This document shows, one piece after another, positions 1 through 64,000 of a stretch of 64,000 bases of DNA (position 1 is the first letter of the stretch; every line of letters starts with the position of its first letter). The DNA is taken from contig NZ_LR699166.1 in the NCBI RefSeq assembly GCF_902459525.1, forward strand, positions 1,872,501 through 1,936,500, given 5' to 3'. The position numbers and the translations under genes were made by a program. The notes under the pieces are model-generated. The model was not told where the DNA came from and ran no database searches. It saw only the letters and a program-made list of their open reading frames with translations. The DNA is from Sideroxydans sp. CL21. Its GTDB lineage: Bacteria > Pseudomonadota > Gammaproteobacteria > Burkholderiales > Gallionellaceae.

Positions 1-1031
1 CAGTTCATCTGTCCGTGGTCGGTCGTATCCACAAAATTCTTCGCCACCATCTTCAGCAGGTTGCGCGGTTGCTCCAGTACGCCTCCGCGCCGCACCAATT
101 GGCAAGGGTCGTGGAAGGTGAGCAGCGCATCCTCGAAACCCGTGGTCTTCAGCAGCCCGGCGCTGCGAAAGCCGTCCAGCACTTCCAGGATATGCAGTAC
201 GTCGAAGGTATACGGACGCCCCACCAGATTGGGGCCTTCCCAGCGCAATGCCGTATAGGCGTGGCCGCACTCTGGGCTGATCACCGTTTTGACCTTGAGC
301 TTTTCCGCACCGTCGACGATGCGCTGCACGAGTATCTTCGCAATGTCGGAAACACCGATCTGAATTCCGCTGTTTGTGGCTTCGAATGCGTCAGAGCACA
401 GCGTCCAGGTCTTGCCGGCCTGCTTCATGATCTTGGCTACCGCGGCAAGGTATTCCGGGAAGTTGATGATCTCCATCGAGGACATCAGTACCAGGTATTC
501 CGCCCCCGCCACATCCAGCGGGATCTCGATGCCGGTGTCCGCCTGCACATGCTTCATCTGCGCCTTCACCGCAGGCAGGCGTATGCCCATGGGACTGCCG
601 ATCTCTACAGAACGCGTGCTTGCCCCGATCAAATCGGCCGGAGCGTGGCCTGAAGCGGCCATGCCTTCACGCATCTTGCGGATCATGTAAGTCATGTCGT
701 TGCCTACCGGGCACACCATGGCGCAACGTGAGCACATGGTGCAACTGTTGTAAACGAGTGGTTTCCATTCCTCAAGTTCTGCATCGGTGACCGGCTTGGA
801 CAGGCCGAGCATTTTTCCCAGCTTGCCCAGCAAAGTATATTCCTGCTTCCAGACGCGGCGCAGCGGCTCAAGTTTGTGGATGGGCGTGTATTGCGGGTCG
901 CCGGTTTCCGTGTAGAACAGACAAGCTTCTGCACACAGTCCGCAATGCACGCAGCTTGAAAAAAAACTGGCGATCGGTGCATCGATCACTTCCTTGAAGG
1001 CATTGATGCCTTTGGCGAGGTTCACATTCAT
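1..1031 (-). CDS. isp2: Isp2-like hydrogenase-associated iron-sulfur protein (HdrD/GlpC-like), 3' end cut by window
   Basis: About 343 residues are visible and the frame is open to the left edge, so the C-terminus is missing. The ATG at 1031 follows a strong AAGGAGG. Two CxxCxxCxxxC clusters (Cys 27/30/33/37 and Cys 97/100/103/107) indicate two 4Fe-4S centres of the HdrC type. A cysteine-rich region further on (SPECGHAY, FHDPCQL) resembles the CCG domain of heterodisulfide-reductase-like proteins. In purple sulfur bacteria the order hynS-isp1-isp2-hynL is known, with Isp1/Isp2 carrying electrons between a periplasmic [NiFe] hydrogenase and the membrane or cytoplasm. The hynS and isp1 genes upstream make this the matching Isp2, and hynL is expected beyond base 1. 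Confidence 0.88.
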   Translation of the reverse strand, partial: MNVNLAKGINAFKEVIDAPIASFFSSCVHCGLCAEACLFYTETGDPQYTPIHKLEPLRRVWKQEYTLLGKLGKMLGLSKPVTDAELEEWKPLVYNSCTMCSRCAMVCPVGNDMTYMIRKMREGMAASGHAPADLIGASTRSVEIGSPMGIRLPAVKAQMKHVQADTGIEIPLDVAGAEYLVLMSSMEIINFPEYLAAVAKIMKQAGKTWTLCSDAFEATNSGIQIGVSDIAKILVQRIVDGAEKLKVKTVISPECGHAYTALRWEGPNLVGRPYTFDVLHILEVLDGFRSAGLLKTTGFEDALLTFHDPCQLVRRGGVLEQPRNLLKMVAKNFVDTTDHGQMN

Positions 1032-1363
1032 ATTGATGCCTCCTTTCGACCGGCAGTGCTCCACGAACTTGAGAGTCGGCCTCCGGCGTCACTCGCGGAC
1101 GCTCTCATCCCCACTACGCGGGGCCCCTGATCGCTGCTCATGACTCGGCCTCTTGTCGTTTCGGCTGTGATCCTCAATTTCGGGCGTCGGCCTCTGGCGT
1201 CACTCGCGGACGCTCTCATCCCCACTACGCGGGGCCCCTGATCGCTGCTCATGACTCGGCCTCTTGTCGTTTCGGCTGTGATCCTCAATTTCAAGCGTCG
1301 GCCTCCGGCGCCACTCGCGGACGCTCTCATCCCCACTACGCGGGGCCCCTGATCGCTGCTCAT
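1028..1363 (-). CDS. Repeat-encoded 111-residue ORF coupled to isp1 and isp2
   Basis: This ORF is made almost wholly of a 37-residue basic repeat beginning MSSDQGPRVVGMRASAS (at residues 1, 38 and 75) and ends with a non-repeat tail. Its ATG overlaps the isp1 stop as ATGA (1363-1360) and its TGA overlaps the isp2 ATG as ATGA (1031-1028). The spacer between the two genes is therefore an uninterrupted, potentially translated frame. No known domain, membrane segment or signal peptide is visible. It may be a genuine small protein, or a tandem intergenic repeat held in frame because it keeps isp1-isp2 translation coupled. A strong ribosome site for isp2 lies inside its last codons. Confidence 0.4.
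   Translation of the reverse strand: MSSDQGPRVVGMRASASGAGGRRLKLRITAETTRGRVMSSDQGPRVVGMRASASDARGRRPKLRITAETTRGRVMSSDQGPRVVGMRASASDAGGRLSSSWSTAGRKEASI
1076..1363. repeat. Tandem direct repeat, 111-bp unit, about 2.6 copies
   Basis: Copies start at 1076, 1187 and 1298; the third is cut after 66 bp at the isp1 stop. The first two differ at only three positions and the third at one or two, so the array is recent or kept uniform. The unit length is exactly 37 codons. Each unit contains a GGGGCCCC palindrome and a TCATGA core that matches the isp1 stop/start junction. There are no spacers, so it is not a CRISPR array. Confidence 0.95.
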
Positions 1364-2019
1364 GACGCCACCCCCTTTCGTCCGAAAATATCGCCGTTGT
1401 ACCAGCGCGAAATGAACAAAGAAAAGGTGTGGAACAGTTTGGTGAATGGCAGCAGTACGAGCAGCAACTCGACCGAGAATAGATGCAGCGACAACATCAG
1501 GGTGTATTCCACAAACAGGTGGTGGTAAGCCATGTAGCCGGTCAACAGGGGGAGGAATGTCACCGCCCAGGCAACATAATCACCAATGCCTGACAGCATA
1601 CGTTTCACCGGATTGTTGAGCCGGTGCGCCAGCAGTACCCCTAAAGCCACCATCGCCGCCACTACCGATGCATCGACCAGCGGTGTCGGAAGATTCGGCC
1701 AGCGCAGTCCCGTCATGCTGCGGAAGAATTCGATATGCGGAGCCAGGAAGAAGATGACCAAAAACAGTCCCAAGTGAAAAGCATAACCGCTGATATAGGT
1801 CACCGGATCGCGTTTCAACATCCCTTCCGCCGGTAATGACCGGGTAAATACGGTGCGCCAACCGCTGCCGGGCGAGTTGGCGCGAGGCTTGGAAAGATCG
1901 GCTTTGCGACCGAGGCTGAATATCTCGAACAGGCGCAATACGACACCAGCTGCAAACAACATCAACGCCCAGTTCAACGCATTACCGCGCGCGAAAGTCA
2001 GAAGTTCAAGATGGTTCAT
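1360..2019 (-). CDS. isp1: Isp1-like membrane cytochrome b subunit of hydrogenase (NarI-like)
   Basis: The 219-residue protein has about five hydrophobic segments and several membrane histidines (for example GYAFHLG, HRLNNPVKRML, YMAYHHLF, LSLHLFSVELL), as in the NarI/DsrM-type b-heme subunits. In the Isp-type hydrogenase it should anchor the complex and move electrons between the periplasmic small subunit and Isp2. The start overlaps the hynS stop by four bases (ATGA). The stop is followed directly by the in-frame repeat ORF, an unusual arrangement for this operon. Confidence 0.87.
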   Translation of the reverse strand: MNHLELLTFARGNALNWALMLFAAGVVLRLFEIFSLGRKADLSKPRANSPGSGWRTVFTRSLPAEGMLKRDPVTYISGYAFHLGLFLVIFFLAPHIEFFRSMTGLRWPNLPTPLVDASVVAAMVALGVLLAHRLNNPVKRMLSGIGDYVAWAVTFLPLLTGYMAYHHLFVEYTLMLSLHLFSVELLLVLLPFTKLFHTFSLFISRWYNGDIFGRKGVAS

Positions 2020-3131
2020 TTTCCCTCCCGCGCTAGATCCTGCACCATCACTGTTTCGTGAGACGCTTTGGCCGCAGCTTTGGTCGAACGATTGTGCCAG
2101 GTGATGGCCACACCGGCAGCTGCGCCGGCTGCGACAGATGCACCCAGCATCGCAGTTGTTGCCGAGACCGGCATCGATAATGCTTTGTAGAATGGGCCTG
2201 CGTCCCAGAACTTCGGCTCCGAGCAGCCGATGCAGCCATGACCGGATTCGATGGGGAAACTTGTACCGTCATTCCACTTTGTCGTCGCACAGGCATTGTG
2301 GGTCACCGGCCCCTTGCAACCGAGCTTGAACAGGCACCAGCCATTCCTCGCTGCCTCGTCGTCGAAAGTCTCCGCGAACTTGCCCTGATCGTAGAATGGG
2401 CGGCGATAGCAACGGTCATGGATGGTCTCGCCGTAGAAGGATTTGGGCCGGCCCAGTGCATCCAGTTCGGGTATCCCGCCAAAAGTCAGGAAGTGGGCCA
2501 AAACACCGGTCATCACCACAGGGATGGGCGGACAGCCCGGCACGTTGATGATGGGTTTGTCCTTGACGATGTCGCTCACCGAAACGGCGCCCGTCGGATT
2601 TGGATCGGCCATGGGAATGCCACCGTAAGTCGCGCAAGTTCCTACCGCCACGATGGCTGCCGCGCCTTTGGCGGTTTCCACCAGCATATCGTGATTGCTA
2701 ATCCCGGCGATGACGGAATAGCCGGGATTGCCCATCGGGATCGAACCGTCGACGATCAACAGGTACTTGCCCTCGTTGTCCTTCATCGACTGCAAGCGGG
2801 CATGCTCGGCAGCCTCTCCGGAAGCAGCTTGCAGCGTATGGTGATAATCGAGGGAGATCATGTCGAAGATCAGGTTTTCCAGCGTCGGCGAATGCGAGCG
2901 AGTAATGGACTCTGTACAGCCGGTGCATTCCTGAAACGAGAGCCAGATCACGGATTGCCGTCGCGCTTTACTGATGGCCTCTGCCATCACGCTGGCCATC
3001 GCTGGCGGCAATGCCAACAACGCCGCCAACGAGGTACAGTATTGGAGAAATTCGCGTCGGGTTACCCCGCGCTGTGCCAAACCCTCACCCACTGTCCCAG
3101 GCAATATTTCCGTCTTCTGCGTTTTTTTCAT
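2016..3131 (-). CDS. hynS: [NiFe] uptake hydrogenase small subunit, Tat-exported
   Basis: The 371-residue protein starts with a long twin-arginine signal (TRREFLQ at about residues 24-30, then a hydrophobic stretch). The mature part has the proximal-cluster motif ECTGCTES (Cys 69 and 72), VGTCATYGG, GCPPIP and, near the C-terminus, the HDRCYRR, GWCLFKLGCKGP and GHGCIGCSEP clusters typical of group 1 enzymes. A hydrophobic helix near the end can anchor it in the membrane. It passes electrons from the Ni-Fe large subunit through three Fe-S clusters. It lies 71 bp after the protease gene and overlaps isp1. The large subunit is not between them, which fits the hynS-isp1-isp2-hynL order. Confidence 0.95.
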   Translation of the reverse strand: MKKTQKTEILPGTVGEGLAQRGVTRREFLQYCTSLAALLALPPAMASVMAEAISKARRQSVIWLSFQECTGCTESITRSHSPTLENLIFDMISLDYHHTLQAASGEAAEHARLQSMKDNEGKYLLIVDGSIPMGNPGYSVIAGISNHDMLVETAKGAAAIVAVGTCATYGGIPMADPNPTGAVSVSDIVKDKPIINVPGCPPIPVVMTGVLAHFLTFGGIPELDALGRPKSFYGETIHDRCYRRPFYDQGKFAETFDDEAARNGWCLFKLGCKGPVTHNACATTKWNDGTSFPIESGHGCIGCSEPKFWDAGPFYKALSMPVSATTAMLGASVAAGAAAGVAITWHNRSTKAAAKASHETVMVQDLAREGK

Positions 3132-3202
3132 GTCAACTCCCTGCGTTCAATGAACCACGGAATGTGCGAGAAATTTCGCGCGACCGATTTTGCTTACTCA
3201 AC

Positions 3203-3697
3203 TCACCCCATAAATACTTGCTGTGACCGACTCCCTGCGAAACGCCTGATTATTTCAGATGCGGTGCTGCATATTTCCGGCAGAGCTGCTGCTACCGAAG
3301 GTGTCAACGCATCTCCCCATCCAACAAAAGCTGGCTGAACACCTATCAGCGCGCGCTGTTGCGGCCAGTATCCGGTCAGGAGCGAGATGGCGCGCAGATC
3401 GAGCAATCCGACTTCATGCACGGTACTCTTCCGGTTCTCACCCAGAAAACGGTCCATTTCTTCGCCTTCGAAACTGTGCATCGTACCCGGCAATTCACCA
3501 AGTTCGGCCGCATCGATCACCAGCAGTGCGTCGCATTCGCTGATTGGTACAGCCAGCGTAAAAGACAACGTACCACCGTCGATAAAATCCATGTCCTCGC
3601 TCGTGCCGAATCGTGTTTCCAGTTCGTTCATGGCAACAATACCCACCCCTTCATCGGCGAGCAACGTGTTACCAATTCCCAGAACAAGTATCCTCAT
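3203..3697 (-). CDS. hupD: Hydrogenase maturation endopeptidase (HyaD/HupD/HybD family)
   Basis: This 164-residue protein starts MRILVLGIGNTLLADEGVG, the family signature. The three nickel-sensing/metal ligands known from HybD fit here as Glu16, Asp62 and His94. Enzymes of this family cut the C-terminal extension off the large subunit after nickel insertion. The start overlaps the stop of the HypC-like gene by four bases, so the two are translationally coupled. It lies upstream of hynS, so maturation and structural genes share an operon. Confidence 0.93.
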   Translation of the reverse strand: MRILVLGIGNTLLADEGVGIVAMNELETRFGTSEDMDFIDGGTLSFTLAVPISECDALLVIDAAELGELPGTMHSFEGEEMDRFLGENRKSTVHEVGLLDLRAISLLTGYWPQQRALIGVQPAFVGWGDALTPSVAAALPEICSTASEIIRRFAGSRSQQVFMG

Positions 3698-4014
3698 GCT
3701 GTCTGCTCCGGCTTGAACGGCAGGGACGGCGCAATATCAGGCAACTTTGAGGTGGTTGAGAAAACGGGGAAGTATGCATCCAGATTGGTCTCACCCTGCA
3801 TAGCTGCAGCAAGACCATCGAGCGCCAGGTTAATCTCGTCGGCAAGTTGAGGAGTGATTATTTCGCGAGCCTGTCCCAGAGTTGCGTAGACCCAATCGCC
3901 GGGAGAAAGCTCCTCAAGTAAAAGCGCATTCAGCCGTTCACGTCGACCACGTCCTTCGCACCAGGCGAATGCGCCATCGACTTCGATAACATGCATGGGT
4001 ATGCCAATACACAT
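3694..4014 (-). CDS. hypC: HypC/HupF-family hydrogenase maturation chaperone
   Basis: The start was set at the ATG giving MCIGIPMHVIEV, because the family needs an exposed cysteine as residue 2; an upstream in-frame start at 4035 would bury it. The protein has 106 residues, a little longer than typical HypC and close to HupF, with the usual beta-barrel chaperone core (SPGDWVYATLGQA) and a variable tail. HypC-type chaperones carry the Fe(CN)2CO unit and hold the large-subunit precursor. It is the first gene of the leftward operon, so the operon promoter should lie in 4015-4390. Confidence 0.88.
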   Translation of the reverse strand: MCIGIPMHVIEVDGAFAWCEGRGRRERLNALLLEELSPGDWVYATLGQAREIITPQLADEINLALDGLAAAMQGETNLDAYFPVFSTTSKLPDIAPSLPFKPEQTA

Positions 4015-4394
4015 AATTGAGCATCCTATCAGCAATACGTGACAATGACATGACCCATAAGGGTAAGACTAACGTCTCTGTCGTATCCGGATAAAGTTCC
4101 AGCGTATGTATTCTGCTTTAACGATAGTGAGTTACCTTCTTAACTCCTTTCAGATACAAGTCGACAACGAAGGAACCTGAGAAAATAGTACGATATTATT
4201 GATTGACCATCTATTGCATATATCGATTTTCTACCTTGTTATTGACATCGCCCATCAAGAGAAAAATACCGACGCTACTCAACATTGCACTTATTCTAAA
4301 TTCACCAGATACAATTAGTCGGGTATTTTGAATAAATCTTGTAACGTGAGAATCAATGCAAATAATATGTTATAAAAATAATAAGGAGGATGTC
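4015..4394. other. Divergent AT-rich intergenic region, presumed promoters
   Basis: About 380 bp separate the leftward hydrogenase operon from the rightward small membrane genes. The stretch is clearly more AT-rich than its surroundings. I looked for a sigma-54 GG-N10-GC pattern towards the hydrogenase genes and did not find a convincing one. A TATAAAAAT sequence near 4371 lies very close to the first small gene. No coding signal is seen. Confidence 0.5.
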
Positions 4395-4583
4395 ATGTTC
4401 AAACTGCCTATGGTAATCATCTATATGATCATCGCTTTCAACATCACCGCGTTTACTGCGATATTGCTATTAAATGTGCTGATCATCAATTCACTTATCG
4501 CCAAAATAATTGCATGCACATTGACAATCGGCGCTTGGGTTCTGGCATATATCAATCGGGACAAGGTTGTGACAATTTTTTGA
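4395..4583 (+). CDS. Small hydrophobic membrane protein, 62 aa
   Basis: An ideal AAGGAGG sits six bases before the ATG at 4395, which decides this start over an upstream in-frame one at 4356. The protein begins MFKLPMVIIYMI and forms two hydrophobic segments (about residues 3-30 and 33-53) before a short charged tail (NRDKVVTIF). No family is recognised. It is followed 78 bp later by an even smaller membrane ORF with an equally strong ribosome site, suggesting a two-gene transcript. Confidence 0.65.
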   Translation: MFKLPMVIIYMIIAFNITAFTAILLLNVLIINSLIAKIIACTLTIGAWVLAYINRDKVVTIF

Positions 4584-4661
4584 TTAAACGCCATGACAGC
4601 CTCGCTAGTTTGTCCAACAAATCGGCAGCACATTCAATGCCGAATCAAAAGGAGGTAAAGC

Positions 4662-4784
4662 ATGAATCCGATTGCTCAAGCATTCGGCATAGGAATCGTA
4701 CTAGGCATCATTCTTTTTTTTATACTTGCGCGTGCCGGCTTGATTGATAAATTGCTTTCATCAATGGACAAATGGTTCAAATAG
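4662..4784 (+). CDS. Tiny single-span membrane protein, 40 aa
   Basis: The sequence AAAAGGAGGTAAAGC precedes an ATG at 4662 and the ORF runs 40 codons to TAG. The protein (MNPIAQAFGIGIVLGIILFF and onward) has one transmembrane helix at about residues 5-23 and an amphipathic tail ending in KWFK. Ribosome site and composition argue for a real gene. No homologue is recognised. Its neighbours are the 62-residue membrane gene upstream and the ferredoxin-NADP reductase downstream. Confidence 0.6.
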   Translation: MNPIAQAFGIGIVLGIILFFILARAGLIDKLLSSMDKWFK

Positions 4785-4885
4785 GATTGACCGCCATATA
4801 TAAATACTTTCCCCGTGCACTAGTCATTGCATAACGCTGGTACAGTGGCAGACGTCACACTTTATTCGGACTGTGAATACAAATC

Positions 4886-6241
4886 ATGCGTGTTGCAATC
4901 ATCGGTTCCGGTCCTTCCGGTTTCTACGCTGCAGAGGCGCTGCTCAAACGCACCGATGAAGTAGTGCATGTCGACATGTTCGATCGCCTCCCAACTCCGT
5001 ATGGTCTTGTGCGTGGAGGCGTCGCGCCAGACCATCAGAATATCAAGGCAGTCACCCGCATTTACGAAAAGACCGCTGCACGCCCGACATTCAGGTTCTT
5101 TGGGAATGTTCGCCTCGGAAAAGATCTGACGGTGGATGACTTGCGTCGGCACTACCATCAGATCGTCTACGCCGTAGGTAACGAGGCCGACCGTCGACTC
5201 GGCATTCCGGGAGAAGGCGTACCCCGCTGTACACCCGCAACAGTCTTCATCGGCTGGTATAACGGGCATCCGGATTACCGTCATGCAAAGATCGATTTGT
5301 CGGTATCGCGCGTTGCAGTGGTGGGCAATGGCAATGTTGCTATCGACGCTGCACGGATTTTATTGCGAACACCCGCCGAACTTGAGAAAACAGATATTGC
5401 CGCGCACGCTTTGGAGGTTCTTCGTAAGAGTCAGGTGCGCGAAGTTTTTATTCTTGGCCGGCGCGGCCCCGAACAGGCTTCATTCACTTCGGTTGAACTT
5501 GAAGAGCTCGGCGAGATGGAAGATGCGGAACCTGTCGTCGCTCCAGGCGAACTTGTCGGCTTGATTATTCCGGAAGCCGCGCGCAGTAAGCAGCAGCAAA
5601 AGAATCTTAAAATTCTCCAGTCCTTTGCTGAGCGTCCACTTGGCACTAAATCCAAGAAACTTCACCTGCGATTTCTCGTCTCTCCGACAGAGGTAATCTG
5701 CGGTCCTGACGACGGCGTGTCGGGCCTCAAGCTCGAGAAAAACCGACTTGAGATGCAAGCAGACGGCACGGTTGCCGCGCGCGGTACCGGCGAAATTGAA
5801 GCTCTTGAAGTCGGAATGGTGCTGCCTGCAATCGGATTCAGCGCCGAGCGCATTTCCGGGGTTCCATACGACGAAAAAAAGCGGGTCATTGCCAACGAGG
5901 ATGGACGGGTCATCGACCCCGTCAGCCATTTAACGATCCCCAATGAATACGTCGTCGGCTGGGCACGCACCGGACCGCAGGGCCTCATCGGGTCGCACAA
6001 GGGCGCATCAGCGCATGTTGTTGCACACATGGTAACCGATGGAACCGGGCTCGCAGAAAAAGTGCTTCCAGATCCTGAGGCAATCATCAATTTGTTGCAC
6101 AAGCAGGGAGTGCAGGTAGTTTCATTCAATGACTGGAAACAACTCGATGATGTGGAAGTGGCACGCGGAGTGCGGCGCGAGTCTCCGCGCGACAAAATCG
6201 TTGATGTGGAGATAATGCTTTCTATCCTCGGCCAGCATTAA
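4886..6241 (+). CDS. fprA: Ferredoxin/adrenodoxin-NADP+ reductase family flavoprotein (FprA-like)
   Basis: The 451-residue protein starts MRVAIIGSGPSGFYAAEALL, an N-terminal FAD-binding GxGxxG fold. A second dinucleotide site is at VVGNGNVAIDAARIL, with GRRGPEQASF as in adrenodoxin reductase. The C-terminal GWARTGPQGLIGSHKG matches the conserved GW-(A/S)-R-GP-GVI region. Such enzymes move electrons between NADP(H) and a ferredoxin. It may be co-transcribed with the two small membrane genes, but no strong ribosome site precedes the ATG. Nothing in the sequence ties it to the hydrogenase beyond proximity. Confidence 0.9.
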   Translation: MRVAIIGSGPSGFYAAEALLKRTDEVVHVDMFDRLPTPYGLVRGGVAPDHQNIKAVTRIYEKTAARPTFRFFGNVRLGKDLTVDDLRRHYHQIVYAVGNEADRRLGIPGEGVPRCTPATVFIGWYNGHPDYRHAKIDLSVSRVAVVGNGNVAIDAARILLRTPAELEKTDIAAHALEVLRKSQVREVFILGRRGPEQASFTSVELEELGEMEDAEPVVAPGELVGLIIPEAARSKQQQKNLKILQSFAERPLGTKSKKLHLRFLVSPTEVICGPDDGVSGLKLEKNRLEMQADGTVAARGTGEIEALEVGMVLPAIGFSAERISGVPYDEKKRVIANEDGRVIDPVSHLTIPNEYVVGWARTGPQGLIGSHKGASAHVVAHMVTDGTGLAEKVLPDPEAIINLLHKQGVQVVSFNDWKQLDDVEVARGVRRESPRDKIVDVEIMLSILGQH

Positions 6242-6297
6242 GGAATTTTTGCCCGGTTGGGTGGAGAATATAAATTGTGTTTCGGTCTTTATTGTTA

Positions 6298-6783
6298 TCA
6301 GGTTGATTTCGGTTTCCGTTGCTCCGGTCGAAGTCTTGCCGCGAGCAGCTCATCGCCCGTATCTGCATCTATCACTTCGCCGTTCGCATTCTCCAACGGC
6401 TGCTCGTAATCGTTCCAGCCGCGCACCCCGGTCTTGAGCGAAACCACGTTGGTATACCCCATTAGCAGCAGCGTATCGGCAGCCAGTATCGAACGCTTGC
6501 CGGAACGACAAATGATTACGATCTCCTGTTCTCGCCGGGCTGCCAATTCCGGCACGGTCTCGTCGTAATCCCATTCGCAGGATTGCTCCAGCACGCCGCG
6601 CGGGACATTGATTGAACCTGGAATACGCAGCATGGCGAACTCAGAAGGTTCGCGCACATCGAGCAGCAGAGGTTTGTTGCCTGCAGCAATCGCTCTGCTC
6701 AAATCCCAGGGCATGATCTCCTTCACACGAAGAAGTGCTTCTGCAATCAAGTCGTCATAGCTTCCCATTCTATGTATTTCCAT
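6298..6783 (-). CDS. Rhodanese-like sulfurtransferase domain protein
   Basis: A single rhodanese domain contains LLLDVREPSEF and the active-site loop ICRSGKRS, with cysteine as the expected persulfide carrier. The linker CEWDYDETVPEL is typical of a beta/gammaproteobacterial subfamily. The open frame extends to 6858, but the extra N-terminal residues look unrelated. I prefer the ATG at 6783 (MEIHRMG) or the next at 6768 (MGSYDDL), which matches how relatives begin. It lies between fprA and the RND operon on the opposite strand to fprA. The physiological sulfur donor cannot be told from sequence. Confidence 0.85.
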   Translation of the reverse strand: MEIHRMGSYDDLIAEALLRVKEIMPWDLSRAIAAGNKPLLLDVREPSEFAMLRIPGSINVPRGVLEQSCEWDYDETVPELAARREQEIVIICRSGKRSILAADTLLLMGYTNVVSLKTGVRGWNDYEQPLENANGEVIDADTGDELLAARLRPEQRKPKST

Positions 6784-6881
6784 TTTTTTATTTGAACGAA
6801 TCAAGTGCTGCCATAAATGAACTGAATTATCCGAAATTCGCGGGTGTGAAACAAACATTTTGAAGGAAATGAATTTTCACA

Positions 6882-9800
6882 CTAGCTTGCGGTGGTGCCC
6901 GATAAAGGTTGCATTGCCGGACTTTGAATCACCGCTCTGTTCGATGCCAGGAGCATATACATGGCCGGTACCACGAACAGTGTAAACAGTGTGCCAATCG
7001 ACAGCCCGGTGAATATAACGAGGCCCATGGCATGGCGTCCGGCCGCACCGGCACCGAAGGCTATTACCAGCGGCACCACACCGAATACCATCGCGGCCGT
7101 CGTCATCAAAATGGGGCGCAAACGTATTACCGCCGCCCCTACAATAGCCTCAAGTTTGCCGAGGCCGGTGCTACGCAACTGATTTGCCACTTCAACTATA
7201 AGAATTCCGTGTTTGCTAATCAGGCCCATGAGCGTCACCAGCCCCACCTCGGTATAGATATTCATTGAAGAAAAGCCGAGGAAAATAAATATCATGGCAC
7301 CGAACAAAGCCAAAGGCACCGATACCAGAATTACGACAGGATCTCTGAAACTTTCAAACAGGGCCGCCAGCGCGAGAAATACAATAATGACTGCGAACAG
7401 CATGGTCGCCAGAAAGCTACCGGACTCTTGCATGTATTGTCGCGACTGGCCGGCGTAATCCACTGTGTAGCCGCTGGGTGCCACCTGATTGACGGTGTCG
7501 CGCATAAATTGCAGTACATCACCTTGCGACGACCCTGAAACGCCTGACAGCGTCACCGAATTCAGCTGCTGAAACCGTGTGATGGATTCCGCCACTACGC
7601 TATTTTTCAGGCTGGCTACTGTGCTTAGCGGAAACATTCCGCCGCCGGGTGCCTTGATATAGTAATCCAGTACCTGCGACGGGTTAAGACGGTCTGTTTG
7701 CAATACCTGCGGAATCACCTTGTAGGAACGTCCGCCAATGGAAAAATAATTGACATAGCCGCCGCCCAGCGCCGAGCTGAGTGCATTCCCCACATCCTGC
7801 TCAGTCATGCCCAGCGCGGTAACCTTTTCATGGTCTACAACAACGGTAGCTTGCGGTTTGTCAATTTTCAGATCGGCATCGATGAAGTAGAACTTGCCCG
7901 AGGCTTTCGCCTTTTCCAGCACTTGCTGAGCCATTTCGTTGAGGATTTCAAAGGGCTCGGTCGTGGTAATTACAAACTGCACCGGCAGGCCGGAAGAACC
8001 GGGCAAGGGCGGGAACTGAAAAGCAGCCACGCGAGCACCGGCCACTTTGTTCCAGCGCGCCTGGAGATCTTGTTGAATCTGATGGGCGCTGCGCGCACGT
8101 TCTTCCCAAGGCTTAAACAGTACGCCACCAATTCCCGCGTTCAGTGTTGGGACACCGGTCATCTGAAACATTTGACTGTATTCAGGCATGCTCTTGCCTA
8201 TTTTGAAAACCTGGTCGGCGTAGGTTTGCATCTGGTCAGCCGTTGCTGTTGGCGAACCAACAACCTGCGACAAAACGATGCCCTGATCTTCTTCCGGAGC
8301 CAATTCCGAGTTCGACATCTTGAACATCACTATCAGCACAACAAGCAACAGTCCACCCATCACTATCAAGACCGGCCATGTTTTAAGCAACCCGCGCAAC
8401 ACCTGTTCGTAAATCTTGCGGACCTTTTCGAAAACCGTGTCAATCGCATGTACAAAACGGCCACTGTCCTGTTCCGGTTTAAAAAAGCGCGAGCACATCA
8501 TGGGCGATAGCGTAAGTGCGACAACACCCGAGACCGCCACCGCTCCTGCGAGCGTGAAGGCAAATTCCGTGAACAGCGCACCGGTCAATCCGCCCTGAAA
8601 GCCGATGGGTACATACACCGCAATCAACACAACGGTCATCGCCAGAATCGGACTTCCAAGCTCCCTGGCCGCGATCAATGCCGCGTTCAATGGAGACGCG
8701 CCTTCTTTCATGTGGCGATCGACGTTTTCAACCACGATAATCGCATCATCAACCACCAGGCCGATAGCCAGCACCAGAGCCAGTAAAGTGAGAAGATTGA
8801 CGGAGTAGCCCAGCATCAGCATGATAAAAAAAGTGCCTATGAGCGAAAGCGGCATCGCGATGACCGGTACCAATACCGCGCGGAAGCTGCCAAGGAACAG
8901 ATAGATCACAACGGTGACGATCAGCAGCGCCTCGACCAATGTTTTGATCACCTCATTGATAGAGGTATTGATGAAATCAGTAGAGTCATAAACGATCTGA
9001 CCGGTAAGCCCCGTTGGCAATTGGGTGCGGATGACGGGGAACGCATCACGTACGTGTTTCGCAACATCGAGAATATTTGCTGCCGGCGCAACCTTGATGC
9101 CGATAAACACCGAGCGCACGCCGTTGAATGCAACGTTGAAGTCGTAGTTTTCCGAACCCAGCGTTACCGTTGCCACGTCTTCCAGATGCACGATGGCATC
9201 CCCATTTTGCTTGACTGCAAGCTTTTTGAATTCATCCACCGTATGCAGATCGGTACCCGCAGTCAAGGGAATGGTGACCATTTGGCCTTTGCTGGAACCG
9301 AGCGCAGCAAGAAAATTGTTGCTCACCAGGGCCGCACTGACATCGGCCGCAGTAATGCCATGTGCCGCCATCTTGTTGGAGTCAAGCCATGCACGCAATG
9401 CAAACTGACGGGCGCCAAGAATTTCTGCAGTCTGCACACCTTCGACAGAGTCCAGCTTGGGTTTAACTACGCGCAATAGGTAATCGGTAACGTTGTTTGT
9501 CGGCAAAGTATCACTGTAGAAGCCAATGTACATGGCATCTGTCGTTTGTCCGGTTTGCACGGTTAATATGGGCACCTGCGCCTGGACGGGAAGCTGATTC
9601 TTGACCGAATTGACCTGGGTATTGATTTCGGTCAGTGCGCGGTTGGCATCGTAGTTCAACCGCAGAGTTGCGGTAATGGTTGAAATTCCACTGCTGCTGG
9701 AAGAAGACAAATAGTCGATGCCTTGCGCCTGCGCGATGGCAGATTCAAGCGGTTGGGTAATAAAGCCCGCGACCGTCTGTGCGTCAGCGCCATAATAGGC

Positions 9801-9947
9801 TGTCGACACCGTTACCACCGAATTCTGTGTGCGCGGATACTGATTGATTGGCAAATTGAACAACGAACGCAGCCCGAGTACGACAATGAACAGACTCACT
9901 GTGGTAGCCAGAACAGGCCGGCGAATAAAAAAATCAGTGAAGTTCAT
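6882..9947 (-). CDS. RND efflux pump inner-membrane transporter (HAE1 family)
   Basis: At 1021 residues it has the full length of AcrB/MexF/MdtB-type transporters. It starts MNFTDFFIRRPVLATTVSLF, has the DD proton-relay pair in TM4 (VVDDAIIVVENV, about residues 400-412), and two large periplasmic loops including the DMLSRVF-equivalent ESITRFQQLNSVTLSG region. It works with the periplasmic adaptor and outer-membrane channel encoded upstream in the same operon. The absence of an adjacent regulator leaves the substrates unknown. This is the last gene of the operon. Confidence 0.95.
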   Translation of the reverse strand: MNFTDFFIRRPVLATTVSLFIVVLGLRSLFNLPINQYPRTQNSVVTVSTAYYGADAQTVAGFITQPLESAIAQAQGIDYLSSSSSSGISTITATLRLNYDANRALTEINTQVNSVKNQLPVQAQVPILTVQTGQTTDAMYIGFYSDTLPTNNVTDYLLRVVKPKLDSVEGVQTAEILGARQFALRAWLDSNKMAAHGITAADVSAALVSNNFLAALGSSKGQMVTIPLTAGTDLHTVDEFKKLAVKQNGDAIVHLEDVATVTLGSENYDFNVAFNGVRSVFIGIKVAPAANILDVAKHVRDAFPVIRTQLPTGLTGQIVYDSTDFINTSINEVIKTLVEALLIVTVVIYLFLGSFRAVLVPVIAMPLSLIGTFFIMLMLGYSVNLLTLLALVLAIGLVVDDAIIVVENVDRHMKEGASPLNAALIAARELGSPILAMTVVLIAVYVPIGFQGGLTGALFTEFAFTLAGAVAVSGVVALTLSPMMCSRFFKPEQDSGRFVHAIDTVFEKVRKIYEQVLRGLLKTWPVLIVMGGLLLVVLIVMFKMSNSELAPEEDQGIVLSQVVGSPTATADQMQTYADQVFKIGKSMPEYSQMFQMTGVPTLNAGIGGVLFKPWEERARSAHQIQQDLQARWNKVAGARVAAFQFPPLPGSSGLPVQFVITTTEPFEILNEMAQQVLEKAKASGKFYFIDADLKIDKPQATVVVDHEKVTALGMTEQDVGNALSSALGGGYVNYFSIGGRSYKVIPQVLQTDRLNPSQVLDYYIKAPGGGMFPLSTVASLKNSVVAESITRFQQLNSVTLSGVSGSSQGDVLQFMRDTVNQVAPSGYTVDYAGQSRQYMQESGSFLATMLFAVIIVFLALAALFESFRDPVVILVSVPLALFGAMIFIFLGFSSMNIYTEVGLVTLMGLISKHGILIVEVANQLRSTGLGKLEAIVGAAVIRLRPILMTTAAMVFGVVPLVIAFGAGAAGRHAMGLVIFTGLSIGTLFTLFVVPAMYMLLASNRAVIQSPAMQPLSGTTAS

Positions 9948-9956
9948 CTCAATTCC

Positions 9957-11099
9957 TCAGTGTTCTTGCGGAGTCGGATTGGGGCTATTGGCCGGTTGTA
10001 CCGAATTGTCGACAACAATGGGGGTTCCGTTCTTGAGCTTGATCTGCCCGCTGGTAACCACCATCTGCCCTTCATGCAGACCGCTCGTGATGGCAACCTG
10101 ATCGCCGCGAGTATCGCCCGTAGTGACGAAAGCCTGTTGTACCTCCAGGCTCTCAGCCTGTTGCGGGGTGGCAGGCGCGCCATTTTTGGCCGCGGCGGGT
10201 TTGACAATAAATACGGTGGAGCCATAGGGGTTATAGGTGATTGCAGTCTGCGGCAGAGTCAGATAATGCTTCTTCTCGCCAACATCAACCGTGACATTGG
10301 CAAACATTCCGGGCAGCAACTGGTGTTTCGGATTGGCAATGGTCGCTTGAATCTGGACGTTGCGTGTGGTCGTATCCACTTTCGGGCTGATCGCGGTAAT
10401 TTTGCCGTGAAATATCCGGTCTGTATAAGAGTCGCTGCTGGCATCAATCACCTGGCCGACGGACAGTGCACCGACTTGCCGTTGCGGTAAATAGAAATCA
10501 ACATAAATTGGGTCAATGGCTTGCAAGGTGACGATCTTATCGCCGGGGTTCAGATACTGTCCCGGATTTGTGGTGGTGATTCCAATTCGGCCTGTGAAAG
10601 GTGCACGTATGGTTTTTTTCGCGACCAGGGCTTGTTGTTGCGCAACTTGTGCATCCTTGCTTTTCAGGTCTGCCGTATCGTTGTCGACCTGCGTCTGACT
10701 GACTGCCTGGGCCGCCAATTGTGCCTGATCACGTTTCAAGGTAATCGCGGCGAGATCCGCAGCGGCTTGCAGCGAAGACAGCTGCGCAATTTCCAAATCG
10801 GCATTAAGCTGCGCCAGCACTTCGCCAGCTTTTACATCCTGTCCGGATTTGAAATTCACCGTGCGTACCTGACCGGCTACTTCACTGCTGATATCCACGC
10901 CATGCACCGCCGTTAACGTCCCCACCGATGAGAGCTGCGGCTGCCATTCCAGTGCAGAAACTACCGCCGCAGTTACGGTTTGCGGTCCGGGTTTTGGAGA
11001 ATTGGCGATCAATTCTTTGATGTGCAAGAAAAAACCTAAAGCCAGCGCAGCTATAAGCACCAGCACGCAGCCCAGCATAATTAACATTCGCTTGGTCAT
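9957..11099 (-). CDS. RND periplasmic adaptor (membrane fusion protein, MexE/AcrA type)
   Basis: The chosen ATG at 11099 (MTKRMLIMLGCVLVL) follows an AAAGAGAC ribosome site; an open extension to 11138 adds residues with no signal character. The protein of about 380 residues has an N-terminal membrane anchor, a coiled-coil hairpin interrupting a lipoyl half-motif (VRTVNFKSGQDVKAGEVLAQL), and a barrel domain with TTTRNVQIQATI. It bridges the inner-membrane pump encoded 9 bp downstream and the outer-membrane channel encoded upstream. Confidence 0.93.
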   Translation of the reverse strand: MTKRMLIMLGCVLVLIAALALGFFLHIKELIANSPKPGPQTVTAAVVSALEWQPQLSSVGTLTAVHGVDISSEVAGQVRTVNFKSGQDVKAGEVLAQLNADLEIAQLSSLQAAADLAAITLKRDQAQLAAQAVSQTQVDNDTADLKSKDAQVAQQQALVAKKTIRAPFTGRIGITTTNPGQYLNPGDKIVTLQAIDPIYVDFYLPQRQVGALSVGQVIDASSDSYTDRIFHGKITAISPKVDTTTRNVQIQATIANPKHQLLPGMFANVTVDVGEKKHYLTLPQTAITYNPYGSTVFIVKPAAAKNGAPATPQQAESLEVQQAFVTTGDTRGDQVAITSGLHEGQMVVTSGQIKLKNGTPIVVDNSVQPANSPNPTPQEH

Positions 11100-11189
11100 A
11101 ATTGTCTCTTTGAAAAACAGCTTACAAATTAGATACATTCCTCATCAGGCCGAAAAACCAAAAACTACGCGCCTGGTCAATCGAGCAGC

Positions 11190-12746
11190 CTAATCCTTGC
11201 CCACGGCGCCTTTGGCTGCTGCGGAATCTTCTTCAGTTCGATTCCACCAGCCCCCACCCAATGCTGTGAACAAGGCGGCCGTATCGGCAAGCCGTGCGGA
11301 CTGGGCAACCACAAGGTTGATATGGGTCTGCTGATAACTGCGCTCTGCATCGAGCAGTGCCAGATAACTGGTGCCGCCCAACTGATATTGACGCCTGGTT
11401 ATCTCCAACGACTCGTGCGCCAATGAATCGGCATTTGCCTGCGCATTGAGTGTGGTTGCATCGGCATCAATCGCTCGCAGGTTGTCTGCAACATTCTGAA
11501 ACGCGGTCAAGACGGTCCAGCGATATTGAGCTTCTGCCTGATCATAAGCGGCTTTGGCAGCACGGCGTTTTGCACTAAGCGCACCGGCGTCGAAGATCGG
11601 CTGCGTCAGCCCTGCACCAAAATTCCACACAGTACTGCTTGCACCAAAGTTGCCCAGCTGCATGCGTTCTACGCCATAACTTCCGGTCAGATTGATTTGC
11701 GGATACTGATTGGCTATAGCCACACCCAGTTGGGCGTTGGCCTCGTGCAACAGTGCTTCGCTGGCGCGGATATCAGGCCGTTGACGCACCAGAGACGAAG
11801 GCAGTGAGACTGGCAGATCCCGGGGCAGTTGCAGGGAATCAAGCTGAAATTCCGGCAGGCCTGTTTCGCTGGGGAGTTTGCCCACGTAAACCGCCAATTG
11901 ATGGCGTGTTTGCGCCAGTGATTTCTCCAGCGGTGCAAGTTGAGCATTCGTCTGTGCTACCAGGGTAGCCTGCGCAAGCTCTACGGAGCGGGTAACCGCG
12001 CCCAGGGAAAGCTGCTTCTCAATAATTTCCAACTGCTTCTGTTGTGCCTCCAGAATATTTCGTGTTGCTTGCAATTGCGCCCGCAATGAAGCTTCCTTGA
12101 TTGCAGTCGTCACGACATTGGAGACCAGCATCTGGTAGGCGGCCTCAAGTTCAAACTGCTGGTAGTCAACCTCGGCCATCAGGTTTTCAAGTTGACGGCG
12201 TGACGCACCGAATACATCCAGCGTATAAGAAACATTGACAGAGGCGTTATAGAGATTGAAGTCGCTGGGGGTAACACTCACGATCTGTGCCCGCTCCCGG
12301 GTTGCTCCGAGTTGGCCGGTGACCTTAGGGTATTGCAGCGCACCTGACTCGGCATTGAAATTTTCCTTGGCCTGACGCAAGGATGCCTGTGCCGAAGCAA
12401 ATGTGGGGTTTTGTTTAAGCGCGCTACGAATCAGTTGATCCAGTGCATCGGAATGAAATAATAGCCACCATTGCGCGGGCAACTCGCTTCCATAAACAAT
12501 ATGCTGGGCAATGCCCGTATTGCCAATCTCCTTGTTTGTCACCGCTTCGGTCGTTGCGGGCAACTCCGTGGAACCATACACGCTGCCGGTAGCCTGTGGC
12601 GCCGATGGTGATTTGAAATCCGGGCCGACAGCACAACCTGAAAATGCCAGACTGATCATCAGACCCAAGCTGAGCCGGGGCAGCGCCAGGTACAAGCGCC
12701 TATTAAAGAATTGCCCTTCCTTTACGCTTGTGAACATGTCCGACAT
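11190..12746 (-). CDS. Outer-membrane efflux lipoprotein (NodT/OprM type)
   Basis: The 518-residue protein has a lipoprotein signal ending LAFSGC, with the modified cysteine about 40 residues from the start, followed by AVGPDFKSP, the classic start of NodT-family channels. Two OEP repeats follow (LIRSALKQNPTFASAQASLR and RQRPDIRASEALLHEANAQL). It is the first gene of the OMF-MFP-RND operon. The leader before the lipobox is longer than usual, so an internal start is possible, but no better ribosome site is seen. Confidence 0.92.
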   Translation of the reverse strand: MSDMFTSVKEGQFFNRRLYLALPRLSLGLMISLAFSGCAVGPDFKSPSAPQATGSVYGSTELPATTEAVTNKEIGNTGIAQHIVYGSELPAQWWLLFHSDALDQLIRSALKQNPTFASAQASLRQAKENFNAESGALQYPKVTGQLGATRERAQIVSVTPSDFNLYNASVNVSYTLDVFGASRRQLENLMAEVDYQQFELEAAYQMLVSNVVTTAIKEASLRAQLQATRNILEAQQKQLEIIEKQLSLGAVTRSVELAQATLVAQTNAQLAPLEKSLAQTRHQLAVYVGKLPSETGLPEFQLDSLQLPRDLPVSLPSSLVRQRPDIRASEALLHEANAQLGVAIANQYPQINLTGSYGVERMQLGNFGASSTVWNFGAGLTQPIFDAGALSAKRRAAKAAYDQAEAQYRWTVLTAFQNVADNLRAIDADATTLNAQANADSLAHESLEITRRQYQLGGTSYLALLDAERSYQQTHINLVVAQSARLADTAALFTALGGGWWNRTEEDSAAAKGAVGKD

Positions 12747-12833
12747 TCTATCCCTACAATAATCGACACCGAAATTCTCCTTGCTTTAAGCATTGTCTTC
12801 ATAGTTGACGAAAATTTTCATATCTAAGCACGC

Positions 12834-14089
12834 TTAAATTAGCAGTGGCATCAAACCAAGTACAGCCAAACCTGACAAGAATGCCAAGCTCATTGTGCCT
12901 GTTTGGCGGGAAGAAAGGACAAAAGCATAAATGCCTTTGACAACATTGTTGCTGGATGCAGCAATCAGGATGCTGGATGACGCCACATGTAACGGCGTGA
13001 GTGTTGGCGTAGCCTGAGTCAGGCCCATGATGAATGGATCCACATCGGTTACGCCCATAATAGTCGCAAGTGTGTAGACGCCCCTCTCCCCCAGATACAC
13101 GATTGCAAAGTGAGTTGCTATCAACATAACCACAAAGAGCAGTGCGAAGAGAAGCGCTGCACTAATTTCGAGCGGGTTCTTGGGTTCGGATTCACTAATC
13201 AACTTTAAATCGTTCGCATCCCTCCGCTTTGACCACAGCCAGCCGATACCAACGGCAAGCCCCCCAACCCTACAAAGGGGATAGACAATTTTGCCATTAA
13301 TTCCTGATTGAATAGCGCCAGTAAGACGGCCAGGCGCAGGTACATCATTCCCGATGCGATCAGTATCCCACCGGAAAAAAGATGGGGTTGGTTTTCACTC
13401 TTCGACCTTCTGGCAAGCGCCACTGTCGCAACCGTGGACGAATACGCACCGCCGAGAAACGCCGCAAGGATGAAGCCGCCTTGCCCTTTGGTCAATCTTT
13501 GAAGCACATAGCTGCCATACGAAACAGCGCTTACCGCCACAACAACAAGCCATGTCTTAAAGAGATTAATCTGGAATTGACTGAATGGGGTGTCGGGCAA
13601 CAAGGGCAGAATGACGGAAGAAAGGAGCAGGAATTTGGCAAAAGTAAGAATGTCAGTTGTCTGGATGCGCTTCGCCAAACTTTCCAGTCCAGCCTTAAGT
13701 TCAAGCAGGATGATGCTTGACACTGTAAGCGTAGTGGCGATCCAGAACATCTGGTGATAAATAAGGGAGCCCACCAAATAGGTGGTCAGTCCGGACATCT
13801 CGGAGGCAACACCAGAATATGTGGAAGTGGTGAGTTTATGCCAATAGGAAATCATCAGAAAACCTGCCACAACTGCAAAACCCAGAGCCTGTGGCAAGAG
13901 TTCTCCTCCGGACAACAGTCCCATAGAATAGCCGATAAGCCCAATCAACGGAAAAGTACGCACTCCCCCGAATGAGTAATGGCCTTCATTGTCCTTGCGT
14001 TCTTCACGCTCAAGCCCAATAAGAAATGAGAGAAACAGCACGAAAAGAACTTGCACCCACTCGGGGGACATCCATTCCAAATATTTCAT
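12834..14089 (-). pseudogene. MgtC/DUF4010-family membrane protein, split by a one-base frameshift
   Basis: The N-terminal part (14089-13205) starts MKYLEWMSPEWVQVLFVLF, with FLIGLEREER and FGGVRTFPLIGL as in MgtC/SapB domains, then DUF4010-like helices. Its frame runs into a stop after an aberrant tail (LPLVSAGCGQ). The C-terminal half continues in the next frame (12834 to about 13260; SEPKNPLEISAALLFA onward). Adding one C to the six-C run at 13260-13265 joins both halves through a natural-looking linker (GGLAVGIGWLWSKRRD), giving about 418 residues, the usual family length. This is a pseudogene, a homopolymer sequencing error, or phase-variable slippage; the sequence alone cannot decide. 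Confidence 0.85.
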
Positions 14090-14523
14090 GACGTATCTAA
14101 AAGAGGGTGAGAGTCAACTCACAATGTCTTCCATTCTACCCACGGCTGTGAAGAATCTCACGGGCATGCGCAAAATGATACGTTGATGTCATCTTCAAGT
14201 TTCGACAAGGAATTGGATAACCAGCCAACCTCACCCTATGAAAGTCAGTTCCTGAGACGATTCTGAGGCAAATAAATGGCAAAAAGAGGAGAAATTAGAC
14301 AGAAATCGGCAACCAAAAAAGCCCGCAAACCCATTGACTACGGGCTTTATGCTGAGGGACTGATGGCAGGCCCAGAAGGTAAACATTGCTATGCTTCTTT
14401 GAGCACTCACGCTAAGGTATTTTAGACACCCATCAGCGAAAACTCGGAATTTACATACTTACAACTATAGAGTGGAATCACTTCTTTAGCTCCTGCGGAA
14501 GTGTCACAGAAAGCGTCACAAAT
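14090..14523. other. Non-coding spacer with a terminator-like hairpin and repeated GTCACA motif
   Basis: About 430 bp without a convincing gene. Bases 14318-14325 (AAAGCCCG) pair with 14341-14348 (CGGGCTTT) and a T run follows on the minus strand, so this can terminate leftward transcription. Two copies of GTCACA about 12 bp apart lie near 14508-14520, reminiscent of the short direct repeats in front of tyrosine-integrase genes beside tRNAs. No integrase is present. This could be the scar of an element lost from the tRNA-Pro site; support is weak. Confidence 0.4.
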
Positions 14524-14550
14524 AATAAAAAAGCCAGCATAAGCTGGCTT
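14524..14550 (-). terminator. Rho-independent terminator after tRNA-Pro
   Basis: On the minus strand an eight-base stem (AAGCCAGC/GCTGGCTT, loop of four) is followed by a run of seven T. It lies about 30 bp past the tRNA 3' end and should end the leftward thrS-to-tRNA-Pro transcripts. Confidence 0.85.
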
Positions 14551-14578
14551 AATTATTTCGGCAACCAATTGGTTCTAT

Positions 14579-14655
14579 TGGTCGGGGCGGGGAGATTCGA
14601 ACTCCCGACCCCTTGCACCCCATGCAAGTACGCTACCAGGCTGCGCTACGCCCCG
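14579..14655 (-). tRNA. tRNA-Pro (anticodon GGG)
   Basis: 77 nt including an encoded CCA. The acceptor stem CGGGGCG pairs with CGCCCCG. The anticodon stem CTTGC/GCAAG holds the loop ATGGGGT, giving anticodon GGG. The T-loop TTCGAAT and D-arm are intact. It sits 62 bp after the MerR-like gene, the usual end of the ihfA-merR block in betaproteobacteria. Confidence 0.97.
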
Positions 14656-14717
14656 AACTGTTGAATTATAGCAGAGCTCTATACTTTCCTTGAAGCGGTT
14701 TTAAGCAATTCACGCAG

Positions 14718-15086
14718 TTAAGCATGCAGCAGCGAAATAATCTCACGCAGTTCGCGTTTAAACGCATTCACGTTGAAAGCGTTGGAAACATTCTGCGACT
14801 TTTCTTCCTGATTCATGGCATGCTGATCCAGGCGGCTACGCGCACCGCTGATGGTGAAACCTTCTTCGTAGAGCAACTGCCGGATACGACGAATAAGCAG
14901 TACTTCGTGGTGCTGGTAATAGCGGCGATTGCCACCGCGCTTGACCGGTTTGAGCTGGGTGAATTCCTGCTCCCAGTAACGCAATACATGCGCCTTCACC
15001 CCGCACAACTCGCTCACTTCACCTATGGTGAAATAGCGTTTGGCCGGGATGGGCGGTAATTCTGAATTAGCTACGTGATGTTCCAT
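14718..15086 (-). CDS. MerR-family transcriptional regulator
   Basis: The 122-residue protein carries an N-terminal winged helix ([22 protein letters not shown], residues 18-39) and the following [19 protein letters not shown], diagnostic of MerR/SoxR/HspR-like DNA-binding domains. It has no cysteine-rich effector domain and a short tail, so the inducer is unknown. It overlaps the end of ihfA by 20 bp. This merR next to ihfA is a conserved pairing in beta- and gammaproteobacteria, often called YcgE/MlrA-like in automatic annotation. Confidence 0.9.
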
Positions 15087-15375
15087 GATAGTTCTTTTCT
15101 ACCATGCTCTTGAGTTTCTGGCTGGGATGAAAGGTGACCACACGACGCGCCGTGATCGGAATCTCTTCGCCGGTTTTTGGGTTACGTCCGGGACGTTGCG
15201 GCTTGTCGCGCAGCTGGAAATTGCCGAAACCGGAAAGCTTCACGCTCTCGCCTTTCTCCAGTTGCATGCGTATCTCCTCGAAGAACGCTTCCACCATATC
15301 TTTTGCTTCGCGCTTGTTCAAACCTACTTTTTCAAACAGCAGATCGGCCAGTTCCGCCTTGGTCAATGTCGTCAT
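15067..15375 (-). CDS. ihfA: Integration host factor subunit alpha
   Basis: The 102-residue protein shows the DNABII fold: [22 protein letters not shown], then [25 protein letters not shown], where the [10 protein letters not shown] arm with its proline intercalates into the minor groove, and [12 protein letters not shown]. Position directly after pheT is the classical ihfA locus. IHF bends DNA and is used by sigma-54 promoters, integrases and transposons. Confidence 0.97.
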
Positions 15376-15384
15376 ATTCCCCTC

Positions 15385-17745
15385 TTACACTCGCAATTGC
15401 GCGCCTAGCCGTTGCAACGCTGCAACCAGACGAGCCACATTTTCTTCAATCTCGTTATCAGTCAAAGTTTTTTGAGTATCTTGCAATAACACACGGAATG
15501 CAAGGCTTTTTTTGTTTTGTTCCACGCCTTTACCTCGATACACGTCGAACAATGCCAATTCGACCACATTGGGTGCTTTTGCTGCCTGCATCACATCCAA
15601 TAACGACTGAACGGCCGCATTCTCATCCACCAACACCGCAATATCGCGGCGGACTGGCGGGAAACGTGAAATATCCATTAACTTGGGAACGCTAGCTTGA
15701 GTCAGCGCAGCCAGTTCAACTTCGAACCACATCACTGCTTGCGGGAGATCATATTGTTGCTGCCATTGCGGATGCAATTCGCCGACCCAGCCGATGGCTC
15801 GCCCATCCAGCAGAATACGCGCCGAACGGCCGGGATGCGACGCAGGATACGGTGCAGCTTGGAAACTCAGACTGCGCGGCGCAAACAAAACCTCGATATC
15901 GCCTTTCACGTCGTAAAAATCCACGTTACGTGCAGGCGAGCCCCATTGTTCAGACCAAACGCCGCCGTAGGCCAAACCGGCAAGGCGTTCGTTTTGTGCA
16001 TATTTACCCGCCTCAGTCGTAAAGCACCCACCGATCTCGAACAAGCGCACTCGAGGTTGTTTACGCGCAAGATTGGTACGCAAGGCGGCGAGCAGTCCGC
16101 CCAGCAGACTGCTGCGCATCACGCTCATCTGGCTGGCGATAGGATTTTTCAGGGCGATGGGCGCGGCATTACCACACAGATCACGCTCCCACGCTGCTTC
16201 CACAAAGGCGTAGTTGATGGTTTCCTGATAGTCGCGCAATACCATGGTCTGGCGCACCTTGGCCAAGGGACGCTCTGCTTCAATTTGCGGCAAGATGGCC
16301 ATGCGCGCTTGTATCGGCACCGGCAGGATATTTTCATAGCCGTAAACACGGGCGACTTCTTCGATCAGGTCTTCTTCGATGACAATATCGAAGCGGTAGC
16401 TGGGTGGTGTCACACTAAAGTCGCTACCATTTACCTGGGATTGAGATGCCCAGCCCAGCCGTTCCAGTATCGCGAGGATTGCCAATTCATCTAGCGCCAC
16501 GCCAAGCACGCGTTGTACGCGCGAAGTGCGCAGTTTCACCGGATAACGAACCGGCAACTCGCCCAGCACTTCCGTAACCACTCCTGCCTGACCGCCGCAA
16601 ATGTCCAGTATCAGTTGCGTGGCGCGATCCAGTGCAGACTGCGTCGCTGCAAAGTCCACTCCGCGCTCGAAACGGTAAGAGGAGTCGGAACTGAAACCAA
16701 GACGGCGCGACTTGCCGACGATCGCACTTGGCGCAAAGAAAGCGCTTTCCAGGAAGATATCGGCAGTCGCGTCATCCACTGCGCTTTCCGCGCCGCCCAT
16801 GATGCCTGCCAGCGCGATCGGTCCCTTGTCATCAGCGATCACCAGCATGTCGTCTTGCAGGTTCACCGTCTGCTCGTTCAGCAACTTCAGGCTTTCACCG
16901 GCACGCGCAAAACGCACTTCGATATCGCCATTCAGTTTGTTCAGGTCAAAAGCGTGCAGCGGCTGGCCCAGTTCCAGCAGCACATAATTGGTAACATCCA
17001 CCAGCGCGCTGATGCTGCGCAGGCCGCAACGCTCCAAGCGCTGTACCATCCATGCGGGAGTGGCAGCTTTTGCATTAACGCCAGTGATCACGCGCCCCGT
17101 GTAACGCGGGCAGGCTGCGGGAGCGGACACCTTGATCTTGCGACTATGATTGTCCGTCTGTTTGAAGCTCGTAGCCGGAATTGCTTGCAGCGGTACGCCA
17201 GTCAATGCCGCCACTTCGCGCGCGATACCGCGCAGTGACAGGCAATCGCTGCGGTTCGGAGTGAGCTTGAGCGTGATCAGATGATCGTCCAGATCGAGAT
17301 GTTCGCGGATGCTCTGACCAACAACAGCATCGGCAGCCAGCACCATCAATCCTGCGCTTTCTTCCGCCAGACCCAGTTCCTTTTCCGAGCACATCATGCC
17401 AAAAGACGGGATACCACGAACCTTTGCCTGCTTGATCTCGATACCGGGCAGCCTGGCACCAACCAGCGCACAAGGCGCCTTCATGCCGACAGTGACATTC
17501 TCGGCGCCGCACACAATATTCAGCGGCTCGGCTTGGCCGACGTCTACCGTCAGTACATTCAGACGATCAGCATCGGGATGTTTGTCTTTAGTCAGCACCT
17601 GCCCCACGACGACCTTATCAAAGGCTGGTGCGACGGAAGTCATTTCCTCCACTTCCAGTCCGGCCATGGTCAGCAGATGCGACAACTCCTCGCTCGATAG
17701 CGAAGGGTTTACGAAGGTACGCAACCAGGATTCAGAAAATTGCAT
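15385..17745 (-). CDS. pheT: Phenylalanyl-tRNA synthetase beta subunit
   Basis: At 786 residues it has the full bacterial length. It starts MQFSESWLRTFVNP, with the N-terminal tRNA-binding/EMAP fold (VVGQVLTKDKHPDADRLNVL), B3/4 editing domain, B5 domain and a C-terminal ferredoxin-fold anticodon-binding domain (SRFPPVRRDIAVLVDE). Together with PheS it forms the alpha2-beta2 enzyme that charges tRNA-Phe. A 94-bp gap separates it from pheS and 9 bp separate it from ihfA. Confidence 0.98.
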   Translation of the reverse strand: MQFSESWLRTFVNPSLSSEELSHLLTMAGLEVEEMTSVAPAFDKVVVGQVLTKDKHPDADRLNVLTVDVGQAEPLNIVCGAENVTVGMKAPCALVGARLPGIEIKQAKVRGIPSFGMMCSEKELGLAEESAGLMVLAADAVVGQSIREHLDLDDHLITLKLTPNRSDCLSLRGIAREVAALTGVPLQAIPATSFKQTDNHSRKIKVSAPAACPRYTGRVITGVNAKAATPAWMVQRLERCGLRSISALVDVTNYVLLELGQPLHAFDLNKLNGDIEVRFARAGESLKLLNEQTVNLQDDMLVIADDKGPIALAGIMGGAESAVDDATADIFLESAFFAPSAIVGKSRRLGFSSDSSYRFERGVDFAATQSALDRATQLILDICGGQAGVVTEVLGELPVRYPVKLRTSRVQRVLGVALDELAILAILERLGWASQSQVNGSDFSVTPPSYRFDIVIEEDLIEEVARVYGYENILPVPIQARMAILPQIEAERPLAKVRQTMVLRDYQETINYAFVEAAWERDLCGNAAPIALKNPIASQMSVMRSSLLGGLLAALRTNLARKQPRVRLFEIGGCFTTEAGKYAQNERLAGLAYGGVWSEQWGSPARNVDFYDVKGDIEVLFAPRSLSFQAAPYPASHPGRSARILLDGRAIGWVGELHPQWQQQYDLPQAVMWFEVELAALTQASVPKLMDISRFPPVRRDIAVLVDENAAVQSLLDVMQAAKAPNVVELALFDVYRGKGVEQNKKSLAFRVLLQDTQKTLTDNEIEENVARLVAALQRLGAQLRV

Positions 17746-17839
17746 AATTAGTTAAACTGCTTGCACGTCATTTTAGTTACGGCGTAACGCGGCAATGCCG
17801 CATTAGCCTCCACTGAGATGATCTTCAATAATTTTTTCA

Positions 17840-18853
<1,014 letters not shown>

Positions 18854-18866
18854 CTAGTCTTGAAAC

Positions 18867-18895
18867 AAAAAAGGAGGCATGACGCCTCCTTTTTT
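18867..18895. terminator. Symmetric terminator/attenuator between rplT and pheS
   Basis: AAAAAAGGAGGC (18867-18878) pairs with GCCTCCTTTTTT (18884-18895) around a five-base loop. It would terminate in either direction. In enterobacteria pheST is controlled by an attenuator; here no phenylalanine-rich leader peptide is seen in the 60-bp gap, so this may simply reduce readthrough from the ribosomal genes. Confidence 0.8.
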
Positions 18896-18909
18896 ATATA
18901 GCGCAATAT

Positions 18910-19269
18910 TTACGCGCCGAGGCTGGCTTTGGCTTGTGCGACGATCTGCGAGAACGCAGGTTTGTCGAACACGGCCAGATCGGCCAGCACCTTGCGATCG
19001 ATCTCGATCATCGCCTTCTTCAGGCCGTTCATGAACACGCTGTACGCCATTCCCTGCTCGCGTGCAGCCGCATTGATACGGGCAATCCACAAAGTGCGGA
19101 ACTGGCGCTTGCGTTGACGACGGTCACGGTAAGCATATTGACCAGCCTTCATCACCGCTTCTTTGGCAATACGATAGACGCTATTGCGGCGACCACGATA
19201 ACCCTTGGCTTTGTCCAGAACTTTCTTATGGCGCGCGCGCGCCGTTACACCACGTTTAACTCTTGGCAT
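18910..19269 (-). CDS. rplT: 50S ribosomal protein L20
   Basis: 119 residues starting [20 protein letters not shown], very basic at the N-terminus, with the conserved [16 protein letters not shown]20 binds 23S rRNA early in assembly and in many bacteria represses its own infC-rpmI-rplT operon. It follows rpmI by 10 bp. Confidence 0.98.
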
Positions 19270-19279
19270 TTTTTACTCC

Positions 19280-19477
19280 TTATGCGTATGGCATCATGGC
19301 GCGAACGGACGCCGTGTTGGTTTCGTGGACACCAGTCGAGCCACGCAGTTGACGCTTGTTCTTGGTGGTTTTTTTGGTAAGAATGTGGCGCTTGAACGCT
19401 TGACCACGCTTGATGCTGCCACCGGCGCGGACAACAAAGCGTTTCTTCGCTCCGCTCTTGGTTTTCATCTTAGGCAT
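19280..19477 (-). CDS. rpmI: 50S ribosomal protein L35
   Basis: 65 residues starting [16 protein letters not shown], with [16 protein letters not shown], matching L35 in length and sequence. A 131-bp gap to infC contains an inverted repeat (CGCAACGG ... CCGTTGCG, about 19571-19598) that could belong to an L20-type leader, but I cannot identify the known pseudoknot. Confidence 0.97.
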
Positions 19478-19608
19478 AACGACTCCATTTTATTTGATGA
19501 CGCCGGGAGGTTCCTGACAGGAACGCTTGAAAACCCGGAACCACTTATCTGGGACTCTTTTTTACTACCACCGCAACGGCAAGTCCCTTGCTCCGTTGCG
19601 ATACAAAA

Positions 19609-20127
19609 TCATTTTTTCCTCGGACCGATCACCATCACCATCTGACGGCCTTCCATCTTCGGGAATTGCTCCACCATTCCATGTTCATCCAGATCGCCCT
19701 TAATGCGCTCAATCAGCTTCATGCCGATCTCCTGGTGCGCCATCTCGCGGCCGCGGAAACGCAAGGTAATCTTGGTTTTATCACCATCAGCCAGGAATTT
19801 GATCAGATTGCGCAACTTGATGTTGTAATCGCCTTCGTCCGTACCCGGCCGAAATTTGATCTCTTTGATCTGAACCTGTTTCTGCTTCAGCTTGGCTTCA
19901 TGCTGCTTTTTGGCTTCCGCATATTTGAATTTGCCGATATCCATGATTCGGCAAACTGGCGGTTCCGCCAAAGGCGCGATCTCTACCAGATCCAGTTCCG
20001 CTTCGTCAGCCATACGCAATGCTTCCGCAATTGCCACGACACCAACCTGCTCTCCCTCCGCGCCGATGAGCCGCACTTGTGGTGCTGTTATCTGCTCATT
20101 GATACGCTGCGACTTATCTTGTGCTAT
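19609..20127 (-). CDS. infC: Translation initiation factor IF-3, predicted AUA start
   Basis: The only ATG/GTG-type start in frame (GTG at 20076) would cut off the conserved N-terminus. Extending upstream gives [20 protein letters not shown], the normal IF-3 beginning, starting at an ATA codon (20127-20125). A GGAG lies eight bases before it. This yields 172 residues, the usual length. Non-AUG starts (AUU in E. coli) let IF-3 regulate its own translation by start-codon discrimination. The gene follows thrS by about 20 bp. Confidence 0.93.
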
Positions 20128-20148
20128 TGGAAATTCTCCATTAAAAAA

Positions 20149-22062
20149 TTAAACCGCGCTCTCCGCATGCAGTTCGGCTTGCAAGCGCTGAACCAGCGCC
20201 TCCACCGACATCTGCCCAAGGTCTTCACCTGTTCGGGATCGCACGGCAACGAGACTTGCAGCCACTTCCTTGTCGCCAATAATTAGCTGGTAAGGCAACT
20301 TCTGCAAGCTATGTTCGCGTATTTTATAGGTAATCTTCTCATTGCGCAAATCCGATTGCACACGGAAGCCGGATGCCCGCAGCGTTTCGGCCACTTTCCC
20401 GGCATATTCCTCCTGCGCTTGAGAGATATTCATGACCACCATCTGCGTCGGTGCCAGCCACAAAGGCATTGCACCGGCATGGTTTTCGACCAGAATACCG
20501 ATGAAACGCTCCAACGATCCCAATATGGCGCGGTGCAGCATCACCGGCACCTTGCGACTATTGTCCTCATCCACAAATTCGGCGCCCAAGCGGCCTGGCA
20601 TGGAAAAGTCCACCTGGATGGTGCCGCACTGCCAGGAACGGCCGATGGCGTCCTTGATGTGGAATTCGATCTTCGGACCGTAGAAAGCGCCCTCTCCCGG
20701 CAATTCTACCCAGGTCATGCCGGAGGCACGCAAAGCGGCACGCAAGGCATCTTCGGATTTGTCCCAGATTTCGTCGGAGCCGACACGTCCATCAGGTCGT
20801 AACGCCAGCTTTACCGCCACATCGTGAAAGCCGAAGTCCTTGTAAACCTTCAGTACCAGTGCATTGAACGCTGTCACTTCCGACTCGATCTGAGCTTCAG
20901 AACAGAAAATGTGACCATCGTCCTGCACAAACCCGCGTACGCGCATCAACCCGTGTAAACCGCCGGACGGCTCGTTGCGGTGACAGGAGCCGAACTCGCC
21001 ATAGCGCAACGGCAGTTCGCGGTAAGAACGCAGGTCGGCATTGAATACCTGAATGTGGCCGGGGCAATTCATCGGCTTGATCGCGTATTCGTGCTTTTCC
21101 GACTCGGTGGTAAACATGCCGGCCTTGAAATGTTCCCAGTGACCGGATTTCTCCCATAGCACGCGGTCAATGATCTGCGGACAGCGGATTTCCTGGTAAC
21201 CGTTGTCGCGATATACACGGCGCATGTACTGCTCGACCACCTGCCACATCGCCCAGCCTTTGGGATGCCAGAACACCATGCCCGGCGCTTCATCCTGCAT
21301 GTGGAACAGATCCAGTTGCTTGCCGAGTTTGCGATGGTCGCGCTTCTCCGCCTCTTCCAGCCGGGTCAGGTAGGCGTCGAGATCTTCCTTCTTCGCCCAG
21401 GCCGTGCCGTAGATGCGTTGCAGCATCTCGTTCCTGGAGTCGCCGCGCCAATAGGCGCCAGCCACCTTCATGAGTTTGAATGCCTTCAGTTTGCCGGTCG
21501 ATGGCACGTGCGGACCGCGGCACAAGTCGGTGAATTCTCCTTCGCTGTAAAGCGAAACATCCTGATCGGCAGGAATGGACTCGATCAACTCGGCCTTGTA
21601 TTTCTCGCCGATGGATTTGAAATAAGCCACAGCCTCGTCGCGAGGCAACACTTTGCGTGTCACCGGCAGATCCTTCTTTGCCAGCTCCGCCATGCGTTTT
21701 TCGATGGCTGCCAAATCTTCCGGCGTGAAAGGGCGAGAATAGGCAAAGTCGTAATAGAAACCGTTCTCGATCATCGGGCCGATAGTCACCTGCGCCTCGG
21801 GGAACAACTCCTTCACCGCATACGCCAGCAAGTGCGCCGTGGAGTGGCGGATCAGATCGACGCCGTCCTCATCCTTGTCGGTAATGATGGACAGCTTGGC
21901 ATCGCCGGAAATCAGGTGCGAAGTATCCACCAGCAACCCGTCCACCTTGCCAGCCAGAGCCGCACGCGCCAAACCGGCACCGATGCTCTGCGCGACCTCG
22001 GCCACGGTCACGGGGTTGGGATAACTGCGTTGCGAACCATCCGGTAGGGTAATGACAGGCAT
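20149..22062 (-). CDS. thrS: Threonyl-tRNA synthetase
   Basis: The start at 22062 ([20 protein letters not shown]) is chosen because it begins the TGS domain; an open extension to 22167 encodes nothing family-like. The 637-residue protein has TGS, an editing (SAD) domain ([26 protein letters not shown]), class II core ([30 protein letters not shown]) and the C-terminal anticodon domain. It starts the thrS-infC-rpmI-rplT block. A MITE-like element lies 54 bp upstream. Confidence 0.98.
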
Positions 22063-22116
22063 TTTATTCACTTTGCTAAAAACAAATGCGGCGACTGCCG
22101 CACTTTCAAATTTTGG

Positions 22117-22258
22117 CAGGCTGTTGAAAAACGTCGCGAGGATGGTCAGATGCAAGGCGCACGGCACGTAGCGACCGAGACATACCTTTTAGGTAGGCGA
22201 GGAAGCGAGTACCGCGCAACGCCGCAGATGACCACCGCAGTAGTTTTACAACAGCCTG
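22117..22258. mobile_element. MITE-like element with 16-bp terminal inverted repeats
   Basis: The 142-bp segment begins CAGGCTGTTGAAAAAC and ends GTTTTACAACAGCCTG; the ends match in 15 of 16 positions as inverted repeats. The interior is GC-rich and has no ORF. No clear target-site duplication is seen. It fills most of the mlaE-thrS spacer and could affect thrS expression. Similar short elements are dispersed in many betaproteobacteria, but only this one copy is in the window. Confidence 0.7.
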
Positions 22259-22300
22259 TAGGCGCACCATGCGCCAAACGGGCGCGAAGTATAGCGCAAC

Positions 22301-23083
22301 TCACTCCAACATGCCGAGGTAGGCTATCAAGGCATCCAGCGTGAACACGAACAGCAGGCTTTGCAGCACGGCCTTGATGGCGACCTTGGGCACTTCGGTC
22401 ACCGAAGGCTGGGCTTGCATGCCGTTGTAGCAGGAGATGGTGGAGATGGCCAAACCGAACAGGCAACCTTTGACGCCGACTACGACGAATTCGGAGAGTT
22501 TGACTGTTTGCAGGAATCGCCCGACCTGATCAAGGTAAGACACATTCTGAAACATGGCACTGATCGCCAGTCCGCCGCCGATGGCGACAACCTGAAAATA
22601 AATGGTGAGGGCCAGTACGGCCAGCGTCACACCGGCGATACGCGGCACCAGCAGGTAATCCTGCGGCGGAATGCCCATGCGGATCAGGCTGGTCATCTCG
22701 TGGCGCGTCTTCATCAGCGCCAGTTCGGAGGCGATGGCGGCGCTGCTGCGGGCGATGATGATGATGGCGGCAAACAAGGGGCCGACTTCGCGCACCACGG
22801 TCCAGATCAATATCTTCACTGTCAGTTCGCTGTCCCCGCCGACCAGCGAGGTAATCTGGGTGATGACCAGTGCGCCGCTCAGCAGCCCGAACACGGCAAC
22901 GATGCGCAATGCCTCAACGCCCGTGAAAAATATCTGGCGGTAAAACACTGCGTTCACGGGGGCGATGCGCAATACACGCAGATGCGTAAAGGCATACCAA
23001 AGCAGTTGTGAAGCACCAGCCACAGTCTGGCGCATCCGCGTCATCTTCAGCCAGGCGAAAAATTTCGGCCAGAATGCAAACAT
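22301..23083 (-). CDS. mlaE: MlaE-type ABC lipid transporter permease
   Basis: The 260-residue protein has five or six membrane segments and the family core REVGPLFAAIIIIARSSAAI followed by ELALMKTRHEMTSLIRMGIPPQDYLLVPR, matching the MlaE/YrbE permease signature. In Mla systems it forms the membrane channel under a hexameric MCE protein. It starts one base inside the stop of the cyclase-like gene (TGATG), making it the last gene of a five-gene operon that also encodes the MCE protein and a degenerate ATPase. Confidence 0.9.
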   Translation of the reverse strand: MFAFWPKFFAWLKMTRMRQTVAGASQLLWYAFTHLRVLRIAPVNAVFYRQIFFTGVEALRIVAVFGLLSGALVITQITSLVGGDSELTVKILIWTVVREVGPLFAAIIIIARSSAAIASELALMKTRHEMTSLIRMGIPPQDYLLVPRIAGVTLAVLALTIYFQVVAIGGGLAISAMFQNVSYLDQVGRFLQTVKLSEFVVVGVKGCLFGLAISTISCYNGMQAQPSVTEVPKVAIKAVLQSLLFVFTLDALIAYLGMLE

Positions 23084-24873
23084 CAGATTGCGGCCAGCAA
23101 CGGAGGGGTCCAGCCGTACACATGGAACGAAGCATCATTTACCGCATGCTCCCCGCAGTCGATCAAATCGCCCGAATTCTCCACCGCTTTTGCCACAGAG
23201 TCAGAACACACCACGGGATATTTCAAAGTCTTGGTCAGCCTTTCCAGCCCGGCGGTCAGGCTCACTGCTTTGCCGATAGCCGTGTATTCATGCCGCAACT
23301 CTGAACCGATGTGCCCGATGATCGCCTCCCCTGCGTGCAGTGCAATTCCGATCTCGATAGGTGCGATATCTTGCTCCTGCAAGCGCGCATTGATATGACG
23401 CAGGCGCAGCAGCATTTCCTGCGCCGCTTCGAGCGCATTCTTCTCCGGACATTCCAGTGCCTGCGGTGCGCCAAAGAAGGCCATGATTCCGCCTCCGACG
23501 AACTTGTCCACCGTGCCTTTATACTGGTGGATGGCCACAGTCATCTCGGAAAAATAGTCGTTGAGCAATGACACTACTTCTTGCGGCAGACATTTCTCAC
23601 TGCGCTCACTGAAATCGTGAATATCCGCGAACAGGATGCATACCCGGATACGTGCGCCGACCAGTCCGGATCGGATATTGCCAGCCATGATCTCATGCAG
23701 TACGTCCTGGCTGACGTAGCTGCCAAATGTGCCGCGCAGCCATTTGCGTTGTCGCAGTTGCAACACACCCTCAAAAGCCAAACGTGCCAGAAAGGAAAAC
23801 AGGCCGGAAAGCAGGATGCCCCCTATCGGCAGGTACGTACCCTGCTCCATTAGCCATGTTGAAACGGATACTAGCAATAGCGGGAAAGCGGCCACAGCAA
23901 CAAGTTTTAACCAGCCTGTGCGTCCCAGCCAGAATAAGGCTGCAAGCAGCGTCAATGCCAATACTGCATAGTCGTTCGTTTCGCGTATCATGCCGCCGCC
24001 CAGCATCGAGCGCAGCATTTGCGCTTGCATCAGTACGGCGGGGATGCGATGCCGGGACGGGTCCCAGGCGGCCAGCGGGACAGGCGAATTCACTCGTTCG
24101 CCCAGCGGCGACACCACGCCCAGCAGCACAGGTTTGCCGCCGAAAATCCCGGTCAGTTGCTCCGCATTGCCTTGTACCTGCCATTCCAGTACTTTGGCAA
24201 AAGGGATGTACTCAAACGGCTGTCCTGCCCCGAAATCCACCAGCCCCGTGCCCGGTTTTGCATTGCCCAGATGCTCGGCCATTTTCTCGACCAGCATGGA
24301 GCCGTGCGCATTCACCGTACACCGGTTGGGATCGAAGTGACGCACTACGCCATCATCGTCCGGGCAAACCATCACCGACGCCAGCGTGTTGCCCCCTGAA
24401 GCTGCAACGACTGGCTCATACACTTTGCGGAACTCCCCGTTGACTTCCACCGTCTGCGCCAGCACCAACGGCGTCTGTGCCCGGGCGGTCTGCAGGCCTT
24501 GCAGCAGGCTTTGATCGTATTGCGGAATCAGAAACTCATATGAGCGCTCGGGCAACACGATATCCAGACCGACCACGGCGGGTTTGGCGATCGCCATCGC
24601 TTGCAGGAATTTGCCCAGATAAGGATGCCACAAGGCTAAAGGTTCATTGAACGTTTTATACGATTCCTCGTCGATGCCGACGATAACGACATCATTTGTC
24701 ACCGGATGTGCTTCGTAACGATGCAGGAAACCGAATTGATCGTCCAGCACGCTACGGCTCAGTGCCTTGCCCGCCTGGGAAATATCCAGTAGCAATGCCG
24801 TCAACAGGCAGATACACAAGCCCAGCAGCAGCCTGATTTTCGGATCGTTCAGCCGCGTCAGCGCTTCCATCAC
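23083..24873 (-). CDS. CHASE2-domain class III cyclase homologue, catalytic site degenerate
   Basis: The 596-residue protein has an N-terminal helix (about 14-30), a periplasmic CHASE2 sensor domain (about 40-310), three helices, and a cytoplasmic class III cyclase domain (about 405-590). The first metal aspartate is present (ILFADIHDFS). The usual K-x-x-GD-x-IMAxFG reads KFVGGGIMAFFG, so the second metal aspartate is glycine. The usual IGDxVNxxxRLE reads IGKAVSLTAGLE, so the specificity Asp and the transition-state Asn and Arg are all replaced. It is therefore probably unable to make cAMP or cGMP and may act as a sensor or scaffold. It is coupled to mlaE by a one-base overlap. Confidence 0.85.
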   Translation of the reverse strand: MMEALTRLNDPKIRLLLGLCICLLTALLLDISQAGKALSRSVLDDQFGFLHRYEAHPVTNDVVIVGIDEESYKTFNEPLALWHPYLGKFLQAMAIAKPAVVGLDIVLPERSYEFLIPQYDQSLLQGLQTARAQTPLVLAQTVEVNGEFRKVYEPVVAASGGNTLASVMVCPDDDGVVRHFDPNRCTVNAHGSMLVEKMAEHLGNAKPGTGLVDFGAGQPFEYIPFAKVLEWQVQGNAEQLTGIFGGKPVLLGVVSPLGERVNSPVPLAAWDPSRHRIPAVLMQAQMLRSMLGGGMIRETNDYAVLALTLLAALFWLGRTGWLKLVAVAAFPLLLVSVSTWLMEQGTYLPIGGILLSGLFSFLARLAFEGVLQLRQRKWLRGTFGSYVSQDVLHEIMAGNIRSGLVGARIRVCILFADIHDFSERSEKCLPQEVVSLLNDYFSEMTVAIHQYKGTVDKFVGGGIMAFFGAPQALECPEKNALEAAQEMLLRLRHINARLQEQDIAPIEIGIALHAGEAIIGHIGSELRHEYTAIGKAVSLTAGLERLTKTLKYPVVCSDSVAKAVENSGDLIDCGEHAVNDASFHVYGWTPPLLAAI

Positions 24874-24877
24874 GCCC

Positions 24878-25675
24878 TCACTTCAACGCAGTTGCCGCAA
24901 TGCGTGCCGCCCTGTCACGGCACTGCGCGGCTTGTTCGGCATGACCCAGCTTTTCGTGTGCCTGCGCCGACAACAGCAGATCCTGGCGTATCTTTTCCGG
25001 CAAGCCCAGCAACTTGTCGATGGCCAGCGCTTCTTCCGACAGGCGCAGTGCGGTGTCGTACTCGCCCTTCATAAGCCTGGCAGAAGCCGTCAGGCGCAAG
25101 GAGTTGGCGTATTCCAATTGCGAACTGCCTTTATTTTCCGAGGTGGCATGCTCGCTCCATTGCAGGGCTTTATCCGCATCGTTCGCTCGCAATGCGATGC
25201 CGGCTCGCGCGTTGTCTATCACGCCGGCAAGCGTGCAATCCGGCCCGCAATACCCGGCAGATTTTTCCACCCAGGCCGTGGCGCCGGCCACATCGTTCTC
25301 CTGCAAGCGCAACAGGGACTTTTGCACTGCCGCAGCGGCAAGCTGCGCAGGCGGATAGCGGAGTGCCTTGTCTTCCAGCAGACTGTCCAGGTAGCGTTCA
25401 GCCAGTGCGGGATTGCCCAGAACCTGATACACCCTGGCGAGATTGAGCATATTGATGGCGATGCCGTTCACGTTCTCGATCGCGACATCCAACTGCAGCG
25501 CGTTCCCGTACAGGTCGGCTGCGGATTGATACTCGCCGCGCAGGAATGCGCGCTGCGCCCGCTGGTTGAATTCCGTAGCCCGTTCCTGCCGTGCACTGCG
25601 CATTTCTTCCACATGGCTGCAGGCAGACAGCAGCACAAGGCAGCACAGGATCGCAATGTGTGAGCGGAAGCCCAT
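24878..25675 (-). CDS. TPR-containing lipoprotein
   Basis: The ATG at 25675 (MGFRSHIAILCCLVLLSAC) gives a compact lipoprotein signal with the acylated cysteine near residue 19. The rest is helical with tetratricopeptide-like units (QRAFLRGEYQSAADLYGNAL, NLARVYQVLGNPALAERYL and a later LMKGEYDTALRLSEEALAI). It is likely a periplasm-facing lipid-anchored scaffold. Gaps of 11 bp to mlaD and 4 bp to the cyclase-like gene place it inside the Mla-like operon. This resembles the accessory lipoprotein position (MlaA/PqiC-like) but not in sequence. Confidence 0.82.
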   Translation of the reverse strand: MGFRSHIAILCCLVLLSACSHVEEMRSARQERATEFNQRAQRAFLRGEYQSAADLYGNALQLDVAIENVNGIAINMLNLARVYQVLGNPALAERYLDSLLEDKALRYPPAQLAAAAVQKSLLRLQENDVAGATAWVEKSAGYCGPDCTLAGVIDNARAGIALRANDADKALQWSEHATSENKGSSQLEYANSLRLTASARLMKGEYDTALRLSEEALAIDKLLGLPEKIRQDLLLSAQAHEKLGHAEQAAQCRDRAARIAATALK

Positions 25676-25686
25676 TCTCGTTCCCC

Positions 25687-26634
25687 TCACGGCTGCCTCG
25701 GCGCAACGTAGCCGTCAACCGGAAGCATCTGCTCTTCCGGTTTGGAGAACATGCCATTGAACAGCCAGGACTTCTTCACGCCCCCCAGAGTCTCCTGTCC
25801 GTCCTGAACCAGGGAATTGGTATTGCGCACCAGTGCAGGAATCTCTGCGGCTGATTCATTGGTGATTTTCTTGATGTCTGCCGTGGCCGACTGAACATTG
25901 CTCAGGGTCGTATCGGCTTTGTCCACCAGCTTGGGAATTCCCTTATCCAGAGTTTCCAGATTTGAATTGACGCGATCCAATGCCTTGTCGATCTTTACGT
26001 ACGCCCCTTCCAGCTTCTTGTTACTGCTTGCGCCAAGTTGCGTGAATTGATTCACGGTCTCCCGAAAACTTCCCGAAGCCTGGTTCAGGTTCTTCAGTGT
26101 TTGCTGGACGTCGCCATTCGGATTGTTGACGGAAGAAGTGATCTGGTGAACGTCGCTCAGGATAGGCTGCAACTGCGCCGCCAGCGTTTCGACGACGGTA
26201 CTGGCATCTTGTCCCCGTTCGAATGCCAGCACGCTATTTTGCGTCACCTGTTTCACCTGCTGCGAGCCGGGAATGATCTCCACCACGCTCTCGCCGACCA
26301 GCGCTTCCTTGATGAGTCTGGCCTTGGCATCCTGCCCGATCAGGTGCACGTATTCGTTATCCAGCGCCACCTTGACCTGCACTGTCGCGTTGGGCTGCAT
26401 GCTCACATCCTGCACGCTGCCGACCTTGAAGCCGATGAACTTGACCGCCATGCCCTTGCTCAAACCCTGTGCGTTGGGAGTGAAAAAGTAGATCGAGGTA
26501 CTGCGATGGAAATAATCCTGCCTGGACGCGATCATGGCCAGCACGAGCAGCATGACGCCGATTGCACCCAGCATGAATTGCCTGGTGCGCTTTTCGATGT
26601 TCTGCAATCTCAAATTGTAGGTGGCTAGCTTCAT
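25687..26634 (-). CDS. mlaD: MlaD-like MCE-domain lipid-binding protein
   Basis: The 315-residue protein has one N-terminal membrane helix (about 20-40) and an MCE domain with NAQGLSKGMAVKFIGFKVGS and EALVGESVVEIIPGS, followed by a long helical region (about 130-290) rich in polar residues. MCE proteins form hexameric rings that bind phospholipids in the periplasm. The long helical tail is closer to the extended MCE proteins of betaproteobacteria than to the short E. coli MlaD. It lies between the degenerate ATPase and the TPR lipoprotein. Confidence 0.9.
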   Translation of the reverse strand: MKLATYNLRLQNIEKRTRQFMLGAIGVMLLVLAMIASRQDYFHRSTSIYFFTPNAQGLSKGMAVKFIGFKVGSVQDVSMQPNATVQVKVALDNEYVHLIGQDAKARLIKEALVGESVVEIIPGSQQVKQVTQNSVLAFERGQDASTVVETLAAQLQPILSDVHQITSSVNNPNGDVQQTLKNLNQASGSFRETVNQFTQLGASSNKKLEGAYVKIDKALDRVNSNLETLDKGIPKLVDKADTTLSNVQSATADIKKITNESAAEIPALVRNTNSLVQDGQETLGGVKKSWLFNGMFSKPEEQMLPVDGYVAPRQP

Positions 26635-26647
26635 CCCGGAATTTTGG

Positions 26648-27202
26648 TTATAGATGAATCACAAGCTGCTTCGGATCGTCCTTGTCGCTGTATTCCTCGA
26701 AGCTTACCAGCGCCGACGTACGGAATGGGAAGTATAAACGGAATACCTTGTCGAATTTGACCACGCGCGCCAATTCCTTGCGCGACAGCCCCTCGTTCAT
26801 GGAATCGTAAATAATCAGCTCCGGACTCATCAACATGGCTCGCACGAAACCGACCAGCCTCTTTTCGTATAACGACAATTGATCGGGCAGTTTAAGCAGC
26901 AGTTCGGACACGGCACTTTCGTCTAGCGCACCACACTGGACAAGCAACCGGGCCACGTGGTCTTCAAGTTTTCCGGCGACTTCGATGCCATGATACTGCA
27001 CCGGCAGGGTGATGTTTTCCCATACCCGCAGATTGCTGATCAAACCGCCGTTGTGCGGCACGATGACCACACCGGACTGATCGCCCAGATTTTGAAGTAG
27101 CGCAGAGCGCTGGGATTCGGAACGGACGACAAGACAGTATGAATAGCCTGCTTGCAGCAGGGCCTGGGTACCTTCTTCTCCATGCAGACTGAGTGTAAAC
27201 AC
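26648..27202 (-). CDS. MlaF-like ABC ATPase homologue lacking Walker A and catalytic glutamate
   Basis: The 184-residue ORF (GTG start at 27202; an in-frame stop lies about 25 bases upstream) aligns by eye with the ABC ATPase of Mla systems. Where Walker A (GPSGSGKST) should be it has VVRSESQRSALL. The Q-loop area (VPHNGGLISNLRVWENITLP) is recognisable. The signature LSGG reads LSLYE, and the Walker B end reads LIIYDSMNEG with Ser instead of Glu. There is no H-loop and the protein is about 70 residues shorter than MlaF. It cannot hydrolyse ATP in the usual way. It is the first gene of the operon, in frame and without internal stops, so it is kept as a protein. Confidence 0.75.
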   Translation of the reverse strand: MFTLSLHGEEGTQALLQAGYSYCLVVRSESQRSALLQNLGDQSGVVIVPHNGGLISNLRVWENITLPVQYHGIEVAGKLEDHVARLLVQCGALDESAVSELLLKLPDQLSLYEKRLVGFVRAMLMSPELIIYDSMNEGLSRKELARVVKFDKVFRLYFPFRTSALVSFEEYSDKDDPKQLVIHL

Positions 27203-27660
27203 GGGTTTCTCGAAATGCGTTTGTTATTGAATAGCTCGCGCAAACAGGCGTACTCGCCTGATACTGCAATTCGTGATGTCGTTTGTTACTCCCAATGTTA
27301 CCCCCGTCAATGTTTTACTGTTGCGATGAAGGCGCAACTATACACTGCCGATAAAACGAGTCGCTTCTTTGGCTGGCGGCGAACTGACCTGCTTCGCCAA
27401 TTATGTCAAGGTACAGATTGGAGATATCGTCTTTATTGAGATAAGCCCAAATCGCTTTAATAGAAGTTTGATATGGTTGTCACTCTCGAATAACTGCCAT
27501 AATTCGTCCTTGAGTTTGTCGGCTACGACGAATATTCGTTCGTCAGCATAACACTTTGATTAATATAAGATGATTGCTATACCACTTGCGGATTTAAAAT
27601 CCGTCGCTGCAAAATCGCCATACCGCTTCAATTTCAATTCAGGTTTAGAGTATTAAGCTG
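27203..27660. other. Spacer with GTTACCCCC-type repeats and a palindrome
   Basis: About 460 bp between the divergent Mla-like operon and rep. It holds GTTACTCCC (27285-27293) and GTTACCCCC (27297-27305), 12 bp apart, the same arrangement seen at both ends of the tRNA-Val element. At 27589-27603 lies the palindrome CGGATTTAAAATCCG, which resembles the anticodon arm of a tRNA-Leu(UAA), although no tRNA is present. Together these could be an integration scar. No gene is seen; promoters for both sides must lie here. Confidence 0.45.
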
Positions 27661-29649
27661 ATGTCGAGCAAACTTAACCCCACGCAACGCGAAGCAATCA
27701 AATATCTGGATGGTCCCCTCCTGGTGCTGGCCGGGGCCGGCAGCGGCAAGACGCGTGTCATCACGCACAAGCTTGCTTATCTCATCGAAGATTGCGGCTA
27801 TTCGCCGCGCAACGTGGCCGCCATCACTTTCACCAACAAAGCCGCAAACGAAATGCGCGAGCGCGTCGGAAAGCTGTTGAGCGGACGCGATGCCAAGGGT
27901 ATGACCATCAGCACCTTCCATGCGCTAGGCATGCAGATCCTGCGCGAGGATGGGCCGCTACTCGGCTACAAGAAGCAATTCTCCATATTCGATAGCGCCG
28001 ATACGGGAAAGATCATCAGCGAACTGCTGGGCAGTCCGGACAAACAGGAGATTCGCACCGCGCAAAGCGTGATGTCGAACTGGAAGGCTGCCTTCCTCAC
28101 GCCGCAGCAAGCGGAAAGTCAGGCCGAAAACGAAGAACAACAACGCATCGCCCTGCTCTATGCGCGCTACCAGGAAACGTTACGCGCTTATCAGTCGGTG
28201 GACTTCGACGACCTCATCCGACTGCCGGTGGAACTGTTCAAGGCAAATGCAGAAGCACTCCAGCGCTGGCAGCAGCGCTTCCGCTACCTGCTCATCGACG
28301 AATACCAGGACACCAACGATTGCCAGTACCAGATGATGAAGCTGCTGGCGGGCGACCGGGCCGCCATCACCGCGGTGGGTGACGATGACCAGGCCATCTA
28401 TGCCTGGCGCGGCGCGAGCACGGCCAATCTGCACAACTTGCAGAAAGACTATCCCACCCTGCGCGTCATCAAGCTGGAGCAGAACTACCGCTCTTCGCAG
28501 CGCATCCTGCAAAGCGCCAACCACCTCATCAAGAACAACACCAAGCTGTTCGAGAAGAACCTGTGGAGCGAACATGGTCCCGGCGATCCGGTGCGCGTGT
28601 TCGCGGCAAAAGATGAAGAAAATGAAGCGGAATCCGTGGTGCTGCGTCTGTTGGCGCACAAGTTCGAGAACCGTACCCGCTTCGCCGATTACGCCATCCT
28701 CTATCGCAGCAACCATCTGTCGCGCGTGTTTGAGGAGCAGCTGCGCACCCACAAAGTGCCTTACACCGTCAGCGGCGGCACCTCGTTTTTCGACCATGCC
28801 GAGATCAAGGATCTTACCGCCTACCTGCGCCTGATTGCCAATCCCGACGATGATCCCGCCTTCATCCGTGCGATCACGACACCCAAGCGCGGCATTGGCA
28901 ACAGCACACTGGAAAAATTGGCGACACATGCCGGCTCGCGCAACATCAGCCTGTTCGAGGCGGCGTTTGACGGCGAAATGGCACATCATCTGCAGTCGCG
29001 CCAACATGAAGATCTGCTCACCTTCTGCAACTTCATCAATCGTATGCAGGCTCGAGCCGAAAAAGAACCATGCAGCGAAGTGTTGAATGACCTGCTCTCC
29101 GCCATCGACTACGAAGCCTGGTTATTTGACAGCCACGAACCGCGTCAGGCGGAAAATAAATGGAACAACGTGCAGGATTTCACCGGCTGGATGAATCGCA
29201 AATCCGAAACAGACGAAAAGACCATGATTGCAATGACGCAGTTGATTGCGCTGCTCAACCTGCTCGAATCGCGCGACCAGGAAACCGATGCCGTATCGCT
29301 TTCCACACTGCACGCTGCCAAGGGACTGGAGTTCGGTCACGTATTCCTGGTCGGCGTGGAAGAGAACATCCTGCCGCACGAGCGCAGCGAATCGCCGGAG
29401 CAGATCGAGGAAGAACGCCGTCTGATGTATGTCGGCATCACCCGCGCCCAGCGCTCGCTGCAGATCAGTTACTGTACCCGACGCAAACGCGGCAAGGAAT
29501 TTTCCGGCTGCGATCCCAGCCGCTTTATCGCCGAACTGCCGCAGGCGGACATCGTTTATTCCGGGGTCGCGACGGTGGGTAACGCGCCTGCGGTCACCAA
29601 GGATGAAGGAATGGACAAGTTGGCACGGCTGAAGGCAATGTTGAAATGA
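27661..29649 (+). CDS. rep: ATP-dependent DNA helicase Rep (UvrD/Rep superfamily 1)
   Basis: At 662 residues it has the right length for Rep. It shows the Q-motif NPTQREAI, Walker A AGAGSGKT (24-31), motif Ia TFTNKAANEM, DEYQDTN, GDDDQAIYAWRGA, QNYRSSQRIL, and the C-terminal VSLSTLHAAKGLEF and VGITRAQ. It unwinds DNA 3'-5' and helps forks pass bound proteins. It stands alone, with a convergent MFS gene 45 bp downstream. Confidence 0.96.
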   Translation: MSSKLNPTQREAIKYLDGPLLVLAGAGSGKTRVITHKLAYLIEDCGYSPRNVAAITFTNKAANEMRERVGKLLSGRDAKGMTISTFHALGMQILREDGPLLGYKKQFSIFDSADTGKIISELLGSPDKQEIRTAQSVMSNWKAAFLTPQQAESQAENEEQQRIALLYARYQETLRAYQSVDFDDLIRLPVELFKANAEALQRWQQRFRYLLIDEYQDTNDCQYQMMKLLAGDRAAITAVGDDDQAIYAWRGASTANLHNLQKDYPTLRVIKLEQNYRSSQRILQSANHLIKNNTKLFEKNLWSEHGPGDPVRVFAAKDEENEAESVVLRLLAHKFENRTRFADYAILYRSNHLSRVFEEQLRTHKVPYTVSGGTSFFDHAEIKDLTAYLRLIANPDDDPAFIRAITTPKRGIGNSTLEKLATHAGSRNISLFEAAFDGEMAHHLQSRQHEDLLTFCNFINRMQARAEKEPCSEVLNDLLSAIDYEAWLFDSHEPRQAENKWNNVQDFTGWMNRKSETDEKTMIAMTQLIALLNLLESRDQETDAVSLSTLHAAKGLEFGHVFLVGVEENILPHERSESPEQIEEERRLMYVGITRAQRSLQISYCTRRKRGKEFSGCDPSRFIAELPQADIVYSGVATVGNAPAVTKDEGMDKLARLKAMLK

Positions 29650-29694
29650 ATATGTCCTGAGCCACAGCCCGTGGCCGTACTTCGTTCATTGCAC

Positions 29695-30930
29695 CTAGTG
29701 CAAATGATGCAGATCCAGTTTGCGCAGTCTGGGTGCCATAAAAGCGGTAGTCGACACGACAACCAGCGTCATGGTTCCGCCAAAGATGACTGATGGAACC
29801 AGTCCCATCAGCCGTGCAGCGAGGCCGGACTCGAACGCACCCAGCTCGTTGGATGAACCGATGAATATCCCGTTGATGGAAGCGACGCGGCCGCGCATCG
29901 TATCCGGCGTTGCCAGCTGCATGATGGTGGTGCGCATGACCACCGACACGCCATCGCAAATACCGGACAGCATCAGCAACAGCGCAGCAAGCCAGAAATA
30001 GTTACTCATGGCGAATGCAATGATGCAGACGCCAAACCCCGCCACTGCCGCAAGCAGCCAGCGCCCGGCATGTTTATTGATGGGATGCCTTGCGAGGAAG
30101 ATGCCTATCATGATGGCTCCGACAGCGGGAGCGGCACGCAGGATGCCCAAACCTTCGGGACCGTAGTGGAAAATCTCCTGCACGAAAGCCGGCAACATGG
30201 CGACCGCACCGCCAAACAGCACCGCGAACATGTCCAGCGCCTGCGCTCCCAGGATGATCTGGTTGCCGAACACAAAGCGCAACCCTTCTCCTATGCTGGA
30301 AAATATGGGGGACGCTTTTGCGGGAGGCGGCTCCTCGATGCGCAAAGACAGCAACGTCAGGGCCGCACTCATGGCCAGGACCGCAGACACTGCATACGCA
30401 CTCGTCAGGCTGGCCCAGGCGACCAATGCCCCGCCGAGCGCCGGTCCTGCGACCAATCCCAACTGGAAGATCGAGCTTCCGACCCCGGCAGCGCGCGCAT
30501 ATTGATCGCGCGGCAATGCCAGCGCGAACAGCGAGTTGTAAGAAGGACTGATGAACGCGCGCGCCACTCCGCCGCAGGCAATTGAGCCATAAATCCACAG
30601 CACAGGGTCCTTCAACGTCATAAAGGTAGTGGCTACCAGCACCAACGCGTTCACGCTCGTCAACAGGCCGGCCATCACGCCGAACTTGCGCCGCGAATGA
30701 TGATCGATCGCATAACCGGCAAATAGCGCGCAACTGAAATACGGGATTACTTCGGCCAGGCCGATAAGCCCGAGCGCCAGCGTATCGTGCGTCAGTTCAT
30801 AGATGTGCCATCCGACCACGACCGCGATGATTTGGTAGGCGAGAACAATTTGAATCCGAAAAGCCAGTAGCTTGAGAAAAGCGGGATTGCGCAAGGGGTG
30901 CATCGGGGATGGGGGAAAAGATTGTGGCAT
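29695..30930 (-). CDS. MFS transporter, EntS-like (MFS_3 family)
   Basis: The 411-residue protein has about 12 membrane segments, with GYAIDHHSRRKFGVMAGLL as the loop 2-3 motif and the symmetric half including DTMRGRVASINGIFIGSSNE, which is characteristic of the enterobactin-exporter-like subfamily. The substrate is unknown and no siderophore genes are nearby. It converges with rep. Confidence 0.88.
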   Translation of the reverse strand: MPQSFPPSPMHPLRNPAFLKLLAFRIQIVLAYQIIAVVVGWHIYELTHDTLALGLIGLAEVIPYFSCALFAGYAIDHHSRRKFGVMAGLLTSVNALVLVATTFMTLKDPVLWIYGSIACGGVARAFISPSYNSLFALALPRDQYARAAGVGSSIFQLGLVAGPALGGALVAWASLTSAYAVSAVLAMSAALTLLSLRIEEPPPAKASPIFSSIGEGLRFVFGNQIILGAQALDMFAVLFGGAVAMLPAFVQEIFHYGPEGLGILRAAPAVGAIMIGIFLARHPINKHAGRWLLAAVAGFGVCIIAFAMSNYFWLAALLLMLSGICDGVSVVMRTTIMQLATPDTMRGRVASINGIFIGSSNELGAFESGLAARLMGLVPSVIFGGTMTLVVVSTTAFMAPRLRKLDLHHLH

Positions 30931-31030
30931 AGTTCAGCAGATGTCCTCGTTATCCAGCAAAGGATTCAAGTATCGGCCGACCTTTGCCTGTTGGATAGCG
31001 TTCACGCTGCAAAATGTGGCGGGCTTAAAT

Positions 31031-31432
31031 CTATTTCCCGTTCGTCATATGCTTATATATCGCTTCCGCGGTCTGCTCCAGAAGCGCAACATCCAGCACG
31101 CCGATGCATTGTTCCGCGACTTCGATGCCGTCCAGCACGCTGGAGCGTTCGGCTTCTGTTATCTCCCATATGCCGGTCGAATCCCCCCGTCTGCGCACCT
31201 CGATCAATGTCAGGATGGCGGCATCCAGGGTTTCGATGGCATTGACGATCCGGGTATTCTTGTTCTCGAGAGCGGTGCGGACGACCGAGATTGCCGTCGC
31301 CAGGCGTGAGAATGCAATGACGGTGAAACGTCCTTCGCATGCAGCTTCGTAAGGCAGGTGCATGTCCATCGCGTAGATGTCTTTCAGACCTTGCGTGACC
31401 GGAACCCGCAAAGGCGGACGTTTCTTGCTCAT
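31031..31432 (-). CDS. Hypothetical protein, 133 aa, mostly helical
   Basis: I place the start at 31432 (MSKKRPPLRVPVTQG) after a GGAAGG. The protein is soluble and alpha-helical (ATAISVVRTALENKNTRIVN and onward), with no signal peptide or recognised domain. It lies between the CYTH-CHAD gene and the MFS gene on the same strand, 88 bp after the CYTH-CHAD stop. Some short proteobacterial proteins of unknown role look similar; I do not assign one. Confidence 0.6.
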   Translation of the reverse strand: MSKKRPPLRVPVTQGLKDIYAMDMHLPYEAACEGRFTVIAFSRLATAISVVRTALENKNTRIVNAIETLDAAILTLIEVRRRGDSTGIWEITEAERSSVLDGIEVAEQCIGVLDVALLEQTAEAIYKHMTNGK

Positions 31433-31519
31433 TCTGTACAAACCTTCCAGATAATTTTTTTGCTTTACGGACTTTCCTGTCTAGCTGCAGGAAAATATCA
31501 GACAAGTGCGGCATTCAAT

Positions 31520-33010
31520 TCAGTGCCAGAATTCCTTTTGTGCCGCGTATCTTTCCCAGGCTTTGCGGAACTCTGCGATGCGTTCGGCGTAGTCGTGTTC
31601 CATCCATCCGCGCACAAGCATGAGTGTATCGTGCCGAGCGGCATTATCCAACTCCGCCAGCAAGCGGTGTGCCACGGCAATGTCATTCAGGACACCCAGG
31701 ATATCCTGCAATTCGGTCAATACCGTCAAGTAGTTGCCCGACTTTGAACCGGGAAACAAGGCACCGAACATATCGATGCTGTACCGGAGTTTTTTGCAGG
31801 CAATGCGCAAAGCATGAAGTTGTGCGGGGTCTTCGCCAAGCAAGCCCTTGCCGTGCACAAGGACTTGTTTGCTGCGCTTATCCAGGATACGTGTCGCGAA
31901 TTTTTCCAGCGTAGCTTCGGACTCGGCCGACTGCAGACCATGCATCCACGCGCCAAAGCGCAGCAGCAAGCGTTGAAAATCCTGTGAGGCGAGGCTGCCT
32001 TCCATTCCGGCATGCTGGTGTTTGCGCATCCGATCAGCCGCATTGAGGACTTCCCGCAGCCCGTCATGATCAGGCAATCGGGCAAGGATCGGTACCAGCG
32101 TTTGAGTGACGAACACATCCCATTCACGCGCACGTCCCAGTTCCACACATAGTCTCGCCATCTGCAGACGCAGAGCCGCCAATTCGGCGTCATCGGGACG
32201 ATGTCGCTGGGCGATGGCGAGCACCACGCGCAGACGTCGCAGCCCGACACGGACCTGATGCAGATACTCCTCGTCCAGTTTAAGCAACGCACCCGGCACG
32301 TTGGACTGCACATGAGACAGGAATGCGCTTATCAGACTTTGAAGGGCAACAGTGACCGGTTGAAGTTTTTTCAGGGCCGGAAACCTGACCTTGCTTACCG
32401 ACGGCTTTGCTCCGGAAAACAGCAAATACCCGTATTCTGCCTTGCTGGTATGTTCGACATCCATCGGTACAATATTGAGCAGGGCCAGCGCCAGTTTGAA
32501 CAGTTGCTGTGGAGATCCGGATTTCAGCTCGAGTTCCAGTTCCGAGATCGGGCCGGTTGACTGTCCGGCACGTATCTCGCCGCTGTCCATGCACAGCTCT
32601 ATCTCGGCTCCTTCGAATTCCAGCATGCGCACGTTGCGCGAGAATTCGGTGACGAAAACAGGCTGCAGCCGATTGCGCACGCCGTGCGGCAGCTGACCGC
32701 CGCCGGCTTTGAGCAGGGCAAAATCCAGTTGTTCGGACGGGACCGGGGTTTCCCATTCGTTGCGCTGATGCAGGCCCGCGCTGACCTCTCCGCCGCCCTT
32801 CAGCGTCTGCACGAATTGCTTGCCTGCCCGTCGCAGCCGCAAAGCCATCGCCTGGCGGCGCAATTCAAGGTCTGCGGTATCGTAATAGATACTGTAGAGC
32901 TTGAGCGTGCGGGCGCGGCTGGCAGATAGAGAGCGAAGAAATGGATGCCGCTTGAGCCTGATCAGATTTTCAGGCGCAATGTGCAGCTTGAGTTCGGTTT
33001 CGATCGCCAC
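31520..33010 (-). CDS. CYTH-CHAD domain protein (inorganic triphosphatase-like)
   Basis: The CYTH domain starts at the signature ETELKL, which sets the start at the GTG at 33010, eight bases after the stop of the TPM gene; a longer open frame to 33247 overlaps that gene and encodes no domain. CYTH residues 1-200 hold alternating charged motifs (EIELCMDSGEI, ELELELKSG) for a triphosphate tunnel. CHAD (about 210-490) is helical with conserved histidines and lysines (YLHQVRVGLRRLRV, HALRIACKKLRYSIDMF) that bind polyphosphate. Related enzymes hydrolyse inorganic triphosphate. Confidence 0.9.
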   Translation of the reverse strand: MAIETELKLHIAPENLIRLKRHPFLRSLSASRARTLKLYSIYYDTADLELRRQAMALRLRRAGKQFVQTLKGGGEVSAGLHQRNEWETPVPSEQLDFALLKAGGGQLPHGVRNRLQPVFVTEFSRNVRMLEFEGAEIELCMDSGEIRAGQSTGPISELELELKSGSPQQLFKLALALLNIVPMDVEHTSKAEYGYLLFSGAKPSVSKVRFPALKKLQPVTVALQSLISAFLSHVQSNVPGALLKLDEEYLHQVRVGLRRLRVVLAIAQRHRPDDAELAALRLQMARLCVELGRAREWDVFVTQTLVPILARLPDHDGLREVLNAADRMRKHQHAGMEGSLASQDFQRLLLRFGAWMHGLQSAESEATLEKFATRILDKRSKQVLVHGKGLLGEDPAQLHALRIACKKLRYSIDMFGALFPGSKSGNYLTVLTELQDILGVLNDIAVAHRLLAELDNAARHDTLMLVRGWMEHDYAERIAEFRKAWERYAAQKEFWH

Positions 33011-33017
33011 AACGGAC

Positions 33018-33518
33018 TCAGAGCAGGACTGGACTGTCCGGCAGTTCGTTGATCTTGCCGGCACCGATTTGCGGGTAATGTTGCGCAAGATGGCTGCCCA
33101 CGCTGCGAATTCCGGCAATGACGCCTTGTTCGAACTTGCCCTGACGGAATGCGTTCTCCATCTCCTGACAGACCGCTTCCCAAATTGCCGGGCCAAGCCT
33201 GACGTGAATGCCACGATCCGCAACGATCTCGACTTTCCGGTCGGCAAGCAGCAAATAGATCAACACGCCGTTGTTATGTTCGGTATCCCAGACGCGCAGC
33301 TTGGAAAAGACTTCGATAGCCCGTTCGCGCGCGGTCTGTCCGGCAAGCAGGGGCTTGATATCCAGGGCAGCTTCAACCGCAAATCGGATCTGTCCAGCAT
33401 GCATCTTCTCCGCTTCGGCTATGGCATGTTCGATGTTCTCCAGCGCCTTGCGCGGAAAGACTCGACGCATCGCAGCATGGCTTACCGACAGGTGTTTAAG
33501 GATACGTTTGAAGTTCAT
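33018..33518 (-). CDS. TPM-domain protein (second copy)
   Basis: 166 residues with a TPM fold: IEHAIAEAEKMHAGQIRFAVE, ERAIEVFSKLRVWDTEHNNG and VLIYLLLADRKVEIVADRGI, the hallmark sequence. It lacks the signal peptide and glycine-rich tail of the neighbouring TPM protein, so it probably acts in the cytoplasm or at the inner face of the membrane. It starts on the base after the stop of the upstream gene and ends eight bases before the CYTH-CHAD start. Confidence 0.88.
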   Translation of the reverse strand: MNFKRILKHLSVSHAAMRRVFPRKALENIEHAIAEAEKMHAGQIRFAVEAALDIKPLLAGQTARERAIEVFSKLRVWDTEHNNGVLIYLLLADRKVEIVADRGIHVRLGPAIWEAVCQEMENAFRQGKFEQGVIAGIRSVGSHLAQHYPQIGAGKINELPDSPVLL

Positions 33519-34382
33519 TTACCAGTCTCCCGAAGCACCGCCACCGCCAAAACCTCCACCTCCCCCGCCAAAACCCCCACCACCGCCTCCGCTACCCCAT
33601 CCTCCTCCACCGCCCCAGCCGGAAGGAAAAGACGAACCGCCGCCCCCCATCCCGAAGAGCAGGGATAGCACGAAGGCTACAAGCGCCGCGGCAACCGCCC
33701 AGCCGATCGAGAGCAACATCACCCATGCCAGAGCGCCGATCACCCCGCCAACGATCAGACCGCTGGGAAGCCGTCCCAGCAACTGGCGCAAAATAATATT
33801 GCCCATCATGAAAATCACGAATCCGGCGCCGATCAATTGACCGAAGTTGTCCGATCCGTCGCCGGATTGCGAGGACGTCCGCTGTGACGGAGGCGGCAAT
33901 GGTTCACCGTCGATGACCTTGATGATCGCGTCCACACCTGCATCGATGCCTGCATAGAATTCCCCGCGCTTGAAATCCGGACCTATGATCTCCGACACGA
34001 CGCGTTTCGCCGTCGCGTCGTTCAGTGCGCCTTCCAGCCCGTAACCGACCTCAATGCGCAGTTTGCGGTCGTCCTTGGCGATGAGCAGCAACACGCCGTC
34101 ATCCACGCCTTTGCGCCCAAGCTTCCAGACGTCGACAACACGGATACCGAACTGCTCGATTGTCTCAGGCTGCGTGCTGGGCACAAGCAGCACGGCGATC
34201 TGCGACCCTTTGCGGGATTCGAATGCCGCCAGTTTGGTTTCCAGCGCCTGTTTCTGGGTGGCATCCAGCGTGGAGGTGAGATCGGTTACGCGCTGAGTGA
34301 GTTTTGGAACGTCAACCTCTGCTTGCGCTGTGCCGCAAAGCAGTAGCGCAAGCAGAATAAGCCGCGTCCAGAAATGGTTCAT
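33519..34382 (-). CDS. Secreted/membrane TPM-domain protein (YgcG family) with Gly-rich tail
   Basis: 287 residues: an N-terminal signal (LILLALLLCGTAQA), a TPM domain (about 25-170; VDVWKLGRKGVDDGVLLLIAKDDR), two membrane helices (about 190-255), and a C-terminal tail of glycine-serine repeats (from about 257). The usual partner is LemA, encoded immediately upstream. The tail also creates long proline-rich shadows on the opposite strand. Confidence 0.9.
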   Translation of the reverse strand: MNHFWTRLILLALLLCGTAQAEVDVPKLTQRVTDLTSTLDATQKQALETKLAAFESRKGSQIAVLLVPSTQPETIEQFGIRVVDVWKLGRKGVDDGVLLLIAKDDRKLRIEVGYGLEGALNDATAKRVVSEIIGPDFKRGEFYAGIDAGVDAIIKVIDGEPLPPPSQRTSSQSGDGSDNFGQLIGAGFVIFMMGNIILRQLLGRLPSGLIVGGVIGALAWVMLLSIGWAVAAALVAFVLSLLFGMGGGGSSFPSGWGGGGGWGSGGGGGGFGGGGGGFGGGGASGDW

Positions 34383-34985
34383 TTATTTTGCCGGTGCTGC
34401 CTTGGGTGCCGAGAAATCCACCGTCGGGGCCTTTGATACTGCCTTCTCGTCCTCCACGGTGAACGAAGGCTTGACGCTGTAGCTGAACATCATGGCGGTC
34501 AGGTTGGTCGGGAAAGAACGCGCCAGCACGTTATAGGCCTGCACCGACTTGATGTAGCGATTACGGGCGACAGTGATGCGGTTTTCCGTACCTTCCAGCT
34601 GCGCCTGCAAATCACGGAAGACCGCATCCGATTTCAATTGCGGGTAGTTTTCCGTCACCATCATCAGCTTGTTCAGCGCGGAGGTCAGTTCACCCTGTGC
34701 CGACTGGAATTTGGCGAATGCCTGCGGGTCATTGATCAATGCCGGAGTGGCCTGAATGGTGCCCACCTTGGCCCGCGCTTCGGTCACGCCGATCAACACC
34801 TCTTTTTCCTGCTGGGCATAACCCTTGACCGTGTTGACCAGGTTCGGAACCAGATCGAAGCGGCGCTGATACTGGTTCAGCACTTCGGACCAGTCGGCCT
34901 TGACCTGCTCGTCATTCTTCTGAAAATCGTTGTAACCGCAACCGCTCAGCAATACAGTCATCAAAATCATCAACAGAACACGCAT
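34383..34985 (-). CDS. lemA: LemA family lipoprotein
   Basis: 200 residues with lipoprotein signal MTVLLSGC, then the LemA helical core (YQRRFDLVPNLVNTVKGYA, ENRITVARNRYIKSVQAYN, FPTNLTAMMF). LemA proteins occur with TPM/YgcG proteins in many bacteria; their function is not well defined (envelope stress, membrane-protein assembly). It is the first gene of a four-gene run: lemA, TPM with Gly tail, TPM, CYTH-CHAD. Confidence 0.93.
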   Translation of the reverse strand: MRVLLMILMTVLLSGCGYNDFQKNDEQVKADWSEVLNQYQRRFDLVPNLVNTVKGYAQQEKEVLIGVTEARAKVGTIQATPALINDPQAFAKFQSAQGELTSALNKLMMVTENYPQLKSDAVFRDLQAQLEGTENRITVARNRYIKSVQAYNVLARSFPTNLTAMMFSYSVKPSFTVEDEKAVSKAPTVDFSAPKAAPAK

Positions 34986-35033
34986 TTTAGATCTCCTTAA
35001 AGAAACTGGGTTACATCCGTAAAAACTATAGCA

Positions 35034-36209
35034 CTAAACGGCTTGCCCGGCGGCATAGCCAGATGCCCACGCCCACTGAAAGTTGTAGCCACCAAGCTGT
35101 CCGGTGACATCCTGTACTTCACCGATGAAATACAGGCCCGGCACATTGTTGCACTCCATCGTCTTTGACGATTGCGCATGTGTATCCACGCCGCCGCAGG
35201 TCACTTCCGCTTTGCCATAGCCCAATGTGCCGGTCGGTGTGACCTGCCAGTTCTTCAACTTTTCGGCCAGCGCGCGCAACTCCTTCTCCGCATACCGGTT
35301 GAGCGGTTTGTTCTCCATCCATTGATTTGCGACGATCTCGGCAAAGCGCTTTGGCAAATATTGTGTGAGGAAGTTGCCCAGCAACATTTTGCTGCTGCGG
35401 TGTTGCGTGAATATTTCGCGCAGGTCGTGATCCGGTAACAGGTCGATGGAGAGCGGCTTGCCATGTTCCCAATACGAGGAAATCTGCAGGATGGCCGGTC
35501 CGCTCAACCCGCGATGGGTGAACAGCAGATTCTCGCGAAAACTCTGCTTGCCAAAGCTCACCGCCGCATCCAGGGAAACACCTGCCAATTCGCTGAAAGC
35601 TGCCCATTCCCCGGGATGAAAGCTCAGCGGAACCAGCCCCGGTTTGAGTTTGGTCACCGGCACACCGAACTGCTCGGCGATTTTGTAACCGAACGGCGTC
35701 GCGCCGATCTTGGGAATGGACAGGCCGCCCGTAGCGATGACCAGCGACCCTGCCCTGAATTCTCCGCGCGACGTCGACACGCGGAAGGTATCGCTACGCT
35801 CAATCTTTTCCACGCTGCATGGCATGCACCAGTGTACGCCCGCCGCATCGCATTCTCCCTTAAGCATGGCGATGACGGCTTCGGATTCATCGTCACAGAA
35901 CAATTGGCCTAGCGTCTTTTCGTGGTATCCGATACCGTGCCTGTTCAGCATGGCAATAAAGTGTTGCGGTGTAAAGCGTGCCAACGCGGAACGGCAGAAA
36001 TGCGGATTCTGCGACAGGAAGTTTTCCGGTTTGGCATTGAGGTTGGTGAAGTTGCAGCGCCCTCCGCCCGAGATGCGTATCTTCTCCGCGAGCTTCGATG
36101 AGTGGTCCAGCAAAAATACCGACCGGCCGCGTTGAGCTGCTGTCAAAGCGCACATCATGCCTGCCGCACCTGCCCCGATGATCAGTACATCGGCTTGTTT
36201 TTCGTTCAT
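35034..36209 (-). CDS. FAD-dependent oxidoreductase, HI0933/BaiN (YhiN) family
   Basis: 391 residues with GAGAAGMMCALTAAQRG (FAD dinucleotide site), ISGGGRCNFTN (family hallmark), ATGGLSIPKIGATPFGY, and C-terminal EVQDVTGQLGGYNFQWAWAS. Members are flavoproteins of uncertain substrate; BaiN acts on bile acids in gut bacteria, which is unlikely here. It starts on the last base of the hydrolase stop codon. Confidence 0.92.
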   Translation of the reverse strand: MNEKQADVLIIGAGAAGMMCALTAAQRGRSVFLLDHSSKLAEKIRISGGGRCNFTNLNAKPENFLSQNPHFCRSALARFTPQHFIAMLNRHGIGYHEKTLGQLFCDDESEAVIAMLKGECDAAGVHWCMPCSVEKIERSDTFRVSTSRGEFRAGSLVIATGGLSIPKIGATPFGYKIAEQFGVPVTKLKPGLVPLSFHPGEWAAFSELAGVSLDAAVSFGKQSFRENLLFTHRGLSGPAILQISSYWEHGKPLSIDLLPDHDLREIFTQHRSSKMLLGNFLTQYLPKRFAEIVANQWMENKPLNRYAEKELRALAEKLKNWQVTPTGTLGYGKAEVTCGGVDTHAQSSKTMECNNVPGLYFIGEVQDVTGQLGGYNFQWAWASGYAAGQAV

Positions 36210-37102
36210 CAGGGTTGGGCTGAGTTGTGCTGGATAAATTCGCTTACGGTAGCCCGAAATTCCAGCGGCGCAATGATGCTTATGTTGCCGTGTTCGCCAC
36301 CTTCAACCAATTTCAAGGTTTTCGGTTGCGGTGCATTATCGTACAGGCGCTGGCTCATCTGATATGGAACAAGACGATCCCATGTGCCGTGTATGAGCAG
36401 TATTGGAATCTTCAAACCGTGTATTTTTTCCAGAGAATCGAAGCGCTGGTTCAGCAGAAATTCAACCGGCAAATACGGGTATTCCAGTTTGGCCATATTG
36501 ATCATTGAGGTAAAGCTGCTTTCAGCAATGATCCCGGCCGCTTCAGGGTGATGGACGGCCAGGTCGATGGCTACCGCGCTACCCAGCGAATGTCCGTAGA
36601 TGAATACTCGTTTGGGATCGCAGGCCCGTTGCTTGATCAAGTAGGTCCAGGCCGCTTCGGCATCTTCGTATACCTTGAGCTCCGCAGGTTTTCCACCCGT
36701 GCTTTTGCCATACCCGCGATAATCGATCGTCAGCAGGTTGTAGCCCATGCTGTGCAGGCGAGCCACTCTGTCAATGTCATGCGCATATCCGATATTCTTG
36801 TCATTACCGTGCAGATAAAGGAGGGTAGACGCATTCTTGTCATCCGCCGGAATCCACCAGCCATACAGATCTCCATGTTCTGCGCCGTTTCCCGACGGAA
36901 TATGAATTTCTTCGAATTTCATACCCAGCCGATCGGGAGTTGTCTGCAATAACGACCTGGGCACGAAGATATAATGAAGTTGCGTCGCCCACATATAAGT
37001 GCAGGCCAGTATATAAGCTGTCATCAACAACATCAGCGTCCAGCGGATGCGGCGGGACCACTTCAGGATCACGCCCGTCCTTCCAGCCTTTTCCATACAC
37101 AC
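36209..37102 (-). CDS. Alpha/beta hydrolase with N-terminal membrane anchor
   Basis: 297 residues: one N-terminal transmembrane helix (about 18-40), then a fold with TLLYLHGNDKNIG (oxyanion region), IDYRGYGKS, the nucleophile elbow GHSLGS (Ser), an acidic residue in HGTWDRLVP and His in EGGEHG. This resembles the ABHD13/Bem46-like group of unknown substrate. It overlaps the end of dnaQ by 34 bp and touches the flavoprotein gene. Confidence 0.88.
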   Translation of the reverse strand: MCMEKAGRTGVILKWSRRIRWTLMLLMTAYILACTYMWATQLHYIFVPRSLLQTTPDRLGMKFEEIHIPSGNGAEHGDLYGWWIPADDKNASTLLYLHGNDKNIGYAHDIDRVARLHSMGYNLLTIDYRGYGKSTGGKPAELKVYEDAEAAWTYLIKQRACDPKRVFIYGHSLGSAVAIDLAVHHPEAAGIIAESSFTSMINMAKLEYPYLPVEFLLNQRFDSLEKIHGLKIPILLIHGTWDRLVPYQMSQRLYDNAPQPKTLKLVEGGEHGNISIIAPLEFRATVSEFIQHNSAQP

Positions 37103-37770
37103 GCTCCCTTGCTTGCTTTTTCAATGTCTTCCAATTGTGCATTATGCAGCGACAACTCATCCTCGCTTGCAGACAGTACCCGGACGCTCAAGCAGATCGC
37201 TTCGCCGGCTGCAGTAAATTGCACACCATCCGCATCGCTGCTTTCTTCGCCCAGCAGGCTTTCCTGCCCGCGCGTCATGCCCAGATATACTTCCGCAAGT
37301 AATTCAGTATCCAGCAACGCCCCGTGCAAGGTGCGGTGAGAGTTATCGATCTGGTAGCGGTCACACAACGCATTCAGGTTGTTCTTCTTGCCGGGGTGCA
37401 ACTCCTTGGCAACTTTCAGGGTGTCGATCACCGGATTGTTCAGTGTCGGCAGTCCGGCCAACGATAATTCCGCATTGAGGAAACCGATATCGAAAGGTGC
37501 ATTGTGGATGATGAGCTCTGCTCCGGCGATGAATTCCAGCAGTGCAGCAGCGATTTCGGCAAACTTTGGCTCGTTCTGCAATCGATCCAGCGTCAGGCCG
37601 TGCACTGCCGCCGCGCCTTCGTCTATCTCGCGTTCCGGATTGATGTAACGGTGAAAAGTGCGATCCGACACTTTGCGTCCGTTCAATTCGATGGCCGCCA
37701 CTTCGATGATGCGATGTCCCTGCCTTGGATCGAGACCGGTCGTCTCGGTATCCAGTACGATCTGCCTCAT
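37069..37770 (-). CDS. dnaQ: DNA polymerase III epsilon subunit (proofreading 3'-5' exonuclease)
   Basis: 233 residues with the DEDDh exonuclease motifs: [24 protein letters not shown] and [19 protein letters not shown], where the H and last D complete the active site. The C-terminal tail should bind the alpha subunit. It overlaps rnhA by four bases, the classical rnhA-dnaQ pairing but here co-directional. Confidence 0.97.
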
Positions 37771-38213
37771 GCCTGCCCCTTCAACGTTTCTATTCCCTTA
37801 TTGGCAAGCTGATCCGCCCGTTCATTGCCGTCATGACCGGCATGGCCTTTGACCCATATCCATTCGACATGATGCTGTTCAGCGAGGGTATCCAATCTGC
37901 GCCACAGATCTTCGTTCTTCACAGGTTTCTTGTCTGCCGTCTTCCAGCCGCGCTTCTTCCAGTTATGCACCCATTCGCTGATGCCCTGCTGCACATATTT
38001 CGAGTCGGTATGCAAACGTACCTTGCATTGGCGTGTCAACGCTTCCAGCGCGGAAATCGCCGCCAGCAACTCCATCCTGTTGTTGGTGGTATGTGCCTCT
38101 CCTCCGCACAACTCCCGTTCCTTGCCTTTGACGCGCAACAATGCGCCCCATCCGCCGACGCCGGGGTTGCCCTTACAAGCTCCATCGGTAAATATCTCGA
38201 CTACGTCATTCAT
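37767..38213 (-). CDS. rnhA: Ribonuclease HI
   Basis: About 148 residues with the four carboxylates in [28 protein letters not shown] and [11 protein letters not shown]. The start was chosen at MNDVVEIF (38213); three residues upstream at 38222 there is another ATG. It removes RNA from RNA-DNA hybrids. It overlaps the methyltransferase upstream and dnaQ downstream. Confidence 0.97.
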
Positions 38214-38958
38214 CTTGTCCATTTTTCTTTTGTGTCACGCCCTTGTTCAATTTCGGTGATGCCGGTAACAGGTTCCTTACCAATCCATTGTTCCATTGCG
38301 GCTTGATCAGGCGCATGCCAGGTACACGCTTGATCGCATGCAGAAAATACACGCCACCACTGACCGCCCACCAACGGTCGCCCGCCTTTTCCATGAAGGA
38401 AAAGCTTTCCAGCCATTTCGTATGATGCAGAGGCGGCGCATAGGCGGCGAAACGTCCGCCGGCCACTTCAAAACCGAGCAGAGCCAACCAGTCTTTCAGT
38501 CGGGGGAGCCTGATAAAGTGCCCGCACCACGGATAGCCTTGTTTTCTGCCCAAGGCGCGATGCATGCCCCAAAGACTGAAAGGATTGAAGCCGCTGATGA
38601 TGAGATTCCCCTCGGGCCTCAGCACGCGTTCCACTTCGCGCAATATCTGATGCGGATTATCGGCAAACTCAAGTACATGCGGCAACAGCACCATATCAAG
38701 GCTGTCGCAGGCAAAAGGCAATTCGTCGCAGCATATGCGCACGTCGTTTCCAGGCTGATTTCCCGCAGCAAAGCGCAACGGCATACGGCTGCTGCGCAGG
38801 AAATCGCATTCCTGCAAGCCCACCTGCATCGCGTTGAAACCAAAAATATCACTCACCGTATGGTCAAAATAGTCCTGCTCGCGCGTCAGCACATAGCCAC
38901 CCTGTTCGCTGGCGAACCATTCACTCAGACTTTGCGCAGTTAAATTACAATTAGGCAT
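38206..38958 (-). CDS. SAM-dependent methyltransferase (UbiE/Bud23-like, gloB-rnhA neighbour)
   Basis: The start at 38958 ([17 protein letters not shown]) is preferred over the open frame to 39234, which overlaps gloB on the other strand. The 250-residue protein has a class I methyltransferase core with [18 protein letters not shown] and [20 protein letters not shown]. This gene is found between gloB and rnhA in many proteobacteria; its substrate is not established. It diverges from gloB with only 18 bp between starts. Confidence 0.9.
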
Positions 38959-38976
38959 CCGATTCCTGTTTCGATC

Positions 38977-39738
38977 ATGCTGACCATTACCACCATCCCC
39001 GCTTTGCAGGACAACTACATCTGGTTGCTCCACCTTGGACGCCATGCCGTCGCGGTCGACCCCGGCGAAGCGGCTCCCGTACTGGATTTCCTGCAGGAAA
39101 ACAAGCTGCAACTGGATGCGATCCTGTGTACCCACCGCCACCATGACCACATCGGCGGCATCTCTGAATTGCGTGAAGTATATAACGTGCCGGTGTACGG
39201 GCGGAAACATCCGAATAACCCGCACATCACCCACGACTTGCGCGAGGGGGACCGGCTACGACTCGACACACTGGACGCCGTTTTCGACATCATCGAGGTG
39301 CCCGGCCACCTTGACGATCACCTCGCCTTCATTGCACCAAGCGTCGTGTTTTGCGGCGATGTGATGTTTGGCGCGGGCTGCGGCAAAAACTTTGAGGGGA
39401 CGCTGGCACAGTTGCACCATTCGCTGCAGCGCCTGGCCACACTACCTGACGAAACGCTCGTCTATTGTGCGCACGAATACACCGCCTACGACCTGCCTTT
39501 TGCCATTGCCTGCGAACCCGGCAACCCGGATATCCAGCAACGCAACCTTGAAACCAACTTGTTGCGTGCAGCAAACCGCCCCACGGTCCCTTTCACCATC
39601 GCATTGGAAAAAGCCACCAACCCCTTCTTGCGCTGCACCAGCCAGGAACTCATACAGACCTTGCAGTCTCGCGGCCTGGTTGATACCAGTGAACTTGCCG
39701 TATTCACAGCCTTGCGCCAGTGGCGCGATCGTTTTTGA
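38977..39738 (+). CDS. gloB: Hydroxyacylglutathione hydrolase (glyoxalase II)
   Basis: 253 residues with the metallo-beta-lactamase metal site THRHHDHIGG, then PGHLDDHLAF, FCGDVMFGAGCGKNFEG and CAHEYT, all glyoxalase II hallmarks. It hydrolyses S-D-lactoylglutathione to lactate and glutathione in methylglyoxal detoxification. It diverges from the methyltransferase and is followed 41 bp later by tRNA-Ser. Confidence 0.97.
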   Translation: MLTITTIPALQDNYIWLLHLGRHAVAVDPGEAAPVLDFLQENKLQLDAILCTHRHHDHIGGISELREVYNVPVYGRKHPNNPHITHDLREGDRLRLDTLDAVFDIIEVPGHLDDHLAFIAPSVVFCGDVMFGAGCGKNFEGTLAQLHHSLQRLATLPDETLVYCAHEYTAYDLPFAIACEPGNPDIQQRNLETNLLRAANRPTVPFTIALEKATNPFLRCTSQELIQTLQSRGLVDTSELAVFTALRQWRDRF

Positions 39739-39779
39739 TTGCGGTAAAAGTCGTTCTAGTTTATTCTGCGCGCCCTTTC

Positions 39780-39870
<91 letters not shown>

Positions 39871-40025
39871 CGAGTATTTACGCTATTGGAATGATAATAG
39901 CTGCATGTTTTTTTATAGTATTTTCAGTTTCCGCACCACCCCGGAAATTTTCCGTACCTTGCAAAACTTGAGAAAACGAGCAGCAGACTTTAATTTCAAA
40001 TAAGTAGCGCTTACTAAACGCCGCA

Positions 40026-40056
40026 AACAAAACGGGGAAGGATTTCGCCTTCCCCG
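40026..40056 (-). terminator. Terminator after the YIP1-family gene
   Basis: On the minus strand CGGGGAAGG (40056-40048) pairs with CCTTCCCCG (40041-40033) around six bases and is followed by GTTTTGTTT. It lies about 40 bp past the stop of the 40093-40683 gene. Confidence 0.85.
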
Positions 40057-40092
40057 CCCACCAGACTGAATAGGCTGCATTTTTCTGTCAGT

Positions 40093-40683
40093 TCAGATCA
40101 GAAGTAACAGGCTCGATGAGACAAAGCTCCAGCTGAGCAAAGTGAGATACATCATCGCTGCCCAAACCACCATACCCGCAGCCAGGATCGATCCGGACAA
40201 CAACATCGCATGGCCCTCTTCCTCGACCTTGAGGATAGCCGGAACACAGTAAAAAATCAGTACGCCGGAAAGCATCATCGCCGCCGCCGCTATCGTGAGG
40301 TTGAGCATGAAGCTGGGGATGAACAGGAACAGTGGTGCGAGCCATAACGGCGTCGGCACCACCACCGCCAGCTTGTATGCATCCTCGAAGGCGGGTTTGA
40401 TGTCAACCACTGCGCCCAAGCGTTGAACGATGAATGCGATGACGAAGGTCATGACCATTTCGGTCAGGAAGAATGCAACGCCGATCGTCTGCAATTGAAT
40501 TTCGGTAAGGGTCGGCAACAATTGCCCACCATACATGACGCCTGCGTAATGCATCATCATAGGCGGGATTATGGAAAGCGGTAGTGCGTAAAGAAAAAAT
40601 AGCTTTAAAACAGATACATGACTATGAGTTAACGTATACCACCCCCCAAAATTGGGCATGTGGGGTAAATGGAGTTGTGTCAT
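40093..40683 (-). CDS. YIP1-family membrane protein
   Basis: 196 residues with five hydrophobic segments (VLKLFFLYALPLSIIPPMMM; IGVAFFLTEMVMTFVIAFIV; LAPLFLFIPSFMLNLTIAA; AMMLSGVLIFYCVPAILKV; SILAAGMVVWAAMMYLTLL). The pattern and the F-x-DAYKLAVVVPTPLWLAPL region fit small bacterial YIP1 proteins. The role is unknown. It stands alone between tRNA-Ser and the accessory region. Confidence 0.8.
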   Translation of the reverse strand: MTQLHLPHMPNFGGWYTLTHSHVSVLKLFFLYALPLSIIPPMMMHYAGVMYGGQLLPTLTEIQLQTIGVAFFLTEMVMTFVIAFIVQRLGAVVDIKPAFEDAYKLAVVVPTPLWLAPLFLFIPSFMLNLTIAAAAMMLSGVLIFYCVPAILKVEEEGHAMLLSGSILAAGMVVWAAMMYLTLLSWSFVSSSLLLLI

Positions 40684-40932
40684 GGCAAACCTCCTAACTT
40701 GTAAAGTTTCGGAGCCATATAGACCACAATAGCTGATAAAAGTTACATGTTATTTTTTTATCTAAACAACAAGCAATTGATACAACTTTATTCTGAACTT
40801 AGCTAGGTATGGAGGAGCTGTTATGACGCGGAGATTCCTGATTTAAATCTTAGGAGATTGGTCGAAAACTTGATGCCAGCCTGAATCATCAGACCAGCCA
40901 TGCACAAAATTTTTTAGTCGGATAAAATCAAA

Positions 40933-41478
40933 TCAACCTTGGTGCTCGCAAGCTTCCAGCTCTTCTGCACTAAAGAGAAATGGATCCACCTTGGATGCTT
41001 CATCGCGCCTTTGCGCCAATACGAGTAGATGTTTCGCTTGTTCGATCTCTCTTGTGTTCTCTTTCTTTATTGAAGCAAGAAGCCATTGGCCAAGATAAAA
41101 ACCTCCGATTGCACCGGCTATCGCTCCAAAAAACCCCAATATCCATTGCCCAATAATTAAAGCACCTATCGAAGAAGTGACAGATAAGTACCAAGGTTGT
41201 TTTTTTGCTTTCTCGATTGCCTTTGACACTTCCTCTTTCGCAAAGGAAACATCCTGGTCGCATTTCTGAAGGTAAAGTCGATCAAGCTTACCGGTTGTGG
41301 TAATCAATTGTTTTTTGAGTTCAATATCCGGCACAGAATAATAGGCTGCTCTCAATTTATCCGGAGCGCCGGTTTCTCGCGCATGGTTAACGGCGTCCGT
41401 GATGCCCGCCCTTTGCTCAAGTAAGCTGATCAAAGCACTCAGCTTGTCAATTTCCCGGTTAATTTCATCCTCTCCCAT
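40933..41478 (-). CDS. Hypothetical protein with coiled coil and two membrane helices
   Basis: 181 residues; the ATG at 41478 follows AGGAG with six-base spacing. An N-terminal helical region (NREIDKLSALISLLEQRAGI), a coiled coil (about 75-95), then a glycine-rich double membrane span (ALIIGQWILGFFGAIAGAIG and GGFYLGQWLLASI) and a polar tail. No family recognised. It is AT-richer than the core genes. About 250 bp of apparently empty AT-rich sequence separate it from the YIP1-like gene. Confidence 0.6.
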   Translation of the reverse strand: MGEDEINREIDKLSALISLLEQRAGITDAVNHARETGAPDKLRAAYYSVPDIELKKQLITTTGKLDRLYLQKCDQDVSFAKEEVSKAIEKAKKQPWYLSVTSSIGALIIGQWILGFFGAIAGAIGGFYLGQWLLASIKKENTREIEQAKHLLVLAQRRDEASKVDPFLFSAEELEACEHQG

Positions 41479-41686
41479 TTGCAACTCCTGTGGTGATTTT
41501 TAGTAAATTCCAGCCTGTTTTTCTTAGCCGGTAACTCGCAGACCATTATATGCTGGCGTAGCATACCGAATATTCTCATCTTACGACTCTTTGGGATATA
41601 ACCTAAGCATTCCAGTGACAACACACTGGCTGAATCCAAGAACGGTCGCGTTCATCTTGGGTTATGTGTGTGTAGTTCATTTGTGA

Positions 41687-41776
41687 AATTTCCACGTTAA
41701 CTGGGAGCGTCTAGATACATATCTGCTACCGCCTGATGAACTGGATGCGGTTGCAAACCTGATGCTGAATGCCTAA
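41687..41776 (+). pseudogene. Possible 3' remnant of a lost gene
   Basis: In the 454-bp gap before the PAS-GGDEF-EAL gene, one frame of 29 codons before a stop reads NWERLDTYLLPPDELDAVAN and onward, with good protein-like composition, but it has no start and is preceded by a stop. It looks like the end of a truncated gene. The rest of 41479-41932 shows nothing recognisable. Confidence 0.25.
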
Positions 41777-44700
41777 AAGTATCAATCGTTGTGATTCTTC
41801 TGACGGCAGAAATTAAGGTATTTCATAACTTCGCTTCCAGCACTCCGAACTTTGCTAAGAGCCCCTTGGCACTATGATTGGGGGCAGGTCAGGTACAATT
41901 GCGCTTATACGCTAACAAAACTCATATCAAACATGGCCTTCAAGGATAAATCGTATAACCTGCGCACTAGGGCTGAAGCACGTCTTAGTGAAAAGCAATC
42001 AATAAATTCTGTAAAAGACGGCACGGATCTTAAACGGATACTGCACGAACTGCAGGTTCATCAGATCGAACTGGAAATGCAGAATGAGGAATTACGAGCT
42101 GCCCAAATCACATTGGAAGAATCACGAGATCAATATTTTGACATTTTCGAGTTTGCTCCAGTTGGATACATCACACTTGATAATAAAGGGATAGTCAGTT
42201 CAATCAATCTGACTGCCTGTTCACAGCTTGGTTTAGAACGAAATGATCTGATAAATTCTCGTTTCTCAAAGTTCATCTCCCCGCAGGATACAGATCGTTG
42301 GTATCGCCTGTTTATAAACATGATTCAAAAGCCGGATTTTGAAAAACAATCCTTCGAAATTGAAATGCTACGCGGTGATGCGTCAAGGTTTTATGCCCAT
42401 TTAAGCTGTCAAAGTAGGGAAGCTGAAAACGCACGACCTATCTTGCGTATCGCCCTAGTTGACGTCAGCGAGCTTAAAGTTGCCCAAGAAAATTTGCGTA
42501 ACAGCGAGGAATATTTACGCTTGCTGTTTGAGAACTCACCCACCAGCATGGTCGCCATCGACCCTAGTACTAGTCGTGTTGTTAAAGCGAATCTTAATGC
42601 ACTAACCATGTGGGGTTACGATTCAAAAGAAATTCTGACCAAGACCATAGATGACTTGACCCACCCTGACGATCTGATGGAATCCAGGTTGCGGAATGAG
42701 CAACTATTCAAGGGAATAGTCGATCATCTGAATTTCGAGAAACGCTACATCAGAAAGGATGGAAGCAGCTTCTGGGCTGAAACAAGAGCATCAACCCTGA
42801 AAGATGCTAGAGGAAAGGCAAATATCTATATTGGTAGCACCATAGACATTAGCAAGCGTAAAGCAGCGGACGAAGCACTGAAAGAAAGTGAAACATTTTT
42901 GCGTCTTAGTCAGGAAGTTGGCGGGGTTGGCAGCTGGGAAGCCGATCTGATCAACAATAAGCAGATATGGTCAGACAATTGTATTGCCTTGCTTGGATTT
43001 CCTCCCCTGAAAAATCCGACGTGGGAGGACTTTCTGGAGTTGGTGCATCCAGATGACCGTCAACTGGTGATTGATGCCACACAAGCGCATCTTGATCATA
43101 GAACAAAATACGATGTGGAGTTTCGCGCGATTGCAAAAAATGGAGACATTCGCTGGATGCGTTCCACTGGCCAAGCCGAACGCGACGCAAACGGCAAACC
43201 AATTAAAATGCGTGGTATCGGTCAGGACGTTACCGAGCACAAGCGAGTCGATGAAGAACTGCGGATTGCTGCCGTAGCCTTCAAATCCCAGAGCGGTATG
43301 ATCATTACCGATTCAAATGGGGTAATCCTGCGGGTCAACCCAGCCTTTACGCGGTTGACCGGCTACAGTGCAGATGAAGCAATCGGAAAAACACCAGCAC
43401 TGCTCAGCTCGGGTCGCCAGGATAAATTTTTCTATCAGCGCATGTGGAAATCGCTAAAGACAGAAGGGAACTGGCAGGGAGAAATTTGGAATAGACGCAA
43501 GAACGGACTGATCTATGCCGAGATGCTCAATATTGCAGCAATTATTTCGCCCGAGGGGAATATCACCCATTACGTTGGTAGTTTTACCGACATCACCGAG
43601 AATAAAGAAGCAGAGGCTGAAATTCATCGTTTGGCCTACTACGATCCTCTCACCAAGCTTCCAAACCGCCGACTGATGCAAGATCGCCTTGGTCAAGCAG
43701 TTGCCGCATCTGCACGAAGTAATTTATACGGCGCAATCTTCTTTATTGATCTGGACAACTTCAAGGCACTCAACGACACACGAGGTCATGATGTAGGTGA
43801 TTTGCTGCTAGTCGAAGTGGCGATGCGTTTACGGAAAGCCGTCCGCGAAGGTGATACGGTGGCACGCCAAGGCGGAGACGAATTCGTGGTATTGATGGAA
43901 GATATGGGTGAAGGAATCGATGAGGCAGCTGCCCTAGCCAAACACCTAGCTGACAAATTGTGTGAGGTTATTGACCGTCCTTTTGTGCTCAACAGTTATG
44001 AATACCATTGCAAGCTCAGTATGGGAATCAGCCTATTTAATGATAAGGATACGGTTGAAAATTTGCTCAAGCATGCCGATCTCGCGCTTTATCAAGCCAA
44101 GAATGCGGGGCGCAATACGTTGCGATTCTTTGATCCAGCCATGCAAGCAGCGCTGGAACTGCGCAGTGCTCTGGAGGCTGAGTTGCGACAGGCAATCGAA
44201 TTTAATCAATTACGGCTTTACTACCAGCCACAAGTTGATTCCAAGAAGTGTGTCATAAGTGCGGAAGCTCTGCTGCGCTGGCAGCATCCGCAGCGCGGAC
44301 TAGTGCAACCGGATGATTTCATCGGGGTTGCCGAGGACACGGGTATTATTTTGTCAATAGGTCTTTGGGTGCTGGAAACAGCCTGCACCCAACTTAAAAC
44401 GTGGGAGAACGATTCACGTACGAGTATGTTGCAAGTCGCAGTAAACGTAAGCGCCCGGCAATTCCGGCAGCCTGATTTTGTTTTGCAGATACAGAAAGTC
44501 CTTGAAGATAGCGCTGCAAATCCAGTTTAGTTGAAACTCGAACTGACAGAAAGTATGGTCCTGGAGGATATAGAGGACACTATCGTGAAGATGCTGGAAA
44601 TCAAGAAGCTGGGCGTCAGATTTTCGATGGACGATTTTGGCACAGGTTTTTCTTCTTTGTCCTATCTGGCACAGTTGCCGCTGGATCAGCTCAAAATCGA

Positions 44701-45040
44701 TAGATCTTTTGTGCGCAACCTTCCTGGCTCCAGAAACGACGAGACGATAGCGCGCACGATTATTACGATGGGTATGGGATTAACCATGAACGTGATTGCA
44801 GAAGGAGTGGAGACTGAAGCTCAACGCGATTTTCTGGATGCCCATGGCTGTGATGCATATCAGGGATATCTTTTCAGTCGTCCTTTGTCACTTTTCGGCA
44901 TTAAGGCGCCACTGATTTCCGCCGTAATGGCGCCACTTTGAAGTGCCAAATCAGGGGCTCAAACTGGGGGTAAAGAATGCGTGAAATGAGCTGTTTTTGC
45001 AATCGCATTTTCACTCTGTTTTGCTGCTGGTGTAGCTGTT

Positions 45041-45844
45041 TCAGGCTTGAGTAGGTTTGCCTCCTTTCCCTGTCGGCGTTTTTGACCTTTCCGGCATTGG
45101 CTTCGGGTCGCGGTAACTCTCTCCATCCAGCACCACGCGATACGCACCGTGGCGCAATCGGTCCAGCGTCGCTGCGCCGATCATTTTATTTGCGGCGAAT
45201 GCTTCACCCCATTCATCAAAGTCGAGATTGCTGGTCAGAATGGTGGCGGCACGCTCGTAGCGTTCGGCGATCAAGTCATGGAAGTCTTCATCTTCAGGCG
45301 AACGCAAGGGTTTGAGTCCGAAATCGTCAATGATCAGCAGGGGCACTTTGACCAGGGATTTAAATCGCCGCGCATAATTGCCAGTCGCCTGAGCTGCGCG
45401 CAAGCTGCTCAGGAGCTGGGTTTGCGTGATGAACAGCACGTCATAGCCCTGGCGTGCAGCCGCATGACCCAGCGACTGCGCCAGGTGACTTTTGCCGGTG
45501 CCGCACGGACCCACAATCAATACGGCGACTTTCTCTTCAATGAAACGGCAAGTCGCCAGATCATGGACTGCCGAGCGGTTCAGATTGGGAAGTCGGTCGA
45601 AATCGAATCCTTCCAGTGTTTTTTGGTTACGGAAGCTTGCACGTCGTAGTCGCATATCCAGTTTCTTTTGCTCCCGCCGGGCGACTTCGTCATGAATCAG
45701 CAAGCTGAGGAAATCGGTGTAGGCCAGCTTGCGGTCGATGGCTTCGCGGTTGCGGGCCTCGAGTGAGTCCAGAATGCCGGACAGGCGCAGTTGTTTGAGC
45801 AGGGGTGTCAGTTCGGGAATTGGATGCATGATGGTAGTCCTCAT
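45041..45844 (-). CDS. istB: IS21-family helper ATPase IstB
   Basis: 267 residues with a DnaC/DnaA-like AAA+ core: Walker A VGPCGTGKSHLAQ, Walker B LLIIDDFGL, and the sensor region AATILTSNLDFDEW. IstB binds DNA and assists IstA in target choice. Its ATG overlaps the istA stop by four bases. Confidence 0.95.
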   Translation of the reverse strand: MRTTIMHPIPELTPLLKQLRLSGILDSLEARNREAIDRKLAYTDFLSLLIHDEVARREQKKLDMRLRRASFRNQKTLEGFDFDRLPNLNRSAVHDLATCRFIEEKVAVLIVGPCGTGKSHLAQSLGHAAARQGYDVLFITQTQLLSSLRAAQATGNYARRFKSLVKVPLLIIDDFGLKPLRSPEDEDFHDLIAERYERAATILTSNLDFDEWGEAFAANKMIGAATLDRLRHGAYRVVLDGESYRDPKPMPERSKTPTGKGGKPTQA

Positions 45845-47397
45845 TGAAGAATGGTTTGGGTATCGCGGCAGAATCGGCCGCCTTGGGTGTATGTGGTGGC
45901 CAGTGCGTCGAAGGCTGCCAGCGGCGCGAGCTGATCCAGTCCCTTCTCAAGAATGATCTTGACCACCTTGTAGCCCGGCGTGCCGTAATGGTTGGCGCGC
46001 TGGCAGGCCGCTTCCAATCTGGCTGCGCCGTATTTCTGTTTGAGCCGCAGCACGCCCTGTACAGCACGCATCTTGATCAAGACATGGTCGCCGAACATGG
46101 CATGCACCATGGCATGGCAGGCCGGACCAATCTGCAAGGCCGATTTCAAACACCACTGTGTGTCCTGCATTTGCCACGCCTGCGCTTCGGGCGGCATATG
46201 GTCGGTCACGGTGTCGCGCAGCCCTTTCCCCGTCAGTCGCACATGGCTGGCAACCGCTTCGTGTTCGCGGTACAGCGTCACCATGGTGCCGGTCGCCTTC
46301 AACCACAGGTCGCATCCGATCAGCCGGAACGGCACCGAATAGTGGTTGGTCTCGTATTGGACGTGCGCGTCACGGTGGACTTTGACCTTGGCCCAGCTGG
46401 CCAACTCAGGTGGAACGCTGGGCAAAGCATTGAGCAGGCTTTTCTCCACCTCGGCGAAGCGTTTGAGAGGGGCTTCGCGGGTCGTGCCGTGAATGCGGTT
46501 GCCCGCCTCGTTCATCACCCACGCCTGCAACTGGCGGTTGGCGTCATCCAGATCGCGGAATTCGCGCAGCGGCAGGAAACTGCCCTTGATATATTTGACG
46601 CCTGCCTCAACGATTCCTTTTTTTTGTGGATCCCGTGGAGGACAAGGATCGATTTTGAACGCATATCCTTCCGCACATTCGGCATACGCCCGTTGCACAT
46701 CCGGCTCATAGACGCAGGCTTTGGTGATGGCGCACTTGGCATTGTCGATGATGACGCGTGAGGGTACGCCCGAGAACGACTCAAACGCACGCCGATGGCA
46801 GCCCAGCCATGTCGCCACGGTCTGGTCGCGGACAAACTCGGCATACTGGTGACGCGACCAGCACAAGGTCATCACGAAGAACCAGGTCTTGAAGATCTCG
46901 CCGGTGTACACATCGGTGATGAGCGGACCAGCACCGAAATCAACCTGAACCGCTTCGCCAGGCTTGAACGTCAGGCGTAGCGGAACATCCGGCTGCTGCA
47001 GGGAAACGAGTTGCCCCAGAAAGCGATACATCGAGGAATAACTGCCGGTAAAACCGTGATTGCGCACCAGCGTGGCGTGGATGGTGGTGCCCTGAATACC
47101 GGCCGCATGCCACTTGGTGATCTGATCACGCCAGGGTTCCAGCGTTGAAATACAGCTGACAGGCAATGCCTCCCTGCGCTCAAACAGCGTGGACAGCACT
47201 CCGTCATCGGGCAAAGGAAACTCGGGGGCAAGCCAGCCACGTTCGCTGGCGATCTCGCGAACCTGTGCGAGTTTTTTGCGTCCCATCGTTTTGGACCGGG
47301 CAATATCCCGATCAGAATCGCCTTGGCGCATGCGCACCAAAACATTTCGGTACTGATACATCTCGAACCTCCGTTTAGTCACAACCTCTCCCGGCAA
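45841..47397 (-). CDS. istA: IS21-family transposase IstA
   Basis: 518 residues: N-terminal helix-turn-helix (VRMRQGDSDRDIARSKTMGR), an rve/DDE catalytic core with VQVDFGAGP, VIIDNAKCAI and KKGIVEAGVKYIKGSF supplying the D, D and E, and a C-terminal Mu-type domain. It starts about 180 bp inside the right end of the IS. Confidence 0.95.
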   Translation of the reverse strand: MPGEVVTKRRFEMYQYRNVLVRMRQGDSDRDIARSKTMGRKKLAQVREIASERGWLAPEFPLPDDGVLSTLFERREALPVSCISTLEPWRDQITKWHAAGIQGTTIHATLVRNHGFTGSYSSMYRFLGQLVSLQQPDVPLRLTFKPGEAVQVDFGAGPLITDVYTGEIFKTWFFVMTLCWSRHQYAEFVRDQTVATWLGCHRRAFESFSGVPSRVIIDNAKCAITKACVYEPDVQRAYAECAEGYAFKIDPCPPRDPQKKGIVEAGVKYIKGSFLPLREFRDLDDANRQLQAWVMNEAGNRIHGTTREAPLKRFAEVEKSLLNALPSVPPELASWAKVKVHRDAHVQYETNHYSVPFRLIGCDLWLKATGTMVTLYREHEAVASHVRLTGKGLRDTVTDHMPPEAQAWQMQDTQWCLKSALQIGPACHAMVHAMFGDHVLIKMRAVQGVLRLKQKYGAARLEAACQRANHYGTPGYKVVKIILEKGLDQLAPLAAFDALATTYTQGGRFCRDTQTILQ

Positions 47398-47798
47398 AAT
47401 GCCGGAAGTCTAGTTGCTTAATGAAAGTTCGAGCCCCTGATCAGGGTTCAAAGTGGCGCCTTAACGCCGGAAATCCTGTGGCGCCATTACGCCGGAAATA
47501 AAGTGGCGCCTTTATGCCGACAATCTACTGGCTCCTTAATGCCGGAAATGAAATGGCTCCCTAACGCCGAAAGTTCACATCCTTTGCCGATTGATGAGTT
47601 TGAAGCGTTTCTGCAACGGGTTTGAACTACTTTAATAAGTAAGTTTATTTGTCAGTGTCTCGTTACAAAATTGCAGATCCTCAAAAAGGCTAAGTGGTAT
47701 CACGTCGACCTATTGTCAGTAGGAGGTCTGCCGCGACGGTCCGTTCTTGGCCGAAAGTACGCGCCAAGCAATAATGCCGCATTGCGATCCTTCATCTG

Positions 47799-48011
47799 GT
47801 GGGAAAGTTACCACCAAACAGTAGAAAGTCGAGCGTGCGTGCCAAGGTCGAACATGCCTTCCTGATCATCAAGCGCCTCTTTCGCTTTGCCAAGGTCAGC
47901 TATCGCGGCATGATGAAGAACGGCAATCGCCTGTTTGTTGTGGCGACACTGGCGAATCTGTTCAAGGCGCGCCATCATTTGTTTCGACTTCAGCAGGGAA
48001 GGTGTGTCTGA
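47799..48011 (+). pseudogene. IS5-family transposase C-terminal remnant
   Basis: Only the end of the transposase remains: VRAKVEHAFLIIKRLFRFAK and the rest of the YRGMMKNGNRLFVVATLANL helix, typical of the DDE_Tnp_1 C-terminus with the catalytic-E region (AKVEH). The N-terminal two thirds and the terminal repeats are missing; bases 47626-47800 contain no recognisable transposase. It is non-functional. Confidence 0.8.
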
Positions 48012-48114
48012 TGAACTAGAAATCGACCAGAATGGTCGGTGAAATGACCCTTGCCAAGGTAATTCGTGGCCAGTTTGAATATCCACAGCAGATTGTGCGC
48101 GCGTCCCTATAACT

Positions 48115-48357
48115 CAAGCTGGCTCCAAGGCATGGCGACTGGCATTGAAGCGCGCAGGCATAACGGATTTTTGCTGGCATGATTTAAGGCACACTTGGGC
48201 GAGTTGGCATGTTCAAAATGGGACTCTGCTTCAGGTTTTGCAAGAACGGTGGTTGGTCGAGCATAACAATGGTACAGCGATACGCTCACCTATCTGGCGA
48301 ACATCTGCGGGCTTGGGTAAACCCACCTTTGAAGATAGCTGCATGAGAAGTTGTTAA
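48115..48357 (+). pseudogene. Tyrosine integrase C-terminal remnant, frameshifted
   Basis: The frame reads [20 protein letters not shown] then [12 protein letters not shown], the H-x-x-R box of phage-type integrases. After VLQE the frame slips: the expected GGWSS...[13 protein letters not shown] is readable only in another frame. The N-terminus is missing. It lies just outside the putative left edge of the tRNA-Val element, suggesting an older element at the same site. Confidence 0.8.
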
Positions 48358-48398
48358 AAGAGAGTTCGGATGGCGTATGTCATGATTCTGCCATACCG

Positions 48399-48425
48399 AA
48401 AAAAAAGGCCGCACAAAGCGGCCAT
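48399..48425 (-). terminator. Strong terminator, probably displaced from tRNA-Val
   Basis: On the minus strand GGCCGC pairs with GCGGCC around a five-base loop, followed by eight T. No minus-strand gene lies close upstream, but 37 bp away is a copy of the tRNA-Val 3' end (48462-48486). The spacing resembles that between the real tRNA-Val and its terminator (34 bp), as expected if the element inserted between tRNA and terminator. Confidence 0.65.
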
Positions 48426-48461
48426 TTAGGAAAGTGTAACGTATTGTTTCACTTTCGATTT

Positions 48462-48486
48462 GTTGGTAGCGCGATTACTATCGAAT
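48462..48486 (-). other. Putative left attachment site (degenerate tRNA-Val 3' end)
   Basis: On the minus strand the sequence reads TTCGA, four divergent bases, AATCGCGC, then TACCA, matching the tRNA-Val(GAC) 3' end TTCGAGTCCAATCGCGCC then TACCA except for those four bases and one missing C. Integrases that target tRNA genes leave such a partial copy at the far end of the element. The match is imperfect, so it may be old and decayed. Confidence 0.45.
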
Positions 48487-48538
48487 AGCGCGCGAAGAGT
48501 GGCGCGAACAAACGATACAGCCAAACAGAAAGCCTCTG

Positions 48539-48559
48539 GTTACCCCCATTGTTACCCCC
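48539..48559. repeat. Paired GTTACCCCC repeats near left edge of element
   Basis: Two exact copies of GTTACCCCC, 12 bp apart (48539 and 48551), in the same orientation as three copies in front of the integrase gene (57661-57691). Short direct repeats at both ends of an element are the expected layout of integrase arm-binding sites. Confidence 0.55.
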
Positions 48560-48736
48560 GCGACACTATCGCTGCCACCCATTAAAAGGGGTTGAATATG
48601 CACTGTAAAAGTTGCTTGCATGGGGTGTATCCTTGAATTTAGATGCTCGCATTATGCCGCACCGGCATAAGAAGGCGTAGTGATTCCGACGCCAAGACTT
48701 ACACACAGGTCTGCAACTAGGACAGGTAAACGCTAA

Positions 48737-48913
48737 ATGGACAAACAAGTGGCAAAAATATTGTGGTCGCTGCCTCAAGAAAGCAGGAATAAGGTGCTAA
48801 GAATGGCGCGCGCGCTGCATCAAAATCGGATCGAGCGGGCGCTGCAGTGGCGCGAGAAGCTGGGGATCAAAGAGGGTAGTGTCTTAGTGGACGACGCTAA
48901 GCATCTGCCATAG
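48737..48913 (+). CDS. Small hypothetical protein, 58 aa
   Basis: ORF MDKQVAKILWSLPQESRNKV and onward, charged and helical (MARALHQNRIERALQWREKL). An AGGTAAA lies just upstream (48725-48731). No family recognised. It is the first of three small same-strand ORFs at the left of the element. The 180 bp before it hold only the repeats already described. Confidence 0.45.
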   Translation: MDKQVAKILWSLPQESRNKVLRMARALHQNRIERALQWREKLGIKEGSVLVDDAKHLP

Positions 48914-48949
48914 GAAGGCGATTTTCACCAGAGTTAAAGGAGTACAGAT

Positions 48950-49252
48950 ATGACTTCCAATCAGGCACTTTTAGAGATTTACAAGGACGACCCGTTACTG
49001 GCGAAGCCATGGCCGCCAATCTCCCCGAGGGATCGAGAATTGGCGAGGCGTCAGCGCGTCGCGTGGTTCTGCTTAAGACCCTCGTTTCAGAAGGCCGCGA
49101 AGCAGAGTCCGGAGGGAGAAGCGGAATACTGGAGCAAATTCTCCGTTGGGGGGCAACTCCCAAATCTCTCGACGCCATTTTCTCAAGAGCAACTTCTGAG
49201 CATGACGTACATGGAAATAGTCGAGGCGATGCAAGCTCTGAATCAGCCGTAG
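48950..49252 (+). CDS. Hypothetical protein, 100 aa
   Basis: AAAGGAGTACAGAT precedes the ATG, a good ribosome site. The protein starts MTSNQALLEIYKDDPLLAKP, is soluble and has no visible domain. It follows the 58-residue ORF by 36 bp. Confidence 0.55.
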   Translation: MTSNQALLEIYKDDPLLAKPWPPISPRDRELARRQRVAWFCLRPSFQKAAKQSPEGEAEYWSKFSVGGQLPNLSTPFSQEQLLSMTYMEIVEAMQALNQP

Positions 49253-49317
49253 ATTCATCAGGACGCGCCCAGGCGTTCTACAATCCAGCATACAAGACTA
49301 AAGGAGCACAGCTATAC

Positions 49318-49638
49318 ATGAATAAGGAAACAAAGGAGACACTGCGCCAGCTTTTCTGCGTTGTCGCTGTCATCGCGTTATTTGTTCTTGCAGTCAGAAC
49401 CGTATTTCCGTATGGCCCACCGAGCGCGGGATTCGACGAACCCACTACAAATCCATATTATCTCGCAATGCCGTGGTACGAGAACCTGTGGCGCTGGTGC
49501 GTAGGGGCGGCCCTTATTGCATCTGCGGTCTCGGTGGTACTCACCATGATGGCGCTAAGCGAGGAGAAGCAGCAATTGCGCTACAAACAAGAGCAGTTAC
49601 GCCAAGCTTTGTCTGGTGAGTTGAGGCGGACGTTGTGA
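49318..49638 (+). CDS. Hypothetical membrane protein, 106 aa
   Basis: The ATG at 49318 (MNKETKETLRQLFCVVAVIA) follows AAAGGAGCACAGCTATAC, which resembles the ribosome site of the preceding gene. Two membrane helices (about 12-30 and 65-85) and a C-terminal coiled coil (SEEKQQLRYKQEQLRQALSG). An open frame extends upstream to 49009 but overlaps the previous gene. No family recognised. Confidence 0.6.
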   Translation: MNKETKETLRQLFCVVAVIALFVLAVRTVFPYGPPSAGFDEPTTNPYYLAMPWYENLWRWCVGAALIASAVSVVLTMMALSEEKQQLRYKQEQLRQALSGELRRTL

Positions 49639-49937
49639 CGGTATTTGCGTCCAATCCATCATGAGCCTATCCTGAATTTTGTGTGTAATTCGCGGCCTGG
49701 CAGATGGTCAATTTAACTGTAGGTGAAAGCTGGCAGCTTAAAGGTTGCCTGTTTTCATAGAGTGGTGCTGCATTGCTAAAAGGCGTAGAATTCATATGTG
49801 GCTGATGCGATTTCTATTCGCGCCTCACGCAGCCATCCCAATCCTCACTGATTTAATAATCCGAAATTACCGGCCGATCCAAGGCCAGGGGATACGGCTG
49901 TCTATCTATGCCTGGTCGTTCGACTAAGGAGACATAA
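49639..49937. other. Spacer without clear gene
   Basis: About 300 bp. A 60-codon open frame (49745-49927) has no ribosome site and weak composition. Near 49667-49690 the sequence CCTGAATTTTGTGTGTAA resembles terminal repeats of IS256-type elements, but no second end or transposase is present. A promoter for the downstream HD-domain gene should lie here. Confidence 0.35.
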
Positions 49938-50591
49938 ATGCTTAAAGATGCTAACAAATCACTGCTCTCGCCAAAATTTGCTTTGGCACTTCAATTTGCC
50001 AATGAAATACACGGTAAACAGATCCGTAAGGGTTTGGGAGCGCCTTACATTTCTCACTTAATGGCGGTGTGCGGCCTGGTACTGGAATATGGAGGTGACG
50101 AAACCCAAGCCATCGCTGCCCTGCTGCACGATGCGGCTGAGGATTGCGGCGGCAATCCTATGCTTGAGACCGTGCGCGTGATGTTTGGTGATGAGGTGGC
50201 CGAAATCGTAGATGCCTGCACCGATACCGTTGAAGAGCCGAAACCGGACTGGCTTCCGCGCAAGGAGTCCTACTTAGCAGGGCTGGCCACTGAACCGGGC
50301 GAAGCAAAACTGGTTTCCTGTGCTGACAAACTGCATAACATCAGTCACACCTTGCGCGACATTAGAAGTGAGGGTGTCGAGCCATGGAAGGCTCGGATGA
50401 AAAAAACCAAGAACGGCAGCAGCGAAAAACAGTGTTGGTACTACCTGGGCTGTTTGAAGTCGCTATCTACCGGATGGAGTAACCCGATACTTGGGGAGTT
50501 CGCGCGTTCAGTCCTGATGCTCTGCGAATTGGCGGGTACCGAAGCGGATGTAGCCAGGGCGCATCACTTAATTCGGAGCAGTGGCTTATGA
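49938..50591 (+). CDS. HD-domain protein, small-alarmone-hydrolase/SpoT-HD-like
   Basis: 217 residues, AAGGAG ribosome site. The HD metal motifs of the SpoT hydrolase type are present: APYISHLMAV (His), LLHDAAEDCGG (His-Asp and the following Glu-Asp) and LVSCADKLHNI (Asp). Length and single-domain make-up fit small alarmone hydrolases such as MESH1, but no synthetase or ACT/TGS part is present. It may cut (p)ppGpp or another nucleotide. Its stop overlaps the start of the next gene (ATGA), tying it to the 356-residue unknown. Confidence 0.75.
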   Translation: MLKDANKSLLSPKFALALQFANEIHGKQIRKGLGAPYISHLMAVCGLVLEYGGDETQAIAALLHDAAEDCGGNPMLETVRVMFGDEVAEIVDACTDTVEEPKPDWLPRKESYLAGLATEPGEAKLVSCADKLHNISHTLRDIRSEGVEPWKARMKKTKNGSSEKQCWYYLGCLKSLSTGWSNPILGEFARSVLMLCELAGTEADVARAHHLIRSSGL

Positions 50592-51658
50592 ATGCGACCA
50601 CGATTCCAGAGAACGCAGTTGGCCACGTAGGAATGGTGGCAGCACTGAAACGTGTCAATGAAGCAGACGTAGGGAAGTTGGTTGCCTTGCGTGAACCAGT
50701 TGGGTTTGTGACTACATTGGTTGGTAGCGACAAGCCTGTATTCGCCTGGCTTGCGCTCCCTTTGGGAGAACCAATCGACTGCAATGGGAAGAAAAGTCGA
50801 AGTGTCTATGTCGCAGATCGCTGTCTGATCCCGATAAGCGATATGACAGATGACGAAGTCGAAACCATTTCTCGTTCACAAGCGGATTCCGACTTTAAAG
50901 CAGCCCTAGCAGAAATGAAGGAAATCCTCGAAAAGTGCGAGATCAAACCAGGAGAGCTTGGGCGTTTCGTGGATAAGGCTGCGGCTGAGTTTAGTATCAG
51001 TAGGGTGCTAGAGGTTGTGGCAGTCCCAGTCGCATTGAGAGAGATCGGCTTCTATCCTTCCCCCCAGTCCGATGAAGTGCTGCTTTGGACTGGAATACAT
51101 GCGGGGATGGAACTCCATTTCCAGGCAGGCAATCAGTGGATTGATAGATGGGTACTAGTTGGCTCAGGTAAGTCCAGGCGTCAGGCGGTGTGGGATGAAC
51201 GGGCATTACCCAACGAAGCGCCACGGGGGAAGATAGTCAAAACTATTCTTGATATTTGGAGATCCGCATTCTTGCAGGCTCCTGTTCCAGATTGCCTCGC
51301 ACTAGGGGCGATTTACGAGCGCCATCAGAAAGATATGCAAAGCATTAATCTTGCATTGCCTCGTTTGTCGTTAGATCCAAAGGTCTTTAGGGCAGTACTC
51401 AAGTGGATTCGCTCGCGCCACATTCAATCTGCCAATGAATTGCTGACACTGTCATATTCCGATGGCTTACTGCGTCTTGATGTTGAAGGCATAGTCTACG
51501 GTTGTCCTGGTCGCGGTCAGTGGGTAGATGACTGCAAGGTATTTTGCTCAGACCTGATGGAACTTGCCGATCGTTTTGGTCGAGTACGGAGTATCCAAAT
51601 GACGCAGGGTACGGATCATATTTTAGTGAACGAACACCCAGTTGTGATTCAGGCATGA
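50588..51658 (+). CDS. Hypothetical protein coupled to the HD hydrolase, 356 aa
   Basis: Starts MNATTIPENAVGHVGMVAAL and overlaps the HD gene by four bases, so the two are translated together. The N-terminal 100 residues form a small beta-rich region (GKLVALREPVGFVTTLVGSD, SVYVADRCLIPISDMTDDE); the C-terminal part is mixed alpha/beta. No catalytic motif, membrane segment or known domain is recognised. Confidence 0.65.
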   Translation: MNATTIPENAVGHVGMVAALKRVNEADVGKLVALREPVGFVTTLVGSDKPVFAWLALPLGEPIDCNGKKSRSVYVADRCLIPISDMTDDEVETISRSQADSDFKAALAEMKEILEKCEIKPGELGRFVDKAAAEFSISRVLEVVAVPVALREIGFYPSPQSDEVLLWTGIHAGMELHFQAGNQWIDRWVLVGSGKSRRQAVWDERALPNEAPRGKIVKTILDIWRSAFLQAPVPDCLALGAIYERHQKDMQSINLALPRLSLDPKVFRAVLKWIRSRHIQSANELLTLSYSDGLLRLDVEGIVYGCPGRGQWVDDCKVFCSDLMELADRFGRVRSIQMTQGTDHILVNEHPVVIQA

Positions 51659-51786
51659 AGAGGTATAGGCTCAGGCATAGATACTTTGGCGTATATACCT
51701 TTTGCGAAAAAAAGTGCAACATCCTAGCGTTCTGTTTGTGGTGAACTAGCCACCATTCCAAGCTAGTATTTATGCTGGGAGTTCAA

Positions 51787-52071
51787 ATGAAAAAGTATTT
51801 ATTGATTGCAATGCTGCTTTCATCATCATACTCAATGACAGTACTTGCTCAGTGCAGAAGTTCTAATGTTTGTGACAACTATGGCAATAACTGCCGTGTG
51901 CAAGATATTTGCGACTCAACACTTGATCTCCCTTCAACAAACTTGCCACCGCTCCAACCTTTACCGTCCATGGAACTAAAACCGCTACCATCGTTGGCAC
52001 TTCCTCCAATTGGAACGTCTAAATGTGAATACGTCCAAGTAAATGGCCAATGGCAAAATATTTGTCACTAA
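51787..52071 (+). CDS. Small secreted proline/leucine-rich protein
   Basis: The ATG at 51787 follows GGAG with five-base spacing and starts a signal peptide (MKKYLLIAMLLSSSYSMTVL, cut after AQ). The mature part has six cysteines near the start and end (CRSSNVC, NCRVQDIC, CEY, ICH) and a repeated P-L-P-S segment (LQPLPSMELKPLPSLALPP) between them. About 94 residues. No family is recognised. Confidence 0.65.
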   Translation: MKKYLLIAMLLSSSYSMTVLAQCRSSNVCDNYGNNCRVQDICDSTLDLPSTNLPPLQPLPSMELKPLPSLALPPIGTSKCEYVQVNGQWQNICH

Positions 52072-52157
52072 TTTCATTAGCACGACAAGAGGCTCGAAAC
52101 TTATGGCAGTCCTGAACAGGATATAGAATCGTGTCAGAAAATTATGGTTAAAAATCT

Positions 52158-52946
52158 ATGAAAATCTTATCAGCAATCGCTAAGCTAATATTTATACTTG
52201 GGTGTCTTTTACCACAGTCCGCTTGGAGCGATTACGAGCTAGTAGATGTCAATGGGGTCGTTTTGACTATGTCGATAACCAAATCAATCAAGGAATCAGA
52301 CTACACAGACATAGTCAAGGAAGTGAAAAATTATGAAAAGTATAAAGCTATAAAAAAGTTGTCGCCAGCTTCAGTCTACCATTTCTACCTTGACTCTCTA
52401 GGGGGTAATGTTGCAACTTCATTGAAGATTGGCCGATACTTAAGAAAATTGCACGCTCTTGCAGAGGTAAAAGAAAATGCGGCTTGTCTAAGTTCATGCG
52501 TATACATTCTTGCAGGCGCTGCAATGAGGATTGTCAATGGACAGGTCGGTATTCATAGACCATATGATCCCAACGGGGAAATCACTACCGAAGTGCAGCA
52601 AAAGGAAAAATATAGAAAAATTGGCAAGCAAATTGTGGCATATTTCAAAGAAATGAATATTCCAACAAGGCTATACGAGGACTCGATGTATATCAGTCCA
52701 GATAAAATTAAGATCCTCAGCTACAACGAAATGCAGGCATACGGATTAAATACAAATGATCCATATTTTGAGGAATCGATTGAAAGTTCTTCTGCCAAAA
52801 GCCATGGCGTTTCGAGGCAAGAATATAAAGCGCGAGAAAAACGGGCGAGGAGCGAATGTCAAATGGATGCGATCGATGCCGCGCCTGAGGAAGAACAGCA
52901 TAGTAGGGCAAAGTGCTTCGATGCAATTATGGCAGGAACGCGCTGA
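52158..52946 (+). CDS. Periplasmic ClpP/crotonase-fold protein (COG3904-like)
   Basis: 262 residues: a signal peptide (ILGCLLPQSAWS, then DYE), then a ClpP-like fold with FYLDSLGGNVATSLKIGRYL and CLSSCVYILAGAA, where a serine sits at the position of the ClpP nucleophile, and VGIHRPY, which supplies a histidine. The C-terminal tail is charged. Related secreted proteins occur widely in proteobacteria and their substrates are unknown. Gene AT content is higher than the chromosome around it. It converges with the minus-strand block of the element. Confidence 0.75.
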   Translation: MKILSAIAKLIFILGCLLPQSAWSDYELVDVNGVVLTMSITKSIKESDYTDIVKEVKNYEKYKAIKKLSPASVYHFYLDSLGGNVATSLKIGRYLRKLHALAEVKENAACLSSCVYILAGAAMRIVNGQVGIHRPYDPNGEITTEVQQKEKYRKIGKQIVAYFKEMNIPTRLYEDSMYISPDKIKILSYNEMQAYGLNTNDPYFEESIESSSAKSHGVSRQEYKAREKRARSECQMDAIDAAPEEEQHSRAKCFDAIMAGTR

Positions 52947-52954
52947 TCTATTTA

Positions 52955-53476
52955 TCAGCCGAACGACGATTCAATGATTAAGTTGAAATTGTCTGTCCAA
53001 GTCGCAACCATTTCAGGATCAGTAGTAACTTCTTCAACCCTATTCGAATAAGGCATCGCCCTGGCCCTTTGGTAGATGCTCAGCAAATCGAATCCGTGTT
53101 GTTTTGCTGCGCCCTTCAGAGCAACGTCCATTGAGAGCAGGTATTGTTGCCAGTGTTGAACCTCTCTTAGCGCATCATCTAGCTCACGAAATTTCTCTGG
53201 ATGCTTTGAAATAAGCGCTTCCATTCGCAATGCTGAAGCGACCATCCAGTGCCGAGCAATCCAATGCTCATGGGCAAAAACACTAGCCAGCGTTGATAGT
53301 CCCTCTGCCCACTTAAGAAATTCCACATCGTTCATGGAGTAGGACTTTTTTGGGACTGACGACAAAACACGCATCGCCTCCAATTCATCCGCGTCCGTGG
53401 TGTACCGAAAGAACAATGCCGCCCGCTGTTTGTTGGTCAGGGCTGCATAACTTTTAGTGATTGCATCAGTTTTCAT
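52955..53476 (-). CDS. Hypothetical protein, 173 aa, helical
   Basis: Starts MKTDAITKSYAALTNKQRAA; mostly helical with a conserved-looking TNKQRAALFFRYTTDADELEA region. No membrane segment. Its ATG overlaps the stop of the upstream 91-residue gene by four bases. It is the last gene of a six- or seven-gene overlapping run on the minus strand. Confidence 0.65.
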   Translation of the reverse strand: MKTDAITKSYAALTNKQRAALFFRYTTDADELEAMRVLSSVPKKSYSMNDVEFLKWAEGLSTLASVFAHEHWIARHWMVASALRMEALISKHPEKFRELDDALREVQHWQQYLLSMDVALKGAAKQHGFDLLSIYQRARAMPYSNRVEEVTTDPEMVATWTDNFNLIIESSFG

Positions 53477-53748
53477 TTTCGAATCATCCTCTCCATAATT
53501 TCCAGTCGTGACTCTAATACTTCAGCTTCATATGCCTTACGGATAGCATCCAGAACATAGGCCAGTTTCGTACCGTCAGCAGTATCAATTCGCCCGGATC
53601 GCATATCTCGGTACACTGCTCCCAGTTCACGCCTGATGGCTGCCGCATCCCGAAGGTCGATTTTCGGGGGGGTAGGCTGCAGCAGTGTTACTTGCTGGTC
53701 GCCGATTTCCAGCGATTGTTTTCCACCGCCTTCGAGGTTATCGTTCAT
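53473..53748 (-). CDS. Hypothetical protein, 91 aa
   Basis: Starts MNDNLEGGGKQSLEIGDQQV and has DLRDAAAIRRELGAVYRDMR and an AEVLESRLEIMERMIRK C-terminal helix. A Pro-rich patch precedes the helical part. Similar small proteins accompany integrative elements and phages, where they often act near replication or packaging genes; no specific role can be given. It may overlap a 28-residue ORF upstream (ATGA). Confidence 0.6.
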   Translation of the reverse strand: MNDNLEGGGKQSLEIGDQQVTLLQPTPPKIDLRDAAAIRRELGAVYRDMRSGRIDTADGTKLAYVLDAIRKAYEAEVLESRLEIMERMIRK

Positions 53749-53831
53749 CTTGTCTCGTGTTCGTCGCTTGCGTTTCCATCGATTGCGACTAATTGCTCAA
53801 AACGCAGGTCGAAGAACTGTTGATCTTTCAT
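53745..53831 (-). CDS. Possible 28-residue ORF in overlapping chain
   Basis: MKDQQFFDLRFEQLVAIDGN and onward, starting 8 bp after the stop of the 211-residue gene and ending in an ATGA overlap with the 91-residue gene. The overlap pattern matches the rest of the operon, but the ribosome site is weak and the ORF is very short. Confidence 0.3.
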   Translation of the reverse strand: MKDQQFFDLRFEQLVAIDGNASDEHETR

Positions 53832-53838
53832 ACCGTCT

Positions 53839-54474
53839 TCAATGAGCGATTCTTGACGTGCCACGATCAAGTGTTGATTTGAGTTTGATCGCCAGCGGGT
53901 GAGTGCGTGTTTTCTTCTCTAAGGTTTGAGCCAGCCCCCCAGAATTAGTACTGAGTATTGGTACTAATTCATTGTCTGCACTTCCTGCCACCGTACATCC
54001 TGCATTCTTTGCAGGAAGTAAAGGGGTGAAACTGCATTTTTTGCCGGTCAACTCCTGCACTTTTTGCCGGGTGCTTTTTTCACCTGGCGCAGCCCAGTCA
54101 CGCCACGCGCATGGCACGAATCCAGCAAGAAACAGGTCTTTTGTGTCTTTAATGGGAAGCCATGTAACAGCGTAACGGGCACAGACCTTGTTTGCGCCGT
54201 GACTGCGCGTGCGATAGATAAAACCATGGCTAATCAATTCGGCAATGGCTTTGCGCAAAGTGTGCTCGCTACCGATGCCGTAAGGCTTACACCACGAGAA
54301 TGCCGCATGAAGATGCCCGTTGTTACCTTTCGACCAGACTAGATTCACAGTTAGCTGCCGAGCTATCAGGGTTAGCAAGCGGCACGCAGAATGCGACAAG
54401 TCGGCATAGGCGGGGCTATCTATCACCCGATGCTCAATCGCAGCGTATGGGTGCTTTATGGAGGCTTTGGCCAT
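53839..54474 (-). CDS. Winged-helix element protein, possibly replication-associated, 211 aa
   Basis: The start at 54474 (MAKASIKHPYAAIEHRVIDS) follows AAGGA with eight-base spacing and overlaps the upstream stop by one base (TGATG). The N-terminal 120 residues form a helix-turn-helix/winged-helix pattern (DLSHSACRLLTLIARQLTVN, GSEHTLRKAIAELISHGFIY), like the N-terminus of plasmid and element replication proteins. The C-terminal half is polar and variable. The exact function is not established. Confidence 0.6.
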   Translation of the reverse strand: MAKASIKHPYAAIEHRVIDSPAYADLSHSACRLLTLIARQLTVNLVWSKGNNGHLHAAFSWCKPYGIGSEHTLRKAIAELISHGFIYRTRSHGANKVCARYAVTWLPIKDTKDLFLAGFVPCAWRDWAAPGEKSTRQKVQELTGKKCSFTPLLPAKNAGCTVAGSADNELVPILSTNSGGLAQTLEKKTRTHPLAIKLKSTLDRGTSRIAH

Positions 54475-54716
54475 CACTCCGATCCTTTCAACTGCATGAG
54501 GCGGGACCGTATCTCCGCCGCCGCGACCTTCCTCTCCATCTCTGTAATCACGCAGAGTGATGACTCTGTTTTCTGATGGCACGGTGGATTCTCCGGTATT
54601 CCTTTCGGCCAATAGTGCAGGTCCATGCAGGCAAGCTCATTGTCGAACGATCCAAGCGCATCACATCCCCGGCAATTCTCGAACTTCAAAATCATGAACT
54701 TCAAAAACCCGTTCAT
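54474..54716 (-). CDS. Small CxxC protein, 80 aa
   Basis: Starts MNGFLKFMILKFENCRGCDA. Cysteines in CRGC, at LACMDLHYW, at NPPCHQK and at SSLC could bind a metal. The stop overlaps the next gene's start by one base and the start overlaps the previous stop (ATGA at 54716-54713). No family recognised. Confidence 0.6.
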   Translation of the reverse strand: MNGFLKFMILKFENCRGCDALGSFDNELACMDLHYWPKGIPENPPCHQKTESSLCVITEMERKVAAAEIRSRLMQLKGSE

Positions 54717-55099
54717 GCTGCCCGCCTCTCTGCCTCGATGCGCGCGCAGTCCTCCGCAAATCGCTGGCCATGCTCGCCAGCAGCGGCGATAACTTCAGGT
54801 GAGAGGAAATACACTCCGATGGTGGCGTGCCTGCCTGCGTCGGTGGTTGTGACCGTCTGCTCGATCATTTGGACAGGCCAGCCGAGGTCACCACGTAACA
54901 CGTAAACATGATGCGAGAGCCGGGCGCTACCGAATCGCTTCCAGCAGTCAAGATGAGTAAGGCGCTCGCCTCTCAGTAGCGCGCCGAGCGTGCGCCCCTT
55001 GACGGTTGCGGGTGATGGGTAGCAGAATGACGGCAGCTTGTTTTCGTAGTTCCCGAGGATGCCCTCCTGGCCGGGGGCATTTTCATTTGGGAGGTTCAT
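54713..55099 (-). CDS. Helix-turn-helix domain protein, 128 aa
   Basis: Central region TVKGRTLGALLRGERLTHLD and CWKRFGSARLSHHVYVLRGD resembles a helix-turn-helix, as in the small element-encoded HTH proteins placed after AlpA. Overlaps its neighbours by four bases on both sides. Role unknown. Confidence 0.6.
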   Translation of the reverse strand: MNLPNENAPGQEGILGNYENKLPSFCYPSPATVKGRTLGALLRGERLTHLDCWKRFGSARLSHHVYVLRGDLGWPVQMIEQTVTTTDAGRHATIGVYFLSPEVIAAAGEHGQRFAEDCARIEAERRAA

Positions 55100-55317
55100 T
55101 GCTCACCGCCTCGGCTGTCAGCGATGCGGGATTGCGCCCATGCTTCCACATCCACAGAATTCCATACGGTCGTGTTCGCTGCTAGCTTGATCGGTTTCGG
55201 GAATACCCCAGCCTTGACCCATGACCAGATTGTAGAAGGTGCTACGCCGCCGCAAATTTCACGAACGCGGGGGAGCCTGTAAAAGACAATTGGTGTTGCA
55301 GTAGTGTTTGGTTGCAT
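55096..55317 (-). CDS. alpA: AlpA-family transcriptional regulator
   Basis: The ATG at 55317 (MQPNTTATPIVFYRLPRVRE) follows GGAG with an eight-base gap; the open frame to 55359 is less likely. The 73-residue protein has the MerR-like winged helix of AlpA: VREICGGVAPSTIWSWVKAG, then FPKPIKLAANTTVWNSVDVE and AWAQSRI. AlpA proteins activate integrase/excision genes of P4-like elements. It is the first gene of the minus-strand chain. Confidence 0.85.
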   Translation of the reverse strand: MQPNTTATPIVFYRLPRVREICGGVAPSTIWSWVKAGVFPKPIKLAANTTVWNSVDVEAWAQSRIADSRGGEQ

Positions 55318-55462
55318 CGCTTGCGCTCCATATGTATCCCGTTTCCGGTATGTGCGCACATTGCTTGGCAGAGTAGTTAATATATATTGGAGATATTGGG
55401 GGGATAAATTGGAGTATCAGCGCTGGCGTGTGATTTGGGGTAAATAATCCCCCAGTTTTCCC

Positions 55463-56314
55463 CTAGTTTTTCTGTGCGCCAAGAGTAGAGTATTCAGGGA
55501 ACAGGTCGGTATAGGGATTGGGAGTACCAATTGCCTGTCGACCTTTCTTGAATTTCACGACCCCGGCTATGTAGTCATCGAAAGTGCTGAGTTCCACAGT
55601 CATAGATTTAGGTTCGAACTTTCTGGCAACGTAACGAAGTTGGTCTTTTGTTCCTGGCATCGCGTTCCTGTCGAGTTTCCCACCTTGTGTGTTGTATCTT
55701 TTATCAATCTCGTCCAGCAACTTATCGAATGCCTCGCTGAATTTTCTCGGCGCCTTACTCTTCCCCGTATACCTTTCCCCCGCTTGCACAGCCCTTTCAA
55801 CAGCATCTGCAAACAGCGGCCACATGTTTACATCCGGATCGCGCAAATGATTGGCAGATTTCAGTGTGGGCAGGTCAAGTCCGTGCCTCTTCCCCCATGC
55901 CAGCCAATCGCTAGGCGATTGAGGATTTGCTGCTTCGCCTTTTGCAATTTCTAAACCTCGTTCAATTGCCGCAATCATGTAGCCCGGAAGGGGGTCTTCA
56001 CGCCTGGCGCGTTCCCGCCATGATTCGGGGTCGCACCCATTCATAAGAGGAACTGCTTCATTGGCAACCAGTGTCGGTCTTGCAGCCCAGAAATCCCAGT
56101 TCTGCGAAATGGAGAGAAGTCCAATGAATAGGTTCCTGTTTTCCTCATCCGCACGGACCAGATCATGCTGACAATCAAGTTGCTCGGCAACACTGCTCCT
56201 AGTTGCTTCATCGAGTTCGTCCTGTGGAATCTGCGAGGGGGTAGATATTTCGCTGCCTTTGTTGGCCTGCTGGTCGTGTGTGCTGTTATGTACCGTAGAA
56301 TTACCGTTAGCCAT
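55463..56314 (-). CDS. Hypothetical element protein, 283 aa
   Basis: The ATG at 56314 (MANGNSTVHNSTHDQQANKG) follows GGAGGT. The first 60 residues look disordered, then a helical domain (FIGLLSISQNWDFWAARPTL, PGYMIAAIERGLEIAKGEAA). No catalytic motif. It lies between the integrase and alpA, the usual place of uncharacterised element genes. The 145 bp between it and alpA hold AT-rich sequence that should contain the alpA promoter. Confidence 0.6.
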   Translation of the reverse strand: MANGNSTVHNSTHDQQANKGSEISTPSQIPQDELDEATRSSVAEQLDCQHDLVRADEENRNLFIGLLSISQNWDFWAARPTLVANEAVPLMNGCDPESWRERARREDPLPGYMIAAIERGLEIAKGEAANPQSPSDWLAWGKRHGLDLPTLKSANHLRDPDVNMWPLFADAVERAVQAGERYTGKSKAPRKFSEAFDKLLDEIDKRYNTQGGKLDRNAMPGTKDQLRYVARKFEPKSMTVELSTFDDYIAGVVKFKKGRQAIGTPNPYTDLFPEYSTLGAQKN

Positions 56315-56413
56315 GAGGCGACCTCCGTACAGGTTGCGTTGTGGTCGGGCGGTTTGGGTGTTGACGCACCTTTGCCGCCGCTCTCCCATGATCCGCATGG
56401 GAACGGTGAAACT

Positions 56414-57631
56414 CTATGCTGCTGCGTTCAACGGTATTACTTCCGCGCCCGTTTTCAACTTATCCAGATAGTCCGACCATTGCTGCATCATCTTCCGGCG
56501 CTCAGCAAGGTGCGCTGTGCGGTTGTATGCACGCCCGTTCGGATCGCGCACGGCATGGGCAAGCTGGTGCTCGATGAAGTCCGGTCGTACCTGTAGCACT
56601 TCGTCGAGGATGGTGCGTGCCATTGCGCGGAAGCCGTGACCGCTCATTTCATCCTTGGCAAAACCCATGCGCCGCAATGCAGCCAGTATCGCGTTATCGC
56701 TCATCGGCCGGCCATTGGTTCGCGCGCCGGGGAACACATATCGCCCCGCGCCCGTTAGCGCGTGAAGCTCTTTTAAGATTGCCACAGCTTGTGCGGACAA
56801 CGGGACAAGGTGCGGCTCGCGCATCTTCATCCGTTCGGCAGGAATGTTCCACTCGGCCTTGTCCAAATCAATCTCTATCCAGTCCGCTTTGCGCAGTTCG
56901 CCAGGGCGCACGAAAACCAGTGGGGCGAGGCGCAGAGCGCACTTGGTCACGAAAGCACCTTGGTAGTCATCCATGGCGCGTAGAAGCGCCCCTATCGCCT
57001 TGGGATCTGTGATGGCAGCGCGGTGCTGCGTCTCTGCTGTGGAAAGTGCGCCCCGCAAGTCAGATGCCACGTCACGCTCAGCACGTCCGGTTGCGATGGC
57101 ATAGCGGAATATCTGGCTGAAGTAGTAGCGCATCCGGTGGGCGCTTTCTACGGCCCCGCGTTCTTCGATGCGGCGTAATGACTTCAGCAAATCAGGAGGG
57201 GTAATCTCAGCAATTGGCATCCCGCCAAGCCAAGGGAATGCGTCATTTTCCAGTCGGCGGATAATTTTGTCGGCGTTGGATGCTGCCCAGCCGGGCAGCT
57301 TCTTGGCATACCACTCGCGCGCAATCACTTCAAAGCTATTCGCAGCCCGGTCTGTCTTGGCTGATTTAACCGCCTTGCGGTTCTCGCTGGGATCTACCCC
57401 ATCAGCCAGGAGCTTGCGCGCATCGTCGCGGCGATCCCTTGCCGCTTTCAGGCTCACTTCGGGGTAAGTTCCAAGTGAGAGCAGCTTCTCCTTACCCCCA
57501 ATGCGATACTTGAGACGCCACCACTTACCCCCTGCCGGTGCGATGAGAAGGAACATCCCTTTCTCGTCTGACAGCTTGATCGGCTTTGCACCGGGCTTAG
57601 CGTTCTTGATTGCGGTATCGGATAGTGCCAT
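56414..57631 (-). CDS. int: Tyrosine integrase, P4/DUF4102 type
   Basis: 405 residues: N-terminal DUF4102 arm-binding domain (MALSDTAIKNAKPGAKPIKL, then WWRLKYRIGGKEKLLSLGTY), core-binding domain, and a catalytic domain with Arg in VFVRPGELRKADW, the HGFRAMARTILDE H-x-x-R box, the following histidine (HQLAHAV) and a catalytic tyrosine near AYNRTAH. Ribosome site AAGGAG lies nine bases before the ATG. This type inserts elements into the 3' end of tRNA genes; tRNA-Val lies 165 bp upstream. It looks intact. Confidence 0.95.
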   Translation of the reverse strand: MALSDTAIKNAKPGAKPIKLSDEKGMFLLIAPAGGKWWRLKYRIGGKEKLLSLGTYPEVSLKAARDRRDDARKLLADGVDPSENRKAVKSAKTDRAANSFEVIAREWYAKKLPGWAASNADKIIRRLENDAFPWLGGMPIAEITPPDLLKSLRRIEERGAVESAHRMRYYFSQIFRYAIATGRAERDVASDLRGALSTAETQHRAAITDPKAIGALLRAMDDYQGAFVTKCALRLAPLVFVRPGELRKADWIEIDLDKAEWNIPAERMKMREPHLVPLSAQAVAILKELHALTGAGRYVFPGARTNGRPMSDNAILAALRRMGFAKDEMSGHGFRAMARTILDEVLQVRPDFIEHQLAHAVRDPNGRAYNRTAHLAERRKMMQQWSDYLDKLKTGAEVIPLNAAA

Positions 57632-57644
57632 TTGGGGTAACTCC

Positions 57645-57703
57645 TTGACATCAGGTGTGCGTTACCCCGAAAGTTACCCCCTGTTACCCCCAGATGTCAA
57701 TGG
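57645..57703 (-). promoter_or_regulatory. Integrase upstream region with GGGGGTAAC repeats inside an inverted repeat
   Basis: Three direct copies of GTTACCCC(C) on the plus strand (57661, 57673, 57683) lie between TTGACATC (from 57645) and its inverse GATGTCAA (to 57700). On the minus strand TTGACA at the far end could be a -35 box. The repeats are likely arm-type sites of the integrase, so binding there could also repress int. Confidence 0.55.
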
Positions 57704-57726
57704 ATAGGATTGTATGGGGATAGACA

Positions 57727-57762
57727 ACAAAAAACCCGCAAAGCTAATAACTGTGCGGGTTT
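57727..57762 (-). terminator. Rho-independent terminator after tRNA-Val
   Basis: On the minus strand AAACCCGCA (57762-57754) pairs with TGCGGGTTT (57740-57732) and a T run follows. It lies 34 bp past the tRNA 3' end. If the element inserted at this tRNA, this terminator was brought in by the element. Confidence 0.85.
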
Positions 57763-57795
57763 ATGTATTGGATTGGACTGCTTTGCTCTACCGTC

Positions 57796-57872
57796 TGGTA
57801 GGCGCGATTGGACTCGAACCAACGACCCCCACCATGTCAAGGTGGTGCTCTAACCAGCTGAGCTACGCGCCT
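57796..57872 (-). tRNA. tRNA-Val (anticodon GAC)
   Basis: 77 nt with encoded CCA. Acceptor AGGCGCG/CGCGCCT; anticodon stem CCACC/GGTGG with loop TTGACAT, anticodon GAC; T-arm with GGTTCGAGTCC. It is the presumed integration target of the adjacent element. Confidence 0.97.
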
Positions 57873-58012
57873 GTAAAAGGCCGCGCATTGTAACCGAACA
57901 GATTCGGGGCGCCAAGAACTAAGTGCTGATTTGCCTAATACTGAGCCTATGCGTGGTTTTGGTTACGACCAATATCTGCGCCTGTAAGTCTTCACCGAAA
58001 TCAGGCGCTCGC

Positions 58013-59398
58013 TCAATACTGGGCTGAGGCATGATTTTCAAATCTTGTGTACTCGCCACGGAAGGTAAGTCTTACCGTACCGATCGGGCCATTACGTTGC
58101 TTGCCGATGATGATCTCGGCCGTGCCTTTGTCCTGAGAATCCGGATTGTAAACTTCGTCGCGATAGATGAACAGAATCAGGTCAGCATCCTGCTCGATAG
58201 CGCCTGATTCACGCAAATCCGACATCACCGGACGCTTGTTCGGCCGCTGCTCCAAGCTACGGTTCAGCTGCGACAGCGCGATCACCGGCACATGCAATTC
58301 CTTGGCCAGCGATTTAAGCGAACGGGATATTTCGGAGATCTCGGTGGCGCGGTTCTCGCTCGCTTTGCCTGCCGGTGAAGACATGAGTTGGATATAGTCA
58401 ATGACCACCAACCCAAGACCATTATTCTGCCGATGCAGTCGGCGCGTACGCGAACGTAATTCTAGCGCATTCAGGCCCGGGGTCTCGTCGATAAAGATCG
58501 GCGCATCGTTGAGCAGACCCAAGGCATGAGTCATGCGCGACCAGTCTTCGTCTTCCAGTTTACCGGTACGCAAAGTATGCTGATTAAGTCGCCCTACCGA
58601 GCCGATCATACGCATCGCCAGTTGGGCGCCTCCCATTTCCATACTGAAGATCGCTACCGGCTTGCCTTCCAAAGCCACATTCTCTGCGATGTTGATGGAG
58701 AATGCGGTCTTGCCCATACTGGGGCGACCGGCAACGATAACCAAGTCACCGGGCTGCAAACCGGAGGTCTTGCTATCCAGATCGGTGAAACCGGTAGCAG
58801 TACCGGTCACGTCACTGGCATTGTCTCTCGCATACAAAGTCTCAATGCGCTCCACCACCTGCGTCAACAGCGGCGGCATGGCAACAAAGCCCTGACTGCC
58901 CCGCTCGCCCTCTTCGTTGATCTCAAGCACGCGGCTTTCTGCCTCATCCAGTAACTGTCCTGCGGAGCGCCCGCCCGGGTTGTAGGCACTGGTCGCTATT
59001 TCGCTGCCCACCTCCACCAGTTTGCGCATGATGGCTCGCTCGCGCACGATCTCGGCATAACGGCGAATATTGGCTGCAGAAGGTACGTTTTGCGCCAATG
59101 ATCCGAGATAAACCAGGCCGCCCGCCTTCTCCAACTCGGCATTGCTCTCCAGCGATTCGGCCAGGGTAATGACATCCACTGGCTGTGCATGTTCGGTCAG
59201 ACGTCCAATATGACGCCAGATCAAACGATGCTCGTTGCGGTAAAAATCGCTTTCGCTCAACAGATCGGCGACCTTGTCCCACGCACTGGTATCCAGCAGG
59301 ATGCCGCCCAGCACCGACTGCTCTGCCTCGACGGAATGAGGGGGAAGCTTTAAGGATTCAAGCTGGGAATCTGCAACGGGAACGGAAAAATTTTGCAT
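58013..59398 (-). CDS. dnaB: Replicative DNA helicase DnaB
   Basis: 461 residues: N-terminal domain (PPHSVEAEQSVLGGILLD), linker, and RecA-like domain with Walker A GRPSMGKTAF, Walker B LVVIDYIQLM, LSQLNRSLEQR and the DL-RESGAIEQDAD arginine-finger region. It unwinds DNA at the fork. It is the last gene of the rpsF-priB-rpsR-rplI-dnaB cluster, separated from rplI by a terminator. Confidence 0.98.
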   Translation of the reverse strand: MQNFSVPVADSQLESLKLPPHSVEAEQSVLGGILLDTSAWDKVADLLSESDFYRNEHRLIWRHIGRLTEHAQPVDVITLAESLESNAELEKAGGLVYLGSLAQNVPSAANIRRYAEIVRERAIMRKLVEVGSEIATSAYNPGGRSAGQLLDEAESRVLEINEEGERGSQGFVAMPPLLTQVVERIETLYARDNASDVTGTATGFTDLDSKTSGLQPGDLVIVAGRPSMGKTAFSINIAENVALEGKPVAIFSMEMGGAQLAMRMIGSVGRLNQHTLRTGKLEDEDWSRMTHALGLLNDAPIFIDETPGLNALELRSRTRRLHRQNNGLGLVVIDYIQLMSSPAGKASENRATEISEISRSLKSLAKELHVPVIALSQLNRSLEQRPNKRPVMSDLRESGAIEQDADLILFIYRDEVYNPDSQDKGTAEIIIGKQRNGPIGTVRLTFRGEYTRFENHASAQY

Positions 59399-59446
59399 GG
59401 TGTAACCGCAAATTTCGGGAGGGTGATTCTACACTTTTCAGACAAC

Positions 59447-59473
59447 AAAAAAGGGCTGTTCCCAGCCCTTTTT
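59447..59473. terminator. Bidirectional terminator between rplI and dnaB
   Basis: AAAAAAGGGCTG and CAGCCCTTTTT pair around a four-base loop with A/T runs on both sides. It separates the ribosomal operon from dnaB. Confidence 0.85.
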
Positions 59474-59496
59474 CATAACCGCATGACAACGCAGGA

Positions 59497-59946
59497 TTAC
59501 TGCTCGCCCACCACTGTCACTGTCACGTTTGCAACCACGTCCGGATGCAGCGAGATGGTGATCGGATGATCGCCGATCTGCTTCAGGTGACCGGTAGCCA
59601 TACGTACCTGGCTCTTTTCGACTTTGTGGCCTTGTGCTGCCAGGGCAACTGCAATGTCCGCATTGGTAACGGAACCGAACAACTTGCCATCCACGCCCGC
59701 TTTTTGCACGATCTGCACACTCAAGCCTTCCAGCTTGGCGCCGCGAGCCTGCGCATCGGCCAGTTTGGCTTGGTCAGCCGCTTCCAGTTCTGCACGACGT
59801 GTCGCGAAATCCGCCACGTTGTGTTCCGTCGCACGCTTGGCTTTGCCTTGCGGGATGAGGAAATTACGCGCGAAACCGTTTTTTACTTTGACCACATCGC
59901 CCAACTGGCCGAGGTTGATCACTTTTTCCATCAGAATCACTTGCAT
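59497..59946 (-). CDS. rplI: 50S ribosomal protein L9
   Basis: 149 residues starting [20 protein letters not shown], with [16 protein letters not shown] and a long helix linking two rRNA-binding domains, the L9 architecture. It follows rpsR by 10 bp. Confidence 0.98.
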
Positions 59947-59956
59947 GATCTACTCC

Positions 59957-60226
59957 TTAGTGCAAATCAGTGTAGGGCAGCAACGCCAGGAAGCGCGCGC
60001 GTTTCACGGCCACGCTCAGCTGACGCTGGAAGCGCGTCTTGGTACCGGTAATACGTGCCGGGATCAGCTTGCCGTTCTCGGAAACCATTTCCTTCAGGAT
60101 GTTGAGATCCTTGTAGTCCACTTCCGCAATCTTCTCGGCGGTGAAACGGCAGAACTTGCGGCGTTTGAACAATTGACGCGAAGCGCTGTTCTTCTTGTCA
60201 TCTTTCTTTTTAAATACACGAGCCAT
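59957..60226 (-). CDS. rpsR: 30S ribosomal protein S18
   Basis: 89 residues with [20 protein letters not shown] and [20 protein letters not shown], the S18 signature; the N-terminus [20 protein letters not shown] is a little longer than in E. coli. S18 pairs with S6 on 16S rRNA. It is preceded by priB. Confidence 0.98.
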
Positions 60227-60237
60227 GTTGTGCTCCT

Positions 60238-60534
60238 CTATCTCAATGTAACGTTATCAATGTGCAAAACCAGTTGCGCGATCTTCAGGCTGCGCTGCGC
60301 AAGGAAACCTTCGGCTTTCACCATCTGGCCGGGTTGCAAACGGCTGACTTGCTGTGCCGCTTCTCCCAGTGCCAGTGCCGGAACATCACACTGAACCTGG
60401 CGTTGCATCCCTGCTTCCTGCTGCATCGAAGTGTGGCGCAATTTGAACGCCACTCTCGCCAATCCCGCCGGGGTGTATCTCAAGCCTTCCGACTCGATCA
60501 CTTCCCCTTCAATCACACAACGGTTGCTGCTCAA
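60238..60534 (-). CDS. priB: Primosomal replication protein N (PriB)
   Basis: 98 residues with an OB fold ([33 protein letters not shown], and [20 protein letters not shown]). It binds single-stranded DNA for replication restart. The start is a TTG directly after AAGAAGGA, which is unusually tight; the next usable start is a GTG six codons in. The rpsF-priB-rpsR order is the classical one. Confidence 0.9.
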
Positions 60535-60540
60535 TCCTTC

Positions 60541-60930
60541 TTACGCTGCAGGAGCAGCTGCTTCTGCTGCCGGCGCAGGTGCTGCGGCATCGCTGTTGAA
60601 CGAACGCGACTTCTCTTCCTTCATCATGGCGGAAGGCGTAACGACTGCAGCCTTGGTCTTGATGGTCAGATGGCGCAACACGGCGTCGTTGAACTTGAAT
60701 GCGTGTTCCAGTTCGTCCAGCGTGGGCTGGTCGACTTCGATGTTCATCAGCACGTAATGTGCCTTGTGGATCTTCTGGATCGGGTAAGCCAGCTGGCGGC
60801 GGCCCCAGTCTTCCAGGCGGTGGATGTGACCGTTCTTGCTGGTCACCAACGTGCGATAACGCTCAACCATCGCGGGCACTTGCTCGCTCTGATCGGGATG
60901 CACGATAAATACGATTTCGTAGTGTCGCAT
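60541..60930 (-). CDS. rpsF: 30S ribosomal protein S6
   Basis: The start at 60930 ([20 protein letters not shown]) follows AAGGAGATGTA; a longer frame to 60987 is not family-like. 129 residues with [20 protein letters not shown] and an alanine-rich tail (about 108-129). It heads the rpsF-priB-rpsR-rplI operon. Confidence 0.97.
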
Positions 60931-60987
60931 TACATCTCCTTGTGGATTAAAGCCCCCCGACATTAATGGACGGTGGAGCAAGGTCAA

Positions 60988-61041
60988 AAACTCCCTTTTT
61001 CAGGGAGGGGCGCATTATAGGGATATTCCGTGCCGCGTCAA
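60988..61041 (-). promoter_or_regulatory. Sigma-70 promoter of rpsF operon with leader hairpin
   Basis: On the minus strand TTGACG (61041-61036), 16 bp, then a perfect TATAAT (61019-61014). A few bases after the expected start, CTCCC (from about 61005) pairs with GGGAG around a seven-base loop and five T follow, forming a small terminator-like hairpin at the 5' end of the transcript. This may be an attenuator for the operon, or the end of transcription from the upstream permease gene. A known S6:S18 leader motif was not identified with confidence. Confidence 0.8.
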
Positions 61042-61052
61042 GCGCTAAGCCA

Positions 61053-63527
61053 TTAATCCGCCGCTAGAATGCGTAACGGCGGGCGCAAAACCAGCCGCCG
61101 GGTCGCCAACCACCCGGCCAGCGTCACCACCGCGATGCCGCCTCCGCAACCGATGAACCAGATGGAAACATCTGACCGGTAAGGGATATCCAGTACGAAA
61201 CGCGCCAGCACCCAGCCCAGCAGCACTGCGCCCGCCGCCGCGAACAGGCCACTCAAGCCACCCAGCACGGCGAACTCGGACAGGTGCAGACGCCGCAGAT
61301 AGAGACTGTCCGCCCCCAGCGTGCGCAGGATAGCTGCCTCGTGGCTGCGCTCATCCTGCGTGGCAAGCAGCGCGGCATACAGTACCGCGAGGCCGGAAAA
61401 CAGGGTAAACAGGAACACTGCACTCACCGTTTGTGCGATCTGGTTCATGATGTTGCGCACCTGTGCGATCACCGCACCGGTATCGATCAACAATAAATTG
61501 GGGAATTCGCGCGACAGTTCGTCGCCCGTTCGCACCTTGTCCGGCGGCAGGTAGAAACTGCCCAGGTAGCTGGCCGGAAAATCCCTGAGCAGTTCCGGCG
61601 TGGCGATGACAAAGAAATTCACCTTCATTGAATCCCATTGCACCTTGCGCAGGCTGGTGACTTTCGCGGTAAATGTGCTGCCGGCCACATCGTAGGTGAG
61701 CACGTCCCCGAGACGAATGCCCAGCGTCTTGGCGATGCCTTCCTCCACGGAAAGTTGCCCTCCCGCCCCTGCCGTCCACCACCGCCCTTGCACCAGTTCA
61801 TTCCAGGTTGGCATCTGTTCCATCCAGGAAAGGTTGAACTCGCGATCCACCAGTGCCTGGGCACGCGGATCGGGGTAGCTGCTGCCATTGATCGAGCGGT
61901 CGTTGATGGCGATCAGCCTGCCGCGCACCATCGGCTGCAACTCAGGTATCGGCAACGTCTGGTGCACAAAGAAATCCCGCACCGGCTGGATCTGGTCGGG
62001 CTGTATGTTCACCACGAAGCGGTTCGGCGTATCCGGCGGCAGTTTGCCCTGCCAGCTTTCCATCAGATCGGCGCGCACCATCGTCAGCACCAGCAAGGCC
62101 ATGCCGCCCAGACTCAATGCCACCACCTGTATCGCCGCACTGCGCCCGTGCCGCGCGAGGTTGTTGAATGCATGTCGCCAATGCGATTGAAAGAAATATG
62201 CGTTGCGTGCCAGACCATGAAGCAGCACCCAGGCCAGTCCGCCGAACACCAGCAGCCCCGCGAGCAAACCTCCCAATACCGCCAAACCCAGTTTCAGCGA
62301 GCCTGCATGCCACAGGAACAGTCCTGCCAACACCAACAACGCAAGGCCATAAATCAGCCAGCCGCTGGCTTCCGGTGAATCCATCTCGCGGCGCAGCACG
62401 CGCAGCGGCGATACCTTGCGCAATTGCAGCAGGGGCAGGAAGGCGAAACCGAGCAGCAAAGCAAAGCCGCTGAGTGCAGCCTTGAGCAGCGGCAGCACGC
62501 CGGGTTGCGGCAAGCCTGCCTCGCGCATGGACGAGATGCTCTCGACCAACCCCGCTTGCGTGACATAGCCCAGCAAACCGCCGAGAAGCACCGAGACCAC
62601 GCCAAGCAGGATGAATTGATAAAGGAACAGCCACAGTACCTGCGCCTGCTGAGCGCCGAGGCAACGCATCACCGCGCAGCCGTCCAGATGGCGCAGCACG
62701 AAGCGCCGTGCCGCCAGCGCCATCGCGGCGCCAGCCAGGATGGCGGCAGTCAATGCGGCAAGGCCAAGGAAATGCTCGGCACGTTCGAGCGCCGTGCGTA
62801 TCTCGGGACGCGCATCGCGCACGTCCTCCATCTTTTCGTTGCCGGAAAGCTTTTCCTGCAGCGTCGCGCGCAGCGCAACCACCTGCCTAGCATCGCCTGC
62901 GATCATCAGGCGATATGAAATGCGGCTGCCTTCCTGCAGCAAGCCGGTAGAAGCCAAGTCGGCATCGTTCATCAGCACGCGCGGCGCAAAGCTGGCGAAA
63001 CCGATGGACTGGTCGATGTCCTTCACGATGCGCGCTGCCACCATAAAACGCCGTGAGCCGATCCCAGCTTCATCCCCGATCTTGATATCGAGACGGCGCA
63101 GCAAACGTTCATCCACCCAAACCGTGCCGCGTGCCGGGATCGCCTGCGCCACGTGCACAGCGCCATCGTCGATCTCGATCTTGCCGCGCAGCGGATAGCC
63201 CGGCTCCGCCGACTGTATCTCGCTCAACAACACCTGCTCGCGGTGCGACACCATGCTGGGGAAAGTACGGCTCTCGACCACGCGCAAACCGAGCTTCTGC
63301 GCCATTTCGCGATATTCGGGGGAAAACGGTCGCGTCGAAGTGATGCGCAGATCGGCACCGATCAGGCTCTGCGCCTGCTGCTGCAACGCTTGCCTCACAC
63401 GGTCGGCGAACAAGCCAACGGTAGCAAGGCTGCCAACCGCCAACATCAGCGCCAGCAGCAACACCCGCCACTCCCCGGCGCGCCAGTCGCGGCGCAGCAA
63501 ATTGAGGGAGAGACGAAAGAGGTTCAT
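61053..63527 (-). CDS. Large FtsX/YbbP-type ABC transporter permease
   Basis: 824 residues: N-terminal helix, a periplasmic domain (about 45-240), three FtsX helices (about 255-375), two more helices around 390-440, a second periplasmic region and a final FtsX block (about 695-815). This duplicated FtsX plan matches YbbP, which normally works with the ATPase YbbA and the lipase TesA. No ATPase gene is adjacent in this window. It ends close to the rpsF promoter. Confidence 0.88.
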   Translation of the reverse strand: MNLFRLSLNLLRRDWRAGEWRVLLLALMLAVGSLATVGLFADRVRQALQQQAQSLIGADLRITSTRPFSPEYREMAQKLGLRVVESRTFPSMVSHREQVLLSEIQSAEPGYPLRGKIEIDDGAVHVAQAIPARGTVWVDERLLRRLDIKIGDEAGIGSRRFMVAARIVKDIDQSIGFASFAPRVLMNDADLASTGLLQEGSRISYRLMIAGDARQVVALRATLQEKLSGNEKMEDVRDARPEIRTALERAEHFLGLAALTAAILAGAAMALAARRFVLRHLDGCAVMRCLGAQQAQVLWLFLYQFILLGVVSVLLGGLLGYVTQAGLVESISSMREAGLPQPGVLPLLKAALSGFALLLGFAFLPLLQLRKVSPLRVLRREMDSPEASGWLIYGLALLVLAGLFLWHAGSLKLGLAVLGGLLAGLLVFGGLAWVLLHGLARNAYFFQSHWRHAFNNLARHGRSAAIQVVALSLGGMALLVLTMVRADLMESWQGKLPPDTPNRFVVNIQPDQIQPVRDFFVHQTLPIPELQPMVRGRLIAINDRSINGSSYPDPRAQALVDREFNLSWMEQMPTWNELVQGRWWTAGAGGQLSVEEGIAKTLGIRLGDVLTYDVAGSTFTAKVTSLRKVQWDSMKVNFFVIATPELLRDFPASYLGSFYLPPDKVRTGDELSREFPNLLLIDTGAVIAQVRNIMNQIAQTVSAVFLFTLFSGLAVLYAALLATQDERSHEAAILRTLGADSLYLRRLHLSEFAVLGGLSGLFAAAGAVLLGWVLARFVLDIPYRSDVSIWFIGCGGGIAVVTLAGWLATRRLVLRPPLRILAAD

Positions 63528-63723
63528 TTTGTAAGTACGGAAAAATCGTGATTCACAATGCCGTTCCTTCTCGATTTACCACTTTTGTGCATCGCGCACC
63601 AAAACAGTGACAATACTTTGTAAGATTAATAACAATCCTGCCTTATACCGGCGTCATCAAAGACACCCCATAACGCCACGAATACCAATATCCTCGCCAC
63701 TCTAAACCAAATCAACTTGATGT

Positions 63724-63739
63724 TGGCACGCAATATGCG
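63724..63739 (+). promoter_or_regulatory. Sigma-54-like promoter
   Basis: TGGCAC at 63724-63729 with GC at 63737-63738 has the exact GG-to-GC spacing of RpoN promoters (consensus TGGCAC-N5-TTGC; here ATGC). It lies about 80 bp before the next start codon. The rest of 63528-63816 contains no recognised site. Confidence 0.5.
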
Positions 63740-63816
63740 ACTAACTAAGCAAGGGTGGCAATTCCGAGCCCGATAGAAGTTGCCGCAACAAAATGATCAA
63801 CGCAAGGAGGTGTGTC

Positions 63817-64000
63817 ATGGCTATCGTTATGAACATGAGCAGCTACGAAATTGAACGTTGTCCAGTCGAGTTCGGATATGCCAAGGAAACCTTGCGTTCC
63901 GATTGGAACCCTGCCTTGACCCGGTTGAGCCTGCAGCCAGTTGTTTCGACAGCCAATAAGCAGAGAACCATGCCAGCCGAACTCGCGACGGTCAATGTGG
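63817..64000 (+). CDS. Unknown protein, 5' part only
   Basis: AAGGAGG lies seven bases before the ATG at 63817. The frame (MAIVMNMSSYEIERCPVEFG and onward, 61 residues) is open to the right edge. It contains YAKETLRSDWNPALTRLSLQ and a polar stretch, with no recognised domain or signal peptide. Confidence 0.6.
   Translation, partial: MAIVMNMSSYEIERCPVEFGYAKETLRSDWNPALTRLSLQPVVSTANKQRTMPAELATVNV

Follow-up and report, generated by a model that had tools for sequence, protein, structure and literature searches.

Five genes on the minus strand of the window, as we call the whole stretch of 64,000 nucleotides analyzed, form an MCE operon in which the place of the ATPase MlaF is taken by a protein termed psF (pseudo-MlaF). 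Sequence comparisons and a structure model showed psF to be a predicted ABC-ATPase fold devoid of nucleotide-binding motifs and under purifying selection. The same dead motor was found in distant bacteria, which suggests a transporter running without an engine of its own. We consider it probable that MlaF has here evolved into a nucleotide-blind structural subunit, and that the operon specifies a conserved machine for MCE-based lipid transfer. The ATP need and the lipid direction of Mla are disputed, and both ATP-independent transfer from MlaD to MlaC and ATP-dependent, mainly retrograde transport were reported, as stated in passages of PMC10212509. A natural MlaE-MCE lineage with an ATPase fold and without ATP hydrolysis would be a ready-made experiment on the role of the ATPase in energy supply, gating or assembly. 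If true, the persistence of a pseudo-ATPase throughout an entire clade of ABC transporters, with intermediates still preserved, would be unusual. A degenerate MlaF family was not found reported in open-licence PMC papers.

Organization of the Operon

All five frames are open (Table 1), with 13 nt between psF and the MCE gene, an overlap of 4 nt between the MCE and TPR genes, 4 nt between the TPR and cyclase genes and a shared nucleotide between the cyclase and MlaE genes, visible as TGATG at 23083. The tight five-gene arrangement and the one-base overlap of the first-pass annotation were thus confirmed in frames, coordinates and spacing. Both the permease (PF02405, E-value of 4.5e-47) and the MCE domain (PF02470, E-value of 1.2e-15) exceeded the Pfam cut-offs, and Pfam also yielded a TPR match for the lipoprotein gene. 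Using Pfam and NCBIfam profiles, no match to STAS (MlaB) or MlaC was obtained among the five operon proteins. A single MlaD stretch was found in the MCE protein by Pfam, and its tail was modeled with low confidence (block pLDDT of 41–78 from residue 141 onward). A loose lipobox pattern was present in 63 of 76 homologues of the TPR lipoprotein, which is probably sorted to the outer membrane. Scans for promoters and terminators of the operon returned sites no more numerous than in shuffled sequences.

Table 1. Coordinates of the operon genes and of the sequence features discussed in the text.
Feature	Positions	Strand	Properties and basis
psF (pseudo-MlaF)	26648..27202	-	184 aa, GTG start, predicted ABC-ATPase fold, nucleotide-binding motifs absent
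Pseudo-P-loop VRSESQRSA, residues 26-34	27101..27127	-	At Walker A place; alignment to the genome's own MlaF
psF family core GGLISNLRVWENITLP, residues 52-67	27002..27049	-	Directly past Q-loop position; psF family alignment
LSLYEKR, residues 109-115	26858..26878	-	At ABC signature place; alignment to the genome's own MlaF
Walker B relic LIIYDS, residues 129-134	26801..26818	-	Ser for catalytic Glu; alignment to the genome's own MlaF
MCE protein (MlaD-like)	25687..26634	-	315 aa; TM helix 8-38, MCE domain 46-123, helical tail about 144-261
TPR lipoprotein	24878..25690	-	270 aa, lipobox LSAC-S; sequence and Pfam TPR
CHASE2 sensor and class III cyclase homologue	23083..24873	-	Catalytic residues lost; Pfam, alignment
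Cyclase codon 461	23491..23493	-	Gly, second metal-binding Asp gone; alignment
Cyclase codons 538 to 542	23248..23262	-	Ser for Asn (538) and Gly for Arg (542), transition-state residues gone; alignment
MlaE permease	22301..23083	-	260 aa; Pfam; best solved match 7ch8_G (permease of P. aeruginosa MlaFEBD)
MlaE coupling-helix motif RSSAAIASELALM, residues 112-124	22712..22750	-	Retained in 92/94 distinct MlaE

psF Is an ABC-ATPase Homologue without Nucleotide-Binding Motifs

The structure model of psF has an ABC-ATPase fold (pLDDT of 91.7), and in a structural alignment (VIA-align) the first row was MlaF of 6xbd. Pfam returned a sub-threshold ABC_tran match (17.7 bits versus a cut-off of 25), therefore the assignment of psF to the ABC proteins rests on the family profile and the fold. 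Against the MlaF orthologue model NF008809 of NCBIfam it scored 14.0 bits, with a curated cut-off of 441. Walker A, the Q-loop Gln, the signature, the Walker B Glu and the H-loop His are all missing. In the alignment of psF to the genome's own MlaF, the signature position reads QLSLYEKRL, YDE has become YDS, the Q-loop Gln is replaced by H and the H-loop His by E. Judged by its sequence, the ABC ATPase homologue without a working nucleotide site proposed earlier was therefore recovered with all five motifs absent. A mis-called start concealing a P-loop was rejected: the open frame comprises just 191 codons from stop to stop, so that a few residues at most could be missing.

Among 65 psF proteins, N57 was found in 64, L58 in 65, W61 in 63, E62 in 64 and N63 in 65. 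Binding of a nucleotide or another phosphate ligand in a non-canonical way, with psF moving upon it, appears highly improbable to us. A Lys or Arg is retained at the column of the P-loop Lys in 30 of 62 psF, the Q-loop Gln occurs in at least one member (L121) and the fold is intact in the model. Against it, Glu or Asp mostly stand in for the second and third glycines of the P-loop (E or D at the second in 44 of the 63 psF having a letter there), the signature is gone, just 4 of 65 psF keep the Walker B Glu, and the stretch following the P-loop is absent from many members.

Distribution and Selection of psF

Loci were collected with the single motif [ILV][SNA]NL[RK][VLT]WEN, and the best 80 of 118 relatives were taken. 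The 80 loci thus fetched represent at least three phyla; psF adjoins the MCE gene in every one of them, and Walker A or a signature was found in none of the psF (0/80). We are aware of the fact that this result may be biased, since the scan relied on one psF motif. As a check, a search starting from MCE, and thus independent of psF, matched 26 of 300 genomes of the order, and a Walker A ATPase was found in none of these 26 operons. The Nitrospirota sample gave 13 matches in 100 genomes, 11 of them read without and one (G604) with a P-loop, and one (G612) outside the reading. For the phylum of Geobacter 8 matches were obtained in 99 genomes: 3 without P-loop, one with GPLGSGKA and 4 with a P-loop. 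Profile A4, made for psF, in part recognizes ABC proteins in general: at an E-value of 1e-8 it gave matches in every one of the 299 genomes in the phylum sample, so later thresholds were set to 1e-31 to 1e-34. Scoring at most ten candidates per genome in that sample, solely the psF of the window (178.8) exceeded 108 bits. At 1e-31 A4 overlooked psF in five genomes, where it was later recognized by eye, and counts based on A4 are lower bounds.

In the MlaE tree the operons without P-loop all fall on one side of one branch, with the P-loop-bearing relatives outside; the lower branches have SH-aLRT values of 85–91 and include long rows. The tree comprises 76 rows, after 25 loci (near-duplicates and a few others) had been removed by hand and loci without a suitable MlaE had been dropped. 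MlaE and MCE retain their conserved cores.

The dN/dS of psF was about 0.1, similar to MCE and MlaE, and the medians over the five operon genes ranged from 0.11 to 0.20. These values were obtained by the Nei-Gojobori method, which is crude at such dS, and pairs outside a dS of 0.1–1.6 were excluded from the medians. For the cyclase part the median was 0.107 within the clade of the window. We consider it extremely improbable that a redundant Mla operon is simply decaying here. The cyclase residues were lost stepwise in the Gallionellaceae, the cyclase is gone or nearly so in two relatives, and psF survives as a remnant in another genome and is missing from a further one, as decay would have it. 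The open frames and the dN/dS medians of all five genes argue against it, as does the fact that psF was retained across at least three phyla. For psF, decay was ruled out by its dN/dS and this retention; for the cyclase of the window it is unlikely, given the sequence-based median. The first-pass annotation had taken the intact frames as an argument against decay, and rightly so.

A Second mla Operon

With an ATPase slot that is degenerate, constrained and conserved far beyond this genome, an ATP-less machine or one borrowing an ATPase is the natural reading, as the first-pass annotation had proposed. Its premise of a degenerate protein in the ATPase slot was upheld. The search for a second mlaF was successful: the MlaF of the genome's other mla operon possesses both Walker A and signature. 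Each of the 39 psF genome handles tested (38 distinct genomes) gave two or more MlaE matches, one match in G307 being a fragment. These findings favor the borrowing of an ATPase: this MlaE would be driven by the canonical MlaF from the other operon, and psF would serve as a regulator, a placeholder or an assembly factor. The coupling-helix motif retained by MlaE points the same way, as does the one ATPase, MceG, common to Mce1 and Mce4 according to passages of PMC9947336. We nevertheless regard borrowing as rather unlikely. A heterodimer of MlaF and psF would lack a working site, because psF supplies neither P-loop nor signature, and MlaF would need to displace psF. Contact with MlaE is expected from the psF core. 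Furthermore, the coupling-helix motif is missing in 2 of 94 distinct MlaE (G094, G191), namely in both operons with psF missing or remnant. This argument is weakened, as the two cases were spotted after the fact and loss of the canonical MlaF in these genomes could be the alternative cause.

The CHASE2-Cyclase Homologue

The fourth protein contains a CHASE2 domain (PF05226, 78.7 bits versus a cut-off of 26.3, E-value of 6.6e-22) and a Guanylate_cyc match (E-value of 4.2e-16), and the best solved matches of its cyclase part are the adenylate cyclases 6fht and 2w01. Taking two metal-binding Asp, an Asn and an Arg as the catalytic positions of class III cyclases, which is our assumption, it deviates from an active enzyme by D461G, N538S and R542G. 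The loss of catalytic residues noted earlier thus holds for these three positions, while D417, K457 and T531 are kept.

Of the 80 loci, 27 contain a CHASE2 cyclase: 19 belong to the Gallionellaceae group, 6 are Nitrospirota- or Geobacter-type, and the remaining 2 come from other betaproteobacteria. The catalytic residues are intact in the copies read outside the Gallionellaceae and G191, and within the Gallionellaceae they disappear stepwise. In L072 the cyclase gene is gone and in L071 it is down to a 66-aa match, with psF, MCE, TPR and MlaE kept in both. Adjacency of psF and MCE and the loss of the ATPase motifs are conserved, whereas presence and degeneration of the cyclase vary by lineage. 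The two supposed pseudoenzymes have separate histories. In four Geobacter-type loci a class II cAMP phosphodiesterase-like protein directly precedes MlaE, and eight loci encode a BrkB plus cNMP-binding protein (Pfam on one member each).

Control by a CHASE2 sensor, as suggested initially, is in line with the recurrence of CHASE2 cyclases at such operons in several lineages, but these are mostly catalytic elsewhere and all but lost in L071 and L072. We judge it improbable that the operon is a sensor or regulator instead of a transporter, for example an envelope-stress relay linked to cyclic-nucleotide signaling. Such a role would fit the 27 loci with CHASE2 cyclases and the phosphodiesterase-like and cNMP-binding proteins; however, the conserved cores of MlaE and MCE are intact, no cyclic-nucleotide gene was recognized in most loci, and L071 and L072 retain the other genes.

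Proposed Mechanism

In a lipid-transfer machine with a nucleotide-blind MlaF, the core groove of psF would receive the coupling helix of MlaE on the cytoplasmic side, and psF would hold or gate the MlaE-MCE complex. A periplasmic conduit toward the outer membrane may be formed by the MCE ring together with the helical tail, and the TPR lipoprotein would be a putative partner in that membrane. Transport by this operon would be ATP-independent: lipids, the cargo assumed from family membership, would travel down a gradient or by another energy source, with no ATP hydrolysis in the complex. The CHASE2 protein may act as an envelope sensor, represented in other lineages by a catalytic cyclase beside the operon; in the window it is probably contact-based or losing its role. 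More tentatively, and with more doubt than belief, we propose that a multi-phylum ABC branch abandoned ATP, with the NBD as docking or gating piece on a gradient-driven MlaE-MCE conduit, whose opening is coupled in many lineages to envelope sensing via CHASE2 cyclases, cAMP phosphodiesterases or cNMP-binding proteins and for which the Gallionellaceae cyclase is a non-enzymatic sensor subunit.

Comparison with Known Systems

Canonical Mla systems (MlaFEDB, MlaC and MlaA of E. coli, Pseudomonas and Acinetobacter) are similar in the coupling-helix MlaE, the MCE protein and the ABC fold at the place of MlaF. They differ by a working MlaF, whereas psF is dead and its ATPase motifs are lost, the MCE tail is long, a TPR lipoprotein is added, and MlaA, MlaB and MlaC are absent from the five genes; a canonical copy exists separately in the genome. 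CHASE2 class III adenylyl cyclases share both domains with the window protein, which is without the second metal Asp, the Asn and the Arg. Transenvelope MlaEFD of Veillonella parvula and Mpc of Brucella likewise combine MlaE with an MCE protein with a long helical tail, Mpc also with an outer-membrane lipoprotein, and MlaF/MpcF are described as conserved in passages of PMC10665443 and PMC12436622. In contrast, the ATPase is dead here. The lipoproteins differ as well, MpcA being similar to PqiC and that of the operon being a TPR protein. Mycobacterial Mce1 and Mce4 appear to share MceG rather than having ATPases of their own; MceG is active, and the passages of PMC9947336 do not describe a pseudo-ATPase in those operons. 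In place of PqiA/LetA and a multi-MCE protein, the operon encodes a PF02405 permease and one MlaD stretch. PqiA and LetA belong to another family than MlaE. In PqiABC and LetAB, which are also MCE systems, the protein of the inner membrane is devoid of an ATPase domain according to passages of PMC12436622. They are functional analogues, from which the present operon differs by an MlaE permease that keeps its dead ATPase.

Organization of the operon

The five tightly spaced minus-strand genes claimed in the first-pass annotation were borne out; two junctions leave 13 and 4 nt between the genes, and at the other two the frames overlap by 4 and 1 nt. A UvrD/Rep-like gene flanks the operon on one side and a ThrS-like gene on the other (names by reading the translations). 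MlaE and MlaD each match twice in the genome, a single contig of 3.77 Mb. Their second copies belong to a separate mla operon, where the second mlaF proposed for a genome search was found with Walker A and signature, followed by MlaE and MlaD; MlaC- and MlaB-like genes were recognized there by reading only. Elsewhere in the window, the IstA/IstB pair and the integrase-like ORF near tRNA-Val suggest an integrated element.

Features of the operon and its surroundings in the window
Feature	Position	Strand	Remark
Pseudo-MlaF (psF)	26648-27202	minus	open frame
MCE protein	25687-26634	minus	open frame
TPR lipoprotein	24878-25690	minus	open frame
CHASE2-cyclase homologue	23083-24873	minus	open frame
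MlaE	22301-23083	minus	open frame
Short repeat	22151-22226		between mlaE and thrS; 7 more partial genome copies, 68-86% identity
IS21-like IstA/IstB pair	45041-47397		recognized from translations only
Integrase-like ORF	56414-57631		recognized from translations only
tRNA-Val	57796-57872		

Conservation of the pseudo-ATPase

As a query, the psF protein matched at 89, 78, and 64% identity in three genomes of the same genus; weaker matches came from other families of the order, where the gene is part of MlaE-psF-MCE-TPR operons. When the species-genome collection was scanned with a motif, 118 relatives were obtained, the nearest named ones being Sideroxydans, Sideroxyarcus, and other Gallionellaceae. 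The best 80 were kept and comprised Gallionellaceae, Sulfuricella and other betaproteobacteria, Nitrospirota, and the Geobacter group, with single records titled Nitrospinota, Syntrophorhabdales, and others. The record titled Nitrospinota groups beside Nitrospirota in the tree and is perhaps mistitled. The title of a Bordetella parapertussis MAG (L077) may be wrong, since almost the same psF occurs in a Betaproteobacteria MAG (L078). Neither Walker A nor an LSGG[QEMH]-type signature was found in psF at any of these best 80 of 118 loci. In the proposed comparison of homologous operons, the motif loss and the adjoining MCE gene were seen throughout (80/80 each); within the fetched flank, TPR was found in 76, MlaE in 62, and the CHASE2-cyclase in 27. 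Thirteen of the 18 loci without MlaE were Geobacter-type psF-MCE-TPR operons (L103, L113, L114, L117, L118, L121, L122, L125, L126, L128, L129, L133, L134), and the remainder includes short contigs. Six genomes from among these thirteen loci were searched and have 3-4 MlaE, so that the permease may be encoded elsewhere.

Median dN/dS values in the window's clade, which were to be determined for the ATPase and cyclase genes, were 0.113 for psF (65 pairs) and 0.173 for the cyclase gene (0.107 for its cyclase part). MCE, MlaE, and TPR gave 0.126, 0.134, and 0.196.

Independent of psF, an MCE profile was compared with 300 genomes of the order (E up to 1e-30), yielding 26 genomes including the window's. 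The psF profile also matched in 20 of them, and all those psF, when read, had no Walker A. The remaining six were fetched: four carry a psF of 183-241 aa without the motifs (G068, G151, G188, G249), G191 a 153-aa remnant, and G094 (loci L207/L210) an MlaE-MCE-TPR operon with the ATPase gene absent. Within 14 kb around the latter, the only Walker-A-like ORF above 150 aa was a 317-aa frame about 4 kb beyond the TPR gene. A Walker A ATPase inside the operon was found in none of these 26 genomes.

Origin of the P-loop-less operons

At lower scores, intermediates keeping the P-loop (Walker A) were found in Nitrospirota and the phylum of Geobacter. The signature is altered in L190 and L195, where the Walker B Glu is replaced by Asp or Gln, and in L196 and L197, with DE retained; in L194 signature and Walker B Glu are gone. 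L193 has GPLGSGKA. These six operons with P-loop-bearing or half-degenerate MlaF are useful evolutionary intermediates. In an MlaE tree of 76 rows, for which ATPase sequence was not used, a single branch (SH-aLRT 91) separated all 71 P-loop-less rows from two canonical MlaE and from L190, L194, and L195; deep in this tree, the branches are unstarred and long. The simplest reading is that the P-loop was lost once and the form then spread.

Docking and possible mechanism

In MlaFEDB, the MlaE coupling helix between TM2 and TM3 mediates the MlaF contact (PMC7790496). The coupling-helix motif R[SA]x6E[LI]xx[MIL] was present in 92 of 94 distinct MlaE (102 loci), among them the three P-loop-bearing relatives. 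The two MlaE without it belong to G094, where psF is absent, and G191, with the psF remnant. This co-loss, only two cases and noticed post hoc, fits psF as the coupling-helix partner, and the G094 operon with its degenerate coupling helix is possibly a fully ATPase-free end point.

psF is very unlikely to hydrolyse ATP. We lean toward an ATP-independent lipid conduit, in which psF would act as docking or gating subunit, as the probable reading. That an MlaF from elsewhere in the genome powers the operon's MlaE appears rather unlikely to us, even though each of the 39 tested psF handles, which stand for 38 distinct genomes (G062 and G313 giving the same places), gave at least two MlaE matches, one match being a fragment in G307; the co-loss would count against such borrowing only if G094 and G191 still carry MlaF. 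At least two MlaE matches were also seen in 17 of 18 further genomes, and the single-MlaE exception, G789, has a P-loop-bearing relative. According to one review (PMC10212509), MlaD has been reported to pass on lipid without ATP, but the newer sources it cites favour ATP-driven retrograde transport.

Cyclic-nucleotide neighbours

The claimed loss of cyclase catalytic residues held for D461, N538, and R542, but D417, K457, and T531 are retained. Within Gallionellaceae the cyclase ranges from one change (L057; Asn kept, Lys for Arg) over L058-L065, where S stands for N and R is mostly K, to nearly complete loss (L066-L070); L071 has a 66-aa match, and in L072 no trace of the gene was found. G191 shows the window's gene order with a still more degenerate cyclase. 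CHASE2-cyclases with both Asp, Asn, and Arg adjoin the operon, in varying positions, in L078, L084/L088/L089, L098/L099/L102, L182/L183, and L184-L186, although CHASE2 matches number only 1-9 per genome in the 19 genomes tested. Probably, the cyclase was once an active partner and is non-catalytic yet constrained in the window lineage.

An MBL-fold protein matching PDEase_II (Lactamase_B_2 about equal) lies between cyclase and MlaE in L098, L099, and L102 and precedes MlaE in L107; weaker relatives occur some kb off in L040, L041, L120, and L123. The neighbours of the Geobacter-type psF operons in L098/L099/L102/L107, including this class II cAMP phosphodiesterase-like protein, possibly form a cyclic-nucleotide module for the lipid transporter. 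In L098, L099, and L102 (about 2700-8430) a catalytic CHASE2 cyclase and a FecR-TPR protein also precede the psF operon. A BrkB/YihY membrane protein of about 400 aa with cNMP-binding domain was found a few kb from the operon in eight loci (L083, L084, L087, L089, L090, L091, L095, L097; Pfam on the L084 copy). The association of cyclic-nucleotide genes with psF operons may well be real.

Comparison with known systems

No description of a degenerate MlaF family was found in searches of an open-licence paper library; a large Mla survey remarks on the “uncertainty of MlaF annotations” (PMC10665443 section 9). We read the psF operon as an Mla-like MCE system with a conserved pseudo-ATPase. Besides its TM helix and MCE domain, the MCE protein has a helical tail of ~118 residues (low-confidence model), which, if extended, would measure about 18 nm (calculated with 1.5 angstrom per residue). 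The TPR protein carries the lipobox LSAC-S, a loose lipobox pattern was found in 63 of 76 homologues, and we infer sorting to the outer membrane. This architecture of MCE tail and lipoprotein resembles the Veillonella MlaEFD bridge and the Mpc system, both of which are described with a conserved ATPase (PMC10665443, PMC12436622), unlike the psF operon.
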